From positions 1-45,364 of the IMG/VR virus record IMGVR_UViG_3300026097_000039: a stretch of 45,364 bases of DNA, one strand, 5' to 3'. The notes beneath the pieces were generated by a model, which worked only from the letters and a program-made list of their open reading frames with translations, was not told the origin of the DNA and did no database searches. Below, piece after piece: positions 1 through 45,364 of the stretch. This DNA comes from a virus. The stretch's first letter is position 1, and the number at the start of each line of letters is the position of its first letter. Made by a program: the position numbers and the translations under genes.

Positions 1-183
1 CACTAGATTGGTGGCAATCATAGCACCATCACGCCACATAAAACTGACAATCAGCCATACATAGCCCCCTGCGGCTAGAATCAACGGACCAGCTGGGTAC
101 ATGTCTGGAAAGCCGGCATTAACTACAGTGCCTAAGATTAGAGTTGTTGTGGCAATCCACTTTAGAATTGAATCCAACTTCAT
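1..183 (-). CDS. Small membrane protein, 3' end outside window
   Basis: The first 61 residues are visible; the gene runs off the left edge. Two hydrophobic stretches (about residues 8-24 and 33-50) with a short Gly/Pro turn between them indicate an integral membrane protein. The ATG overlaps the stop of the upstream gene as ATGA, so the two are translationally coupled. I do not recognise a named family. Confidence 0.7.
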   Translation of the reverse strand, partial: MKLDSILKWIATTTLILGTVVNAGFPDMYPAGPLILAAGGYVWLIVSFMWRDGAMIATNLV

Positions 184-533
184 TTTATCAAATAATACTC
201 TGTTTGTTGCTGATCTGTGAGCGTAGCGTACACTTCTACCATAGGATTAAACATACTCATTTTGGTTACTATACGTGTGTTCAAAGAAATTTTATTGTCA
301 AGAATCCAACAACCAATACGATTGTGTTCTAACCAGTCGGCTATTACCATGTTTGCAATAAGATCGGGCTCGTCTGTGTCGCCTATCTTGAATTCATATA
401 CAAGGACGTTTTTACCACCAGCTGACGGCTCGCCCAAATCCAAATATGTTGACAAAGCAAAAATATCCTGTAAGTACCATAGGCCACAGTAGTTGCCTAC
501 GATAGTAAGCATAACATCCAGTGAGTGCACCAA
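180..533 (-). CDS. Conserved phage protein, start uncertain
   Basis: The last ~78 residues (from about KNVLVYEFKIGDTDEPDL) read like a real soluble protein. The first ~40 residues lie inside the upstream membrane-protein gene in another frame and look like shadow translation. No ATG, GTG or TTG occurs near the point where the convincing protein begins (about 413), so either the long overlap is real, the start is non-canonical, or ribosomes shift frame at the end of the upstream gene. Function unknown. Confidence 0.6.
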   Translation of the reverse strand: MVHSLDVMLTIVGNYCGLWYLQDIFALSTYLDLGEPSAGGKNVLVYEFKIGDTDEPDLIANMVIADWLEHNRIGCWILDNKISLNTRIVTKMSMFNPMVEVYATLTDQQQTEYYLIK

Positions 534-696
534 TTAAAAATCCTGGATATACAAATCTCATGTCAGGATCATATGCATAAAGTGCAAGGTACATACTAGC
601 ACTCACTGTAAAAACAAAACTTACTATTTCGTTGTAAAAAGCAATTCTGTCACTGCGGTAGCTGTTGATCCAAAATTGCTTGACGTTTTCGATCAC
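412..696 (-). CDS. Small integral membrane protein
   Basis: A 94-residue protein with a polar N-terminus followed by three hydrophobic segments (about residues 24-44, 49-64 and 70-88), ending in Trp-Trp. It probably sits in the host inner membrane. The start overlaps the stop of the dsbA-like gene by ATGA, so it belongs to the same transcription unit. It resembles small membrane proteins carried by marine T4-like phages; function unknown. Confidence 0.75.
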   Translation of the reverse strand: MIENVKQFWINSYRSDRIAFYNEIVSFVFTVSASMYLALYAYDPDMRFVYPGFLIGALTGCYAYYRRQLLWPMVLTGYFCFVNIFGFGRAVSWW

Positions 697-956
697 TGTA
701 GTTTGCCAGTGGTATCAAGAATGGTCTCTAGTAAATCATATTCTTCGCTGTGTTGCCCAAAGTTTCCCTTGTGAGCCACACGAATGGCTTTTTTTAGCAC
801 ACTTGGCTTGATTTCCATTTCTTCTGCAATTGCTTTGATGGTGTCGTTTAAACCTTCGTTGAGCATGTCGACTTCTTGCATCACGTTCATGCCTTCGTTG
901 ATAATTTGTACAAGTTTTTGCACTTCTGCCGGGTTGAATACTTTTCCTGAACTCAT
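693..956 (-). CDS. dsbA: DsbA-like double-stranded DNA-binding protein
   Basis: An 87-residue helical protein with the layout of T4 DsbA: an N-terminal amphipathic coiled coil (about residues 8-45), then a basic turn (KPSVLKKAIRVAHKG, about 52-66) and an acidic C-terminus. In T4, DsbA binds dsDNA and aids late transcription. A sigma70-type promoter lies directly upstream. The family call rests on length, composition and the conserved helix-basic patch, so it is good but not certain. Confidence 0.75.
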   Translation of the reverse strand: MSSGKVFNPAEVQKLVQIINEGMNVMQEVDMLNEGLNDTIKAIAEEMEIKPSVLKKAIRVAHKGNFGQHSEEYDLLETILDTTGKLQ

Positions 957-982
957 AGAGACCTCTTGTTATATCTAATGTT

Positions 983-1011
983 ATTGTATAGGATCAAAGA
1001 TAGTTTGTCAA
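983..1011 (-). promoter_or_regulatory. Sigma70-type promoter for the dsbA-like gene
   Basis: On the minus strand TTGACA (1006-1011), 17-bp spacer, TACAAT (983-988). The -35 abuts the stop codon of the upstream gene. It should be read by unmodified host polymerase early in infection. Confidence 0.75.
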
Positions 1012-2052
1012 TTAATTTTTTGGATTAAATTGGAACAACATTTCCTGTGGCTTGTCTGTGGTAATAATGGCTGGATTTTTACGAAAAACCTGTATCTGTT
1101 CCAAGTCATCTGCATTCTTGATTACACCCATGGCATTGTCTGCAAAACTAATGGCTGCTAGAACCTGCCATTCGCCGCCCATGTCTGAGTTTTTATACCA
1201 GTCAAAGTTGTCTTTGATGTAGGCTTTGCGAACAAGATTTGGATCTGCATTGTTTTTGGAAAATTCTTGAATGCTTCTGCTAGCAGAGTTTCCAAAAATT
1301 TCACCAAACACTGCTTCACCTATCTCCTTGCGATCAGCAGGAGTAATACCTTCTACTGAATTTACCAGTTGAACAAATGTTTCAACATTCATGCTTTTTT
1401 GTTTGTTGAGAAATTCGGCCACAGGTGCAGCCAACTTTTCAAACCCTGATAGTATCTGTACCATGCGACTTCTACTGGGCAGTTGTCCAGTTTCGCCAAA
1501 TCGGCCGCCGCCGCCGCCTTTCTTTTCGCTGGTGGCTGCTTTGACTTCAACAGGTGTATCTCCAACTGTTACATCGCCTTTGCCTTGTATGCTGATGTCC
1601 GAACTTAGAATAGCAAGTGCATGTTCCGCAGGCCCTTTCATTTTTTGCCCAACACCATAGCTTTTCAGATGTTCAAACACAGCTCTGTTAATTGGGTCGC
1701 CATAGGTCAATTGGTCGATGGTATAGCTGCCTGGAGTAATTAGCAGTTTGGCATTGATTACACGGTTGTTTTCTAGGTTTTCCAAGAATTTTAACTTTTG
1801 CGGATAGCTGAGATTAGAATCTGCAATCTTTGCTGCAATACGACGAATTTCTGCGACTGCATACTCGTCTTTGAGCACTTCTGGCAATACCTCGCCGAAT
1901 CGACTGGTTATGTTGTTTTTGTTCAATACTGTATAGATTTTATCCAGCAAGTCTCTGTCTTGTTCGGCCTGCAGGCGCTTGACAATCAACTGCTTTAGTT
2001 CTTTGTCTGCAATTTCTTCTTGGTATTCTCGGACAATTTGTGTAATTTTCAT
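1012..2052 (-). CDS. PD-(D/E)XK nuclease-like phage protein
   Basis: A 346-residue protein. A helical N-terminal third is followed by a motif at about residues 160-175, GDVTVGDTPVEVKAA, in which Asp is followed by Glu-x-Lys as in PD-(D/E)XK nuclease folds, then a Gly-rich run and GRFGETGQ. Nuclease activity is inferred from this motif only. The N-terminus (MKITQIVRE) resembles the leaders of several other proteins here that may be packaged in the head. An NNTAAATA element ends four bases before the ATG. Confidence 0.7.
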   Translation of the reverse strand: MKITQIVREYQEEIADKELKQLIVKRLQAEQDRDLLDKIYTVLNKNNITSRFGEVLPEVLKDEYAVAEIRRIAAKIADSNLSYPQKLKFLENLENNRVINAKLLITPGSYTIDQLTYGDPINRAVFEHLKSYGVGQKMKGPAEHALAILSSDISIQGKGDVTVGDTPVEVKAATSEKKGGGGGRFGETGQLPSRSRMVQILSGFEKLAAPVAEFLNKQKSMNVETFVQLVNSVEGITPADRKEIGEAVFGEIFGNSASRSIQEFSKNNADPNLVRKAYIKDNFDWYKNSDMGGEWQVLAAISFADNAMGVIKNADDLEQIQVFRKNPAIITTDKPQEMLFQFNPKN

Positions 2053-2056
2053 ATTG

Positions 2057-2063
2057 TATTTAG
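2057..2063 (-). promoter_or_regulatory. T4-type late promoter element CTAAATA
   Basis: CTAAATA on the minus strand, four bases before the ATG at 2052, overlapping the stop codon of the upstream gene. If used, the transcript would start at or next to the AUG. Confidence 0.45.
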
Positions 2064-2353
2064 TTGATGATTTTTTCTATTATCAACAGCACTAAGTCGT
2101 CTGTGCCTTTGATTATTCTATGGTGCGTGCCGCTGTCAATTAGGTATATTTTGTTGTGTACAAACGGTTCAGGCAATTGGTTATCGTACTGCAATTGCCA
2201 ATTGTTACCTTTGATTACTTGCACTGTTCTATCAAACTGATCTGTATGCCATTCCAGCCGATCTTCGTTGACGTCTTTGTCAAACACTCTAACAAATATT
2301 CTTTTGCTAGATGTTTGCCAAGCAACAGTGTCTGTGTAAGGTGTTACCACCAA
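2060..2353 (-). CDS. Small cupin-like protein
   Basis: A 97-residue, beta-rich protein. The spacing of H36xD, a mid-protein VIKGNNWQLQYD and the terminal DSGTHHRIIKGTDDLVLLII recalls the two cupin motifs of small phage cupin-fold proteins. A bound metal or ligand is possible but not shown. It overlaps the upstream gene by 10 bp. The family assignment is tentative. Confidence 0.6.
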   Translation of the reverse strand: MVVTPYTDTVAWQTSSKRIFVRVFDKDVNEDRLEWHTDQFDRTVQVIKGNNWQLQYDNQLPEPFVHNKIYLIDSGTHHRIIKGTDDLVLLIIEKIIN

Positions 2354-2940
2354 CGACCTCCGCCTTTGAGCCCCAAAGACTTGGCATATCGTGGCAATCT
2401 ACAAGCCCAGTAGCCTGCTTTGGTTTTGTCTTTTTTCTTTTCGCAGTTGTGTCTGGCTGCAAAGCTTTTACGAGCTTCTGGATCTTGTAATTTAACAGAG
2501 AGATTGCCACCGCCACCTTCTGCACCAAATTCTACTTTGTTAACATTGCCTGATTTGGGATTTTTAACATACACGTAGAATTTTTTACTGCCGCCGCGTT
2601 TGGGTTTGTTGAGCTCTACATCTCTGCCTTGATATTCAGCTTCTTTGATCACATGTTCATGTTCTTCGATTGGAAAGTCTAATGGTACATCGCCGACACC
2701 CTCTACAAATGCCCATTCGCCAATGTCTGTGTGTTCTATCAGTTCACGATCGAACCAGTGATTCAATTCTAATTCACCGTTGTTGTACTGTTGTCGTGCT
2801 TCGCGAAACAGTTCAAAATATGCGTCACTGCCCATGCGAAACATGTTTTCATGCAGATATACGCTGTTGTCAATGTGGAAATCAAGTGCTTCGCGAGCAC
2901 GTGACTCGCGAGGCTTGTTGTTTAAATTTTTTGCTTTCAT
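2344..2940 (-). CDS. Conserved phage protein with basic Cys-containing C-terminal module
   Basis: A 198-residue protein. Residues 1-100 are acidic with no recognised domain. Residues ~115-198 form a lysine-rich module (KKFYVYVKNP..., SFAARHNCEKKKDKTKAGYW, CRLPRYAKSLGLKGG) of a kind I associate with C-termini of diverse marine T4-like phage proteins. The two Cys and clustered basic residues suggest nucleic-acid or metal binding, which is inference. CTAAATACTTGC precedes the ATG; the identical 12 bases precede the gene starting at 8368. Confidence 0.7.
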   Translation of the reverse strand: MKAKNLNNKPRESRAREALDFHIDNSVYLHENMFRMGSDAYFELFREARQQYNNGELELNHWFDRELIEHTDIGEWAFVEGVGDVPLDFPIEEHEHVIKEAEYQGRDVELNKPKRGGSKKFYVYVKNPKSGNVNKVEFGAEGGGGNLSVKLQDPEARKSFAARHNCEKKKDKTKAGYWACRLPRYAKSLGLKGGGRWW

Positions 2941-2945
2941 GCAAG

Positions 2946-2952
2946 TATTTAG
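2946..2952 (-). promoter_or_regulatory. Late promoter element CTAAATA, five bases from ATG
   Basis: CTAAATA followed by CTTGC and then the ATG at 2940. The 15-base string CTAAATACTTGCATG is repeated exactly at 8366-8380. With T4 late spacing the RNA would start at the AUG. Confidence 0.6.
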
Positions 2953-2958
2953 TTGTGT

Positions 2959-3723
2959 TTAAATACCAGCGGCTTTCTTACAATTGAGTATGTATGCACT
3001 CATGTTGTGGTCCATAAGACCGTCAAAAGGTTTAAATTTACTCCATGCACTGACTATACCTGCCAATCTGTCTATGATTTCCTGCCATTTATTGTACTTG
3101 ACAAGAACCCCATACCGATTGAAGTACATCAATTCACCATGATGGCAATAGAACAACAGTGCTGGTGGCACTCGTGTAACAATATCATTGTTGTTGACAT
3201 AACGATAGTGCGAGAATGTGCAGTTTTCTACAAACTTTCTGTTTCCTGCTCTAGGACTACCGTATGTGTACAAACAATCAATGTGGCACTCGTCCTGTAG
3301 TTTACTGGCTGCAATTGTGGCCATGGCTGCACCCAAGCTGTGCCCTGTTATAAAAAACTTTTCAACGTCACTGTCAAACACATGCTTTTGCATGGCTGAC
3401 ATCACATCGTTCCAAATGTCTAATACCTCATTTTGGAATCCGTCGTGCACCCAACCGCTTGCTTCTGCGTCATCTGGCAATGCATTCAAATCTGCTGCTA
3501 AATCGTTCCACTGATCTGGTTCTGTACCCCTGAAGCTGAGTACCATCACGTTGTCTTGTTTTGAGAGGTAACCTTGTGCGCCACCTTTGTTGAAAAATTC
3601 TAAAACTTCAAATCCAATGCCTTCAAAAGGATTGTTTGTGCCGTTGTAATCTTCGTATGTCTTTCCTGCTATAACCGCGCAGACATAACCCACATATGCG
3701 GGATTGTTAAAATCTTGTTTCAT
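2959..3723 (-). CDS. Class 3 lipase (alpha/beta hydrolase)
   Basis: A 254-residue protein with the lipase class 3 plan: SFRGTEP near residue 65 (oxyanion strand), GHSLGA with the nucleophilic Ser at about 126-131, Asp in NNNDIVTRVPP at about 179 and His in DHNMSAYI at about 239. The triad appears complete, so it should hydrolyse acylglycerols or phospholipids. No signal peptide is seen, so it would act in the cytoplasm or as a virion or lysis component. It is transcribed from a clear late promoter with RBS GAGGG, which argues for a role late in infection. Confidence 0.88.
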   Translation of the reverse strand: MKQDFNNPAYVGYVCAVIAGKTYEDYNGTNNPFEGIGFEVLEFFNKGGAQGYLSKQDNVMVLSFRGTEPDQWNDLAADLNALPDDAEASGWVHDGFQNEVLDIWNDVMSAMQKHVFDSDVEKFFITGHSLGAAMATIAASKLQDECHIDCLYTYGSPRAGNRKFVENCTFSHYRYVNNNDIVTRVPPALLFYCHHGELMYFNRYGVLVKYNKWQEIIDRLAGIVSAWSKFKPFDGLMDHNMSAYILNCKKAAGI

Positions 3724-3756
3724 TTTTGACCCTCTAACCTTGTCTTTCGACAGTAA

Positions 3757-3764
3757 TATTTATC
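3757..3764 (-). promoter_or_regulatory. Late promoter GATAAATA for the lipase
   Basis: GATAAATA about 34 bases upstream of the lipase ATG, leaving room for an untranslated leader with a GAGGG ribosome site. It lies just beyond the stop of the preceding small gene. Confidence 0.75.
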
Positions 3765-3769
3765 GGGTA

Positions 3770-3934
3770 CTAGGTTGTTTTAGAGGACATAGCTGTGTTT
3801 TTATCACACAACAGGCACACACACTTTTTGCAGATCACATAAGTAAACCTGCCAATTTCACGACCGTTTACAGTTTTCTGCAAAGCTTGCATGCAATGAG
3901 AAGGATTTTTGCATTTAGAACAAGTTGTTTTCAT
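3770..3934 (-). CDS. Small zinc-ribbon protein (54 aa)
   Basis: An ORF starting with ATG overlapping the upstream stop as ATGA. It has CSKC near residues 5-8, a single Cys near 14, CKKC near 35-38 and two further Cys (C-x-x-C) at about 40-43, the pattern of a small zinc ribbon. The rest is basic. Such proteins often bind nucleic acid or another protein; the partner is unknown. Confidence 0.65.
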   Translation of the reverse strand: MKTTCSKCKNPSHCMQALQKTVNGREIGRFTYVICKKCVCLLCDKNTAMSSKTT

Positions 3935-4242
3935 TTGTTTTTGACGTTTTTAGCCTTTCCGCGACGATCTGGATTTGGATCTTTTCTGCGTTTTCTGCGA
4001 ACTGCTCTGGCAATACCAGCTTTGCCATCCTTTTTACCATCTCCGTCTGCGTCCGCGTTTCGCAAGCTAGCGGCTTTGCTCTTGCTCAAACACTTGGGCT
4101 TGGCATTGCCTTTGGTATCCCCGCACTTGCCGATTCGCTCGCCTTTGCTGTTGTAAGCATCCCAGCCTCCGCCACCTGCGCCACCTTTTTTGCCTTTGCC
4201 GAACCAATCCTTTAAACTTTCAGAAATTTCAGCGATCCGCAT
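3931..4242 (-). CDS. Basic Cys/Gly/Lys-rich phage protein, putative head-packaged
   Basis: A 103-residue protein starting at the ATG in a TAATG overlap with the upstream stop (an ATG 15 bases earlier lies inside that gene). N-terminal leader MRIAEISE, a Gly/Lys-rich linker, then a module WDAYNSKGERIGKCG...KPKCLSKSKA and a strongly basic tail (AVRRKRRKDPNPDRRGKA). Two conserved Cys and the basic tail suggest DNA binding. The leader ends in a hydrophobic-x-Glu site typical of prohead protease targets. Function is inferred only. Confidence 0.7.
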   Translation of the reverse strand: MRIAEISESLKDWFGKGKKGGAGGGGWDAYNSKGERIGKCGDTKGNAKPKCLSKSKAASLRNADADGDGKKDGKAGIARAVRRKRRKDPNPDRRGKAKNVKNK

Positions 4243-4649
4243 TATTCTTTGTCCCAACTAAGGCTGGTTTCGTCTGTGTCAATAGGACCACCAGCCGCCC
4301 AAGTTCGACAGGTCCTTGCACTGTGACACTTGAATTTGTGCATCCAGCAGTAGCCCAAGTATCCATCTTCGTCTTCTAGCTCGCCCGGCATACATTCTAG
4401 CATTCTTGGGCTGATATCAAATGCCGCACAGTTTGAACAAAGACTGGCTTTTGCGGCTTCTTCTGTGGTATTCCAGTGTTCTGCTATGTCTTTCCAGTAA
4501 TCACCGGGCACATCAACGTTTAGAGGGCCGTACTGTATGTGATCAGCACGAATAGCGGCATCACGGTTTTTAGTGTTGAGTTCCAAGTCTTGTGTTGCCA
4601 GTGGACAATTTTTTTCAATTGCTTCTAGTACGTTGATCAAGTCTCTCAT
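4242..4649 (-). CDS. Cys-rich conserved phage protein, putative metal-binding
   Basis: A 135-residue protein with about nine Cys, including CSNC (about 72-75), GYCWMHKFKCHS and RTCRTW near the C-terminus. The spacing suggests a bound metal or iron-sulfur cluster. It begins MRDLINVLE, fitting the leader pattern of its neighbours. It overlaps the next gene as TAATG and the previous one by four bases. It resembles a conserved but unnamed marine T4-like phage family. Confidence 0.7.
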   Translation of the reverse strand: MRDLINVLEAIEKNCPLATQDLELNTKNRDAAIRADHIQYGPLNVDVPGDYWKDIAEHWNTTEEAAKASLCSNCAAFDISPRMLECMPGELEDEDGYLGYCWMHKFKCHSARTCRTWAAGGPIDTDETSLSWDKE

Positions 4650-5212
4650 TTCTTCTTGCTCTTGTTGCCCCAGTTTTTAGCACCCACTTTGCGACATTGT
4701 ACTAGTGCTCCACTTGCATATGCACTTGGCCACACTTTATAGCGACTTTTGACTTTGTGATAACAAGCATCTTTTTCGCCAGCTGCTTCGTCAAACTGCT
4801 CTTCAGTGATAGTTTCGACACTTTCTTCCAGGCCAAATTCTCTTGGATCGGGCCATGAATCACGTTTGCCTTTATAGTAGTCGTTTACAGCTTGATACCA
4901 TGCTTCTTTGTCGTTTATTTTGTATCCGGCAATCTTTTCAAAGTCTTTGACTAACTTTTCTCTAGCACTAGATTTAGCTTCACTTACTGGATCTATTGTA
5001 GCAAATACTTGTGTCTTCTTGTTGTATTTTTGTTGGATAGTAGATGCGGCCCGGTTGGCAGATTGTTGGTTGCCGAATACTTTCCACTTTTTTCCATCAA
5101 TGTGCACAGCATAGTTATTCATGTTGCTTTGGTCGGGTTCGTCGTATGCACGATAGTCACTACCTGGACCTTTGCCGCCGTTGTATTGTTCGGTGAATTC
5201 ATTTGCTTTCAT
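4646..5212 (-). CDS. Putative head-packaged protein with CYHKVKSRYKVW module
   Basis: A 188-residue protein. Leader MKANEFTE is followed by a Gly/Asp-rich segment, a region with a GKKWKVFGNQ element that reads like a small alpha-beta domain, an acidic helical stretch, and a C-terminal module ACYHKVKSRYKVWPSAYA...VQCRKVGAKNW ending in KSKKK. I associate that basic two-Cys module with the ends of several marine T4-like phage proteins. DNA binding is inferred. Confidence 0.72.
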   Translation of the reverse strand: MKANEFTEQYNGGKGPGSDYRAYDEPDQSNMNNYAVHIDGKKWKVFGNQQSANRAASTIQQKYNKKTQVFATIDPVSEAKSSAREKLVKDFEKIAGYKINDKEAWYQAVNDYYKGKRDSWPDPREFGLEESVETITEEQFDEAAGEKDACYHKVKSRYKVWPSAYASGALVQCRKVGAKNWGNKSKKK

Positions 5213-5216
5213 GTTA

Positions 5217-5483
5217 TTATCCTAAAATCATTTGCTCTAATCGTGCTATTCTGGCCTCTAGTTGTGCAATCTTTTGATCTTTGTCGTCAGTTGGCTGTGT
5301 ATCAACTTTTTGTGGCGGTGTTGCAGGAACCTCAGCAGGAACACTTTCGTTGAGTTTGCCGAGTATGTCTTTCATTGCGGCTTTTTCGGCACTCAACGAT
5401 CCTGGTGTAGGTGCAGCTGATTCGTCTGAGTCTGTTTGGCCTTCCATTCTCTGAAGGATTTTCAACATTTCTGGGTCGTGCAT
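5217..5483 (-). CDS. Small acidic protein with C-terminal coiled coil
   Basis: An 88-residue protein: a short N-terminal helix, a long Pro/Thr/Ala/Ser-rich disordered middle, and a C-terminal heptad segment (DQKIAQLEARIARLEQMIL, about 68-87) that should oligomerise. A late promoter and an AAGGAT ribosome site lie upstream. It starts a minus-strand late operon running to the lipase side. Function unknown. Confidence 0.7.
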   Translation of the reverse strand: MHDPEMLKILQRMEGQTDSDESAAPTPGSLSAEKAAMKDILGKLNESVPAEVPATPPQKVDTQPTDDKDQKIAQLEARIARLEQMILG

Positions 5484-5502
5484 GGTTTTTGATCCTTTTG
5501 TC

Positions 5503-5510
5503 TATTTATG
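5503..5510 (-). promoter_or_regulatory. Late promoter CATAAATA
   Basis: CATAAATA on the minus strand, about 20 bases before the ATG at 5483. Its TAA is the stop codon of the upstream gene. Confidence 0.7.
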
Positions 5511-6675
5511 ATAAAAATTCTTCTATTCTAGTACCTGTAATCTCTCGCATATTTTGCTGAAAAAACAAATGTCTATTGTGTCTTAGTTTTTCAATTATTG
5601 CAGGTGTGATTTCAACGTCTTGTTTGCAATTATCAACAATAGTTTTTAGTCGCTGTGCTCTGTTGTATTCGTTGTCGTAGCTTTCGTCAAACAATTCCGG
5701 GAAGGTTTCGTAACCTCTGCTTTGCAAATAAGACAGCGTGCCTGCAGTGCCAAATATTTGAAAAGGATGGCCAATAGCAATAGGTTTGTAGGTCTTTTCT
5801 GTAAAAAACAACATGTAGTCCATGGTGTGTGTTTCCGACACCAAGCTGAATTTGGTTTTATAGTAGAGCTCTAGGGGACTCAAAAACGTGTGTTGTTTGT
5901 ACAAGTCCGAATAAAAGTTTTGTATAAAATCCAAAAAGTTGTTGTAATTGCTGTTGTCATAATTAAAACGGTCAAACAATTGTTGATCGGCAATATGCTT
6001 TTGGTGTTGCCACAAGCAACTTACTATATTGCTATCCAACAGGTTATCTTTGTGCAGATAGTACAAACAAGCTTGTTTGTTTGGTCTAACCAGTGCATTT
6101 AGATTAATAAAATTGTGTTGTTTTGGCGTACAAATATAGGTGTTCAAACTTTCAAGAATAGACGGTGTTTCCTTGTATTCTATTCTATCGTAGTGTATCA
6201 TTTCCCATATTTCTACACTACACACATGCATTTCTGAAAAATAACTGTGCTCAAACTTTTTGTGGTTGTGTTCGCCATTTAAATCTCCTGTGATAAAACA
6301 TATTTTGTCAGCAGGAATTTGCATCTTGCTGAGAATGTTATAAAAGTTATTCCATGCATCATCAAGCCACCAGTAGGAGTTTGCTTCTGTGGCTTGATAC
6401 AGCAACAATTTTGTGTCTTCTCTTTGCAAATAATCAATGTAATGCTGTGGTAAGTTTAAAAAATCCTTGAAACTATGAGGGTTGTAAAGATTTAGGCAAC
6501 AATAATTTTTGTTGTGTTTTTTTGGCTCTGTGGACTTTGAAAAAACTACACCGCACTTGTGCAACAGCCATTCAACAGTCCAATTCCAGTATTGATCGTT
6601 GCCGCTGAACGTTCGCTCTTTTTGGTTGTAGCAGCTTGTGTCGAGTGTTTGGTTTGGGTAAACAAGGTTAACCAT
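5506..6675 (-). CDS. Putative glycosyltransferase-like protein (TEKTYKPI type)
   Basis: A 389-residue protein. The recognisable part is the C-terminal third: LVSET, FFTEKTYKPIAIGHPFQIFG, then a Gly-x-LSYLQSRGYETF and FDESYD. The same string of motifs occurs in the gene at 12239-13465, so the two are paralogous. The TEK...PF motif followed by a conserved Asp-rich element recalls the acceptor or sugar-nucleotide site of fucosyltransferase-like GT-B enzymes, but this is tentative. It starts head-to-head with a radical SAM gene within a palindrome. Confidence 0.6.
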   Translation of the reverse strand: MVNLVYPNQTLDTSCYNQKERTFSGNDQYWNWTVEWLLHKCGVVFSKSTEPKKHNKNYCCLNLYNPHSFKDFLNLPQHYIDYLQREDTKLLLYQATEANSYWWLDDAWNNFYNILSKMQIPADKICFITGDLNGEHNHKKFEHSYFSEMHVCSVEIWEMIHYDRIEYKETPSILESLNTYICTPKQHNFINLNALVRPNKQACLYYLHKDNLLDSNIVSCLWQHQKHIADQQLFDRFNYDNSNYNNFLDFIQNFYSDLYKQHTFLSPLELYYKTKFSLVSETHTMDYMLFFTEKTYKPIAIGHPFQIFGTAGTLSYLQSRGYETFPELFDESYDNEYNRAQRLKTIVDNCKQDVEITPAIIEKLRHNRHLFFQQNMREITGTRIEEFLS

Positions 6676-6689
6676 AAATATATTTATGG
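6672..6689. promoter_or_regulatory. Palindromic divergent late promoter overlapping both start codons
   Basis: CCATAAATATATTTATGG is a perfect 18-bp palindrome. It carries CATAAATA on each strand and, five bases after it on each strand, the ATG of the divergent genes at 6675 (minus) and 6686 (plus). Both transcripts would start at the AUG. Confidence 0.6.
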
Positions 6690-7855
6690 GCTTTTATTGT
6701 GCATTAGCAAACTATGGTATTACAATAGATAACGATGATACTTTGATGCCCTGCTGTCAGTACAATCTAAATAAAAGCCAATTGCCCAAGCTATCGCACC
6801 GTCAAGCAGCCGACTTTGAAAAAACAGTTAGGCCTCAAATTATCAAAGATCTAGAGCAAGGTGTGCTTCATGCGGGCTGTGATGTTTGCTGGCATCAGGA
6901 AAAAATCAGCGGCAAAAGTTTGCGCACAGACTCAAACAAATTCTACACAGATGATCCTCGTGGCATAGTTGACATGGAAGTAAGACTGGGCAATGTGTGC
7001 AATTTAAAATGTCCAATGTGTGGTCCTTATGCTAGCAGTTTGTGGTATGCAGAAATGTCTAAACATCGAGATCAGTTTATGGAAAACAATTACTATCGAT
7101 TGATTGACAAAAAAGATCCTGTCGACAGTCAGTACAAACCAGATCGAGATTATTACACCAGCAAATGGTATGATGAACAAACTGTGTTTGAATTTGTAGA
7201 TTTGCGTTTGCATAATTTGCGCAAATTAAACATCAGCGGAGGCGAGCCGTTTATGTCTGATACCATGCGGTCTATTCTTCAAACACTGTCAGCTCGACAA
7301 GATCTGCATCCTGATTTTACAATTCAAATCAACACCAACGGCACTGTACTTGATCAAACACACATAGAGTTGTTGCAAAAAATAAAATACAGAGTGAGAA
7401 TTTGCATAAGCCTGGAAGGTGTTGGCAAACACAATGACTACCTAAGACATCCTTCAAACTGGCAGGACATTGACAAAAATATCAAAATTTTATGCGGAAT
7501 TCGCGACAAACGTATAGAGAAAAATTTTAGTGTGACATCTCAGCACACCGTTCAGCCAGCAAGCGTGTACAGTTTTTTACCATTGGCAGAGTATTGCTAT
7601 CAAATGCGTATTCCTATGGTACTGAGTCCCGTGTACAACAGTAAAATGGATCTGTCTGCTATAAATCAAGATGAAAAAAATAAGGTAAAAAACATACACT
7701 GTGATACATGCGACCAAGATACATTGGAACGCTTCAAAAGGATAATAAGAAAAATCAATCCTAAAGAACAGTCAAGAAAATCCTACAAAAAATACATTGG
7801 GTTTTTGGATAAAATTAGAAACACCAACTATGAAAGCTTGTTTGGTCCTTTGTGA
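6686..7855 (+). CDS. Radical SAM protein, twitch/SPASM-like
   Basis: A 389-residue protein. The 4Fe-4S-SAM motif CxxxCxxC is at about Cys105, 109 and 112 (GNVCNLKCPMCGP), followed by NISGGEPF (GGE motif for SAM) and INTNGT. Extra Cys pairs occur at the N-terminus (MPCCQYN, CDVCW) and C-terminus (CDTCDQ), which may bind an auxiliary cluster. The substrate is unknown. It is one of only four plus-strand genes; its 3' end overlaps the convergent neighbour by 28 bp. Confidence 0.85.
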   Translation: MGFYCALANYGITIDNDDTLMPCCQYNLNKSQLPKLSHRQAADFEKTVRPQIIKDLEQGVLHAGCDVCWHQEKISGKSLRTDSNKFYTDDPRGIVDMEVRLGNVCNLKCPMCGPYASSLWYAEMSKHRDQFMENNYYRLIDKKDPVDSQYKPDRDYYTSKWYDEQTVFEFVDLRLHNLRKLNISGGEPFMSDTMRSILQTLSARQDLHPDFTIQINTNGTVLDQTHIELLQKIKYRVRICISLEGVGKHNDYLRHPSNWQDIDKNIKILCGIRDKRIEKNFSVTSQHTVQPASVYSFLPLAEYCYQMRIPMVLSPVYNSKMDLSAINQDEKNKVKNIHCDTCDQDTLERFKRIIRKINPKEQSRKSYKKYIGFLDKIRNTNYESLFGPL

Positions 7856-8064
7856 TCTTCAGGATATATTGACTTTACTTTGCGTGAATAATTTTTAGGC
7901 TTGACTTTTTTGCGGTTTGGTCGGTTGATGGTATAACCATATGGATCCACAGCACGTCGGATCATTGCAGGATCACCAAACAACGGCATGCTCACAGCAG
8001 CTATATTTTCACTGGCAGTGGCACCATCTGTGGCAACTTCTAGTATGATTTCACTGATCTTCAT
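7828..8064 (-). CDS. Small conserved phage protein, putative head-packaged
   Basis: A 78-residue protein from the ATG at 8064 (an earlier ATG at 8088 lies inside the upstream gene). Leader MKISEIILE, then DGATASENIAAV and a basic C-terminus (RPNRKKVKPKNYSRKVK). The leader matches the hydrophobic-x-Glu pattern of its neighbours. It overlaps the upstream stop by 14 bp, and the convergent radical SAM gene by 28 bp. Function unknown. Confidence 0.65.
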   Translation of the reverse strand: MKISEIILEVATDGATASENIAAVSMPLFGDPAMIRRAVDPYGYTINRPNRKKVKPKNYSRKVKSIYPEDHKGPNKLS

Positions 8065-8368
8065 ATTCAATCTCGGCCGACAACGCACTTTTTTCTTGTG
8101 CTAGCACTTTTGTGGTGCTGAGGCAGTCTTTGATACCAATGTTTGTGATCTTGTAGCTGAGTGGAGGTATTACCCATTCAACTTGCACACACACCGGCCG
8201 ACTGTTTACAATTATAGGACTGCGTTCTGCATAGTATGTGCTATTCATGTCATCTGCCAAAAACGTGCGTTCTGTCATCAAGTATCCATCGATGTACAAT
8301 CTGTACACCGGAGGTTTGTCTTTGATGACCAAAGCATGTATATCTAAGCAAACAACCTGTGATTCCAT
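8051..8368 (-). CDS. Conserved phage protein, unknown function
   Basis: A 105-residue beta-rich protein (YRLYIDGYLMTERTF..., PVCVQVEW). I choose the ATG at 8368 over the in-frame ATG at 8383 because CTAAATACTTGC stands immediately before it, identical to the sequence before the gene at 2940. The element RLYIDGYLMTERTF suggests a structural or beta-sandwich protein; no enzyme motif is seen. Confidence 0.68.
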   Translation of the reverse strand: MESQVVCLDIHALVIKDKPPVYRLYIDGYLMTERTFLADDMNSTYYAERSPIIVNSRPVCVQVEWVIPPLSYKITNIGIKDCLSTTKVLAQEKSALSAEIEYEDQ

Positions 8369-8373
8369 GCAAG

Positions 8374-8380
8374 TATTTAG
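8374..8380 (-). promoter_or_regulatory. Late promoter element CTAAATA, five bases from ATG
   Basis: CTAAATA-CTTGC-ATG, the second copy of the string at 2938-2952. It predicts a leaderless transcript beginning at 8368. Confidence 0.6.
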
Positions 8381-8398
8381 CAAACAATTGCAGGTGTT

Positions 8399-8581
8399 TT
8401 ATTTGTTGGTGTACCAGCTGGCTATTCTTGTGAGATAATTGTGTGGCACTCTTTGTGATTTTTTGTGCGAAGTCTTGAGTTTTTTGGCCTTGGCTCGTAG
8501 GCGCTTTTGGTCTGTTTTGCTTAGTTTATCTTTGGAATTTACACCCATGTAATCTGCGGCTTGTTTTAAAAACACATTCAT
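8399..8581 (-). CDS. Small basic protein (60 aa)
   Basis: Strongly basic (about one third Lys/Arg), with LSKTDQKRLRAKAKKLKTSHKK in the middle. It follows the 799-aa gene by 16 bp with a good upstream GGAGTATACC leader. Nucleic-acid binding is plausible from charge only. No family recognised. Confidence 0.65.
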   Translation of the reverse strand: MNVFLKQAADYMGVNSKDKLSKTDQKRLRAKAKKLKTSHKKSQRVPHNYLTRIASWYTNK

Positions 8582-8597
8582 GGTATACTCCTTGTTG

Positions 8598-10997
8598 TTA
8601 TTTTTTCTTACGTCCCGACTTCATGTTGGCGCACCAGTGGTATCCTTTCTGTTTTTCGCCACTGCTGTTTTTAGCTTTCTTGCGTAGACTTGTAACACTT
8701 CCCTTGCAGCTAACACCTGCCTTTTTAAACCTTCCTGGTCTGCTTTTGCCTTTTACTTTACCATCAGCAAAGTTTTCGTCCAGTGTGGATTCTTTCATGG
8801 TTGCTACAAAGTATACACTGCCTGGATCTTGAGCATCAACAATTTCTTTTTCGTAGGCTTTGCGTAGGTCAGACACTCTGCGTTTGTATTCTTCACGATC
8901 AATTTCGCCACTAAGTTGTAGATCTAACAAGTGTGCCAGTTCTTTGGTTTCTTCTGCTTCGAGATCCTTGATATCTTGTGCTCGATTTAGTGTGCTGAAC
9001 TTGCTGTCTAAGTTGTCATCTACCATAGCATATTCATCAGATTTTTCGTCATACGCATAAACTGTTAGATCAGGATCTTGTGCTAGCTTTTTCCAAACAG
9101 CAGTGCCACCTGCACTTTGTTCTACGTCGCTTTTGATCACACCAACATCCTGTATTGCCACTTTGTACAATTCTGGCATTACACCTTGCCCTTGGTATTC
9201 TGGCAACATCATTGCCATGCTCATTTTGCCGCGACCCGGCGCACCCACCAGTTTTAGCATACCAAACGGTTTGTTGTCGTCTAACAAGAAGTAATAAATT
9301 GTATTGCCGTGTTTGCCTTTTGCCACAGCGTAGTTTTTTACACTGTCCCCTGTAAGCTCTGCTCCGCTTCCATCCAGTGCATCCTGAAAAAGATCTGGAC
9401 TGATGCCCATGTCATCTTTTTCGACATCTATTTGCTCGACTTCCGTTAGGTCTATGCCGCGCTTGGTTAGTTCCTTGCGAATTGCTTTTTTTAACTGTTG
9501 ATCCACTGGCTCGTTGGTGAGTTTTTTCAAAAAATTCATTAGATTTTTTGTATTGTATTGTTGTACTAGAACTGCGCTTTCTTTTACATTCTTTTTGTCT
9601 GCAATAGCAACCAATCTTACATCGCTAGATCTGTTAAGTTGTTTTAATTCTTCCATGCCTTTTGCATAATCAGCATTGCTAATTTTGCCATTTTCAAAAT
9701 CTCGTTGTAACTGATCCAGCTTATCTTCGTCGTAGTAGATTTCGCTGTCGTTATCTTCGTCAGGATTCCACTGGAAAAATTGATCATTGTTTTTGTCCCA
9801 TGCATACACAAATACACCAGGCACATTTGCAAGTTTTTTCCATATCCCCTCTTTGCTTCCTTTGCTTTGAATGTGATCACTTACAAGTGTATAGCCTTGT
9901 TTAATCGCATAAACATACAGAGGAAGTGCAATACCTTTGCCCTGGATCTCTGGATCAAAGAATACACTGCTTTTCCAATATTTGTCAAGATAGTTGGTTA
10001 ACATTAATGCCCCTAAAAATCCTTCACTGTCTGGATCTTTAATGAGGAAAAACTCCACTCCTTCCCTGTCTTTTTTAATATAATGTATGTCGTATCCTTT
10101 GATTGTGCTTACTTTTTTTGTTTTTCCGATAAAGTTATCATAATCCCCACGATACAAAAAATTTTTTTCGATGCGATTATCTATTTCGATTTCACTAATT
10201 TGCTTCCAACGTTCTGTAAGTTGTGCTACTTTATTTGTATCCTGTGAATTTTTAGTTGCTCGAGCGTGTAGCAGCGGTGGTTCGTTGTCTTTGTTTAGTT
10301 TGATACCTAGTTTTGCCGCCTGACGTTGTGTTTCTCCGGGCTTGACATCTGCTGTGGTATTTTGTGCATCAATAATACCCACACCAGCTACTTCGGCAAA
10401 AATACCTTTTGTTTTGGGTGTTTTTTTCTTGCCTATGTTTTTGAGTGCTCGTTTGATTTTGTTTATGCCGCTCACTGTGTAGAACATGGTTTTAAGCACA
10501 GGTATAGACACGCCCAGCACTATAGCAAGTTGTTTGATTTCTTCTAGATTGAACTGCCCAAAAAGCCCAGCCAAATCAGCCGCGGCTCCGGCGTCTTCGA
10601 TGGCAAACTCTGGATTGGAAGTTTTAAAATTGTCTTTTCTCATCACTGTTTTGGCAATGAGATCTAATTCTTGGTTGTTGGCGTCCCACACCAGTACAAA
10701 AGGCATGTTAACATCTGTCTTCATATCCTTCATAACTGCTTGTGCATCAGGCCCTAGTTGAGCAATTTTCTTGCCCCACTTTTTGAACTCTTGCTTGAAC
10801 AAGCGAGTAAGTTCTGCTAGTGTGATTTGACGTTGGTTGCGTTGATCATTTACACGATCTAGAAAGTGTTGTGTAAACTCTACATCAATGCCAACCTTGC
10901 CAAACAATCGATCAGCATATGCTTCAAGTTGTTCTAGATCACTGCGTGTTACTGGCGCTGATTCTGCACCTTCATTGAGCCAACTCCAATTGCTCAT
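8598..10997 (-). CDS. Large double-GNAT protein, putative head-packaged
   Basis: A 799-residue multidomain protein. Residues ~1-135 carry a domain with FTQHFLDRVNDQRNQR...ITLAELTRLFKQ seen in marine T4-like phages. A hydrophobic helix lies near 160-180. Two GNAT-like acetyltransferase folds follow: VFFDPEIQGKGIALPLYVYA near 345 and MLPEYQGQGVMPELYKVA near 600, each matching the Q/RxxGxG/A acetyl-CoA loop. An acidic coiled-coil region precedes a C-terminal module (GRFKKAGVSCKG, KGYHWCANMKSGRKKK). The N-terminus SNWSWLNE-GAES is a good prohead protease site. Substrate unknown; injected acetyltransferase activity is inferred. Confidence 0.75.
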   Translation of the reverse strand: MSNWSWLNEGAESAPVTRSDLEQLEAYADRLFGKVGIDVEFTQHFLDRVNDQRNQRQITLAELTRLFKQEFKKWGKKIAQLGPDAQAVMKDMKTDVNMPFVLVWDANNQELDLIAKTVMRKDNFKTSNPEFAIEDAGAAADLAGLFGQFNLEEIKQLAIVLGVSIPVLKTMFYTVSGINKIKRALKNIGKKKTPKTKGIFAEVAGVGIIDAQNTTADVKPGETQRQAAKLGIKLNKDNEPPLLHARATKNSQDTNKVAQLTERWKQISEIEIDNRIEKNFLYRGDYDNFIGKTKKVSTIKGYDIHYIKKDREGVEFFLIKDPDSEGFLGALMLTNYLDKYWKSSVFFDPEIQGKGIALPLYVYAIKQGYTLVSDHIQSKGSKEGIWKKLANVPGVFVYAWDKNNDQFFQWNPDEDNDSEIYYDEDKLDQLQRDFENGKISNADYAKGMEELKQLNRSSDVRLVAIADKKNVKESAVLVQQYNTKNLMNFLKKLTNEPVDQQLKKAIRKELTKRGIDLTEVEQIDVEKDDMGISPDLFQDALDGSGAELTGDSVKNYAVAKGKHGNTIYYFLLDDNKPFGMLKLVGAPGRGKMSMAMMLPEYQGQGVMPELYKVAIQDVGVIKSDVEQSAGGTAVWKKLAQDPDLTVYAYDEKSDEYAMVDDNLDSKFSTLNRAQDIKDLEAEETKELAHLLDLQLSGEIDREEYKRRVSDLRKAYEKEIVDAQDPGSVYFVATMKESTLDENFADGKVKGKSRPGRFKKAGVSCKGSVTSLRKKAKNSSGEKQKGYHWCANMKSGRKKK

Positions 10998-12028
10998 TTC
11001 TTTTTGCGTCCTTGGCAGTGTGCTCGCTGACTAAATCCTTTGGGATTGGCACAGTCTATGCTGTTTTTGTATTTTTGACTCCATGCTTCGCGAAAAGATT
11101 CTACGCTTTCACCTGCTTCCATCACAGCTATTTCGTCTGGCGTAAACGATTCTGCACGAACACCTTGAACCTTTTTTAGCAATAGTCGCACCATGGTAAT
11201 CAGTTTCATTTTCATTTCGTCACTGGCGGTGCCTTTGCTGTCAATGTCTCTAAAGTCTGCAATCATTTTGGTTGCACGAGCAATCTGCTTTGCTAGTACG
11301 CCATTTGCACCTGTGTAGAAACGCTTGGCCTTGCTCTTAGGCGGTGTTGGATCACTGCGGTAGTTGCCTAGTTCGTCTGGTCTTGCTGGTTGCACATCTT
11401 CTTTCACAGGTTGTATTTTGTCTCGCATGAGTTCGTGTATCTTTTCACTGTAGCTACCAAACAAATCTTTTACAATAAGTGCTTGCTGTTTAGCATCAGC
11501 AGATGCAAACTGCTGGCGTACTTCTGTGGCGCTTTTCATTGGCTTGCCTAGCAAGTCAAAGCGAAAAGTAGGCACAGCTTCAATGTAACCACGCTTGCTC
11601 AATGGTTCAAGATCGTCATCTTTGGGCAAAGGTGCAAAGTAACCCGGACTGCCATCTGCTTTGGGCTTGAACGCAAAACGTGGATCTTCCATCATGTCTT
11701 TTTCGCTGACCGCAAAAATAACTGCTGTATTTTCTGGATCAGCTACTTTGCTTGTAACTTCTGTTGCTTTGTATGGTTCTTTGACCTGTTTGACGCGGCT
11801 GCCTGGTACACCCACATGTCGCATGATGGTTTGTTTTTCTTGAAAGTTGAACGGACTTTTTGGAGGATCCACTTTGTCGCTGGTAACAATGTAGACATTG
11901 CTCACACCATACTTGTTAACCAAGTGGTCGTACACTGCTTTATGTCCTTTGTGAAAAGGATGGAATCTTCCTGGATAGAGAACTAGTGTTTGTGTAGTGT
12001 CTTGTTCTGTGATTTGCTCAATTTGCAT
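10994..12028 (-). CDS. HxGH nucleotidyltransferase with basic C-terminal module
   Basis: A 344-residue protein. Residues ~14-200 form a cytidylyltransferase/NMNAT-like domain: YPGRFHPFHKGHKAVYDHL with the HxGH ATP-binding motif, and near 165 SATEVRQQF, the second nucleotide contact (usually ISxTxxR). The C-terminal part is helical and ends SIDCANPKGFSQRAHCQGRKKK-like, a two-Cys basic module. N-terminal leader MQIEQITE. The nucleotide and acceptor are unknown; NMN or a phosphosugar are options. It overlaps the double-GNAT gene by four bases. Confidence 0.8.
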   Translation of the reverse strand: MQIEQITEQDTTQTLVLYPGRFHPFHKGHKAVYDHLVNKYGVSNVYIVTSDKVDPPKSPFNFQEKQTIMRHVGVPGSRVKQVKEPYKATEVTSKVADPENTAVIFAVSEKDMMEDPRFAFKPKADGSPGYFAPLPKDDDLEPLSKRGYIEAVPTFRFDLLGKPMKSATEVRQQFASADAKQQALIVKDLFGSYSEKIHELMRDKIQPVKEDVQPARPDELGNYRSDPTPPKSKAKRFYTGANGVLAKQIARATKMIADFRDIDSKGTASDEMKMKLITMVRLLLKKVQGVRAESFTPDEIAVMEAGESVESFREAWSQKYKNSIDCANPKGFSQRAHCQGRKKK

Positions 12029-12055
12029 ATAACGATCTCAGTAATAGTTATAAAC

Positions 12056-12063
12056 TATTTAGC
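12056..12063 (-). promoter_or_regulatory. Late promoter GCTAAATA
   Basis: GCTAAATA about 28 bases before the ATG at 12028. It should drive the nucleotidyltransferase and double-GNAT genes. The flanking 12064-12119 contains no further gene that I can support. Confidence 0.7.
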
Positions 12064-12119
12064 AGAGATCACATGTTCACAATAAACCATAGATATAAGT
12101 GAGTTGAAAAAGTCAAATT

Positions 12120-12236
12120 CTATGTACCGTTGTGACCCAGGTGTGTTTCGTTGTAGAATTCTAAATCCAATGCTTGATCTTTGACCCAAGTGGTTGCTTC
12201 TACTGAAAATTGTATTGAAATTTGTTCTGATTCCAT
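12120..12236 (-). CDS. Small hypothetical protein (38 aa)
   Basis: An ATG-to-TAG ORF (begins MESEQISIQF, contains TTWVKDQALDLEFY) starting three bases after the stop of the upstream glycosyltransferase-like gene. The coupling and amphipathic sequence support it, but it is short and I do not recognise it. Confidence 0.5.
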   Translation of the reverse strand: MESEQISIQFSVEATTWVKDQALDLEFYNETHLGHNGT

Positions 12237-12238
12237 GT

Positions 12239-13465
12239 TTACTCCAAAAGCCTGTCTATGACTGCTTGCAGTCTATCTTGTTTGCTTGCCAGCAGGTTTT
12301 GTTGATTGTGTTCTAGTATGGTTCTAAATTGTGCTATTTCGGCAGCTAGCCCTTCGTGGTCGCTTTCAGCAATAGCAAATGCTTCGGTTAGCACTGCATG
12401 CATGCGTTCTTCTGCATCTTCCATAGAGTCGTAGTCTTCGGATATATAACCATCAAATGTTTTGTATCCGAGACTGTGCAACAAATCCAAGCTCCCCGGG
12501 GATCCTACAATAACAAAAGGTTGTAGGTTTAAAATAGGCTTAAAGGTCTTTTCTGTTAGAAATACTGTATCTTGATCGAAATGTGTTTCAACTACAAAAT
12601 TCCAGTAAGCCTCTCTAAAGTAATCATCTAGGATTAGTTTATGATTATTATGTTGTTGGTCGTCTAGATCGTCTGCACGAAAAGGACAATTTAATAGAAA
12701 CTGTTCTATTAAAACATCATTTTCGTTGAAATATTTATTCCAGAAATATGGGGCCCAATAATTATCGCCTTCTATCACAGTGTTTTCTTCGCCTGTGATA
12801 CTGTAACTCTGTTGGTTGTAACTAAAATATCCATCATTGTGGGCTCCATGATGCCACAGACTGGCTGCAAACAAACGCCTAAAAGGTTTGTCCATTCTAT
12901 TCAAACAGGTGAACTTTTTTTGCCGAGGTTCTAGGTTGACTGTTTTTATATAATTTTTGTCAATTGTGTGAAGATATCTATAGTATACCTCGTCATCGCA
13001 AAAGTATATAAATGGATCCACATCTTTGAGTTTGTAATTAGCAATTACAAAGCGTATGCTGCCCAACGGCAAATCGTACTTGCCGTACCAATCAAAAATA
13101 TTATCTATAATGTCTATGGTAGGATCGTCGCCTTCTGAGTAGAAAAATGCAAATGTTAGAAATCCGCCCTTGGCAAGATTGCGAGCATATTCGCTGGCAG
13201 CACCTATGTAATCATAGTCAGGATCAAACATGTTGATCCATATTGGATAAATTACCAAGTCGTCGTCTGGCGTAACATCTGTGACCAGTTTGCAAGCATA
13301 CTCCATGCCCTCGAGGTCCATGTACTTGAGAAATCTAAATTCATAGCTGTATGGTGCAGTTATTGCTAGATCCCACCAAGCTTGTGACTTTGGTTCTGCT
13401 TCGTAGGCAGCAAGATTGGGCACAAAACCCCATTGGTTTTGTTTGTCAAACACAAATGTAATCAT
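12239..13465 (-). CDS. Putative glycosyltransferase-like protein (TEKTFKPI type)
   Basis: A 408-residue protein. N-terminal half has hydrophobic strand-like segments (DDDLVIYPIWIN, GGFLTFAFFYSEG), then RQKKFTCLNRMDKPFRRLF, a motif seen in phage-encoded sugar-transferase-like proteins. C-terminal VETHFDQDTVFLTEKTFKPI, QPFVIVGSPGSLDLLHSLGY and EDYDS align with the gene at 5506-6675. A GT-B-like fold is a plausible guess; the substrate is unknown. A late promoter was not seen immediately upstream. Confidence 0.6.
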   Translation of the reverse strand: MITFVFDKQNQWGFVPNLAAYEAEPKSQAWWDLAITAPYSYEFRFLKYMDLEGMEYACKLVTDVTPDDDLVIYPIWINMFDPDYDYIGAASEYARNLAKGGFLTFAFFYSEGDDPTIDIIDNIFDWYGKYDLPLGSIRFVIANYKLKDVDPFIYFCDDEVYYRYLHTIDKNYIKTVNLEPRQKKFTCLNRMDKPFRRLFAASLWHHGAHNDGYFSYNQQSYSITGEENTVIEGDNYWAPYFWNKYFNENDVLIEQFLLNCPFRADDLDDQQHNNHKLILDDYFREAYWNFVVETHFDQDTVFLTEKTFKPILNLQPFVIVGSPGSLDLLHSLGYKTFDGYISEDYDSMEDAEERMHAVLTEAFAIAESDHEGLAAEIAQFRTILEHNQQNLLASKQDRLQAVIDRLLE

Positions 13466-13476
13466 AGATTCTTCTT

Positions 13477-13851
13477 TTAATAGTTGAATACAATTTTACG
13501 GATAGTACCATCTGTAAAATTTGTGATTTTAGCTCTTACCCATACAAAATTACCTGTAAAATTGTATGCTTCTTGTAATGTTTGCGCAGTACTCCCGTCA
13601 TAGGAGTTGGTTGTGTTGTCTACATCAAACCAGTCATTGTCCGATGGAGACTTAGATAGTGTGGCTTGCATGGTAATTTCACCTACAAAGTTTGAGAGAT
13701 AGTATGCTACTGTGTGCAATCCATCGGTGTATCCATAATAACCATCACCTTTTTGTTTGTCGCTGTAAAAAGTGCTGCTGTTACCATCATAGTTGCCTGT
13801 AGCAGTGCCAAATGTGGTTGTAGGTACAAGTGTGATGCTCTGTAGTGCCAT
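13477..13851 (-). CDS. Probable virion structural protein
   Basis: A 124-residue beta-rich protein (GEITMQATLSKSPSDNDWFD, NFTGNFVWVRAKITNFTDG, RKIVFNY). The Thr/Asn/Gly-rich composition and repeated short strands resemble phage tail or fibre-associated proteins of marine T4-like phages. It starts in a TAATG overlap with the upstream small gene. Confidence 0.65.
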   Translation of the reverse strand: MALQSITLVPTTTFGTATGNYDGNSSTFYSDKQKGDGYYGYTDGLHTVAYYLSNFVGEITMQATLSKSPSDNDWFDVDNTTNSYDGSTAQTLQEAYNFTGNFVWVRAKITNFTDGTIRKIVFNY

Positions 13852-14021
13852 TAGTCGTCCGCCGGCAATAGCTCAATCAACTTGCCTGGTCCAGCAAGTT
13901 CTTGTAAAACTTGATATAGTTGCGTGAGAGTGTCTTGGTCAAACACAGGCTGTGCTGTATCCTCGTCTTTGAGCAGTTCGCTTACTTTAACAACAAACAC
14001 TGTTTCGTTGATTTTTGCCAT
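13851..14021 (-). CDS. Small acidic protein (56 aa)
   Basis: An ORF beginning MAKINETVFVVKVSELLKDE and ending LIELLPADD. It is preceded by a late promoter and followed by a TAATG junction with the structural gene. It is likely a co-transcribed virion or assembly factor; no family recognised. Confidence 0.65.
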   Translation of the reverse strand: MAKINETVFVVKVSELLKDEDTAQPVFDQDTLTQLYQVLQELAGPGKLIELLPADD

Positions 14022-14040
14022 ATCTGTACTCCAATATAAA

Positions 14041-14832
14041 CTATTTATCGAACAGTCTGAACTCTTGTATACTATTGATGCTGTCGCTCAACAGGATCTG
14101 TGACATTTGCACCGAAGCTAGATCAGTGGCATAAAAATATATCTTTCCGTATGAATACATTTTGTTGGTGAGATTTTCCTGTGCATTGTCGGGAATATAT
14201 ATAGAGTCGATCTGTTTTGCCCATTCCAAGAAAGCCAGTCCTCGTGTGTAGTAGTCTTGCTTTTTGCTTGTGCTGACATTTACTTTGTAGTTGTATTTGT
14301 TGTAGGGCAACTTCTTTTTGTAAGCCACATTTACATCACCGTAGGTAACGTGTTCGTTTGGCACAGTCACAGTTCTAAGCCACAAATCAAAGCTGTGTTT
14401 TCTTGCAAAATATTTTTCTGTAGCGTGTAAGAAATTATTCAACACTGCTGGATCGTTGGCGTATATGCTGCACCAGCTGCCTTCGCAACGTATCATTGAA
14501 TGGTCTTTGTTTTTTCTTGCAAATCGTGCCAACTGTGCAATCACATTCAAGCACTGAGTATCCGGCGCTGTGTAACCATCTGACATTTCTCTATAAAAAA
14601 ATCCCCAGCTGAGCTGTCTATCGCTCAGCATTGGCAATGAGTCAAAATGTGCTTTGAGTTGCTCTGGGGTTTCCAGTTTCCATTTGTAGCGTCTTATGCC
14701 TTTGCAGTCAAGTTGCAACTTGTAGAGATATTTGTTGTAGAAAGGCTTTTCTGTTTGCTCAATCTTTAGGCTTAAACTGGTCCAGTACGATAAGTCCTGC
14801 TCCGTCCACATTTGGTACTGCGGTGTCTTCAT
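14041..14832 (-). CDS. Conserved hypothetical protein downstream of clpA
   Basis: A 263-residue protein from the ATG at 14832, chosen because AGAGG lies six bases upstream; a TTG at 14847 and an ATG at 14811 are alternatives. It overlaps the 3' end of clpA by 74 bp. It contains EKPFYNKYLYKLQLDCKGIR and many aromatic and basic residues (KKKLPYNKYNYKVNV). No catalytic motif recognised. Co-transcription with clpA suggests an early or proteostasis-linked job, which is speculation. Confidence 0.7.
   Translation of the reverse strand: MKTPQYQMWTEQDLSYWTSLSLKIEQTEKPFYNKYLYKLQLDCKGIRRYKWKLETPEQLKAHFDSLPMLSDRQLSWGFFYREMSDGYTAPDTQCLNVIAQLARFARKNKDHSMIRCEGSWCSIYANDPAVLNNFLHATEKYFARKHSFDLWLRTVTVPNEHVTYGDVNVAYKKKLPYNKYNYKVNVSTSKKQDYYTRGLAFLEWAKQIDSIYIPDNAQENLTNKMYSYGKIYFYATDLASVQMSQILLSDSINSIQEFRLFDK
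14042..14049 (-). promoter_or_regulatory. Late promoter GATAAATA
   Basis: GATAAATA about 21 bases before the ATG at 14021, overlapping the stop of the upstream gene. It drives the small acidic and structural genes. Confidence 0.72.
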
Positions 14833-17077
14833 AAAATACCTCTGCAATTTTGTTTTGTGTTAGTGTAACTTTGTCATCTTCTGCTTCCACAGACACAGAT
14901 GTACCTTCACTGATTTCGCCCGACACAATCATCTTACTCAGCGGTACTTTGATTTTATCACTGATGATTCTTGTCAATGGCCGCGCACCCATTTTAGGAT
15001 CAAACCCATTGTTCAGCAAGTATTCTCTGCCGCTTTGTTCTAGATGGATTCTAATGCCTTTGTCATTGAGCAACATGTTGACTTCGTCTACAAATTTGTC
15101 TACGATACTGCTCATTGCATCTCTTTCTAGATAGTTGAACTTGTACACCGCGTCCAATCTGTTTCTAAACTCAGGACGGAAATAGTCTTTTACAGCACGA
15201 TCATCTTCGCCAGTTTTTTGCAAATCTCTACCAAAGCCAATAGCATTGCGTTCGTTGTCGGCTGCGCCTAGATTCGAAGTCATAAGAATAATACAATTTC
15301 GGCAATCTGCTTTTTTGCCGTTGCTGCTAGAAATAAAACCTTCATCCATCATTTGCAACAGTACATTGCTCACATCCGGGTGTGCCTTTTCCACTTCGTC
15401 AAACAAGATTATACTGTTTGGATTTTGTTCAATGTCACTGACCAATGCACCCCCTGAAAGATTGCTGTCTTCAAATCCAACATACCCAGGAGGAGCTCCA
15501 ATCAATCTTGCTATAGTATGCTTTTCTTGAAATTCGCTCATGTCATAGCGCAGCAGTTTCATGCTCATGTGTTCGCTCAACTGTTTGGCTAGTTCTGTTT
15601 TACCAGTGCCTGTTGGTCCTAGAAAAAGAAAGCTACCAATTGGCTTGTCATGTGACTTTAGTCCGGCTTTGGCAACAAAAATCTTTTCTACTACACCATC
15701 TACCACATGATCCTGTCCGTACACACGTTGTTTAATTTGCGCATCTAGATCTTTGATGCTGCCGTCTTGCTTGTCCAAGTCCAACTGATCTATGGGAATT
15801 CTCACAATTCTGCTTACTTCTGCCAGCACTTCCTTTTTGCCAACTGAGAAATTGGTGTATCCTTGTTTTTTTAACTTCGCTGCTGCACTGTCAATCAAAT
15901 CAATGGCTTTGTCTGGCAATTTTTTATCTGCCATGTATCTCACGCTGTAATCCACTGCCGATTCTACTGCATGGTTTGTGATGTCGCATCCATGAAATTC
16001 GTCAAAGTATTTTTTGAGTCCCCGTAGAATATCCTTGGCTACACTGGGTGTAGGCTCGTCTACTGTGAGCCTGTAAAAACGTCTTGTGAGTGCACGATCT
16101 TTTTCAAAACTTTGAGAATATTCTTCCCATGTGGTACTGGCAATTACTTTTACTTTGCCTTTGGATATAGCCGGCTTCAGCATGTTGGCCATGTCCAAGC
16201 TAGACTCTTTGCCAGCTCCTGCACCACGCATTTGATGTGCTTCGTCGATAAAAAGAATACAATTTTTACGACTGATCAGTGCATTGATAACTTCTGTGAT
16301 TTTTTCTTCAAATTCTCCACGATATTTACTGCCAGCCAGCAGTGTTCCAACATCGAGACTGTACACTGTGTAGCTATTGAGGTAATCTGGCACGTTGTTG
16401 GCCACAACATCTCTGGCCAATCCTTCAGCAAGTGCAGTTTTGCCCACACCTGGATCGCCTACTAGTAAAACATTGTTTTTGTTTCTCTTGCCCAGCACTT
16501 GCACCATTTCGTCAATTTCGGCATCTCTGCCAATCACTGGATCAATTTCCCCTGCCAGCACTAGATCATTGAGATTGGTGCAGTATTCGTCAAGGATTTT
16601 TTCTGCTTGTTGCGGATCATATTTTTCCAGTGAAGCAACTTTTTGCTCTCTGTAGTTTTTGTTGTAGTATTTTACAAACTGCTCGCGAATCATACCATAT
16701 TTTTGGAAAATATAGTTTGAATAACTTTTGTCTTCTCCGGTGATTGCAAGGAAAATATCAGCCGGCTGTACATGATTCCTGCCGTGGAATATAACCTGTG
16801 TAAACGCACGATTAAACACACGCTCTAATGCATAGGTCTTTTGAGCTTGCACATCCTGTTCGGCTACAAGATAATATTGCTTTTTAAGCCAAACATCCAA
16901 TTCTATCAGCATACTGTCAACATCACATCCAAAATCTTTGACACACTTGTTGAAATTGTCAAAATTCAACAATGCCAGTGTGAGATGCTCTACAGTAACA
17001 TATTTGTGTTTTAAATTATCTGCCATGTTGGCAGCGTCTTTGATTATTTGTTCAACTTCAGGACTTGATGTTAGCAT
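14759..17077 (-). CDS. clpA: ATP-dependent Clp unfoldase ClpA
   Basis: A 772-residue, full-length ClpA (E. coli 758 aa). N-domain residues 1-150; AAA1 with Walker A GDPGVGKTALAEG near 207 and Walker B CILFIDEAHQ near 277; AAA2 with GPTGTGKTELAKQ near 488, Walker B IILFDEVEKAHPD, and the sensor-2 Arg region GARPLTRI. The loop NAIGFGRD near 612 sits where ClpA/ClpX carry the IGL/IGF ClpP-docking tripeptide, so it should feed host ClpP. No clpP or clpS is in the window. It overlaps def by 20 bp, in the operon dnaJ-def-clpA. Host-derived by transfer, probably used to redirect host proteolysis. Confidence 0.95.
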   Translation of the reverse strand: MLTSSPEVEQIIKDAANMADNLKHKYVTVEHLTLALLNFDNFNKCVKDFGCDVDSMLIELDVWLKKQYYLVAEQDVQAQKTYALERVFNRAFTQVIFHGRNHVQPADIFLAITGEDKSYSNYIFQKYGMIREQFVKYYNKNYREQKVASLEKYDPQQAEKILDEYCTNLNDLVLAGEIDPVIGRDAEIDEMVQVLGKRNKNNVLLVGDPGVGKTALAEGLARDVVANNVPDYLNSYTVYSLDVGTLLAGSKYRGEFEEKITEVINALISRKNCILFIDEAHQMRGAGAGKESSLDMANMLKPAISKGKVKVIASTTWEEYSQSFEKDRALTRRFYRLTVDEPTPSVAKDILRGLKKYFDEFHGCDITNHAVESAVDYSVRYMADKKLPDKAIDLIDSAAAKLKKQGYTNFSVGKKEVLAEVSRIVRIPIDQLDLDKQDGSIKDLDAQIKQRVYGQDHVVDGVVEKIFVAKAGLKSHDKPIGSFLFLGPTGTGKTELAKQLSEHMSMKLLRYDMSEFQEKHTIARLIGAPPGYVGFEDSNLSGGALVSDIEQNPNSIILFDEVEKAHPDVSNVLLQMMDEGFISSSNGKKADCRNCIILMTSNLGAADNERNAIGFGRDLQKTGEDDRAVKDYFRPEFRNRLDAVYKFNYLERDAMSSIVDKFVDEVNMLLNDKGIRIHLEQSGREYLLNNGFDPKMGARPLTRIISDKIKVPLSKMIVSGEISEGTSVSVEAEDDKVTLTQNKIAEVFYEDTAVPNVDGAGLIVLDQFKPKD

Positions 17078-17525
17078 AATTGTATTTTTTTGGAACCTTA
17101 TTTTCTAGTCTTTGTTTGAATACTATTCCATCTAGGTGGTCTAGTTCGTGAAGAAAACATCTAGCAGATATTCCTGCAAGTGTTTCATGTTTGGCCTTGC
17201 CCATATAGTCATAGTATAACACATCTATCACACTTGGTCTTTCTATTTCGTAGAAATTGCCTTTAAAACTCAAGCAACCTTCTGTAAACCGTGAAGTTTT
17301 TGCACTTGTGGTCAGCAGTTGAGGATTGAAGCAAGTTCTGTACTTTCCTTCTGTATACATAACAAAAAGTCTTCTGCCTATACCAACTTGCGGTGCAGCC
17401 AGACCTATACCACCTTCGTGTTGCATAAAATTTATCATTTGCACAGCAATCTTTTGATTTTCAAACGGTTTGCTCCAATCAAAAGGCACAGCTTTTTTCT
17501 TCAAAATACGTTTGGTAAGATGCAT
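17058..17525 (-). CDS. def: Peptide deformylase
   Basis: A 155-residue protein with all three deformylase motifs: GGIGLAAPQVG near 38-48, EGCLSF near 82-87 (metal-ligand Cys) and HELDHLDG near 126-133 (two His ligands and catalytic Glu). It removes the formyl group from nascent proteins. Phage deformylases are known from marine phages. It sits between dnaJ and clpA, and AATAAATA-ATTTT precedes the ATG, though those bases also encode the end of dnaJ. Confidence 0.95.
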   Translation of the reverse strand: MHLTKRILKKKAVPFDWSKPFENQKIAVQMINFMQHEGGIGLAAPQVGIGRRLFVMYTEGKYRTCFNPQLLTTSAKTSRFTEGCLSFKGNFYEIERPSVIDVLYYDYMGKAKHETLAGISARCFLHELDHLDGIVFKQRLENKVPKKYNYANIKS

Positions 17526-17529
17526 AAAA

Positions 17530-18303
17530 TTATTTATTGAATAGCTGTTTGGCAGTGTTGATTGCAGAGATTTGTTCTGCGGTTTTGGCTGCAGGAATTG
17601 TTGTGTTTACGTGTACAAACAAATCACCTGTTTTTCCACGTGCTGTGTATCCTTGGCCTTTGAGTTTGAGTACTTTATCATGTGAGCATCCAGCTGGTAT
17701 TTTTACGTTTAGTTTTTTTTGATTTAGATTTGTGATGGTTTGGCTGCACCCTAGTATAGCATCAAAAACATCTATATCAATAGTAGTGTGTAGGTCTAGC
17801 TCGCTTTTATACCACTGGTTTGGACAAGACACAAACACAGTAACACGCAAGTCTCCCGGAGGCAAGTCTTGCCATCTATTGTCGCCTAGGCCTTTGAATC
17901 TTATCACACTTCCGTTGTTGATACCAGCTGGTATTTGTATGGTTCTTGTTACATTGATCCCTTCAATTCTTGCCACCACTACTTTTTCCAATGGTTCAAA
18001 AATCTCACTGGCAAGCACAGTAACGCTGAGATCGATATTAGCATTTTTTGCGTGTGTTCGATGACCAAAGTGTGAATCGAAATTTTTCCAAAAGTTTTCC
18101 ATGTCCATTTCTGGCACAGGATTGTCGTACTCACTTTTGCTTTGCTTGTTGCTGAGAACATCGTAGGCTTGTTGTATTTTTTTGAATTGTGCTTCATCGC
18201 CACCGCGATCAGGATGATGCTTGCTTGCCAATCTGCGGTAAGCTTTCTTGATGTCGTCTTGTGAAGCAGACTTGTCTAAGCCTAAAATAGAGTAATAGTC
18301 CAT
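17530..18303 (-). CDS. dnaJ: DnaJ/CbpA-like J-domain co-chaperone
   Basis: A 257-residue type II J-protein. The J domain (residues 1-65) has the DnaK-activating HPD in [13 protein letters not shown]. It lacks the Cys-rich zinc domain and passes to a C-terminal beta domain pair (from ~95) with [20 protein letters not shown] and [15 protein letters not shown], as in CbpA. It should bring substrates to host DnaK. First gene of an early operon; the sigma70-type -10 ends eight bases before the ATG. Confidence 0.93.
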
Positions 18304-18311
18304 ACTACATA

Positions 18312-18340
18312 ATTATAGCAGGACTATTAACCGTAGTCAA
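18312..18340 (-). promoter_or_regulatory. Sigma70-type promoter for dnaJ-def-clpA
   Basis: TTGACT (18335-18340), 17-bp spacer, TATAAT (18312-18317). Only eight bases separate the -10 from the ATG at 18303, so the transcript would be nearly leaderless. Confidence 0.82.
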
Positions 18341-18343
18341 TAA

Positions 18344-18712
18344 TTATTTCTTGTCTTTGCTTTTTTGGTTTATTGCGTCTGCACCAAAGAATGCTGATAC
18401 CAGTACTGCAATAGAAGCAAAATATGTTGGAGCAATATCTGCAATTAGTTGACTTGCTGTGTCCATGCCAAAGGCACTAGTAATAGCAATACCGATTGGA
18501 TACACCAGTAGCCCAAACAGTGCAAACCATGCCATTTTGCGAATAGCATCTCGTTGTGCATCCTGGTCTTCTAATGCCTTGCGCTTGAATTCTAGATGCA
18601 TTTCCATTTCTTCTCTGCTGATATGTCCGTCGCCGTTGATGTCAATTTCGTTGGCAATATCAGTGTCGATTGTGTTTTTGTTTTGTTGTGATGGCGTGTT
18701 CTGTTCTGCCAT
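18344..18712 (-). CDS. EF-hand membrane protein, possible holin
   Basis: A 122-residue protein. An EF-hand loop (DINGDGHISREEM, about 24-36) is followed by an amphipathic helix, then two hydrophobic segments (about 63-83 and 92-112) and a Lys-rich tail. Topology and location in a lysis cassette fit a holin or lysis regulator. The calcium loop is unusual for a holin; it may instead anchor another protein. Starts in an overlap with the upstream gene stop. Confidence 0.7.
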   Translation of the reverse strand: MAEQNTPSQQNKNTIDTDIANEIDINGDGHISREEMEMHLEFKRKALEDQDAQRDAIRKMAWFALFGLLVYPIGIAITSAFGMDTASQLIADIAPTYFASIAVLVSAFFGADAINQKSKDKK

Positions 18713-18993
18713 TATTTTTGCTCCTCTAAATTTTTTATTCGAGCTTCTAGTTCATCGATTTTTTTAGTGACTGCTGGATACTTTTTTCTCCATGCATCTG
18801 CTGGCTGTTCTAACCATGTCCAGCCGTAGCGAGCCACAAGAAAATCTAACGCTTGGTCTATTTTACCATACGCCCAAAGTCCTGCTCGTGTGTCCTTAAG
18901 ATAGGATAGTGCGATTGCACCCGCAATTGAACCACCGATAGCAGTCCAAATCCATAGGGTATCGTCGAACATTCTATCGATCATTTCTAACAT
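18712..18993 (-). CDS. Small membrane protein with coiled coil, possible holin
   Basis: A 93-residue protein with one hydrophobic helix (about 13-32, WIWTAIGGSIAGAIALSYL) and a C-terminal coiled coil (KKIDELEARIKNLEEQ). The strong SD GGAGAGGGT and a late promoter lie upstream. Position between the spanins and the EF-hand gene makes it a second holin or antiholin candidate; topology is not diagnostic. Confidence 0.68.
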   Translation of the reverse strand: MLEMIDRMFDDTLWIWTAIGGSIAGAIALSYLKDTRAGLWAYGKIDQALDFLVARYGWTWLEQPADAWRKKYPAVTKKIDELEARIKNLEEQK

Positions 18994-19018
18994 AGCACCC
19001 TCTCCTTTGCTATGCTAG

Positions 19019-19026
19019 TATTTATT
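19019..19026 (-). promoter_or_regulatory. Late promoter AATAAATA
   Basis: AATAAATA about 26 bases before the ATG at 18993, overlapping the o-spanin stop. Drives the two membrane-protein genes. Confidence 0.7.
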
Positions 19027-19468
19027 AGTTGAGTGGAGTTTCGCTGACCACAGATTCTGTTGTAGCCGCAGTTGCAGCGGTTTGCTCTATTTCAGGGGCA
19101 ACTGCATTTTCGTAGTATACAATGATTTGTTTTTGTTGATTGATATACCGACGTAGTTCGGCTATGTTGAGAGCAAGATTTTCATAATCTTGCATGCTAA
19201 GCGCCACAAATGCTATATTTCCGTGTCTTTGTTCAAATTCTAGCAAAAAGTCATCTAGATTTCTTTCGTTGACCACATATACTCTTGTGTCAGTTAGTTG
19301 GACTGGTTTGGGTTGCGCCACCGTTGGCACTGTTGTTTTCTCGACTTTGGTCACCACCTTCACTTCCGGTTCTTTCTGGAAGCTGCTGCAACCAGACAGG
19401 AAGAGGATCGCTACCATCGCCGCCAGTGTCTTCGGTAATGCTGCGCCAAAGTTTTGCTGTAGCACCAT
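19025..19468 (-). CDS. Outer-membrane lipoprotein, o-spanin candidate
   Basis: A 147-residue protein with a lipoprotein signal: a hydrophobic N-terminus then LSGC, giving an acylated Cys near residue 27. The mature part is Pro/Thr/Val-rich, with a helical segment (NLDDFLLEFEQRHG...). The first 60 codons overlap the 3' end of the i-spanin gene in another frame, the Rz/Rz1-type nested arrangement. It should join the i-spanin across the periplasm and fuse the membranes in the last lysis step. It is longer than typical Rz1. Confidence 0.82.
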   Translation of the reverse strand: MVLQQNFGAALPKTLAAMVAILFLSGCSSFQKEPEVKVVTKVEKTTVPTVAQPKPVQLTDTRVYVVNERNLDDFLLEFEQRHGNIAFVALSMQDYENLALNIAELRRYINQQKQIIVYYENAVAPEIEQTAATAATTESVVSETPLN

Positions 19469-19793
19469 TCATTTTACCTTCTAGCGTTTGTGGATCTCTC
19501 AAAGCATCTTGCACCAAATCCATGCGATTTAGTTTGCCTTGTAATTCATCTCCGTAAGCTTCTGCAGCCTGTAGATCTTGTTGTAATCTTGTGTTTAGTT
19601 GCTGAAACTTTACAATGTCTTGTTTGAGATTTTCTATACTTTGTTCTGAAATTTCAACAGCAGTCTCCAACCGAGCGTTGTTTTCTCTTAGTGTTGCTAT
19701 TGTTGCTTGTGTAGTATCGTAGTAGTACTTGGCACTGTAACCAACAATACCAAGCACCCCTACAATTACTATTAAAGCATATACCTTAAGCAT
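19290..19793 (-). CDS. Inner-membrane i-spanin (Rz-like)
   Basis: 167 residues from the ATG at 19793, chosen for the AGAAGG seven bases upstream; an ATG at 19823 is in frame but lies in the endolysin gene. One N-terminal membrane helix (residues 3-20) and a long periplasmic coiled coil (about 30-105). The C-terminus is Gly/Ser/Asn-rich. The last 179 bp hold the nested o-spanin start. It overlaps the endolysin stop by eight bases. Confidence 0.82.
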   Translation of the reverse strand: MLKVYALIVIVGVLGIVGYSAKYYYDTTQATIATLRENNARLETAVEISEQSIENLKQDIVKFQQLNTRLQQDLQAAEAYGDELQGKLNRMDLVQDALRDPQTLEGKMNGATAKLWRSITEDTGGDGSDPLPVWLQQLPERTGSEGGDQSRENNSANGGATQTSPTN

Positions 19794-20250
19794 TGATGCC
19801 TTCTGAATACTGTGTCTTGCCATCTACACGGCTAGCAGTTAGTATACTTCTGCGATTTTCGCCATCTGCTTTGTATGATACATGCACCCATCCCGAGTCA
19901 GGGATGCCCGGAGTATAAAATTCTAGTATCAATTGGTCGAACTCTAAGTTATCACGAATCCACTCTGCTAGCTCAGCATTTGGCACGCCCGGTACTTCGA
20001 TATCGGCCGCTTCACCTTTGCAATGCTGTGAGCGACTGCTTCCGCCCACCGCTTCGTTGAGCTCAGGTGAACGATAGCCACTGTTGATAACAGTAGGACC
20101 AAAGTGGTCACGAACTTTTTGTACTACATTTTCAAACAGTGCTTTAGCTGCTTCAAGGTGATCTCCTTCTGGCGTGTTGTCAATGCCGCGACGTTCTGCA
20201 GTTTGACTTTTGGTAAATTCTGCCATTGTAAAATTTTTTGATAGACGCAT
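19786..20250 (-). CDS. Endolysin, peptidase M15 (D-Ala-D-Ala carboxypeptidase-like)
   Basis: A 154-residue protein with the M15 zinc site: SSRSQHCKGEAADIEV near 70-85 (His and Asp ligands) and GWVHVSY near 120-126 (third His). Also NSGYRSPELNEAVGG upstream. It should cleave peptide bonds in peptidoglycan. No signal peptide, so it needs a holin. The start is the ATG at 20250, two bases after the preceding gene. Confidence 0.92.
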   Translation of the reverse strand: MRLSKNFTMAEFTKSQTAERRGIDNTPEGDHLEAAKALFENVVQKVRDHFGPTVINSGYRSPELNEAVGGSSRSQHCKGEAADIEVPGVPNAELAEWIRDNLEFDQLILEFYTPGIPDSGWVHVSYKADGENRRSILTASRVDGKTQYSEGINA

Positions 20251-20252
20251 TT

Positions 20253-20783
20253 TTAATTTCCTTTGAATGTTTTAACTGAATCGTAAAAGTCCCACGTGCC
20301 TGTTTGTGGAACTCTTGCAATGTTTTTGTATTGTTCTAGTTGTGTGTTTTGCGTTTGATGCGATTCATACGCATCTGGTGTGCAAGGCACCAAATCCTGC
20401 AAAACCAACCGGCTTGCAGGGTATTTAGTATTGTTGCCTTTGTACTTGATCATCCAGTCATTAATATCGGTCAAATTTGTTATGCCTGAAAGTATGGTCA
20501 TTAATTGTGCCGGAAACTCTTCAGTACGTGGTATCTCTGCAAACACCAGGTAGGCATCATCGGTTTTTTCACCGTTGCTGACATCTGCGTCCAGCACATA
20601 ATCATAGCCTTTTTCTATGAATTTTACCAGATCATCTGCAGGTTCGCGATCAGTGATTTTAAAACTCACTGTAACAACGTCTTTGTTTTCGCCCATTTTG
20701 CTGGAATATTCGTCAATGAAAACATTATTTCTCATGAGACGACGCAGATCTCCTGCTTTTAATCCTTCAAATAGAGCTGTCAT
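20253..20783 (-). CDS. Conserved T4-like phage protein, unknown function
   Basis: A 176-residue protein with MRNNVFIDEYSSKMGENKDVVTVSF, DREPADDLVKFIEKGYDYVLDADVS and a C-terminal WDFYDSVKTFKGN. I recognise the sequence type from marine T4-like phages but know no function. Overlaps the upstream gene by 17 bp and stands just before the endolysin. Confidence 0.7.
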   Translation of the reverse strand: MTALFEGLKAGDLRRLMRNNVFIDEYSSKMGENKDVVTVSFKITDREPADDLVKFIEKGYDYVLDADVSNGEKTDDAYLVFAEIPRTEEFPAQLMTILSGITNLTDINDWMIKYKGNNTKYPASRLVLQDLVPCTPDAYESHQTQNTQLEQYKNIARVPQTGTWDFYDSVKTFKGN

Positions 20784-21279
20784 CTTGAATACCTTTGGGG
20801 TTGTTTAATTCTTGTTCTTCTGCTGATTCCAGGTCATCGGCATTGATAAGTTGATTGTTCAACCGTTTTTTGCCTTGTTCAATGTCATTCATCAGTTTTT
20901 TTGGCATGATCAATTCAACTATCCAAATTGGTTTTTTTTCTAGTTTGCCTTTTCTGCTGCCGTCACCTCTGTAGTCTTCGGGTGATTCTATTTTTACAGG
21001 GTACACCAGTTGTTCTTTGACGTAGTTTACTTCAATACCATAGGGCTTTAATCTTTCTATCAGTTGCGGATCTGGCATTTTGTTGTAAGGCCACATAAAC
21101 TTAGCACCTACAAAATATTTTTCAAACACAGGGCCTTCTACCAATTCCCCGTGGAGCCAATTTTTGTAGGAGTACACATTTAGTTCGTCTAGTACACGCT
21201 CCATGTCAAGCAAGTATTCCAAACTGTTGTCGCTCATGTACACACTTTTGGTATTTTCGATGATTTTTTTCAGTTCCAT
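20767..21279 (-). CDS. Conserved T4-like phage protein, unknown function
   Basis: A 170-residue protein with YSYKNWLHGELVEGPVFEKYFVG, MWPYNKMPDPQLIERL and a charged C-terminus. N-terminal MELKKIIE also resembles the short leaders ending in Glu seen in several proteins here. It resembles a conserved marine T4-like phage family; possibly virion-associated, on genomic position only. Confidence 0.7.
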   Translation of the reverse strand: MELKKIIENTKSVYMSDNSLEYLLDMERVLDELNVYSYKNWLHGELVEGPVFEKYFVGAKFMWPYNKMPDPQLIERLKPYGIEVNYVKEQLVYPVKIESPEDYRGDGSRKGKLEKKPIWIVELIMPKKLMNDIEQGKKRLNNQLINADDLESAEEQELNNPKGIQDDSSI

Positions 21280-21303
21280 TATACAATCTCAAGATTTATA
21301 ATG

Positions 21304-21311
21304 TATTTATT
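21304..21311 (-). promoter_or_regulatory. Late promoter AATAAATA
   Basis: AATAAATA about 25 bases before the ATG at 21279. Drives the two conserved genes and possibly the lysis genes. Confidence 0.7.
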
Positions 21312-21714
21312 ACAACTTGCCTTCGGATCTCAGTTGTGCTCTGATCTTGGTTGCTGAAATTTCATGTATGTCTGCACCTAGATCGTGTTGTGTGAATGTG
21401 TATCCAACACCTCTGCCATAGCTGATATCAACTATATTAGGCACTTGCGTGATAACATAGTCTTCATCTTCGTGAAATCCTTCCGCAGCAAGTGCGGTTC
21501 TAATGTTTACTACCACTTGAGAAAATGTAAACGGGTTATCATTTTGTCCAGGTACCCTGGCGTTTGCTTCCGTGTCAGCTGGCACATCTCTGCACATAAT
21601 ACACACTTGTCCAGTTTCTAACAATGCTTTTTTAAAAAGGGCTGTGTGTCCATCGTGCCAAGGTTGCCAGCGGCCCATTAGCATAGTAGTCGGGTGCTTC
21701 CAGTTAAAACTCAT
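21310..21714 (-). CDS. HxGH nucleotidyltransferase (NMNAT/cytidylyltransferase-like)
   Basis: A 134-residue single-domain protein. MGRWQPWHDGHTALFKKAL near 13-31 has the HxGH motif and EISATKIRAQL near 120-130 has the ISxTxxR-type motif, so both ATP contacts are present. Short for NMNAT but typical of phage cytidylyltransferase-like proteins. The acceptor could be NMN, a sugar phosphate or sulfate. It adjoins an endonuclease gene, then DUF2061 and an APS-kinase-like gene. Confidence 0.82.
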   Translation of the reverse strand: MSFNWKHPTTMLMGRWQPWHDGHTALFKKALLETGQVCIMCRDVPADTEANARVPGQNDNPFTFSQVVVNIRTALAAEGFHEDEDYVITQVPNIVDISYGRGVGYTFTQHDLGADIHEISATKIRAQLRSEGKL

Positions 21715-22325
21715 ATTTTTTCCTTACAGTTATCAAAGTGTCTTTTTTTCATACTACCTAAATATCTTCCTTCGGACCCGCAATGCGGACATGTAATATT
21801 AGGTTTTGATTTAATAGTATTCGCAGATTTTAATCTTGATTCTTTAGTTATTACTTGTTTTTTTCTTGCTTGACGAATTTTATTTTTTGTTTCTTCACTT
21901 ACAGATTTACCTGTGTGTGTTTGTTTAATTCTTTCCCTGTGAGCAGGATCTTCCCATAATGCCTTAGATGCCTGTCTTAGTTTTTCTATATATTCTGGAT
22001 TTTGGTTTCTGTTCTTTGCGGCTACGCTTAATTTATTTCTTACTTCTTCATCTAAATTAAACATTAAATTATTTCGTTGATTATATACACTTTCAGATGT
22101 AAGATCTAATTCATTTAACATTCTATTTTCAACTTCTTGACATTCCTTCATTGGTCCTTTGTGTAAAATTTCTCTTTCCCAAATATAATCAGGATTATTA
22201 AAATCGTTCCAAAACCTCTCAGATGCTGAAGAACACACATAGCCGTCGTTTTCTGTTCCTTTGTGGTATCCTATATAAATCTTATTCAATGTCTTGTTTG
22301 TCCAACGATATACAAATGAGTCCAT
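21711..22325 (-). CDS. GIY-YIG homing endonuclease (Seg-like)
   Basis: A 204-residue protein: a GIY-YIG-type N-terminal domain (YRWTNKTLNKIYIGYHKG; Tyr-x-Tyr and Gly-Tyr core), a NUMOD-like helical middle (SEETKNKIRQARKK) and a C-terminal zinc finger (CPHCGSEGRYLGSMKKRHFDNC, Cys2-His-Cys). This is the Seg plan. It lies between the two halves of a possible nucleotide/sulfation cluster and has its own late promoter, as T4 seg and mob genes do. Confidence 0.88.
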   Translation of the reverse strand: MDSFVYRWTNKTLNKIYIGYHKGTENDGYVCSSASERFWNDFNNPDYIWEREILHKGPMKECQEVENRMLNELDLTSESVYNQRNNLMFNLDEEVRNKLSVAAKNRNQNPEYIEKLRQASKALWEDPAHRERIKQTHTGKSVSEETKNKIRQARKKQVITKESRLKSANTIKSKPNITCPHCGSEGRYLGSMKKRHFDNCKEKI

Positions 22326-22343
22326 AACTTTCTCCTACAAAGT

Positions 22344-22351
22344 TATTTATC
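22344..22351 (-). promoter_or_regulatory. Late promoter GATAAATA for the homing endonuclease
   Basis: GATAAATA 18 bases before the ATG at 22325, with AGGAG in between. The 22352-22416 remainder shows no gene. Confidence 0.75.
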
Positions 22352-22416
22352 ATATTGTGCCATTAACCTAACATTTATGCCACCGGCCCAACATCTGTGT
22401 GGTAGGTTTCTTCCAA

Positions 22417-22644
22417 TCAAATTTCTTTTCCATCTTTTACTCCGTATTTGATGTATCTATACCATATTCGTTCATGACCGTAGTACAGCACAAACTTTAT
22501 AACTAAATCTGCTAAAAACACAGCACCCACTGCTTTTGGCGGCAAGCCAAAAAACCAAGCAATAAGTGCTGTTGTAATACTGGCTATGATTCGCCAGGTG
22601 ACTGCTTTGGCAATGTGTCTTTTTCTTTCAACAGCATGACTCAT
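22417..22644 (-). CDS. DUF2061 membrane protein
   Basis: A 75-residue protein: basic N-terminus, HIAKAVTWRIIASITTALIAW, and LVIKFVLYYGHERIWYRY, the two signatures of DUF2061. Two membrane helices are expected. In bacteria this domain is often encoded beside sulfate-activation genes; here it overlaps the APS-kinase-like gene by four bases, which supports that link. Confidence 0.85.
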   Translation of the reverse strand: MSHAVERKRHIAKAVTWRIIASITTALIAWFFGLPPKAVGAVFLADLVIKFVLYYGHERIWYRYIKYGVKDGKEI

Positions 22645-23060
22645 GCAACCGACTCCTGTAGATGGTTGGCAAAACTTTGAATTTCGCTGTCAGACAGATG
22701 TCTTGTTATGTGAAAGTGCACATGCCCTACAGGTGGCTCAAACATTTTGTTGGTGTCTTCAAACCTGCCTTGAGAAATAGTGTCTACCCATATCACTATG
22801 TCTGCACCAAATGCAGATCTTGCTGACTCGGTAGGACACACAAAATCACACATCACGTGTCTTCCGTTGGATTTTTCAAAGTCTGCAAAGGTTCTCATGC
22901 GATTGGCCTGCCTTATTCTGCCTTCTGGTGCAAAGTCCCAGTCATTGGCCATTTCTCTGACTGCGTCAGCATTGTACCAAGCATAGCCCAGGTGTTTTTG
23001 TAATCTTTGCGCAAGATGAGTTTTTCCTGAACCAGGAAGACCCATTATAAGAATTTTCAT
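22641..23060 (-). CDS. Adenylylsulfate (APS) kinase-like P-loop protein
   Basis: A 139-residue protein. GLPGSGKTHLAQRL (residues ~7-20) is the P-loop; WYNADAVREMANDWDF and CDFVCPTESARSAF match the APS-kinase pattern (NAD-x-VR and DF..P). It should phosphorylate APS to PAPS, the donor used by the sulfotransferase at 39549. Other small kinases of the family are possible. Transcribed from its own late promoter. Confidence 0.82.
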   Translation of the reverse strand: MKILIMGLPGSGKTHLAQRLQKHLGYAWYNADAVREMANDWDFAPEGRIRQANRMRTFADFEKSNGRHVMCDFVCPTESARSAFGADIVIWVDTISQGRFEDTNKMFEPPVGHVHFHITRHLSDSEIQSFANHLQESVA

Positions 23061-23084
23061 AGTGTAATAACCTAATGTATAACC

Positions 23085-23092
23085 TATTTATT
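23085..23092 (-). promoter_or_regulatory. Late promoter AATAAATA
   Basis: AATAAATA about 25 bases before the ATG at 23060. Drives the APS-kinase-like and DUF2061 genes. Confidence 0.7.
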
Positions 23093-23148
23093 TGCAAAAA
23101 ACCCTATACCAAAATTTATATGTTTGATGTAGTTTTATTAAACACAAA

Positions 23149-23155
23149 CTAAATA
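23149..23155 (+). promoter_or_regulatory. Late promoter element CTAAATA upstream of phoH
   Basis: CTAAATA on the plus strand, 70 bases before the phoH start and five bases before a GTG that opens a short leader ORF (23161-23232). Confidence 0.5.
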
Positions 23156-23160
23156 TTTTT

Positions 23161-23232
23161 GTGATTGGGTCCTGCCTAATCTTTAGACAGGGCTCTGTCC
23201 AAATGCAAATATTTGGAGGCAACTTTGTCTAA
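23161..23232 (+). CDS. Possible 23-codon leader peptide of phoH
   Basis: GTG at 23161 (five bases after CTAAATA) opens a reading frame that ends in TAA at 23230-23232, five bases beyond the phoH TTG start. An internal ATG at 23203 gives a shorter version. It also covers a small hairpin (GACAG/CTGTC) near 23186. It may couple or attenuate phoH translation; evidence is positional only. Confidence 0.3.
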   Translation: MIGSCLIFRQGSVQMQIFGGNFV

Positions 23233-23947
23233 GAAGCAAAAACGCAACTTTAACAATTCAAACGTAAGTAATTTCAATGATTTCGTCAGAGAACGAAAAA
23301 GATCAATCGAACTCATTCCTAGAAGCTTGAATCAGGAAAAATACATAGATTTATTGCTGGATCGCTCAAAATACATTGTATTTGCCAGTGGTCCTGCAGG
23401 AACAGGAAAAACCATGTTGGCTACCTTAGCTGGAATTCGCGCACTCAAAGAGCGAAGCATTGATAAAATAGTGCTAACTAGACCAGCAGTTGGCGTAGAC
23501 GACGAAAAGCATGGTTTTTTACCAGGGGACCTAAATCAAAAAATGGAACCTTGGACCAAACCATTATTTGACGTATTTGCGGAGTACTATTCACCGCAAG
23601 AAATTGCCAAAATGCTAGAAGAACAAACAATTGAAATAAGCCCACTAGCATTTATGCGTGGTAGAACTTTTAAAAACAGCTGGATCATCGCTGACGAGAT
23701 GCAGAATGCGACACCATCGCAAATGAAGATGTTGCTAACACGCTTGGGCGAAAACAGTCAAATGGTGGTCACAGGAGACATCAAACAGGCGGATAGAGCC
23801 AACAATGAGAACGGCTTGCTGGATTTCAGCATGCTCTATGAACGTTATGGCAAAAGCACGATGATAGATTTCGTCCAGTTTGAAAACAAAGACATTGAAC
23901 GTCATCCAGTGGTAGAAGAAGTACTCAAAATGTATGGCGAAGGATAA
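23225..23947 (+). CDS. phoH: PhoH-like P-loop ATPase
   Basis: A 240-residue protein with GPAGTGKTMLA (about 56-66) and the PhoH-specific TRPAVGVDDEKHGFLPGD, RGRTFKNSWIIADEMQNA (Walker B) and TGDIKQAD. A predicted ATPase/RNA-associated enzyme, widespread in marine phages. No ATG is in frame; I choose TTG at 23225 because GGAGG stands at the right distance upstream. It ends in a strong hairpin terminator. Confidence 0.93.
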   Translation: MSKKQKRNFNNSNVSNFNDFVRERKRSIELIPRSLNQEKYIDLLLDRSKYIVFASGPAGTGKTMLATLAGIRALKERSIDKIVLTRPAVGVDDEKHGFLPGDLNQKMEPWTKPLFDVFAEYYSPQEIAKMLEEQTIEISPLAFMRGRTFKNSWIIADEMQNATPSQMKMLLTRLGENSQMVVTGDIKQADRANNENGLLDFSMLYERYGKSTMIDFVQFENKDIERHPVVEEVLKMYGEG

Positions 23948-23972
23948 TAAAGGGGCCTTGTGCCCCTTTATT
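23946..23972. terminator. Bidirectional rho-independent terminator
   Basis: A perfect 11-bp stem (AATAAAGGGGC / GCCCCTTTATT) with a five-base loop, flanked by A-rich and T-rich sequence. It lies between the converging phoH and FG-GAP genes and overlaps the phoH stop codon. It is the only strong terminator seen in the window. Confidence 0.92.
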
Positions 23973-23974
23973 GT

Positions 23975-26122
23975 TTAGGCAATATCCAAGCCAAAATTCT
24001 GCAGAGTCGGAATGTGTAGAGGTGTAAATTCCTCAGAAAATTCACTTGCCCAAACAGCAAAGTCGTCTCTGCCCATGGAGTTGGCCATGTCCACATACAC
24101 TTGAGCTTGACTCTGCGTAGGAGTAGCACCAATGAGGTTTTCATACAGTGTGTCAACAGTGTCTTCTACAGTGTAATCGCCAATGTAATCTAATGCGGCG
24201 CCGGCCACCATCTCATCACTCCACCCTTGCTGATACAAATCCAAACCAATGCTCACAATGTTTGGATCACGCAGTGTTTCAACTCCAAGTGTTGCAGTCA
24301 CCACACTGGCCAAACTGCCCAAGTTGTCTGAATAACTGATGTTGGCCACACCGTCGTCTACTGTAAACTCGTTGTTCCACACAGCAAATTCTATTCCGTT
24401 GGCAACTTGGTCAGCGGTTTTTTGCTTGTTTTCTGCACTTTCGCTGAAATGATACAATAAATGGGCTCTGGTAAACCCAGGCGTATTTTCCAAGTCATTT
24501 AGCCACCATGCAAAGCCTTCTGCATCCGGGTCACGTCCAAGCACATTGTTGTACAGGGCTGTGATGTATTGTTCGTTTGAAGAATCGGCACCATAGGTGT
24601 TGGCGAATTCTGCGCTTTGTAAAAAGCTGTTGGCTGTGCCCAGCAGGTTCAGTTTACCAGTGTCCAGCATATTGATCCAATAGCCCAAACCTTCGGCATC
24701 CGGAGTTCGGTCAAATGCAGCACTGTACAATCTATAGGCCTGTCCTGCGTTACCTTCAACGTCAAATGCAATGCTACGGTCTTCAAGATACAAACGATCT
24801 CTGCTGAACATGGTGTCGTTTTCGTACACCATCATGTACTCGCCGTAGTTTCCGCCAGGTGTTGGGTGGTCCCTGTAGATTTTTTCTTGCCAGATTGCTT
24901 CTGCTGATCCGTCATTGTCAATGTCTGCCCAGTGCAAACTTGGTTCTTGCCAATCTTCTAAGTCAGCAATTTTTAACAATTCTTTATTAACAGGTGAAAA
25001 GTTGCCCTGGCGGTCGTTGAGCCACACGCTTTCGTTGATGCTCTCATTTTCAATGCCATACGTCTCAACATAAAAATCGTCAAAGCCATCGTTGTTGAAG
25101 TCTAAAAGTCCCAGCCCGTTGTTGCCTACGCCATCATTGAAAATTGGAATAGATTTTTCTTCGTCAAGCTGAAAAGTTCCGTTTGCTTTTTGAAGGTAGA
25201 CTCCCAAAGATAAGTCGCCTGCATTTTCAATGAATTCAGCTTCAAGCACAGCAAGAAAATCTTCCATGCCGTCGCCGTTTATATCACTTCCGTGAATTTC
25301 GATAGATCCAAATTGACTATGGATTCCTGAGGCATGTGGTTTTTCCACTTGTTGAACAATCTCGTATACGCCATTAGCATCTTTTTGATAAATGTCTATG
25401 TTGTTGATAGATTCTATTTGATCGTTTCTATGAATATAGTTTCCGGCTACTATAGTAGGGTCTCCACTGTTTTCTAAAAAACCTATACCCGAATAGCTGT
25501 ATTGTAAATCTGAAAGCCTAAATGTTGAAGTGTCTGGCCTAAATTCTGGAGAGACAAGCTTTTCTGATGCATAGGTAAATTGTCCCTGACCGTTGTTTAA
25601 GTAAATATCTAGATGCTCAAATGCCGCAACAACAAGGTCTAAATCTCCGTCACCGTCAACATCGCCCGAATCTCCGATGTGATTAAAACTACCCGAGCCG
25701 TTTCGATTTGGCGTGCCTACAATTAATGAGCTTGTATCAATAGGACCACCGGCAGAACCTTGCACATACTTGATATTGCTTCCAAAAAAGAAATCCGAGT
25801 CTCTATTGTTCCCCTCTAGCCCTTGATCTAGTAAAATACTGTCGCTATAACCATCTGTATTAAAGTCGCCGTCCACACTAAATCGCATATATTCGGTGGT
25901 AAATGGCAGTGCTTTGGGCGTATAGCTATTTCCGTTATTTTCCCAGTATACTGATTGCATTAGTGGCGTTTGAATAAAATTACTAGGATGAGAAATGATA
26001 TCAATATCCCCATCAGCATCATAATCGCCAAAACTTAAATTTGGCTTGCCCATTGGATACAATCCAGGTACTGCATTTGCGTCGTCATAATACACAGGGC
26101 TTTGTGATGTTTTGTTCAGCAT
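23975..26122 (-). CDS. FG-GAP/VCBS repeat and DUF4214 protein
   Basis: A 715-residue protein unlike ordinary T4 genes. The first ~440 residues carry repeated calcium-binding-like loops (FGDYDADGDIDII, DVDGDGDLDLVVA, DINGDGMEDFLAV, DFNNDGFDDFYV, DIDNDGSAEAIW), the FG-GAP/VCBS plan of a beta-propeller. The rest holds two DUF4214 repeats (FDRTPDAEGLGYWINMLD, LGRDPDAEGFAWWLNDLE), typical of bacterial secreted RTX-type proteins. No N-terminal signal peptide is seen. Likely acquired from a bacterium; virion adhesin or secreted effector are both possible. Follows the HAD gene by one base. Confidence 0.85.
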   Translation of the reverse strand: MLNKTSQSPVYYDDANAVPGLYPMGKPNLSFGDYDADGDIDIISHPSNFIQTPLMQSVYWENNGNSYTPKALPFTTEYMRFSVDGDFNTDGYSDSILLDQGLEGNNRDSDFFFGSNIKYVQGSAGGPIDTSSLIVGTPNRNGSGSFNHIGDSGDVDGDGDLDLVVAAFEHLDIYLNNGQGQFTYASEKLVSPEFRPDTSTFRLSDLQYSYSGIGFLENSGDPTIVAGNYIHRNDQIESINNIDIYQKDANGVYEIVQQVEKPHASGIHSQFGSIEIHGSDINGDGMEDFLAVLEAEFIENAGDLSLGVYLQKANGTFQLDEEKSIPIFNDGVGNNGLGLLDFNNDGFDDFYVETYGIENESINESVWLNDRQGNFSPVNKELLKIADLEDWQEPSLHWADIDNDGSAEAIWQEKIYRDHPTPGGNYGEYMMVYENDTMFSRDRLYLEDRSIAFDVEGNAGQAYRLYSAAFDRTPDAEGLGYWINMLDTGKLNLLGTANSFLQSAEFANTYGADSSNEQYITALYNNVLGRDPDAEGFAWWLNDLENTPGFTRAHLLYHFSESAENKQKTADQVANGIEFAVWNNEFTVDDGVANISYSDNLGSLASVVTATLGVETLRDPNIVSIGLDLYQQGWSDEMVAGAALDYIGDYTVEDTVDTLYENLIGATPTQSQAQVYVDMANSMGRDDFAVWASEFSEEFTPLHIPTLQNFGLDIA

Positions 26123-26123
26123 G

Positions 26124-26723
26124 TTAAATTCCTGTGATCATACTATAAATTTCGCACCAATTATCAACACGTTTGATGTTATACTCTGCAACATCAAACT
26201 TTGCATTGTGATGATGATTTACCAAAATTGAATTCAAGCCTAGCTCAGTACCTACTACTGCATTTTCAGGTTTATCTTCTACCCAGTAGCATTCTGTGCC
26301 AGCGTATTCAGCAAGTGCATCGTCTTTGTCTGCTCCGGTGTCCAAGTATACATACTTTTCAAAAATGGTTGGACCAAACATTTCAATCAAGTTTTTAGTT
26401 CGCAAATACTGTGAATATGGATCATTACTCAAACTGGTGATTGCATGAAATACAAAACCGTGTTCTTCTTGCAGTTTCTTAACGTATTTGATAGCATCAC
26501 GAAGTGGGGGCAACCGACGGATCCAAGCACTTTCGTTGAACATACGAATCAGTCGCTTAGACTCACCTTTTTCAATACCGTATTTTTTGCTCATCAAGTA
26601 TTCACCGTCACCGGCAACAACAGCATAATCGTGTCGTTTCATCCACTGGTCAAAGGCGTACTCCCAGTCAAAGAGACACCCATCCACGTCTGTTAGAATC
26701 AACTTATCTTTTCTGTACCTCAT
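26124..26723 (-). CDS. HAD-family phosphatase
   Basis: A 199-residue protein from the ATG at 26723 (GGGG four to eight bases upstream; an in-frame ATG at 26768 has no ribosome site). HAD motif I ILTDVDGCLFDWE near the N-terminus, motif II HAITSLSND, and the DKPENAV acidic motif IV region. Likely a nucleotide or small-molecule phosphatase such as a 5'(3')-deoxyribonucleotidase. In an operon with the FG-GAP gene. Confidence 0.83.
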   Translation of the reverse strand: MRYRKDKLILTDVDGCLFDWEYAFDQWMKRHDYAVVAGDGEYLMSKKYGIEKGESKRLIRMFNESAWIRRLPPLRDAIKYVKKLQEEHGFVFHAITSLSNDPYSQYLRTKNLIEMFGPTIFEKYVYLDTGADKDDALAEYAGTECYWVEDKPENAVVGTELGLNSILVNHHHNAKFDVAEYNIKRVDNWCEIYSMITGI

Positions 26724-26747
26724 AGTACCCCAATCTAGTAAAACATC

Positions 26748-26755
26748 GATAAATA
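26748..26755 (+). promoter_or_regulatory. Late promoter GATAAATA, five bases from the HNH gene ATG
   Basis: GATAAATA-AAAAT-ATG on the plus strand. The predicted RNA start coincides with the AUG at 26761. Confidence 0.6.
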
Positions 26756-26760
26756 AAAAT

Positions 26761-27412
26761 ATGTTCAAACAAAATAAATATTCACAGGTTTATTATAGCA
26801 TTATTAACCGAGCAAAGTCAAGAGATATTTCAGGTTATTATGAAAAGCATCACGTAATTCCTAGATCACTGGGAGGTGCTGATGACGAAACTAATCTAGT
26901 TAAATTAACAGCCAGAGAGCATTTTATTTGCCATTTGCTTTTACCTAAAATGCTAGAAGGAGAATCCTATCATAAAATGCTTTATGCATATGTTATCATG
27001 TCTGGAAGAAAAATCTACGGGTCTAGAAAATATGCTTTTTATAGAGAAGAATATTCAAAAATTGCAAGTAAAACTGGTGCACTAAATCCTATGTGGGGCG
27101 TAGATCGGTCAGGAGAAAAAAAATACATTTTACGGTATGAAACACACCGAAGAAACTAAACGCAAAATAAGCAAATCAAAAAAAGGTCAAGGTAAAGGAG
27201 TACCAAAAGGACCGATGTCTAATGAAACAAAACAAAAATTGTCCGAATCAAGAAGGAAAAATTCTGTAAAGTATTCTTTTATGCACCCAGAACATGGAAA
27301 ATTCGTAGGCTCAACCGGCGATCTTGGAAGATCTTATGATATACGAACCTCTGAAGTTTATAAATTAGTTAAAGGATACTACAAAACTTATAAAGGTTGG
27401 CAGTTAATTTAA
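26761..27412 (+). pseudogene. HNH homing endonuclease, split by a one-base frameshift
   Basis: The first frame (26761-27159) encodes an HNH nuclease: YYEKHHVIPRSLGGADDETN and LTAREHFICHLLL. At 27116-27123 an A8 run shifts the frame; with one A fewer the protein reads ...SGEKNTFYGMKHTEETKRK and continues in the frame of 27137-27412, a NUMOD DNA-binding tail (SNETKQKLSESRRK, YDIRTSEVYKLVKG). So the full gene would be about 216 residues. The break may be a true mutation, programmed slippage or a sequencing error. Confidence 0.85.
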
Positions 27413-27426
27413 TATTACGTTGTCCT

Positions 27427-27603
27427 TCATGCATTTTCCTTTTGTTCTGCCAGTTCTTTCAGTTTTAACAACAAAGAATTGATCTCGCGAATAGTTGGTT
27501 TAAACTCGTCGTTTTCAAAATAATCACTCAATCGCCATTCAACTTCACGCTCGAGCATACTTTGAATTTCTTCGATGCTTTCTTGCACAGTATCATTAAT
27601 CAT
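27427..27603 (-). CDS. Small helical acidic protein (58 aa)
   Basis: An ORF beginning MINDTVQESIEEIQSMLERE, ending ELAEQKENA. It starts in a TAATG overlap with the stop of the upstream gene, so it is co-translated. Predicted mostly helical. No family recognised. Confidence 0.6.
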   Translation of the reverse strand: MINDTVQESIEEIQSMLEREVEWRLSDYFENDEFKPTIREINSLLLKLKELAEQKENA

Positions 27604-27869
27604 TACTCTGCCTCCTTGGGTGCAAACAACCTGCTCATGTTCTCGTACACTATATTGTACGCATTCAACTCATAACTGTAAATGTAGTAAAACTCGTCGT
27701 CACTTTCAAACAGTGGAGCATCAGTGTGTGTGCTGGCCACATATTCATCATAAAAGCGGCTCATACTCAACATGCCTTCTAGTGCGTCACCGCGACCACG
27801 AGCCGTAATCAACTTGATTGCCTCTTCGTAGCTTAGAGCATTTACATAAGCTTCTGGAATACGGAACAT
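27603..27869 (-). CDS. Early hypothetical protein (88 aa)
   Basis: Acidic, with MFRIPEAYVNALSYEEAIKL and aromatic-rich DDEFYYIYSYELNAYN. Behind a consensus-like sigma70 promoter, so likely expressed early; a host-takeover role is plausible but unproven. Leader contains GTAGGGTTA as does the leader at 31760-31793. Confidence 0.65.
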   Translation of the reverse strand: MFRIPEAYVNALSYEEAIKLITARGRGDALEGMLSMSRFYDEYVASTHTDAPLFESDDEFYYIYSYELNAYNIVYENMSRLFAPKEAE

Positions 27870-27902
27870 ATTTTCTACCTCTCTAACTAACCCTACACAC
27901 TA

Positions 27903-27930
27903 ATAATAACACATGCAGGAAAGATGTCAA
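27903..27930 (-). promoter_or_regulatory. Sigma70-type early promoter
   Basis: TTGACA (27925-27930), 16-bp spacer, TATTAT (27903-27908), followed by a leader with GAGAGG before the ATG at 27869. Confidence 0.82.
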
Positions 27931-28068
27931 GAGAAAATTAGAATTTTTTAATTAATTAGATCTATTTGCTTAACACAACTGAATTGCATGGTGTAAAACT
28001 CGTGTAGAGTGCGGATCTGCTAGGCTTGCATATCCTCTTCTACCACAATGCGTTGTCCTGCTTTTTGT
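27931..28068. other. Intergenic stretch without a supported gene
   Basis: 138 bp between the early promoter and the methyltransferase stop. A short minus-strand reading frame (about QRIVVEEDMQA then stop, 28020-28060) looks like a gene fragment but has no start. No tRNA or hairpin terminator is apparent. Confidence 0.4.
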
Positions 28069-28935
28069 TTATTTTGATCGGAATTCTAACACCAGGTGAC
28101 TTCCTGATCTAAAAATACATTGTTTACTTTGCGCAACAAATCGATCATAAACTTGATCATTTATTTCTCTAACATGTTCAGGCATATGAATTGGTATTGG
28201 GTGATAGTTCATGTGATTGCAAATTATTACCCTTCCGTTGAATTCTGTACAGATTTTGGTCCACAAACTGTCTATTTGCTTTTCAGTAAAATGTTCAATT
28301 GCTTCACAGAATATAATGGTATCAAATTCTTGTATATTGATGTGGTCACATATATTTTCTATAGACTCTATAATAGGAGTAACATTTATTGTATTATTAA
28401 AAAATATTTTAGAAGTAATATCAAATAGTTCTTGACAGTAGTTGCCGCTATCAAATGATACTACATCGGCTCCACAATATTTTAAAGCATGTGCAAGCGA
28501 TCCTCTTCCGCCTGCTACGTCTAATACTTTTCTAGGGATTCTAGTCTTTTTTTCTAAAATCCAGTCGCACTGGTTTTTTATTTTGTAATTGTGATCTTCT
28601 TGTTGCCCAAACCAATCACATTGATCACTGAACATATAATCCCAATCCCATAATTCTTTGTTGGTTATCTCTTTAACTACTAATGGATCTATTCCGTCGA
28701 AGTCTTTCTTGACAAATTTTTCCCAAGAAGGCCAACTGCCGCCTCGGAGAAGATTATAATGACCTTCTATAGAATATATTTCTGGAAATTGTTCTACAAT
28801 GTCTTTCCAATATAATCCGTAAGCGTAAGCAAGTGACGGCAACTCGTCGACAAATCTTAGACATGATTTTTTCCAAGATTTTACGCCATCTCCGCCAGCT
28901 GTATCGTGTAAATTTAAAATATGTTCTTCTATCAT
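28069..28935 (-). CDS. SAM-dependent class I methyltransferase
   Basis: A 288-residue protein. The SAM motif RKVLDVAGGRGSLAHALKYC (about 135-155) with an acidic DVVSFD end of strand 2, and EFDTIIFCEAIEHF as motif post-II. The N-terminal ~130 residues (including PSWEKFVKKDFDGIDP) are likely a substrate domain. The target is unknown; sugar or small-molecule methylation would fit the glycosyltransferase and sulfotransferase genes. Late promoter upstream. Confidence 0.8.
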   Translation of the reverse strand: MIEEHILNLHDTAGGDGVKSWKKSCLRFVDELPSLAYAYGLYWKDIVEQFPEIYSIEGHYNLLRGGSWPSWEKFVKKDFDGIDPLVVKEITNKELWDWDYMFSDQCDWFGQQEDHNYKIKNQCDWILEKKTRIPRKVLDVAGGRGSLAHALKYCGADVVSFDSGNYCQELFDITSKIFFNNTINVTPIIESIENICDHINIQEFDTIIFCEAIEHFTEKQIDSLWTKICTEFNGRVIICNHMNYHPIPIHMPEHVREINDQVYDRFVAQSKQCIFRSGSHLVLEFRSK

Positions 28936-28978
28936 GCTGTTTTTTTAACCTTAGCAATGTATTTTAGCCTATTCTTTT

Positions 28979-28986
28979 TATTTATA
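28979..28986 (-). promoter_or_regulatory. Late promoter TATAAATA (full consensus)
   Basis: TATAAATA, an exact match to the T4 late consensus, about 44 bases before the methyltransferase ATG and just beyond the stop of the upstream gene. Confidence 0.82.
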
Positions 28987-28987
28987 G

Positions 28988-29548
28988 TTACAAGTTGGTA
29001 ATATAATATTCGTAGTGGTTGTCCAGTGTCCAATTTTCTGTGTCAACTGGCGTACCGTTGTGTGTTGTAAATTTGTCTATTGTGTCGAAGCACAATCGAT
29101 AGCGTTTCCAAAAATCAATCAAATCCGGTGTATCGCTGGCCCAGCCTTTTTCTCGCAACAAATCATCGCTGTCCTTGCTAAGTTTACAAGTAGGCGCATT
29201 GCATGCTTCATAAGATGTTATACGCCCTAGTAACAACAAGTCACGCAATCTACTAGCAGGAATCATGTGTTCAAAGATACCATTACCTTCGATGCCTACT
29301 TCCACATAGTGAGCACCAATATTTTCCTTGATACAATATTGATGATATCTGCGTAGTGCGTTATCCACATCGTCACGAATAAGACGACTAGTTTGTTCAT
29401 CATTTCGAGTGGTATTGTACAATTCTACAAGTCGTTCTAAGTTAGCAGTAACGTACCTAGCAGTTGCTAGATACGTTTCGTTACTGCGTTGAACTCTTGA
29501 GTACTTAGGGGTTCTGAACCCCTCTAAACGTTCAACTAGTGTGGACAT
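28988..29548 (-). CDS. HNH-like protein paired with ParB-like gene
   Basis: A 186-residue protein with a helical N-terminus and a central FEHMIPASRLRDLLLLGRITS segment that could be the His-containing loop of an HNH-type nuclease, followed by two Cys (CNAPTC). The fold call is weak. TAATG coupling to the ParB-like gene upstream suggests the two act together. Confidence 0.6.
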   Translation of the reverse strand: MSTLVERLEGFRTPKYSRVQRSNETYLATARYVTANLERLVELYNTTRNDEQTSRLIRDDVDNALRRYHQYCIKENIGAHYVEVGIEGNGIFEHMIPASRLRDLLLLGRITSYEACNAPTCKLSKDSDDLLREKGWASDTPDLIDFWKRYRLCFDTIDKFTTHNGTPVDTENWTLDNHYEYYITNL

Positions 29549-30618
29549 TATGCCGCTACCTTACGTGGAAACAGTCCCGGTACAGGGTTTGTTGCTAGTT
29601 GCATTTGGCTGCCAATGCCGTGGAACGGGAGATTTAGTTTACCGCCATTTAACATGTACAGCTCTCGAATAAAGTTGCTCATCATGTTAGGAGCGTCCCA
29701 GCCACGACCTGGACTAATATGCTCCACTTGTAGTTTGGCTTTGTCTTTGTACAAACTGGTTTGTTTCATGGTTGTACTGCGAGGATAAGTTTCTGCACAC
29801 TTTTCTAGAACTCTAGTCATCCACTCTGCTGGCAGTTCTTGGCGCACATCCAGTCGTGCAATTTCATACAAACCAATAAACAAATCTTGGCTAACTTCTT
29901 CGTCCATTGGGTATGCTAAGGTGATAGCAGACAAGATGTCTTTTAGTGTACGACCACTTTTGTCAATGTCAATGCCTTTTTGAGCATACTTAAAGTGACT
30001 AAAGAAGTGTTTACTCGATCCACGAAGGTTATCACTTTTGCGAGTTGCTTTGTCTTCTAGGTCAACATCACAAGCATCGAACTGATCTTGTAGTGTCTTA
30101 GCATCCCTGACTTCAATTTCTGTAGCACCTAATTTGTAACGAGTGAGGCGATTGCGATGTATGTCGCCTGGGCCTAACTTTTTAGTGCTCATGTTACACT
30201 CTTCGAAGGCATAACTTGGAAAACTTTCGTCGTCTGTTTCGTTGATGATAATTGGAATCTCTGTGAACCCAAGCACACCAGTTGCTACAATACGATGTTG
30301 TCCGTCGTATACATAGATTGGATTGTTGTGATCGTATTTGACTGTGCAAGCGCTTGCTGGACTGCAAATTTGCGGATTGTAACGCTTCACAATGCTGAGA
30401 ATGTGCTTGAGATTAACGTCACGTTGTACTGTGTAGTCAATTTCCAATTCACTGATTGGTACCAAGTGGCTACCGATTGGAAAGTCTTTTTTGCTGTTGT
30501 CTACTCGACGACGTTCGGCGTCAATTTTGTCTTGTCCGAAACCGTGTTCTGCGGCAAGTTCTTGTTTGACTTCTGCAATAACGTCAGAAAGTCGGCGTGT
30601 TTCACGAGTTGCTCTCAT
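29548..30618 (-). CDS. ParB/sulfiredoxin-fold protein
   Basis: A 356-residue protein. Residues ~50-145 carry a ParB-type nucleotide-binding core: VPISELEIDYTVQRDVN, then NPIYVYDGQHRIVATGVLGF, where DGQHR matches the ParB/Srx phosphate-binding box, and PIIINETDDE. The rest is helical. Possible CTP- or ATP-dependent DNA-binding or nuclease function. An early promoter precedes it, with a ~90-base leader containing a small GGGC-AAT-GCCC hairpin. Confidence 0.8.
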   Translation of the reverse strand: MRATRETRRLSDVIAEVKQELAAEHGFGQDKIDAERRRVDNSKKDFPIGSHLVPISELEIDYTVQRDVNLKHILSIVKRYNPQICSPASACTVKYDHNNPIYVYDGQHRIVATGVLGFTEIPIIINETDDESFPSYAFEECNMSTKKLGPGDIHRNRLTRYKLGATEIEVRDAKTLQDQFDACDVDLEDKATRKSDNLRGSSKHFFSHFKYAQKGIDIDKSGRTLKDILSAITLAYPMDEEVSQDLFIGLYEIARLDVRQELPAEWMTRVLEKCAETYPRSTTMKQTSLYKDKAKLQVEHISPGRGWDAPNMMSNFIRELYMLNGGKLNLPFHGIGSQMQLATNPVPGLFPRKVAA

Positions 30619-30688
30619 GTTTGTCTCCTTTTAAGGGCATTGCCCATACTAAAGTGCTCGAAGTACCATACTTCTCGCTACAGTTATT

Positions 30689-30716
30689 AGTTTAACAGAA
30701 TATAGATTTCTGTCAA
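30689..30716 (-). promoter_or_regulatory. Sigma70-type early promoter
   Basis: TTGACA (30711-30716), 16-bp spacer, TAAACT (30689-30694). It lies at the 3' end of the upstream gene and drives the ParB-like pair. Confidence 0.75.
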
Positions 30717-31411
30717 CCTAATTTTTTAATATAATTCAATCGTGTGTATGCTGTGCCGTTCAAATAGCGAATGTCTGCAACACGACCTTTGATGTCTGTT
30801 GGCACATTGAGTTCAAAAGTCCAGTCTTTGTCGTGTCCTACATAACACGTCACTGGGTACTCATCATCCAACAATCCATAAAAACAATCGTATCCGTAGT
30901 CCTTGTTTGTGCGCCGATGTAGCCACACTGCACTACCTTCGATTTTCCGATCCTTTACAAGCTGTGTACGCCCGTACACGCGGCTTTCTAATCTCTCTTG
31001 CTCAATATAGTCCCTGTAAAGTTTTGGCATAATAAGAGCCATTGAGTATTCGCTTTTGCGTTTTACTTCAGCGCCTTCGAGGATACGATACACTGCTCGT
31101 TCAAAGTCGCCAAGTGTGTTGGCAATACTTTTTAACAGCATTTTACCGGTGAGTGTTTCGAGCACTTGTTCAGCAGTAGAACGATCTTCTTCTGTGATTT
31201 CAACTCGAGGAACACGTCGAAATTTTTCGCCTGCGGCATCCATTTGTTTGACAGTACGGTCATAGTCGCTGTGGTACTGATCAAAACGTTTCTTGTTGAA
31301 GTTGTAAAGATAGGTTTTCCAATTGCTGGCTTCGTAGTAGGCGTTGTCTTTGCGATACCCGCCCAGCACACGATCAATTGCTACACTTTGCGCAAGTAGT
31401 TCCATGTCCAT
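30713..31411 (-). CDS. Early hypothetical protein (232 aa)
   Basis: Basic and aromatic-rich, with KTYLYNFNKKRFDQYHSDYDRT and a C-terminal FELNVPTDIKGRVADIRYLNGT. RBS GGAG precedes the ATG. No family recognised; operon position behind an early promoter suggests DNA metabolism or host takeover. Confidence 0.65.
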   Translation of the reverse strand: MDMELLAQSVAIDRVLGGYRKDNAYYEASNWKTYLYNFNKKRFDQYHSDYDRTVKQMDAAGEKFRRVPRVEITEEDRSTAEQVLETLTGKMLLKSIANTLGDFERAVYRILEGAEVKRKSEYSMALIMPKLYRDYIEQERLESRVYGRTQLVKDRKIEGSAVWLHRRTNKDYGYDCFYGLLDDEYPVTCYVGHDKDWTFELNVPTDIKGRVADIRYLNGTAYTRLNYIKKLG

Positions 31412-31421
31412 GTTCTACTCC

Positions 31422-31760
31422 TTACAAGTAAGCCGGCCCAGTCCAATCGACCTTGTAGCCACCGTCTAGGATATTGCCACGAGCCTTGTTGCGAGCAGGA
31501 GCATTGTAGCCTGCCGCCATTAGGATGTCGCCTTTGCGGAACTTGGCATCGTTGTCTACGTTGACAACAAAGCCCCAACAACTGCCATCGCGGATGATTT
31601 TGATGTACTTTTTGCCTGGTTTGACTTCGAGTGTATCATCAAAATTTTGAACAGTTTCTTTGAAGTAGTCGCTCATTTCTTCGCCTTTGCTAGCACGAAC
31701 AGCAAAGTCGACGTATTGAAGCTTGATGGTTTGAAGCAATGTTTCGATTTGCTTTTGCAT
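31422..31760 (-). CDS. Conserved T4-like phage early protein
   Basis: A 112-residue protein: helical N-terminus and a beta-rich C-terminal GKKYIKIIRDGSCWGFVVN, GDILMAAGYNAPARNKARGN. I recognise this as a conserved small family in marine T4-like phages, with no known function. Leader with the GTAGGGTTA string behind an early promoter. Confidence 0.72.
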   Translation of the reverse strand: MQKQIETLLQTIKLQYVDFAVRASKGEEMSDYFKETVQNFDDTLEVKPGKKYIKIIRDGSCWGFVVNVDNDAKFRKGDILMAAGYNAPARNKARGNILDGGYKVDWTGPAYL

Positions 31761-31793
31761 TTTCTCTAACCTCTTTGTTAACCCTACATTGTT

Positions 31794-31821
31794 AGTATAA
31801 GAGATACAGACAAAATGTCAA
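31794..31821 (-). promoter_or_regulatory. Sigma70-type early promoter
   Basis: TTGACA (31816-31821), 16-bp spacer, TATACT (31794-31799). Confidence 0.82.
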
Positions 31822-31830
31822 CCAAAAAAG

Positions 31831-32754
31831 CTAAGAAATTTGACCTAATTCTACTAGTGTGGCACTAAGATTGATTTCTTGATCGCTCACCAGCGGTATA
31901 TTTCTCAGTCCTTTGGCAATAATGAGAATTGCTTGATCCTGTCCTTCTTCTGTGCTGCTAAACAAAGCCAGATTGTCGTACATCCAACGAAACACATCAT
32001 CAACTTCTGCAGGGTTCACTTGGCTACATATCAGCTTTCTTGCTTCGCGAATTTGGCCTGCTTTGAACAATTCGACCATTTGCAGTTTGTAATCAGCACT
32101 GCTGTCACTGTCACTGGCAGTGATAAGTTTGCTGTCTACACAGTTTAACTGTAGGTTGTTGATGCACTTGCGCAAATCAGGATAGGTTGCTTTTACATAC
32201 GTGTCCAGTGTGTCCAGTTCAAACTCAATGTTTTCGTTTACTAGAATAGTGGCCACTCGAGCGGTAAACTCTGTGTGATCAATCTTTTCAATATGCATGC
32301 TCTGACAACGACTGTGTAGCGCAGGAATAATTTTGTTAGGATAATTGCAAGTAAGGATAAATCTCACACTGTGTGCATACTCTTCCATCAAGTTGCGCAG
32401 TGCCGGCTGAACACTCTGTGGATTCAAGTAATCGGCCTCGTCCAACACAACAATCTTAAAATCACCAAATGGCATGGTTTGGCAAAAACCAGTGAGTTTG
32501 TCGTTGAGCCATTCAATCTTACGACCTTCTTTACTAGCATTTGCAATCAGCACATCACTGTCCTGCACATCCAGTTGATTAATAAGAATTTTTGCCAGTG
32601 TAGTCTTGCCAATGCCTGCGTTGCCGCTGAACAATAGATGTGGAATAGTGCCTTGGGAAATCCAGTTTTCTACTTGTGCACGTTGGTTGCTGTCTACAAA
32701 AACATAGTCGTCTACAGTTCTTGGGCGATACTTTTCAGTCCAGAGTTGTTTCAT
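31831..32754 (-). CDS. 44: Sliding clamp loader large subunit (gp44)
   Basis: A 307-residue AAA+ ATPase. WTEKYRPRTVDDYV at the N-terminus, Walker A GNAGIGKTTLAK (about 44-55), DEADYL Walker B near 101-106, and the SRC arginine-finger motif (HSRCQSM) near 148. It loads the sliding clamp onto DNA for phage replication with gp62 (not in window). Strong match to T4 gp44. Confidence 0.95.
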   Translation of the reverse strand: MKQLWTEKYRPRTVDDYVFVDSNQRAQVENWISQGTIPHLLFSGNAGIGKTTLAKILINQLDVQDSDVLIANASKEGRKIEWLNDKLTGFCQTMPFGDFKIVVLDEADYLNPQSVQPALRNLMEEYAHSVRFILTCNYPNKIIPALHSRCQSMHIEKIDHTEFTARVATILVNENIEFELDTLDTYVKATYPDLRKCINNLQLNCVDSKLITASDSDSSADYKLQMVELFKAGQIREARKLICSQVNPAEVDDVFRWMYDNLALFSSTEEGQDQAILIIAKGLRNIPLVSDQEINLSATLVELGQIS

Positions 32755-32972
32755 TATTCACCTAGGTGTGTTTGTGATAAAATTATTTGTCGGCGAGCAA
32801 CAGCGGCTTGGATAATTTCTCTACGACGCTGTTGCATTTCTGGCTCTTGTTGTTCCTGTTCAAATTGCTGCATAGCGTTTTGTTGTTGTTTTTGCTGTTG
32901 TTGTTCGTCAATTATATTGCTTTGGGCAACAATTGTAAAAAGGCTTGCAATTACACTAAGTGCTTCTGGCAT
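32754..32972 (-). CDS. Gln-rich small protein (72 aa)
   Basis: Hydrophobic N-terminus (about 4-18, ALSVIASLFTIVAQS) followed by a Gln-rich stretch (EQQQQKQQQNAMQQFEQEQQ) and a basic C-terminus. Its ends overlap both neighbours by one base, so it is translated between the GroES-like gene and gp44. Low complexity makes homology weak. Confidence 0.55.
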   Translation of the reverse strand: MPEALSVIASLFTIVAQSNIIDEQQQQKQQQNAMQQFEQEQQEPEMQQRRREIIQAAVARRQIILSQTHLGE

Positions 32973-33403
32973 TAGTTTGCTCCAAAATCCTCAGGACGAG
33001 CTTGTGCTGTATCTCCTGCGCCTTCGAATTGCCCAAACAGTGTGTCCTGTGGTTCCTTTTCGCCGGTCCAAGTTGCTAAAATTTTTCCTGGATCTGCTTT
33101 CCAAAGTTCAACAGTGTTTTCTCCGTCAAACATACGCCAACTGCGAGTCCAACGACCATGTTCAATGAGAATCCATTCTCCTACACTAACATCAGTTTGT
33201 TCAGGGCCAACAGAATGTACTTTGCCCCAGCGTGGCTTGATACCAGTGTCTTTGCCATCGTCACTAACAAGAACGATTCCGCCACTAGTTTTACGCATGC
33301 CAAAATTCATACCTTCAACAATAATATCATTGCCGATTGCACGAATCTTGCCTTCTACTGTCTGCATACTCTTGGCATTATTTTTTAGTGCTTCTAAGCT
33401 CAT
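32972..33403 (-). CDS. GroES-like co-chaperonin
   Basis: A 143-residue protein with a GroES-like beta-barrel: IRAIGNDIIVEG, a mobile-loop-like segment SGGIVLVSDDGKDTG including Ile-Val-Leu, and WGKVHSVGPEQTDVSVGEWI. The GIVL motif is the GroEL-binding tripeptide position. Longer than GroES, with a ~40-residue acidic C-terminus, as for T4 gp31-like phage co-chaperonins. It would adapt host GroEL for capsid protein folding. Confidence 0.8.
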   Translation of the reverse strand: MSLEALKNNAKSMQTVEGKIRAIGNDIIVEGMNFGMRKTSGGIVLVSDDGKDTGIKPRWGKVHSVGPEQTDVSVGEWILIEHGRWTRSWRMFDGENTVELWKADPGKILATWTGEKEPQDTLFGQFEGAGDTAQARPEDFGAN

Positions 33404-33828
33404 TATACCCTCTTTACACCTGATATACTACGTCTTTTTTGTCTTTCTGATTTAACTTCTGGAGTGCCGGTGGTTTGTTGTGTCTGGGCTACGCTATCTG
33501 CTAAACCAGCAACTTCCTGTTGTTTGTTGTCTTTTACTACTGCTTCGACCTGCTCAACACTCTCTAATTCATCAGCAACTACGGATGCCTTCGCGGTCGG
33601 CTTTGCTGTAGGAATATTACCTTCCTGTGGCACTGTTGCGTGTAGGTCGTAATAGTTGGCTTTGATTTTGTCTGACTTGGATCTAATAACTTGCCCGGTT
33701 GGAGTGATTTCGTCACCTCTAGCATTTACACGCATATTGCCCACTGCTAGAGTATCCTCTTGCTTGAGTCGTAGAGCTTCTATGTCCATGCTCTTGCCCA
33801 TTGCAGTTTTGTATAATTTTTTAGCCAT
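33403..33828 (-). CDS. Conserved T4-like phage protein, unknown function
   Basis: A 141-residue protein: MAKKLYKTAMGKSMDIEALRL and AVGNMRVNARGDEITPTG in the N-terminal half, then a Val/Ala/Gln-rich disordered tail. Recognisable as a marine T4-like conserved family. Late promoter and AGGAGATCAAAC ribosome leader upstream; TAATG coupling to the GroES-like gene. Confidence 0.72.
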   Translation of the reverse strand: MAKKLYKTAMGKSMDIEALRLKQEDTLAVGNMRVNARGDEITPTGQVIRSKSDKIKANYYDLHATVPQEGNIPTAKPTAKASVVADELESVEQVEAVVKDNKQQEVAGLADSVAQTQQTTGTPEVKSERQKRRSISGVKRV

Positions 33829-33852
33829 GTTTGATCTCCTAGAATATGCTAC

Positions 33853-33860
33853 TATTTAGC
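33853..33860 (-). promoter_or_regulatory. Late promoter GCTAAATA
   Basis: GCTAAATA about 25 bases before the ATG at 33828, over the stop codon of the DnaE-like gene. Confidence 0.75.
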
Positions 33861-34365
33861 GTAAAAATTCGGCAATGTCTAAATCATAATATAGACTGTT
33901 TACTTTGTGCACACCCATCAAATACAACACAAAACTGGCTACACTACTGCCCCGTCCTACGCCTAGCACTTGGTTGTTTTCGCAACAAGTGTCGACGAAA
34001 TACTTCAAGAACTTTAGCAATTCGAATAGATTCTTTTCATGATACAACAACAATTCTGCGCCTACCCGCTGTAGTTCTGCATCATTGCTACACTGATCTA
34101 GTAACCACTTTGCTATGTCAAATGACTTGTATTCATCTGGCATGTGCCAATTTTGTTGATTTTGAAGGTGAAACTGTTCCGGATCTTTGTGCGTTTGCGG
34201 TATGCTCAATTTATCTAATTCACTGTACAGCTGGTCAATGCTTGCATTGTATTCTGTAGGATCGTTTACCAACAATCTACTGATATCCAATTGTGGATTG
34301 GCATATAACAATTCAATCACATCTGATTCACTGTAGGAGATTCTACCGTAATTGTCTGTGTTCAT
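33856..34365 (-). CDS. Fragment-like DNA polymerase III alpha (DnaE) homologue
   Basis: A 169-residue stand-alone protein. Near residues 135-168, VLGVGRGSSVASFVLYLMG and DLDIAEFLR match the bacterial Pol III alpha palm (GRGSAAGSLV ... DLLFERFL), but the catalytic Asp motif region and the rest of the polymerase are absent. It may act as a regulatory or decoy subunit. Similar isolated genes occur in marine T4-like phages. ATGA coupling with the upstream gene. Confidence 0.78.
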   Translation of the reverse strand: MNTDNYGRISYSESDVIELLYANPQLDISRLLVNDPTEYNASIDQLYSELDKLSIPQTHKDPEQFHLQNQQNWHMPDEYKSFDIAKWLLDQCSNDAELQRVGAELLLYHEKNLFELLKFLKYFVDTCCENNQVLGVGRGSSVASFVLYLMGVHKVNSLYYDLDIAEFLR

Positions 34366-34604
34366 CCTATATCTATGCTGTCGTTGTTGGAGATTGATGA
34401 TTTTTTGTTTAAAGATTCTAGTTGTTTTTTGGTTTTTTCGTTGTACTTGTGTTGGATAGATTGTTGTATTGTTTGCAACTGTTGTAGCATTTGGTGGTTG
34501 CCAATTCGATGTGCATAAGTGATTTTACTATTGACGTCGTTTAACTTTTCACCGAGTTGGTCAACAGTTAGATCGTCTAGATTGTCGAGTAATGGATGAT
34601 ACAT
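34362..34604 (-). CDS. Small helical protein (80 aa)
   Basis: MYHPLLDNLDDLTVDQLGEK, RIGNHQMLQQLQTIQQSIQ and a Lys-rich Ser/Asn tail. Predicted two-helix protein of a conserved marine T4-like type; function unknown. Overlaps both neighbours by one to four bases. Confidence 0.66.
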   Translation of the reverse strand: MYHPLLDNLDDLTVDQLGEKLNDVNSKITYAHRIGNHQMLQQLQTIQQSIQHKYNEKTKKQLESLNKKSSISNNDSIDIG

Positions 34605-34975
34605 TACTTGAGGATCTTTTCCAAATCTGGAGCAAAATAGCTTTCTCCCTTGAGAATTTTACCGTCCTCTCTGTAGATAGGTCTTCCGGTGGCACCCAAC
34701 TTGCTCATGTTGCTAGTATGAACTTCATCAAAGCATGCATCAAGATCAATGCCAAAAGCATGTCCTGCTCCATATGTGACATACAGTATATCGGTGAGTG
34801 CATCTGCCACTTCGACAATGTTGTCTTCGCTGATAGCATCTACCAGTTCGTTAAGTTCTTCTCTGATGAGTTCTATGCGCAGTCGTTGTGTATCGCCGTC
34901 GGCTAGAGAAGCAGTTTTTTTCACATTTTGGCCAAAGGCAGTCATAAAATGTTCTACTTTTTCAAAGTTTGTCAT
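34604..34975 (-). CDS. mazG: MazG-like nucleotide pyrophosphohydrolase
   Basis: A 123-residue all-alpha protein with the MazG magnesium motif: IREELNELVDAI (EExxE type) and VADALTDILYVTYG (ExxD/ D-rich second helix). The C-terminus carries GRPIYREDGKILKGE, typical of phage MazG-like proteins. It should hydrolyse NTPs or (d)NTP analogues. Coupled by ATGA to a possible small upstream ORF. Confidence 0.86.
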   Translation of the reverse strand: MTNFEKVEHFMTAFGQNVKKTASLADGDTQRLRIELIREELNELVDAISEDNIVEVADALTDILYVTYGAGHAFGIDLDACFDEVHTSNMSKLGATGRPIYREDGKILKGESYFAPDLEKILK

Positions 34976-35106
34976 ATTTCCTCAAATTCTAACTCATATT
35001 GATTATTTAAGAAACAATCGCGTGGTAGTGCCAGTTCCGGAGCATCAGAGTAATCATAATCAGTAACTACATCAAATCCCGCGGAATCTAAAGTTTCTAC
35101 GTGCAT
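34972..35106 (-). CDS. Possible small acidic protein (44 aa)
   Basis: Begins MHVETLDSAGFDVVTDYDY and ends ELEFEEI, coupled as ATGA to mazG. Its ATG lies inside the -10 hexamer TATAAT of the promoter at 35105-35133, so it would not be on a transcript from that promoter; transcription from further upstream would be needed. Confidence 0.38.
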   Translation of the reverse strand: MHVETLDSAGFDVVTDYDYSDAPELALPRDCFLNNQYELEFEEI

Positions 35107-35133
35107 TATACAAGATCCGAATAGTTTTGTCAA
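35105..35133 (-). promoter_or_regulatory. Sigma70-type promoter upstream of mazG
   Basis: TTGACA (35128-35133), 17-bp spacer, TATAAT (35105-35110), both perfect consensus. It leads to mazG through a long leader that overlaps the small ORF. Confidence 0.82.
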
Positions 35134-35883
35134 CTACCAAACTGTAGTAGGAAGAGCCACTCGCGTCCATATACTAGTACTGCCGCCGTCATAGTCAGCT
35201 GTGCAAAAGTATATGTAGTCTTCGTCAAAGGCAAAATCGCCTTGTTCGTCGCCCGGCAAGCCCACACTGCTGGCAATTGTTCGATAGTCTACCTTACGAG
35301 TTCTAGTGGTGTGTTCTGTGACCACAAAAGTTGTGCCGCTGTCGGTGGTAACAAATTCATAGACATACGTACCAGTTCTATAAAAATCGATAACACCTGT
35401 TGTACTGTCGTACCCAACTAGGTTTTCCTCGCCTAATAGTGTATAAGTGCCTGGATCTATGGTAACAGAATGTGCAGTGCTAGTGATTGTTACTTCAACT
35501 CTAATTCTGCCTAGTTTTCCAGCAGCTGGCAAATTGCTGAATCCAAATGTTAAATCGCCGTTGCTGGTTACTGTTTGATAATGCCCGTCTTCGTGGTTGA
35601 ATGTAACTGTACCGTCCGTTGTGCCTTTGTCAACTACAGTTTCGGCAAAATCACGTACTTCAAAATCCAGCAACAATGCCCCTGCACCATCGTTGTCAAG
35701 TGTTTCGCCTGACAGTGCACTTTTCAACAAAGCTTTGTTTTGAATATCTTCAATTTCACTTTTAGCACTGGTTAGTGCTGTTTTGATATTGGTGAAGTTG
35801 TCACGGAAACCCTGTGAATCATTGTCTTGTCCTGCAACAGGATAGGTTCCGTCGATGCTGCTAGGATTAATACTACTGGCCAT
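35134..35883 (-). CDS. Virion structural protein, fibre-associated
   Basis: A 249-residue protein, Thr/Gly/Ser-rich with short beta strands. N-terminal DGTYPVAGQDNDSQGFRDNF resembles tail-fibre anchor regions. The C-terminal FAFDEDYIYFCTADYDGG resembles the end of the gene at 38421, so the two share a module. Late promoter and GGAG leader upstream. Likely trimeric. Confidence 0.72.
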   Translation of the reverse strand: MASSINPSSIDGTYPVAGQDNDSQGFRDNFTNIKTALTSAKSEIEDIQNKALLKSALSGETLDNDGAGALLLDFEVRDFAETVVDKGTTDGTVTFNHEDGHYQTVTSNGDLTFGFSNLPAAGKLGRIRVEVTITSTAHSVTIDPGTYTLLGEENLVGYDSTTGVIDFYRTGTYVYEFVTTDSGTTFVVTEHTTRTRKVDYRTIASSVGLPGDEQGDFAFDEDYIYFCTADYDGGSTSIWTRVALPTTVW

Positions 35884-38388
35884 TTAATCTAATACTCCAT
35901 TTTGTGGGAATTTAAGATATTTATCACCGTAGTCTTGTTCACGGAAAACTATGCTTCCTGTGATAAATCTTGTGTTGCGGTTATCAAAAGTGGTTTCAAA
36001 AATATCACTGCTGTACTTGGTGTCTTCGATTAATATTGTTGTGCCCGATTCTGGAGCAGTTGCAAACACCACATCATTGCCGATTACCTGATATTCTGTA
36101 CTGCTGACTGCATCCTGTGTGAGATCAAAAGTCACATTGTCGTAGCCTGCCGCATCGTAGTTAGGATTGGCCACATTCAGTACTACAAGAACGTTCTGTG
36201 GATTGGTTACTGTGCCTTGCAGAGTAAATCTACGAGTACTGCCGTCGCCTGTGAATTGTTGACGACTGTTGTTGATGTCAAACGTCGTCTCTGCACTGTC
36301 CACATATTCTCTTGTGGTTTTATCAAAGTTTTCGCTGAGGTCTGTGTCCCAGATATATCTATCAATGGAGAAATCCAACTGTTTGAAATCAAAGTTGCTG
36401 TTGTTTTGTATGTTGTAGGCAAGTTGGGCACTCTTTCCTGGTTTTGTATATGCCAACACCACTGCTGGGATCCAGTTTAGCACACTTCCGTCTTCCTGTT
36501 TGCTGGTCATCCATTCAGGAAAAGAGTCGGCGTATGCTATGCCAATGTCGGCCCGTATTTGTGATATCATATTCTGCAAACTGTTGGGATATACTGTGTC
36601 AATATCCAAGTATTCAGCACTGCCTTTTTCCAGCTGTTGCGCTTTGCTTATGCCAGCTATGTTGTCCACAATGTCCACATACACCACTTCGTATTTTGTG
36701 TTGCCTTTGCTATCCAAGGCTCTGGCAGTTTTTACTTCGCCAAATCTCAATTTTTTATTGTAGTGATTGAGTTGCATTGCTGTGGTAAACTGTGCAGCAG
36801 TTTTTGCATTTACACCAGGCAACACCAGCATACGTATGTCTTGTTGCTTGCCAAAATAAAAATCATTGCGTCTATACAAATCAGCAGGTTTGAAAATATC
36901 TATGTTGGACACAAATTCTTTGAATTGCCTGCGTTTCTCTAAACTGAGAAAAGCACCAACATACAAATTTTCATAGGGTTCTATGTTGTCTGTGTCTACT
37001 GTGATAGTAAACACTTTGGTAGACGAAATCAACCCGCTGGCATCTTGTGCAGTAACTTCAAATTCGTATTCACGATCAAAGGTTGTTTCGTTGTAGTTGG
37101 TGGTGTGCTGATCAAACGTGGTAGTGCCTTTGTCCAGTGTAAAAATGTTAAAACTGGTTCGTCCGGTGATTGTGCCGTCTTCGTTGAATTTGAGTCCTTG
37201 TGGCAATGCAAGCTTTTGATAATTTTCCAGGCTGTATTTGAGATCATTGCCGTTTTCATCAACAGCTTCCACATACAAGGTACTGATGTCGCCGGTGCGT
37301 ATGGTTCCAAGATTGGACAATGTTGCCCAAGTGATGTCTCTGAAAGCATCGCCTAATACTGTGAGTGAAAAAGTTGCTAGTTCACTGCTGTACACCGGTG
37401 AATCTTTTTTGCGTGCCTGTATGCTAAACGAGTAATCTATTTCGCTGGCACTTTGGAAATCTATGTGACCATACAGCCAACCAGTGTCGGCATCCAGCAC
37501 CAGCCCGCCGGGCAAGCTTTCTCCTGCGTCAGACGTATCCAGCACAAATTCTATTTGATCGTTGTCAAAGTCTTCTGCTGAAAACTGTATTGCAAAATAA
37601 TCGTCGTGGAATGTACTGCCCAAATCAAGAGAATTGTATCGTAGTATTGGATTGCGTGCTGTGTCTTGGTCTGCTGTAACAACACTCACGTTGTCTGCTG
37701 TGTACACTGTGTTGTCTGCTGTGAGATTGTTTCTACTGTACACAAAAATTGTATAATTCTTTTGTACAACATCTTTGCCGTCTGACACACTGATGGAAAA
37801 CAAGTAGTTTTTGTCCACACTCTTGGTGCCGACATCAAACACATATAGATCAAAATCATTGGCGTCATAACCCACACGTGCATCTGGTTCAGCCGGTTGA
37901 GGCTGTACGTATCCACTGATTACACCTGTGTCGGAGTCCAGCTCCAATCCAGGCGGTAGTTCAAAGTTTGCCACAGACCATACAAGTGTATCTAGGTCTA
38001 AATCTTCTGCTTCCAGTCGAATCTCAACATAATCACCTTCAATGAATTCACCCAAACTGCCCGCAGGTGTTGTTATTGTAGGCTTGTCTTGACCTGTGAC
38101 AGTGAGCTCAAATGTTCTATCTGCTACACTGGTGTTGCCTCTGGCACGCACAACAAATCTACTGGTGATGTTTTGTCCTACATCAAAAGGCACGCCCTGC
38201 AGTATGTTTTTTACACTAGGCACACCATCAATGACACCGTCTGCCTTTAACTGCAAGCCGCTGGGCAAATTACCACTGATTATTTCAAACTGTGTGCTGT
38301 TGTCAGCCTCCAGTTCTAGTTTGTAGAATACTCGTTCTTCGATAGTGCCGAGATTGCCGGGTTGTGTTTTCCACACAGGATTGGACAT
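35884..38388 (-). CDS. Large fibre/adhesin with Ig-like (He_PIG-type) repeats
   Basis: An 834-residue virion protein. It contains repeats of an Ig-like domain of the He_PIG/cadherin-like type: LPSGLQLKADGVIDG, LPPGLELDSDTGVISG, LPGGLVLDADTGWLYG and LPQGLKFNEDGTITG, near residues 45, 150, 290 and 400. A long C-terminal part has a linker and a beta region (FTLQGTVTNPQNVLVVLNV). It probably forms a tail fibre or decoration needed for host recognition. Own late promoter. Confidence 0.85.
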   Translation of the reverse strand: MSNPVWKTQPGNLGTIEERVFYKLELEADNSTQFEIISGNLPSGLQLKADGVIDGVPSVKNILQGVPFDVGQNITSRFVVRARGNTSVADRTFELTVTGQDKPTITTPAGSLGEFIEGDYVEIRLEAEDLDLDTLVWSVANFELPPGLELDSDTGVISGYVQPQPAEPDARVGYDANDFDLYVFDVGTKSVDKNYLFSISVSDGKDVVQKNYTIFVYSRNNLTADNTVYTADNVSVVTADQDTARNPILRYNSLDLGSTFHDDYFAIQFSAEDFDNDQIEFVLDTSDAGESLPGGLVLDADTGWLYGHIDFQSASEIDYSFSIQARKKDSPVYSSELATFSLTVLGDAFRDITWATLSNLGTIRTGDISTLYVEAVDENGNDLKYSLENYQKLALPQGLKFNEDGTITGRTSFNIFTLDKGTTTFDQHTTNYNETTFDREYEFEVTAQDASGLISSTKVFTITVDTDNIEPYENLYVGAFLSLEKRRQFKEFVSNIDIFKPADLYRRNDFYFGKQQDIRMLVLPGVNAKTAAQFTTAMQLNHYNKKLRFGEVKTARALDSKGNTKYEVVYVDIVDNIAGISKAQQLEKGSAEYLDIDTVYPNSLQNMISQIRADIGIAYADSFPEWMTSKQEDGSVLNWIPAVVLAYTKPGKSAQLAYNIQNNSNFDFKQLDFSIDRYIWDTDLSENFDKTTREYVDSAETTFDINNSRQQFTGDGSTRRFTLQGTVTNPQNVLVVLNVANPNYDAAGYDNVTFDLTQDAVSSTEYQVIGNDVVFATAPESGTTILIEDTKYSSDIFETTFDNRNTRFITGSIVFREQDYGDKYLKFPQNGVLD
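35918..35925 (-). promoter_or_regulatory. Late promoter GATAAATA
   Basis: GATAAATA inside the 3' end of the large fibre gene, about 35 bases before the ATG at 35883. Confidence 0.72.
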
Positions 38389-38406
38389 GGTATTCCTCTT
38401 TTAGTA

Positions 38407-38414
38407 TATTTACC
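38407..38414 (-). promoter_or_regulatory. Late promoter GGTAAATA
   Basis: GGTAAATA about 19 bases before the ATG at 38388, with AAGAGG as ribosome site. Confidence 0.65.
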
Positions 38415-38420
38415 AGAGTT

Positions 38421-38807
38421 TTACCAGGTGCTGATCAGCGTGCGCTTCCAGATGCTAGAACTGCCATCATAATTTGCAGTGCAAACATATATGTATTGAC
38501 TGTCGTATGCTATATCTCCTGCGCGATCGCCGCTGGCGCCCACACTAGATGCCGGAGTTTTTGCAGTGCTGATGTTAAGTTTGTTGCCACTTACTATGAC
38601 CTTGCCTGTGCCGTTTGGGTCAAGTATGATATCACCATTGGTGTTGGTAGTGGTGAGAGTGTTTTCGTTGAAGTCAAAGTTATTGCCTGCAGCCGAACGT
38701 CCGTACAATTCTTCAAAATTGTCATTGATTTTGTCAAAACTGTTACGAAGACTGTCGCCCGTGCCGTCGTTTGGACTAGTGCCAATATTGATAACTTTTC
38801 TTGCCAT
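38421..38807 (-). CDS. Small virion structural protein
   Basis: A 128-residue protein starting MARKVINIGTSPNDGTGDSL, a typical beginning of small T4-like fibre proteins, with NGDIILDPNGTGKVIVSG in the middle and a C-terminal DIAYDSQYIYVCTANYDGS that matches the 35134 gene. Late promoter upstream. Confidence 0.75.
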   Translation of the reverse strand: MARKVINIGTSPNDGTGDSLRNSFDKINDNFEELYGRSAAGNNFDFNENTLTTTNTNGDIILDPNGTGKVIVSGNKLNISTAKTPASSVGASGDRAGDIAYDSQYIYVCTANYDGSSSIWKRTLISTW

Positions 38808-38832
38808 GTTGTGTCTCTCTGTGGTATAAATT

Positions 38833-38840
38833 TATTTATC
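38833..38840 (-). promoter_or_regulatory. Late promoter GATAAATA
   Basis: GATAAATA about 26 bases before the ATG at 38807, overlapping the infA stop. Confidence 0.75.
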
Positions 38841-39048
38841 GTCTGTAAGAGATTCGACCTTTGGTGATATCATAGGGAGAAATTTCAACTTCCACCTTGT
38901 CTCCTGTTACAATCATTATTCGATTGAGACGCATTTTACCACTGAGATGACAGTGTACATTTACACCATTGTCCAGCTCTACTCGGAATTGGTTTCCGGG
39001 TAAAATTTCTGTAACATTACCTTCAAATTTAATTACGTCTTTGGACAT
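38836..39048 (-). CDS. infA: Translation initiation factor IF-1
   Basis: A 70-residue S1/OB-fold protein matching IF-1 along its length: [42 protein letters not shown] and [13 protein letters not shown]. Bacterial IF-1 has the same GKMR and GDKV...PYDLSKGRI elements. It would occupy the 30S A site during initiation. Start at the ATG 39048, overlapping the upstream stop; AGGAA lies upstream. A phage copy is notable. The rest of the genome is needed to see whether other initiation factors are present. Confidence 0.93.
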
Positions 39049-39488
39049 CAATTCCTGCGCATTTGACTAATGCTTTTTGCTTCTTCGTTGTTGATCACAG
39101 GCACTGCATTGCTTTTGTGCATGGTCGCAATTCCTTTGATCAAATCTCCTGTATATTTAGTGCTTTCTTTTTTTAGAGCAACACCTTTGCCGGAATTCAA
39201 GCTTTTGTACTCCTTGCCGCGGCTGGTATCTGGCAACTTGTGTACATATGTTTTAACTTCTGGCGCAGTTTGGTTACACGATTGTTTGGGCTTTTCGGCT
39301 TTTCCGTACACCCGAGCAACGTATTCTTCAAAAGTCACACGTTCGTTGTGTCTGCCTGATTGTTTCATTTTTTTGTTAAACAATCGATGTTCTTCCGCTA
39401 GTTTTTGTTGTTGTGTACGAGTGATTTTTTTCTGTTTGCGCTTGCCAGTGTGCACCGTGGTAAGGCCGCGAGCCAAATGCATGGTCAT
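39048..39488 (-). CDS. Basic early protein (146 aa)
   Basis: From the ATG at 39488, selected by GGAG seven bases upstream; an in-frame start at 39530 would precede the promoter's RNA start. Very basic ([34 protein letters not shown]) and without hydrophobic helices, so it likely binds nucleic acid. Overlaps infA by one base, forming an early two-gene operon. Confidence 0.68.
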
Positions 39489-39514
39489 AGTTGATCTCCT
39501 AAAATTGTCCAAAC

Positions 39515-39522
39515 TGTAAATA
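39515..39522 (+). promoter_or_regulatory. Late promoter TGTAAATA for the sulfotransferase
   Basis: TGTAAATA on the plus strand, one mismatch to TATAAATA, about 26 bases before the ATG at 39549 with AAGGA in the leader. It overlaps the divergent early promoter of the infA operon. Confidence 0.55.
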
Positions 39523-39549
39523 GTATACACTATACAAGGACAAAGTCAA
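39522..39549 (-). promoter_or_regulatory. Sigma70-type early promoter for the infA operon
   Basis: TTGACT (39544-39549), 16-bp spacer, TATACT (39522-39527). The leader carries AGGAG before the ATG at 39488. The -35 covers the first codon of the divergent sulfotransferase gene. Confidence 0.78.
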
Positions 39550-40214
39550 TGAATTTTACATCAGTGGGCATTCAAAGATCTGGTACAAACTACGTGCAAA
39601 GCTTTTTCGAAAAGCAAGGATTTAAACACATAAGCAAGAGTCCTGGGAATTTGTTTGATCTTCCGTTCTATGCATGGAAACATTGGACCGATCCGCAGAG
39701 ATTTGTCAAAGATGTAGGACACAAACACTTGACAATAGTAGTATCAAAGCATCCATTAAAGTGGCTGGAAAGCATACTTCGCAATCCTGCAGATATAAGT
39801 TTTATGTATCCTGCTGTTCAGTATGGTGCAAATCGAGTGCATTGCCCGCACGGCTGGAGACTGCAACGTTTTAGTCATTTGAGTGTGGACTCGCTGTTGA
39901 ATCACTACAATACCTTTTACAGTAACTGGCACAACACCCAATTGTTTAACAATTTTTACACTGTGAGATATGAAGATATGCTGGATATAGATTTTGTTAA
40001 CGAGTTTGTAGAAGGCGTGTGCTACGACCACAATCACCCATTTACAAAGTTGCACGCCAAACCCAAAGATGTATCTATGAGTGCCGGAGGAAGGTCAGAA
40101 GAATATTTGCAAACCTACAAAAGTATAGAGCATAACTTGCCAGAAAAATTTGTAGATGTGGCAAAAAGCAAACTGAGTACTAGCTTGCTTGAGAAACTTG
40201 GTTATACTCTGTGA
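39549..40214 (+). CDS. Sulfotransferase-like protein
   Basis: A 221-residue protein with GIQRSGTNYVQSFF near 7-20, which matches the PAPS 5'-phosphosulfate loop, and VVSKHPLKWLESILR near 63-77, which matches the 3'-phosphate-binding segment. RYEDM near 140 is the usual third motif. It should transfer sulfate from PAPS to a sugar or other acceptor. The APS-kinase-like gene at 22641 could supply PAPS. Its 3' end overlaps the convergent peptidase gene by 35 bp. Confidence 0.83.
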   Translation: MNFTSVGIQRSGTNYVQSFFEKQGFKHISKSPGNLFDLPFYAWKHWTDPQRFVKDVGHKHLTIVVSKHPLKWLESILRNPADISFMYPAVQYGANRVHCPHGWRLQRFSHLSVDSLLNHYNTFYSNWHNTQLFNNFYTVRYEDMLDIDFVNEFVEGVCYDHNHPFTKLHAKPKDVSMSAGGRSEEYLQTYKSIEHNLPEKFVDVAKSKLSTSLLEKLGYTL

Positions 40215-40614
40215 GCAATTCTTCTTGCAAGCGATAGGCTTCTTCTTCCCATGGCAATGCCATGTAATCTTCCACTGTGCTGTATAGACTGATGTACTCT
40301 TGTCCTTTCCAACTCTTGCAAGTGAGGTCAATATCTTTTAGCTCGTTTCTTGCATGTTGTTTTACATGCACCATTTCGTGGGCTATTGCACTGACAAAAT
40401 CATCGTGCGACAGTCTGCTGTCTATTTCCAGTTCAAATTCTCTATTGGTTCTAGCCAGACAATAACCATCTGCACCTTCCATGTCTGTGCTGAGCACTAT
40501 ACAAACATCAAGTGTGCGCACTCTTGGCATTAGTTTTACTATACAAAAGTTTGCTACATCTTCTGCCAGTTTTCTTTTTTTCTTAGTACTTCCCCAGGCG
40601 CTTACCAAGTTCAT
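40180..40614 (-). CDS. SprT-like zinc metallopeptidase
   Basis: A 144-residue protein from the ATG at 40614 (GGAG six bases upstream). HEMVHVKQH near 79-87 is an HExxH zinc site; WEEEAYR near 130 may supply the third ligand Glu. The small size and IVLSTDMEGADGYC segment fit SprT/minigluzincin-type peptidases. Early promoter upstream, so it may act on host proteins or DNA-protein crosslinks; substrate unknown. Confidence 0.78.
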   Translation of the reverse strand: MNLVSAWGSTKKKRKLAEDVANFCIVKLMPRVRTLDVCIVLSTDMEGADGYCLARTNREFELEIDSRLSHDDFVSAIAHEMVHVKQHARNELKDIDLTCKSWKGQEYISLYSTVEDYMALPWEEEAYRLQEELLTEYNQVSQAS

Positions 40615-40640
40615 CTGTGTCTCCAACAACCTATGCTGCT

Positions 40641-40668
40641 ATAATAACACATTGTGCTGAATTGTCAA
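40641..40668 (-). promoter_or_regulatory. Sigma70-type early promoter
   Basis: TTGACA (40663-40668), 16-bp spacer, TATTAT (40641-40646). The -35 overlaps the stop of the radical SAM gene. Confidence 0.82.
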
Positions 40669-41867
40669 GGCACTTGTTTGTAAAAGTCTACTCTTTTTAA
40701 GTAGTAATTTTTGTCTTCAGCATTTATATATTTAAAAAGTTTATTAAGACTACAAGTTTCTTGCTTAACCAAAACATCCCACTTGGCAGTAAAATCTAAA
40801 TAACCTAACCATGCATCTTTGTTGTTTGAAGTTTTTATGCTTTCTCTTAAACCTACTAATACATCGCGAAATCTTTCTGTGTTTGGTTGTTTTAAAAAAC
40901 CGTGGTTTATAGCTTTGTCGAGCGTGTCAAATATTAGATCTTGTAGATAGACTGGAACATTTTCAGGCATCAATTCAGTAGGTTGATATAAGTGCCAACT
41001 AAACATAGAAAATCTACGCTGGTCTATTGTTAGAGTAAATTTTTGCCAAAAGTTTATTATATCAGGAAGATACAAAATATTATTTAGACTAACAACTGGT
41101 GCAACTGCTAAATTAATGTCAAAATTATAATTTAAATATGGTTTTATAACCTCAAGATGTTTTTCAATTTTTGTAAACTTTCCTGGAAATCTTACCAGTG
41201 AGTAATTATCGTCCACGCTATCTATGCTTGCGATTATTTCTGTTCTTGCAAATTTGGTGCATTTATTTAGAAAATCATTGTTAATTTTGCTGTAAAAACT
41301 TGTGGTTATACGAAGTGTGATGAACTTTGCAATATTTTTTGATATACACCAATCTAAAAGTTTATAAAAACCAGGAGCCAGCAATGGTTCGCCGCCAATA
41401 GGATGAATTATAATTTCTTTGTCTGTGAATACTTTGTGTTCTATGTAATTAAGTATTTTATTCCACGTATCTGAATCTTCTGTTATGTCTGTAGAAATAG
41501 ATTCATACTGAGGAACAGTGCTAGTAATTTTTTGATATGTGCTACTATCGTTAGGATTGCAAAATCTGCAAGCTAAATTGCACAAATTGCTAAACTTTAT
41601 ACCTATTTCGAACACAGGCTTGTGGTCAAAAGATTGTAAACTTAGTCTTTCTGATATTGCTCCGGCTAGTTCTTCTTTTTTGCACAAATTGCACTCTTTG
41701 GGAAATATACCTTTGTCTAACGTGCTGGATATTTTTTGAATAAATTCAAAATCCAAGTGACCAGAATTGTTATTATCTAGATTACAACAAACAGTAAGTT
41801 TAGTATCTTTGCCAGAATTTCTAAAGTTTATCCTAGCGTGCGGAGCTCCGCAAAAATATTTTGACAA
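40665..41867 (-). CDS. Radical SAM protein, second copy
   Basis: A 400-residue protein. CxxxCxxC at about Cys96, 100 and 103 (SNLCNLACRFCNP), then HPIGGEPLL (GGE motif). Cys pairs at the N-terminus (VCCN, CNLC) parallel those in the gene at 6686. The start is TTG at 41867: GGAAG stands at the right distance and no ATG is available. Late promoter upstream. Substrate unknown. Confidence 0.83.
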   Translation of the reverse strand: MSKYFCGAPHARINFRNSGKDTKLTVCCNLDNNNSGHLDFEFIQKISSTLDKGIFPKECNLCKKEELAGAISERLSLQSFDHKPVFEIGIKFSNLCNLACRFCNPNDSSTYQKITSTVPQYESISTDITEDSDTWNKILNYIEHKVFTDKEIIIHPIGGEPLLAPGFYKLLDWCISKNIAKFITLRITTSFYSKINNDFLNKCTKFARTEIIASIDSVDDNYSLVRFPGKFTKIEKHLEVIKPYLNYNFDINLAVAPVVSLNNILYLPDIINFWQKFTLTIDQRRFSMFSWHLYQPTELMPENVPVYLQDLIFDTLDKAINHGFLKQPNTERFRDVLVGLRESIKTSNNKDAWLGYLDFTAKWDVLVKQETCSLNKLFKYINAEDKNYYLKRVDFYKQVP

Positions 41868-41888
41868 AATATCTTCCTAGTTTGAAAA

Positions 41889-41896
41889 TATTTACC
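41889..41896 (-). promoter_or_regulatory. Late promoter GGTAAATA
   Basis: GGTAAATA about 22 bases before the TTG start at 41867. It lies just past the stop of the upstream gene. Confidence 0.6.
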
Positions 41897-41913
41897 TATT
41901 AAACAACAAAAAG

Positions 41914-42621
41914 TTAACTCCACAAACAGGTGTAATATTTGCCAAACAATCTGAATCCGTTTTGTTTGCGATTCTGATACACTTCCCAGCCTGCTTTGTC
42001 AAAGTGACTGGTGTCATCGGGTCCACGATCCATACGGAAGTATTTGGCATCTTTCTCGGCGACTTCATTGCCTGCTTCGTCGACAGGCACACTTATAAAG
42101 TCAATGTTGCCAGTATGGAACCGGCCTTCTGCTTCGTCATAATCTTTTGTGTGTTCTGAGAATGCCCAGATCATTTCGTCTAGCACATAATTCCAGCGAG
42201 CAAAGAAGTTTGGATCTGTTTCTCCGTTGACCATATATTTTTCTTCATACCAACCATGTGGCATACGCAGTTCAAACGGAACGTCTTCGCTGTCTACGTT
42301 AGGAGCACCCTGCTTGCTCCGTTTTAAATCTACCAGCATCGGCAACACAATATGTGCCAGTGTGTCGTCAGCATTCCAAGTATCCCAAGGATCAAGTTTC
42401 ACACTCACACGACGACGCTCCTGCCATGCCATATACCGTTCAGCCAACCATACGTGACCTCGACCTAGCCAAGTGTCCGCATACCACTCTCCGGCATTGT
42501 GAACCCACTCTGGACTATCTGGCAATCCGTATTCGTCTTTGGTCTTTGCCCAGAAGAAGATCTTTTCCATCAACTGATGTGGCCAAAACCAAGTTGGATA
42601 TTTTTTAATTTTTACTTGCAT
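41914..42621 (-). CDS. Conserved T4-like phage protein, unknown function
   Basis: A 235-residue, Trp-rich protein (YPTWFWPHQLMEKIFFWAKT, DTWLGRGHVWLAERYM, ENWYGxxx-like RMPHGWYEEKY). I recognise it as a marine T4-like family without a known role. The many Trp and acidic residues suggest a protein-interaction role. It overlaps the upstream small gene by 17 bp. Confidence 0.7.
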   Translation of the reverse strand: MQVKIKKYPTWFWPHQLMEKIFFWAKTKDEYGLPDSPEWVHNAGEWYADTWLGRGHVWLAERYMAWQERRRVSVKLDPWDTWNADDTLAHIVLPMLVDLKRSKQGAPNVDSEDVPFELRMPHGWYEEKYMVNGETDPNFFARWNYVLDEMIWAFSEHTKDYDEAEGRFHTGNIDFISVPVDEAGNEVAEKDAKYFRMDRGPDDTSHFDKAGWEVYQNRKQNGFRLFGKYYTCLWS

Positions 42622-42871
42622 GGTATTCTTCCTCTACATCTGCTAAGAACTCTTGTATATATCCATATGCTTCTTGGGCTTCGTCTTCGGTGACATCTGT
42701 GTAATTGTTTAGCACATCTGCCACACTCCATGTTTTTAATGTCTCGTACAGCCAGTCTTTGGTTTGGCCAATGCTGTACCACAGGCTCAACACCTGTTCA
42801 TCACGGCTTGTGCCACTGTTGCTGCTCCAGAAACTATACCAAGCACTGTTGCCCCATCGACTATAGCTCAT
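42605..42871 (-). CDS. Conserved small phage protein (88 aa)
   Basis: Begins MSYSRWGNSAWYSFWSSNSG, a recognisable N-terminus in marine T4-like phages, followed by an acidic helical C-terminus (TEDEAQEAYGYIQEFLADVE). Function unknown. Overlaps the downstream gene and abuts the upstream one by one base. Confidence 0.7.
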   Translation of the reverse strand: MSYSRWGNSAWYSFWSSNSGTSRDEQVLSLWYSIGQTKDWLYETLKTWSVADVLNNYTDVTEDEAQEAYGYIQEFLADVEEEYHASKN

Positions 42872-43155
42872 TATGCTTTCTTTTTGTTTTTTCGAGCATT
42901 GCTGGTCAAATCGCCACCTTTGACGCTGTCACTCATTGAGTTTTGATATCCACGTTCCAAACTACGCAGTGTGGTTTTGTCTGTATCACTGCTGTGCACA
43001 ATAGCATCATACATGGCTCTAAGCTCGGCTTCTTTTTGTTCATTGTGTCTTTTGCCCATTTGAGCCAGCACAATTTCAAACATCTTGTATTTTTCTCTGG
43101 TGGTTAGCCCGCCAAGAATTCGATCTGCTTCATTCTTTAGATTCTTTACGCTCAC
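42871..43155 (-). CDS. Basic helical protein, GTG start (94 aa)
   Basis: I place the start at GTG 43155 because AGGAGG lies eight bases upstream; an ATG at 43197 lies inside the overlapping upstream gene with no ribosome site. It carries VKNLKNEADRILGGLTTRE and a Lys-rich end (NARKNKKKA). Likely nucleic-acid or protein binding; no family recognised. Confidence 0.65.
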   Translation of the reverse strand: MSVKNLKNEADRILGGLTTREKYKMFEIVLAQMGKRHNEQKEAELRAMYDAIVHSSDTDKTTLRSLERGYQNSMSDSVKGGDLTSNARKNKKKA

Positions 43156-43375
43156 GGAATTCCTCCTCAAAGAGCACTGCATCATTGTAATGCTCAAAAT
43201 GATACAAGTTTGTGTACATCAAATGATACTTTACAAAATGATACTCAAATTGTTCACAGTGTGATTTACACCATTGTATGCAAGCCAAGTGCAAGTCGCT
43301 GTGAACTTCTACAGTATAACCCGGCAACCAACTGCGTTTGTGTTCGTGCGTTTGTTGTGGAGTCATACTGGCCAT
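43130..43375 (-). CDS. Early hypothetical protein (81 aa)
   Basis: His/Tyr-rich, with PGYTVEVHSDLHLACIQWC, EYHFVKYHLMYTNLYHFEH and a charged C-terminus. It starts at 43375, eight bases after a perfect sigma70 -10, so the message would be leaderless; an in-frame ATG at 43366 is an alternative. Possibly metal-binding from its His/Cys content. No family recognised. Confidence 0.62.
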   Translation of the reverse strand: MASMTPQQTHEHKRSWLPGYTVEVHSDLHLACIQWCKSHCEQFEYHFVKYHLMYTNLYHFEHYNDAVLFEEEFRERKESKE

Positions 43376-43383
43376 ACTCTAGT

Positions 43384-43411
43384 ATTATACGCTATTGTTT
43401 GGTTTTGTCAA
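43384..43411 (-). promoter_or_regulatory. Sigma70-type promoter, perfect consensus
   Basis: TTGACA (43406-43411), 16-bp spacer, TATAAT (43384-43389). The -35 lies in the last codons of the 40-aa gene, and eight bases separate the -10 from the ATG at 43375. Confidence 0.88.
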
Positions 43412-43514
43412 CCGGAGGATTGGATTTTGAGAAAATTTTTTCCCAATTTTGTTGATATTTCTGTGTGTTGGCGTTTTTTCTAGGAGCCGAGCCTTTACCG
43501 TTCTGTGGATTCAT
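43392..43514 (-). CDS. Small conserved phage protein (40 aa)
   Basis: Starts MNPQNGKGSAPRKNANTQKY. This N-terminus is a recognisable small ORF type in T4-like and other marine phages. It follows sdhB by five bases, so the two share a transcript. Function unknown. Confidence 0.68.
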   Translation of the reverse strand: MNPQNGKGSAPRKNANTQKYQQNWEKIFSKSNPPVDKTKQ

Positions 43515-43519
43515 ATATT

Positions 43520-44227
43520 TTATGTTGCTCTTGATAATAGCATATCGCGAATATGCCCAATGGCCTTTGTAGGATTTAAACCTTTAGGACACACGCTCAC
43601 ACAGTTCATAATGCCGCGGCAACGAAATACTGAGAACGGATCATCCAGTTCGCTCAGGCGTTCTTCTGTGGCCGTGTCTCTAGTGTCTGCGATAAAACGA
43701 TATGCGGCAAGTGCAGCCTGTGGGCCCAAAAACTTGTCAGGATTCCACCAGAAACTTGGACAGGCTGTGCTACAGCAGGCACACATAATACATTCATACA
43801 TACCATCTAGTTTTGCACGATCTTCTGGTGATTGCAGTCGTTCTTGATTGGGTGTGGCAGTGTCGTTTTTGAGATAAGGTGCCACACGCTGATACTGTTT
43901 GTAGAAAATAGTCATGTCCACAACCAAGTCACGAATCACAGGCAGACCGGGCAAGGGACGGATTACTAGTTTTTTGCCGGGCTTTACAACTTCTGACACC
44001 GGTGTAATACAGGCCAGTCCGTTTTTACCATTCATGTTTACACCGTCAGAACCACAAACACCCTCCCTGCAACTTCTACGGAAGGTAAGGGTTTGGTCCT
44101 GTTCTTTTGCTCGGATCATAACATCCAACACCATTAGATCCCGATCGGTGGGAACATCCACTTCAACATCCTGCATCCAAGGTGCTGAATCTGTTTCTGG
44201 ATTGTATCTATAAACACTGACCTGCAT
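43520..44227 (-). CDS. sdhB: Succinate dehydrogenase iron-sulfur subunit
   Basis: A 235-residue, full-length SdhB. The [2Fe-2S] motif FRRSCREGVCGSDG and NGKNGLACIT near 50-76, then CIMCACCSTACP near 147-158 and CRGIMNCVSVCPKGLNP near 203-219 for the [4Fe-4S] and [3Fe-4S] clusters. It transfers electrons from SdhA to quinone in the inner membrane. The SDGVNMNGKNGLACIT variant is the gamma/betaproteobacterial type. No sdhA, sdhC or sdhD is seen here. A TATAAATA late promoter precedes it and a phage-type small gene follows, so it belongs to the phage. A rare auxiliary gene. Confidence 0.94.
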   Translation of the reverse strand: MQVSVYRYNPETDSAPWMQDVEVDVPTDRDLMVLDVMIRAKEQDQTLTFRRSCREGVCGSDGVNMNGKNGLACITPVSEVVKPGKKLVIRPLPGLPVIRDLVVDMTIFYKQYQRVAPYLKNDTATPNQERLQSPEDRAKLDGMYECIMCACCSTACPSFWWNPDKFLGPQAALAAYRFIADTRDTATEERLSELDDPFSVFRCRGIMNCVSVCPKGLNPTKAIGHIRDMLLSRAT

Positions 44228-44245
44228 TATCTGCTCCTTTTTAGA

Positions 44246-44253
44246 TATTTATA
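44246..44253 (-). promoter_or_regulatory. Late promoter TATAAATA (full consensus) for sdhB
   Basis: TATAAATA about 19 bases before the sdhB ATG, over the dadA stop, with AAGGAG in the leader. It shows that sdhB is expressed from a phage late promoter. Confidence 0.85.
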
Positions 44254-45364
44254 GTTGTCCTACAATCTGTTTTGCTGTGTATGCACTCAGCGTCCAACCA
44301 AGATGCCCGTGTCCTGTGTTATAGTATAGATTATTAAACTTAGCACTCTGTCGGGCAATGGGCATCATGTTTGGAGTCATAGGACGCAGTCCTGCCCAAG
44401 GTTCAACATGCTCCATGTTTATGCCTGGCAACATTTTCTCTGCCCAGTTTTTAAGTGGGCGTATCCTTGATTGCTTGATGTCTCTGTTATAGCCGGTAAA
44501 CTCTGCCGTGCCTGCTATCCTCAATCTGTTTTCACCTAATCTGGCTGTGACTACTTTTGCAGTGTCGTCCAGAAGACTTGCCCATGGTGCAACTTCGGGA
44601 TCATGTATGGTGATACTGTATCCTTTTACAGGATAGATAGGCAGTGTTTCGCCAATCTGTCTGCTTAGATCTCGACTTTCGACACCCGCACAGAGAAACA
44701 CAGGTCCTGTTTCGCCCGTCACATATTGATGTAGATTGTAGATTTTATTATGTTCAAATGTGACGTCGCGGTTTTTTTCTAACCAACGCATAAGATTCAC
44801 ACTAAACTTGTGTATGTCTCCTGTATAGTCTTGTGTATTATAGAAACCACCTATGATCTCAGGATTGTTCAGTGCGGGCTCTATGTCTTTTACTTCGTCT
44901 GCGGTGACTTCCCATCTTTCTAATCCTGCCTGTAGATATAGGAGATTTGTTTGCCTTGCGCTTGCCAGTTCTTTAGGATCTGTATAAACATGCAAGATGC
45001 CTTTTTCTACTCTATCGAACTGAATACCTGTGACGTCCGCAATCTGTCTGTATAGGTCATGTGCCTCCAATGCCATTTCGCAAGTAGCACGAGTATTTGC
45101 TTCTCGCTGAGGAATAGCCATCATGAACTTCATAAACCAACCATATTTGTGTAGGCTGGGTGTGGGATCTATTTTGAGAGGAGCATCTTTTTTGAACAAC
45201 CATTTTGCTCCTTTTGCAACATTGTGCCAACTGTTCCAGGTTTCGGCATTGCTGGCACTTAACTGCCCGCCATTTGCATATGAAGTTGCCATGGCAGGAT
45301 ATGCCCTTTGTTCTATTACACGCACACTGTATCCTGCTTGAGCAAGATAGTATGCGGTTGTGAC
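44249..45364 (-). CDS. dadA: D-amino acid dehydrogenase, 5' end outside window
   Basis: 372 residues visible, running off the right edge. The frame begins VTTAYYLAQAGYSVRVIEQR, the end of the FAD-binding Rossmann motif, so the start is only ~10 residues beyond. Then SYANGGQLSASNAETWNSW (flavin/substrate loop) and the C-terminal GLRPMTPNMMPIARQS and TGHGHLGWTLS that are conserved in DadA. It oxidises D-amino acids such as D-alanine, passing electrons to quinone. Located next to sdhB, whose electrons also go to quinone. Confidence 0.9.
   Translation of the reverse strand, partial: VTTAYYLAQAGYSVRVIEQRAYPAMATSYANGGQLSASNAETWNSWHNVAKGAKWLFKKDAPLKIDPTPSLHKYGWFMKFMMAIPQREANTRATCEMALEAHDLYRQIADVTGIQFDRVEKGILHVYTDPKELASARQTNLLYLQAGLERWEVTADEVKDIEPALNNPEIIGGFYNTQDYTGDIHKFSVNLMRWLEKNRDVTFEHNKIYNLHQYVTGETGPVFLCAGVESRDLSRQIGETLPIYPVKGYSITIHDPEVAPWASLLDDTAKVVTARLGENRLRIAGTAEFTGYNRDIKQSRIRPLKNWAEKMLPGINMEHVEPWAGLRPMTPNMMPIARQSAKFNNLYYNTGHGHLGWTLSAYTAKQIVGQL

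Follow-up and report, generated by a model that had tools for sequence, protein, structure and literature searches.

T4-type leaders probably target a diverse set of proteins to the head of an uncultured T4-like phage, with probable head-protease sites at their module borders

The internal proteins of phage T4, IPI–III and Alt, are otherwise unrelated proteins that share an N-terminal leader of 8–10 residues with a hydrophobic-x-Glu end. The T4 head protease gp21 recognises L/I-X-E and cleaves behind it, and IPIII needs no more than its first ten residues for packaging, residues 4 and 7 being used for targeting and residues 8 and 10 for processing (PMC9026906). It has been suggested that such leaders may have evolved as a means by which T4-like phages load diverse proteins (PMC9026906). 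The ejection proteins of phiKZ and SPN3US are likewise packaged into the head, and a gp21-related protease cleaves their N-terminal propeptides behind Glu, but these propeptides are often longer than 100 aa and carry the motif S/A/G-x-E, not L/I/V-x-E. The polyvalent effectors of Iyer, Aravind and colleagues are large multidomain proteins as well; they combine ART, GNAT and further domains, and packaging and injection are predicted for them. As far as the accessible part of their description goes, however, they are defined by domain fusion and not by leaders, and no head-protease rule is given for the domain borders. Nucleotidyl- or cytidylyltransferases have been detected by mass spectrometry (MS) in the virions of cyanophages S-CREM2, S-SCSM1, S-SZBM1 and S-SM1, together with proteins carrying the basic modules described below in S-CREM2 and S-SZBM1. 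In the accessible parts of the cyanophage reports, such virion enzymes appear as possible contaminants or with no targeting explanation. No description of a leader of this kind in marine T4-like phages was found in the open-access literature.

The stretch analysed here (the window; IMG/VR record IMGVR_UViG_3300026097_000039, positions 1–45,364) is one fragment (45 kb) from the genome of an uncultured T4-like phage, and nearly all genes of the window lie on the minus strand. Megablast of the window against phage DNA gave no match. A sister contig of 83 kb, IMGVR_UViG_3300007609_001696, is 99.99% identical over window positions 1–44295 and adds 39 kb to the left of the window, mainly replication genes (DNA polymerase, clamp and so on). 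No portal, protease, scaffold or capsid gene was recognised in the window or in the 83-kb contig, and a gp21 search of the latter was negative; the head genes of this phage are located outside the known sequence. The last 1069 bases of the window are missing from the sister contig, which stops at window position 44295. Genes resembling a succinate dehydrogenase iron-sulfur protein and a D-amino-acid dehydrogenase were seen by eye at the right end of the window (43520–45364) and represent either auxiliary genes or an assembly edge. By eye, too, the DNA polymerase gene at 34713–38822 of the sister contig (loci L031 and L032) appears to be split into two parts with intein-like ends, which flank a 318-aa ORF, and the products of window 6686–7855 and 40665–41867 look like two radical-SAM proteins with similar CNLxCxxC motifs.

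The leaders and the putative cargo genes of the window are listed below. A slash marks the position after the Glu, and the leaders are assigned from the sequence and the leader rule unless a family match is given.

1012..2052, minus strand: nuclease-like candidate cargo protein, 346 aa, with GKGD160...E169VK171 invariant
2026..2052, minus strand: leader MKITQIVRE/YQ of gene 1012–2052
2347..2640, minus strand: basic two-Cys module of gene 2344–2940, 98 aa, pI 10.0, after EHVIKE/AEYQG; PHROG_7595, 1.6e-14
3934..4218, minus strand: basic two-Cys module SLKDWFGKGKKGG..., 95 aa, pI 10.5; PHROG_727
4219..4242, minus strand: leader MRIAEISE/SL of gene 3931–4242
4623..4649, minus strand: leader MRDLINVLE/AI of gene 4242–4649 (HiPIP-like, Cys-rich)
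4649..4786, minus strand: basic two-Cys module of gene 4646–5212, 46 aa, pI 10.1, after EEQFDE/AAGEKDACYHKVK
5189..5212, minus strand: leader MKANEFTE/QY of gene 4646–5212
8038..8064, minus strand: leader MKISEIILE/VA of gene 7828–8064 (78 aa, mature pI 10.0)
8598..10997, minus strand: putative multidomain cargo protein, 799 aa; conserved N-terminal domain at about aa 16–130, GNAT at about 564–616
8601..8774, minus strand: basic two-Cys module of gene 8598–10997, 58 aa, pI 10.8, after ESTLDE/NFADGKVKGK
10971..10997, minus strand: leader MSNWSWLNE/GAES of gene 8598–10997
10997..11086, minus strand: basic two-Cys module of gene 10994–12028, 30 aa, pI 10.2, after VESFRE/AWSQKYKNSIDC
12005..12028, minus strand: leader MQIEQITE/QD of gene 10994–12028 (nucleotidyltransferase)
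21256..21279, minus strand: leader MELKKIIE/NT of gene 20767–21279, a possible further member; PHROG_12928 (virion structural protein), 2.8e-29

All eight leaders named by the first-pass annotation are present at these positions. Each has the form of a T4-type N-terminal propeptide, about 7–20 residues ending in L/I-x-E or a close variant, with V and F also found at P3. Compared with T4, the leader is usually one or two residues shorter (hydrophobic-x-x-hydrophobic-x-E), and the cargo is more numerous, larger and equipped with enzyme domains. One hydrophobic residue or Ala at P6 or P7 is found in all leaders, and a second, at P4, only in MKITQIVRE, MKISEIILE and MSNWSWLNE. The start of MKISEIILE is an internal ATG of the listed ORF. 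The listed ORF of gene 3931–4242 begins further upstream at a TTG, and its leader ATG overlaps the stop codon of gene 4242–4649. The overlapping series 10994/8598 and 4646/4242/3931 are probably translationally coupled. The small gene at 5217–5483 starts with MKDILGKLNE/SVPAE, where another hydrophobic-x-E site leads into a Pro/Ala-rich stretch, and its product may be a further substrate.

The functional labels proposed in the first pass hold to different degrees. The protein of gene 10994–12028 is cytidylyltransferase-like, with an HxGH-type motif (GRFHPFHKGH) and a match to PHROG_395 (cytidyltransferase, 1.1e-9), but its score against Pfam PF01467 is 19.1 bits, just under the cut-off of 21. 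Residues 165–314 of the same protein also match weakly (2e-5) positions 238–385 of the 668 of PHROG_133, a head maturation protease family. In the supposed double acetyltransferase of 799 aa, one GNAT domain (aa 564–616) passes the Pfam cut-off; another, at about 320–400, is visible by eye with no profile detection. An AlphaFold model of its N-terminal domain is poor (pLDDT 61), and a fold search with it gave nothing significant; an RNase-like (DUF4258-type) identity for this domain was dropped for want of support. The protein of gene 1012–2052 is a nuclease candidate, recognised solely by its GKGD...VEVK motif, in which D160, E169 and K171 are invariant in the four aligned sequences; these residues may correspond to the catalytic D...(D/E)xK motif of PD-(D/E)XK nucleases. 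It matches no Pfam or PDB family, has only a weak PHROG match and no match among cultured phages, and its AlphaFold model is poor (pLDDT 55), with nothing significant in a fold search. Basic Cys-containing ends, ascribed to these proteins as frequent, are found in the products of 3931–4242, 4646–5212, 8598–10997 and 10994–12028 but not in those of 1012–2052, 4242–4649 and 7828–8064, and also in that of gene 2344–2940, which bears a module and no N-terminal leader. The product of gene 4242–4649 is rich in Cys yet acidic (pI 4.7), without a basic module, and its relatives are annotated as high potential iron-sulfur proteins. In Actinomycetia phage DSL-LC01 (L296, 1159–1893), a homolog of this gene lies directly upstream of the capsid maturation protease.

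The frequency of the leader was measured with two rules. The loose rule, essentially the published T4 rule, requires Glu at residue 8–10 and a hydrophobic residue at E-2; the strict rule, written with the window leaders known, adds a further such residue, or Ala, at E-5 or E-6 and excludes P, C and G. Chance expectations were obtained by shuffling residues 2–31 of the same proteins. In the cluster at 693–12028, the loose rule is satisfied by 7 of 17 genes (1.0 expected), and the strict rule also by 7 of 17 (0.36 expected), with a Poisson P of about 1e-7 that is optimistic because the leaders were already known when that rule was written. Strict leaders occur in 2 of 49 genes in the rest of the window (1.2 expected) and in 0 of 48 in the adjoining 39-kb replication region of the sister contig (1.2 expected). 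The contrast between 7 of 17 in the cluster and 2 of 97 elsewhere in the genome (Fisher P 1.4e-5) carries the same rule-design bias, less strongly, and the further tests were made on other genomes. The leader set exceeds chance, and it is not equally common in replication proteins, which the first-pass annotation had named as a refuting outcome. T4 served as a positive control: IPII, IPIII, Alt, gp24 and gp2 satisfy the strict rule, gp21 and gp22 satisfy the loose one, and IPI is missed. The rule is matched by 16 of 225 T4 genes against 7.3 expected, several of the matches being clearly cytoplasmic proteins. Since about seven matches in T4 are due to chance, the motif alone is weak evidence for a single gene, and the case depends on the clustering and on the association with MS-detected proteins.

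The five modules of the window each contain exactly two cysteines and have a pI of 10.0–10.8. In an IMG/VR sample of about 270 loci with 3,982 non-identical ORFs, module-bearing ORFs were recognised by six module signatures. The strict leader is present in 128 of 322 module-bearing ORFs (40%) versus 416 of 3660 others (11%; P 1e-34). Among the ORFs without a module, leaders become rarer with distance from a module gene, from 18.6% of those next to it to 5.3% at more than 8 kb, the shuffle rate being 2.1–2.7%; genes with leaders are thus clustered. Direct fusion of the leader to a module is seen in many ORFs, as in MRANEFITE/AWSQKYKKSINC, MRASEFTE/NFADGKVKGK, MRAYELHE/DLKAWFGKGK and MRYTEILE/ACWKGYRQ, and the leader-module architecture of gene 3931–4242 recurs there as well (MRINEVINE/DLRAWFGKGKKGG and others).

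The same sample yields a new observation on the module borders, which are preceded by [L/V/I]-x-E. For five modules in internal positions, a hydrophobic-x-E lies no more than 8 residues before the module start in 24/24, 47/56, 13/17, 18/26 and 27/29 cases, compared with 13–22% at random positions. In 103 distinct internal junctions that end in Glu, a hydrophobic residue stands at P3 in 88% (L 27, V 26, I 24), at P2 in 14% and at P4 in 24%, against a background of 32%. The signal is found at the borders of several unrelated modules, both directly behind the start leader and deep in the proteins, and it equals the T4 gp21 cleavage rule; this recurrence at internal borders distinguishes the cargo of the window type from that of T4. 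The junctions of the window obey it too (SFRE/AWSQ, TLDE/NFAD, QFDE/AAGE, EISE/SLKD and VIKE/AEYQ). The pattern looks like protease specificity and not like the usual conservation of a domain; the Glu and the next residue could nevertheless be partly fixed as residues of the module itself. These sequence features suggest that the cargo is built as polyproteins cut up by the head protease.

Virion proteomics of cyanophage relatives bears on the leader independently. Of 219 proteins extracted for S-CREM2, 52 were detected by MS in purified virions (PMC10665884 Table 3). The strict leader is carried by 6 of the 28 detected non-structural proteins (0.52 expected), by none of the 24 structural proteins and by 6 of the 165 undetected proteins, which is chance level (4.9 expected). 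The detected leaders are MKDFDSFLE of ORF6, which is the start of a SAM hydrolase, MKDLHSFLTE of ORF13, MKRFDAFLTE of the ORF14 kinase, MNFSEFNE of ORF15, MQTFSMFFSE of ORF136 and MKNFSSFLTE of the ORF154 cytidylyltransferase. The authors weigh packaging and contamination for the non-structural virion proteins (PMC10665884), and the leader argues for packaging over contamination. The cytidylyltransferase detected by MS in S-SZBM1 starts with MRFRQFIIE/A, and proteins starting with MKSFKSFLSE and MKTFKQYITE are encoded in the structural-gene region of that phage; other cyanophages likewise have a cytidylyltransferase or NMNAT in the virion. Leader- or module-bearing proteins are thus present in the virions of both S-CREM2 and S-SZBM1. 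S-CREM2 ORF160, also detected by MS, carries a homolog of the module of window gene 4646–5212. Neither ORF160 nor S-RIM8 gp114 has an N-terminal leader, and therefore some proteins must have another targeting route; the notion that every module protein needs a leader is ruled out by ORF160. An RFASFMAE/AA segment close to the start of the Cas9-like virion protein of S-CREM2, ORF12 (L042 7704–10313), suggests that a nuclease is packaged in the head, with its leader behind a short N-terminal extension.

Leaders, modules and the head protease occur together in other relatives. The equivalent gene block of Methylophilales phage Melnitz encodes proteins starting with MQGFKTFLSE, MLTLINFSKYITE, MKKFSEIIE, MKNFKNHIAE and others, and the MKKFSEIIE/A protein is a nucleotidyltransferase fused to the counterpart of the 2344–2940 module. 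As in T4, relatives of the window phage have gp21, gp22 and gp23: Melnitz has a complete head module with a serine protease and these three proteins, and a gp21-family S77 protease and a gp22 core are annotated in Melnitz, S-RIM8, S-CREM2 and S-SZBM1. Of 22 large viral contigs with modules, many perhaps incomplete, 11 carry Peptidase_S77; the other half, which show none, may be fragments. Relatives of the 1012–2052 protein in L046–L048 are 60% identical and start with MRARQFLFE/Y as against MKITQIVRE/Y, keeping M1, Q5, E9 and Y10; in two of these loci, L046 and L047, the gene immediately precedes that of the terminase large subunit. The first-pass view of an undescribed set in one phage is accordingly too narrow. 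An equivalent gene block occurs in Melnitz, leader- and module-bearing ORFs occur in IMG/VR viruses, and marine T4-like viruses show the arrangement widely. Earlier reports had already described cytidylyltransferases, kinases and a SAM hydrolase in association with virions, the targeting signal going unrecognised in the accessible parts of those reports. On its main point, head targeting with cleavage after Glu as the likely fate, that annotation is largely supported by the MS-detected proteins of relatives, the gp21/CTS rules and the protease in relatives.

On one rival view, short acidic and hydrophobic N-termini are common in phage proteins, and the leaders would be functionless products of chance and composition. 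The rule has 2–5% false positives per gene, it matches cytoplasmic T4 proteins, and its strict form was written with the window leaders known. This explanation is nevertheless strongly disfavoured and very improbable, given 7 of 17 genes in the cluster against a shuffle expectation of 0.36, the lack of any strict leader among the 48 replication-region genes, the independent match to MS-detected proteins, the decay of the leader rate away from module genes and the recurrence of the same rule deep inside proteins with P3 constrained and P2 and P4 free. Even less credible is a capsid-independent membrane- or host-targeting signal acting during infection: the amphipathic character of leaders such as MKISEIILE would suit it on sequence grounds, but the association with virions by MS, the agreement with the T4 CTS and the internal recurrence of the motif do not.

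A more serious alternative is that the leaders target the proteins but stay uncut, or are cut at the N-terminus only, with the border Glu being the first conserved residue of the module. At some borders the Glu and the following residue are nearly fixed (E-N before FADGK), as expected for residues of the domain itself. This remains the less probable view, since P3 is hydrophobic in 88% of the junctions with P2 and P4 variable, across four unrelated modules and diverse upstream sequence, and since the same Glu closes the start leader where the module comes first. It is rather unlikely that the proteins are structural or assembly parts of the head or neck instead of cargo delivered to the host. 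T4 gp24, gp22 and gp2 also fit the rule, the family of gene 20767–21279 is annotated as structural, in jumbo phages among its relatives, and S-RIM8 gp114 and the nuclease-like gene of L046 sit among structural genes. Catalytic-type domains (nucleotidyltransferase and GNAT here, kinase and SAM hydrolase in S-CREM2) and the great differences in membership between relatives speak against such a role. The explanation that we hold with good confidence is that these are T4-type capsid-targeting leaders cut after Glu by a gp21-family protease, that the borders are probably cut as well and that delivery to the host is probable. Its direct support consists of the leader statistics, the virion association by MS in relatives, the junction rule and the protease in relatives.

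By analogy with T4, the leader would dock to the scaffold core in the prohead, thereby bringing otherwise unrelated proteins into the head. A gp21-family protease would then cleave after the Glu of [L/I/V/F]-x-E to free the mature proteins, which would remain in the head with the DNA and would probably enter the host when it is infected. This protease probably also cuts [L/V/I]-x-E at the module borders, so that the larger cargo proteins would act as polyproteins releasing small basic peptides, and these peptides might bind the packaged DNA. Packaging and cleavage of the leader-bearing proteins are very likely, and injection of the cargo is proposed from the T4 precedent. For marine T4-like phages in general, the chances seem evenly balanced that the head protease serves as a polyprotein processor, with enzymes and shuffled two-Cys peptides being freed in the head and entering the host with the DNA.

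This arrangement, which is widespread among marine T4-like viruses, amounts to a variant of the T4 system of internal proteins, apparently one not yet described in marine phages. If this is true, the head cargo of abundant ocean phages would be readable from sequence, the leader and the border sites predicting packaging and cuts. It would explain the recurrent cytidylyltransferases in cyanophage virions and would help to tell genuine cargo from contaminants. It would also yield a candidate list of early-acting anti-defence or take-over proteins.

Follow-up and report, generated by a model that had tools for sequence, protein, structure and literature searches.

Sulfate enters biological use through ATP sulfurylase, an enzyme of which, to our knowledge, only two unrelated kinds, Sat and CysDN, are recognised. 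The linear virus record IMGVR_UViG_3300026097_000039 of IMG/VR (45,364 bases), which was analysed here over its whole length and is referred to as the window, carries a small kinase resembling APS kinase and, a short distance away on the same strand, an HxGH nucleotidyltransferase (hereafter NT). The question raised by this locus is whether these proteins could make up a pathway of sulfate activation, as a first-pass annotation made from the sequence had proposed, and, if so, which of them would supply APS, which would convert it into PAPS and what would use the product.

Gene order and conservation of the pair

The four open reading frames named in the first-pass annotation were all recovered at their positions: a P-loop kinase, proposed here as an APS kinase (22641–23060, minus strand, 139 aa), a small membrane protein with a DUF2061 domain (22417–22644, minus strand, 75 aa), NT (21310–21714, minus strand, 134 aa) and, far from these, a sulfotransferase-like protein (39549–40214, plus strand, 221 aa). 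The kinase gene overlaps that of DUF2061, as had been stated, by 4 bases. A further gene, missing from that annotation's list, encodes a homing endonuclease (21711–22325, minus strand, 204 aa; PHROG_314, 1.9e-19) and sits between DUF2061 and NT, the order on the minus strand being kinase, DUF2061, homing endonuclease and NT. The next two genes down from NT match virion structural families. The same phage is also represented in IMG/VR by a longer contig (L084, 83,266 bases), in which the module is identical.

Two scans of IMG/VR returned 591 and 216 relatives. Co-occurrence of the genes across related phages had been put forward as a check on the pathway, and for two of them it was found: kinase and NT lie side by side in the 127 fetched loci that carry both (loci not deduplicated). 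Two of these loci have them fused. They form one protein, with the kinase first and NT second, in Stenotrophomonas phage DLP_6 and Clavibacter phage 33, and fused forms occur in some SAR11 as well. The two proteins also correspond to the halves of a single family, PHROG_10255 ('kinase', a profile of 230 positions), whose N-terminal part matches the kinase (4.5e-29) and whose C-terminal part matches NT (6.2e-18). Given this constant adjacency and the shared PHROG family, the clustering cannot be put down to chance. Three loci (L128, L134, and L135) have an extra open reading frame of about 150 aa (MPLSETQ...WKIPHSGVTLFDH...) between the kinase and NT.

Related viral loci recurrently carry, no more than about 3 kb from the module, genes resembling kdsA, kdsB, epimerase, nucleotide-sugar dehydrogenase and TagD genes (named by eye), which points to a cargo of surface-glycan genes. 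That kdsA-like, kdsB-like, epimerase-like and TagD-like genes lie a few kb away in several phage loci would also suit a general kinase and nucleotidyltransferase of glycan precursors, situated near sugar genes and producing a CDP- or ADP-linked unit. These sugar genes vary between loci, however, while the kinase and NT are constant, and the contexts in cells consist of sulfur genes (see below), so that we hold such a role to be extremely improbable.

The kinase

Among Pfam families the kinase matched AAA_18 (8e-10) and APS_kinase (PF01583, 4.9e-6; 27.1 bits, above the cutoff of 21.1), and PF01583 was matched by all 89 of its 89 aligned relatives (E ≤ 0.001); the score remained below the equivalog cutoff of TIGR00455. 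Its best sequence match in the PDB was the APS kinase 2yvu (1e-11), and the kinase domains of PAPS synthetases came next among the small kinases. The AlphaFold2 model (mean pLDDT 95) led to the same group, as each of the 26 best VIA matches was an APS kinase or a PAPS synthetase (Z 15 to 17.1, rmsd about 2.1, 138 residues), gluconate kinase coming after the APS kinases in the ranking with a Z of 15.2, within 2 units of the top.

Alignment with canonical CysC revealed that the Walker A, xxDxxR, DF/GF, R48, xFxxP, and FxxxxxxFxxP elements are kept, the active-site stretches of the phage protein being GLPGSGKT, NADxxR, WDF, EGR, and DFVCP, while the Asn of the CysC motif ENIRR is replaced by Gln. 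The lid segment of CysC (RDxKGLYKKARxGEI) is deleted in the phage and SAR11 kinases and retained in a haloarchaeal fusion protein described below. Since this segment is missing, we label the protein APS-kinase-like; judged by its alignment, it is a relative of APS kinase whose lid is shortened, and not a canonical CysC. The initial reading of the kinase as an enzyme of APS and PAPS is supported by PF01583, by the sequence and fold matches in the PDB and by the aligned active site.

The nucleotidyltransferase

NT carries the motifs GRWQPWHDGH, YGRGVGY and ISATKIR, and the stretches GRxQPWHxxH, YGRxVGY, and SATxIR are invariant across its relatives. The succession of HDGH, GR(G/D)VGY and IS(A/G)TxxR is like that of HxxH, GRD, and ISGTxxR in Sat; HxGH and ISxTxxR are found in NMNAT and PPAT too. 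The window protein scored just under the cutoff of CTP_transf_like (7.5e-4), and when 75 relatives were compared with Pfam only two families were matched, CTP_transf_like by 49 and the ATP-sulfurylase family PF01747 by 6, all of the latter matches lying below the cutoff (best E 0.0035; 11.6–15.0 bits vs. 24.3 in the SAR11 members that were checked). The closest matches of NT in fold (model pLDDT 82) and in sequence are archaeal NMNAT and PPAT (Z 10–11, the best archaeal NMNAT reaching 10.9; 24% identity), and the NCBIfam models that score it best are NMNAT models, with the curated cutoff missed by far (31.3 vs. 127 bits). The 50 structural matches listed for the model do not include ATP sulfurylase, which excludes nothing, and comparison with a Sat profile, here made of seven plasmid and SAR11 proteins, gave no significant match (Prob 1.8).

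These affinities bring in a NadR-like salvage of NAD, in which the kinase would act on nicotinamide riboside and NT would join NMN to AMP so that NAD is refilled during infection. The closest solved relatives of NT are archaeal NMNATs, NMNAT models score best, the kinase also matches AAA_28, which we take to be a family including NadR C-termini, and phage NAD pathways are known; going by the modelled folds this is the best rival. Against it, the kinase has the predicted fold of an APS kinase, in bacteria the pair has cysQ, aprMBA and sulfotransferase genes as neighbours, among which no NAD gene was noted, and a separate NadD was present in 24 of the 25 NT genomes tested. Salvage of NAD would also leave unexplained the exchange with cysD-cysNC and the fusion with a textbook CysC that are reported in the following sections, and we judge it very unlikely.

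Since the substrate of NT cannot be read from its sequence alone, the assignment rests on genomic context, and on that basis we conclude that NT is a candidate compact ATP sulfurylase, remotely Sat-like. The first-pass annotation had allowed that the HxGH enzyme could be linked to the pathway but may act on another nucleotide; its link to the pathway stands, as a predicted ATP sulfurylase, while action on another nucleotide is not favoured.

DUF2061 and the homing endonuclease

The DUF2061 protein matched PF09834 well above the cutoff (4.3e-14; 53.1 bits vs. 23.1). Its gene lies between the kinase and NT in 42 of the 127 loci and elsewhere nearby in another 4. In two SAR11 loci (L293 and L294) a DUF2061 gene (PF09834, 6e-17) is found downstream of cysD-cysNC, and in Microvirga the domain is fused to the C-terminus of CysN (1e-19). 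The earlier remark that DUF2061 accompanies genes of sulfate activation is thus borne out in the phage loci, in the two SAR11 loci and by the CysN fusion, and a domain whose function was so far unknown can be placed in sulfate activation, presumably as an accessory membrane protein, a role predicted from these associations. DUF2061 has been reported to be iron- or Fur-responsive in Caulobacter and Shewanella, and its role may therefore extend beyond sulfate.

The homing endonuclease is absent from nearly all other loci, one of which (L148) has a relative with 73% identity at the same site, and it is a passenger of the module. It was also considered whether the endonuclease had split a formerly fused gene, which is not favoured: in nearly all marine phages the kinase and NT are separate, intact neighbours, and the endonuclease is the sole extra.

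Exclusion and exchange in SAR11-type genomes

SAR11-type chromosomes encode relatives of NT as well. By tblastn, 78 of 80 such loci have the kinase immediately upstream of NT; counts based on open reading frames miss many of these kinases because an antisense frame overlaps them. Two samples of genomes were screened, 150 from the order of G001 (HIMB59-like, a name inferred from the membership) and 197 from the order of G010 (Pelagibacteraceae). In the former, NT was detected in 47 genomes and CysD in 79, and never were both together, with 25 such genomes expected (p = 2.4e-21); in the latter, NT was detected in 151 and CysD in 10, again never together (p = 2.1e-7). Over the two orders, 198 of 347 genomes have NT and none has it jointly with CysD, although these p-values overstate independence, as the genomes are incomplete and related by descent. 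Canonical Sat was found in only 2 of the 150 genomes from the order of G001; the NT genomes that also carry Sat are G005 and G135. Canonical APS kinase (E around 1e-70) tracks CysD, and the genomes with NT mostly have only a weak kinase match, located beside NT. Sulfotransferases of PF00685 are encoded in 123 of the 150 genomes, in the NT and CysD groups alike, which implies that the NT genomes need PAPS.

The strongest single item is a gene-for-gene swap of cysD-cysNC for kinase-NT beside the PAP phosphatase gene cysQ. In the loci L282–L289, cysQ, cysD and cysNC are followed by a hisD-like gene of opposite orientation and by other genes common to both arrangements; in the HIMB59-type loci L298 and L299 the order is cysQ, kinase, NT and the hisD-like gene, with the same outer genes (the kinase in loci of this type was recognised by tblastn or PF01583).

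A second setting of NT involves sulfite oxidation by AprBA, which needs ATP sulfurylase and not APS kinase, as described in the literature for other taurine degraders too. NT was present in 13 of the 14 genomes with a full aprA (p = 8e-7) and adjoins aprA in 30 of the 80 SAR11 loci. In two of them (L270 and L271) it heads, without a kinase, a series of aprM, aprB, aprA and a putative TSUP exporter (names given by eye), where it appears to occupy the place expected for sat. A fused kinase-NT gene adjoins a PF00685 sulfotransferase gene in a polysaccharide cluster of another SAR11 locus (L280). Most SAR11 have been described as lacking ATP sulfurylase despite aprAB (PMC10356861), and in Pelagibacteraceae the sulfate pathways are incomplete while aprAB are among the most constrained core genes (PMC12636525). 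The kinase-NT pair is a testable candidate for this gap in SAR11, the ocean's most abundant bacteria.

These loci also bear on a reading in which the kinase is indeed an APS kinase, with NT adenylylating another oxyanion or a sulfonated metabolite, or acting as an APS:phosphate adenylyltransferase. NT is not recognisably Sat, and the aprMBA setting runs toward APS breakdown, which would be possible for such an enzyme too. The NT genomes that have sulfotransferases and lack CysD, CysN, and Sat would, however, need APS from sulfate to make PAPS, and the swap with the whole cysD-cysNC unit implies forward activity, hence we regard this alternative as unlikely.

Fused forms in haloarchaea and Microvirga

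On haloarchaeal plasmids, a protein of 285 aa joins a textbook CysC (PF01583, 1.2e-45) to an NT with the motifs GRDVGY and ISGTETR, and in five of five annotated plasmid records the fused gene follows a sulfotransferase gene. The plasmid of Microvirga lotononidis has a fused kinase-NT gene as well (L306, 7575–8357), in the order export ABC genes, sulfotransferase (PF13469, 7e-15), fused kinase-NT, CysD and CysN-DUF2061, an arrangement that may be likened to the nodH/nodPQ region. Here the NT motifs are worn (HESH, GLDLGY, and VSPTAVQ) next to an intact CysD-CysN, and decay of NT beside CysDN fits redundancy, as one case and a possible natural test.

Evolution of the pair

A tree was built from the concatenated kinase and NT (73 rows, 276 columns, with a distant outgroup). 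Twenty rows from HIMB59- and Apr-type SAR11 nest within those of the phages, several consecutive forks having starred branches, and the copies of core Pelagibacter make up a clade of their own. This suggests, and does not prove, a transfer of the pair from phages to HIMB59/Apr-type SAR11; kinase-NT would be a frequent phage cargo that may have passed to the host.

Use of the product in the phage

The first-pass annotation had assigned the PAPS made by the kinase to the sulfotransferase at 39549. This protein, a possible user of PAPS, matches Sulfotransfer_3 (0.0084; 16.8 bits vs. 27) and Sulfotransfer_1 (0.056; 13.3 bits vs. 22) below their cutoffs. By eye, GIQRSGTNYV near its N-terminus resembles the P-loop of sulfotransferases and SKHPLKWLES lies at the expected R...S position with Lys in place of Arg; the catalytic His was not picked out. 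Relatives in IMG/VR were limited to the longer contig of the same phage. The sulfotransferase-type P-loop motif was found in none of 818 open reading frames (≥ 150 aa) that surround the module of related phages, and among 22 long phage contigs PF13469 gave weak matches in two only. Beyond this phage the proposed link finds no support, as the matches are below cutoff, no other relatives were detected in IMG/VR and no evident sulfotransferase was seen near the module in related phages, and we treat the connection of the module with the gene at 39549 as weak. PAPS for sulfation is a plausible benefit to the phage, and the supply of host sulfotransferases or APS turnover may be alternatives.

Other genes in the window

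Several further genes were noted. At 43520–44227 (minus strand) lies a gene for a near full-length SdhB-like iron-sulfur protein (NCBIfam, 5e-107), with relatives of 60–86% identity on about 30 IMG/VR contigs, some of them deep in viral contigs of 155 kb and 262 kb amid phage-like genes; the next gene is alternative oxidase-like in one of these loci (L326), and another (L345) has a cytochrome-c-like gene (both by eye). The SdhB-like gene and its neighbours are possibly phage-borne respiratory genes. It adjoins, at the end of the contig, a gene for an FAD-dependent oxidoreductase (44249–45325, minus strand; DAO, 3e-46). A second HxGH-type gene (10994–12028, minus strand) encodes 344 aa with an N-terminal CTP_transf_like domain, followed by a weak match to a PHROG head maturation protease. 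Radical SAM proteins are encoded at 40665–41867 (minus strand; twitch-domain family, 2e-46, just under the cutoff) and at 6686–7855 (plus strand). A 715-aa protein with FG-GAP repeats and DUF4214 domains (23975–26122, minus strand) is encoded beside a PhoH-like gene (named by eye; 23213–23947, plus strand).

A candidate sulfate-activation system

The protein families and folds, the pairing and the fusions, the exclusion of CysD, the exchange with cysD-cysNC, and the contexts of cysQ, aprMBA and sulfotransferases all argue for sulfate activation. What speaks against it is that NT is nearer to NMNAT and PPAT than to Sat, that two NT genomes have Sat, that CysDN is present in Microvirga, and that other phages show no obvious PAPS user close to the module. 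On balance, the kinase and NT, with an accessory DUF2061 protein and a passenger endonuclease, very probably form a candidate two-enzyme system of sulfate activation, for which both reactions are predicted. NT would convert ATP and sulfate reversibly into APS and PPi, and the lid-shortened kinase would transfer phosphate from ATP to APS, yielding PAPS and ADP. In cells the pair would replace CysDN and CysC, or Sat and CysC; in the phage it would raise APS and PAPS during infection, possibly for a phage or host sulfotransferase.

Somewhat less firmly, we consider it fairly likely that NT represents a third, non-orthologous type of ATP sulfurylase of about 130 residues, which hundreds of marine phages carry together with a small APS kinase, that phage copies entered SAR11-type chromosomes and there took the very place of cysD-cysNC, and that NT supplies the missing last step of AprBA sulfite oxidation in SAR11. 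No description of the kinase-NT system was found in the literature (open-licence papers), and the phage gene pair looks like a miniature, previously unrecognised machinery of sulfate activation.

Comparison with known systems

The closest parallel in architecture is PAPS synthetase (PAPSS), an APS kinase fused to ATP sulfurylase, which likewise unites the two activities predicted here for one operon or protein, and its order of kinase and then nucleotidyltransferase is repeated in the fusions of phages, SAR11, Microvirga and haloarchaea. Unlike in PAPSS, the second domain is here NMNAT-like, of about 130 aa and not Sat, and only the haloarchaeal form has the CysC lid. With CysD-CysN-CysC, kinase-NT shares the chromosomal slot next to cysQ, and DUF2061 may follow either, whereas NT is unrelated to the PP-loop protein CysD and the GTPase CysN; neither PP-loop nor GTPase domains were detected by Pfam in the module proteins of the window and its relatives. 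In Sat (PF01747), HxxH, GR-type and ISxTxxR motifs follow one another as they do in NT, which stands in the place expected for sat beside aprMBA, and the sulfate-binding Q-x-R of Sat presumably corresponds to G-R-W in NT; NT differs in being much shorter, in having no PUA-like N-terminal part and in giving no significant profile match. Archaeal NMNAT and PPAT share GRxQPxHxGH, ISxTxxR, and the fold with NT, which is set apart from them by a constant GRxVGY, an APS-kinase partner, sulfur neighbours and a separate NadD. PHROG_10255 is the family itself, from which the window differs in that each half is encoded by a gene of its own and that DUF2061 and a homing endonuclease lie in between.
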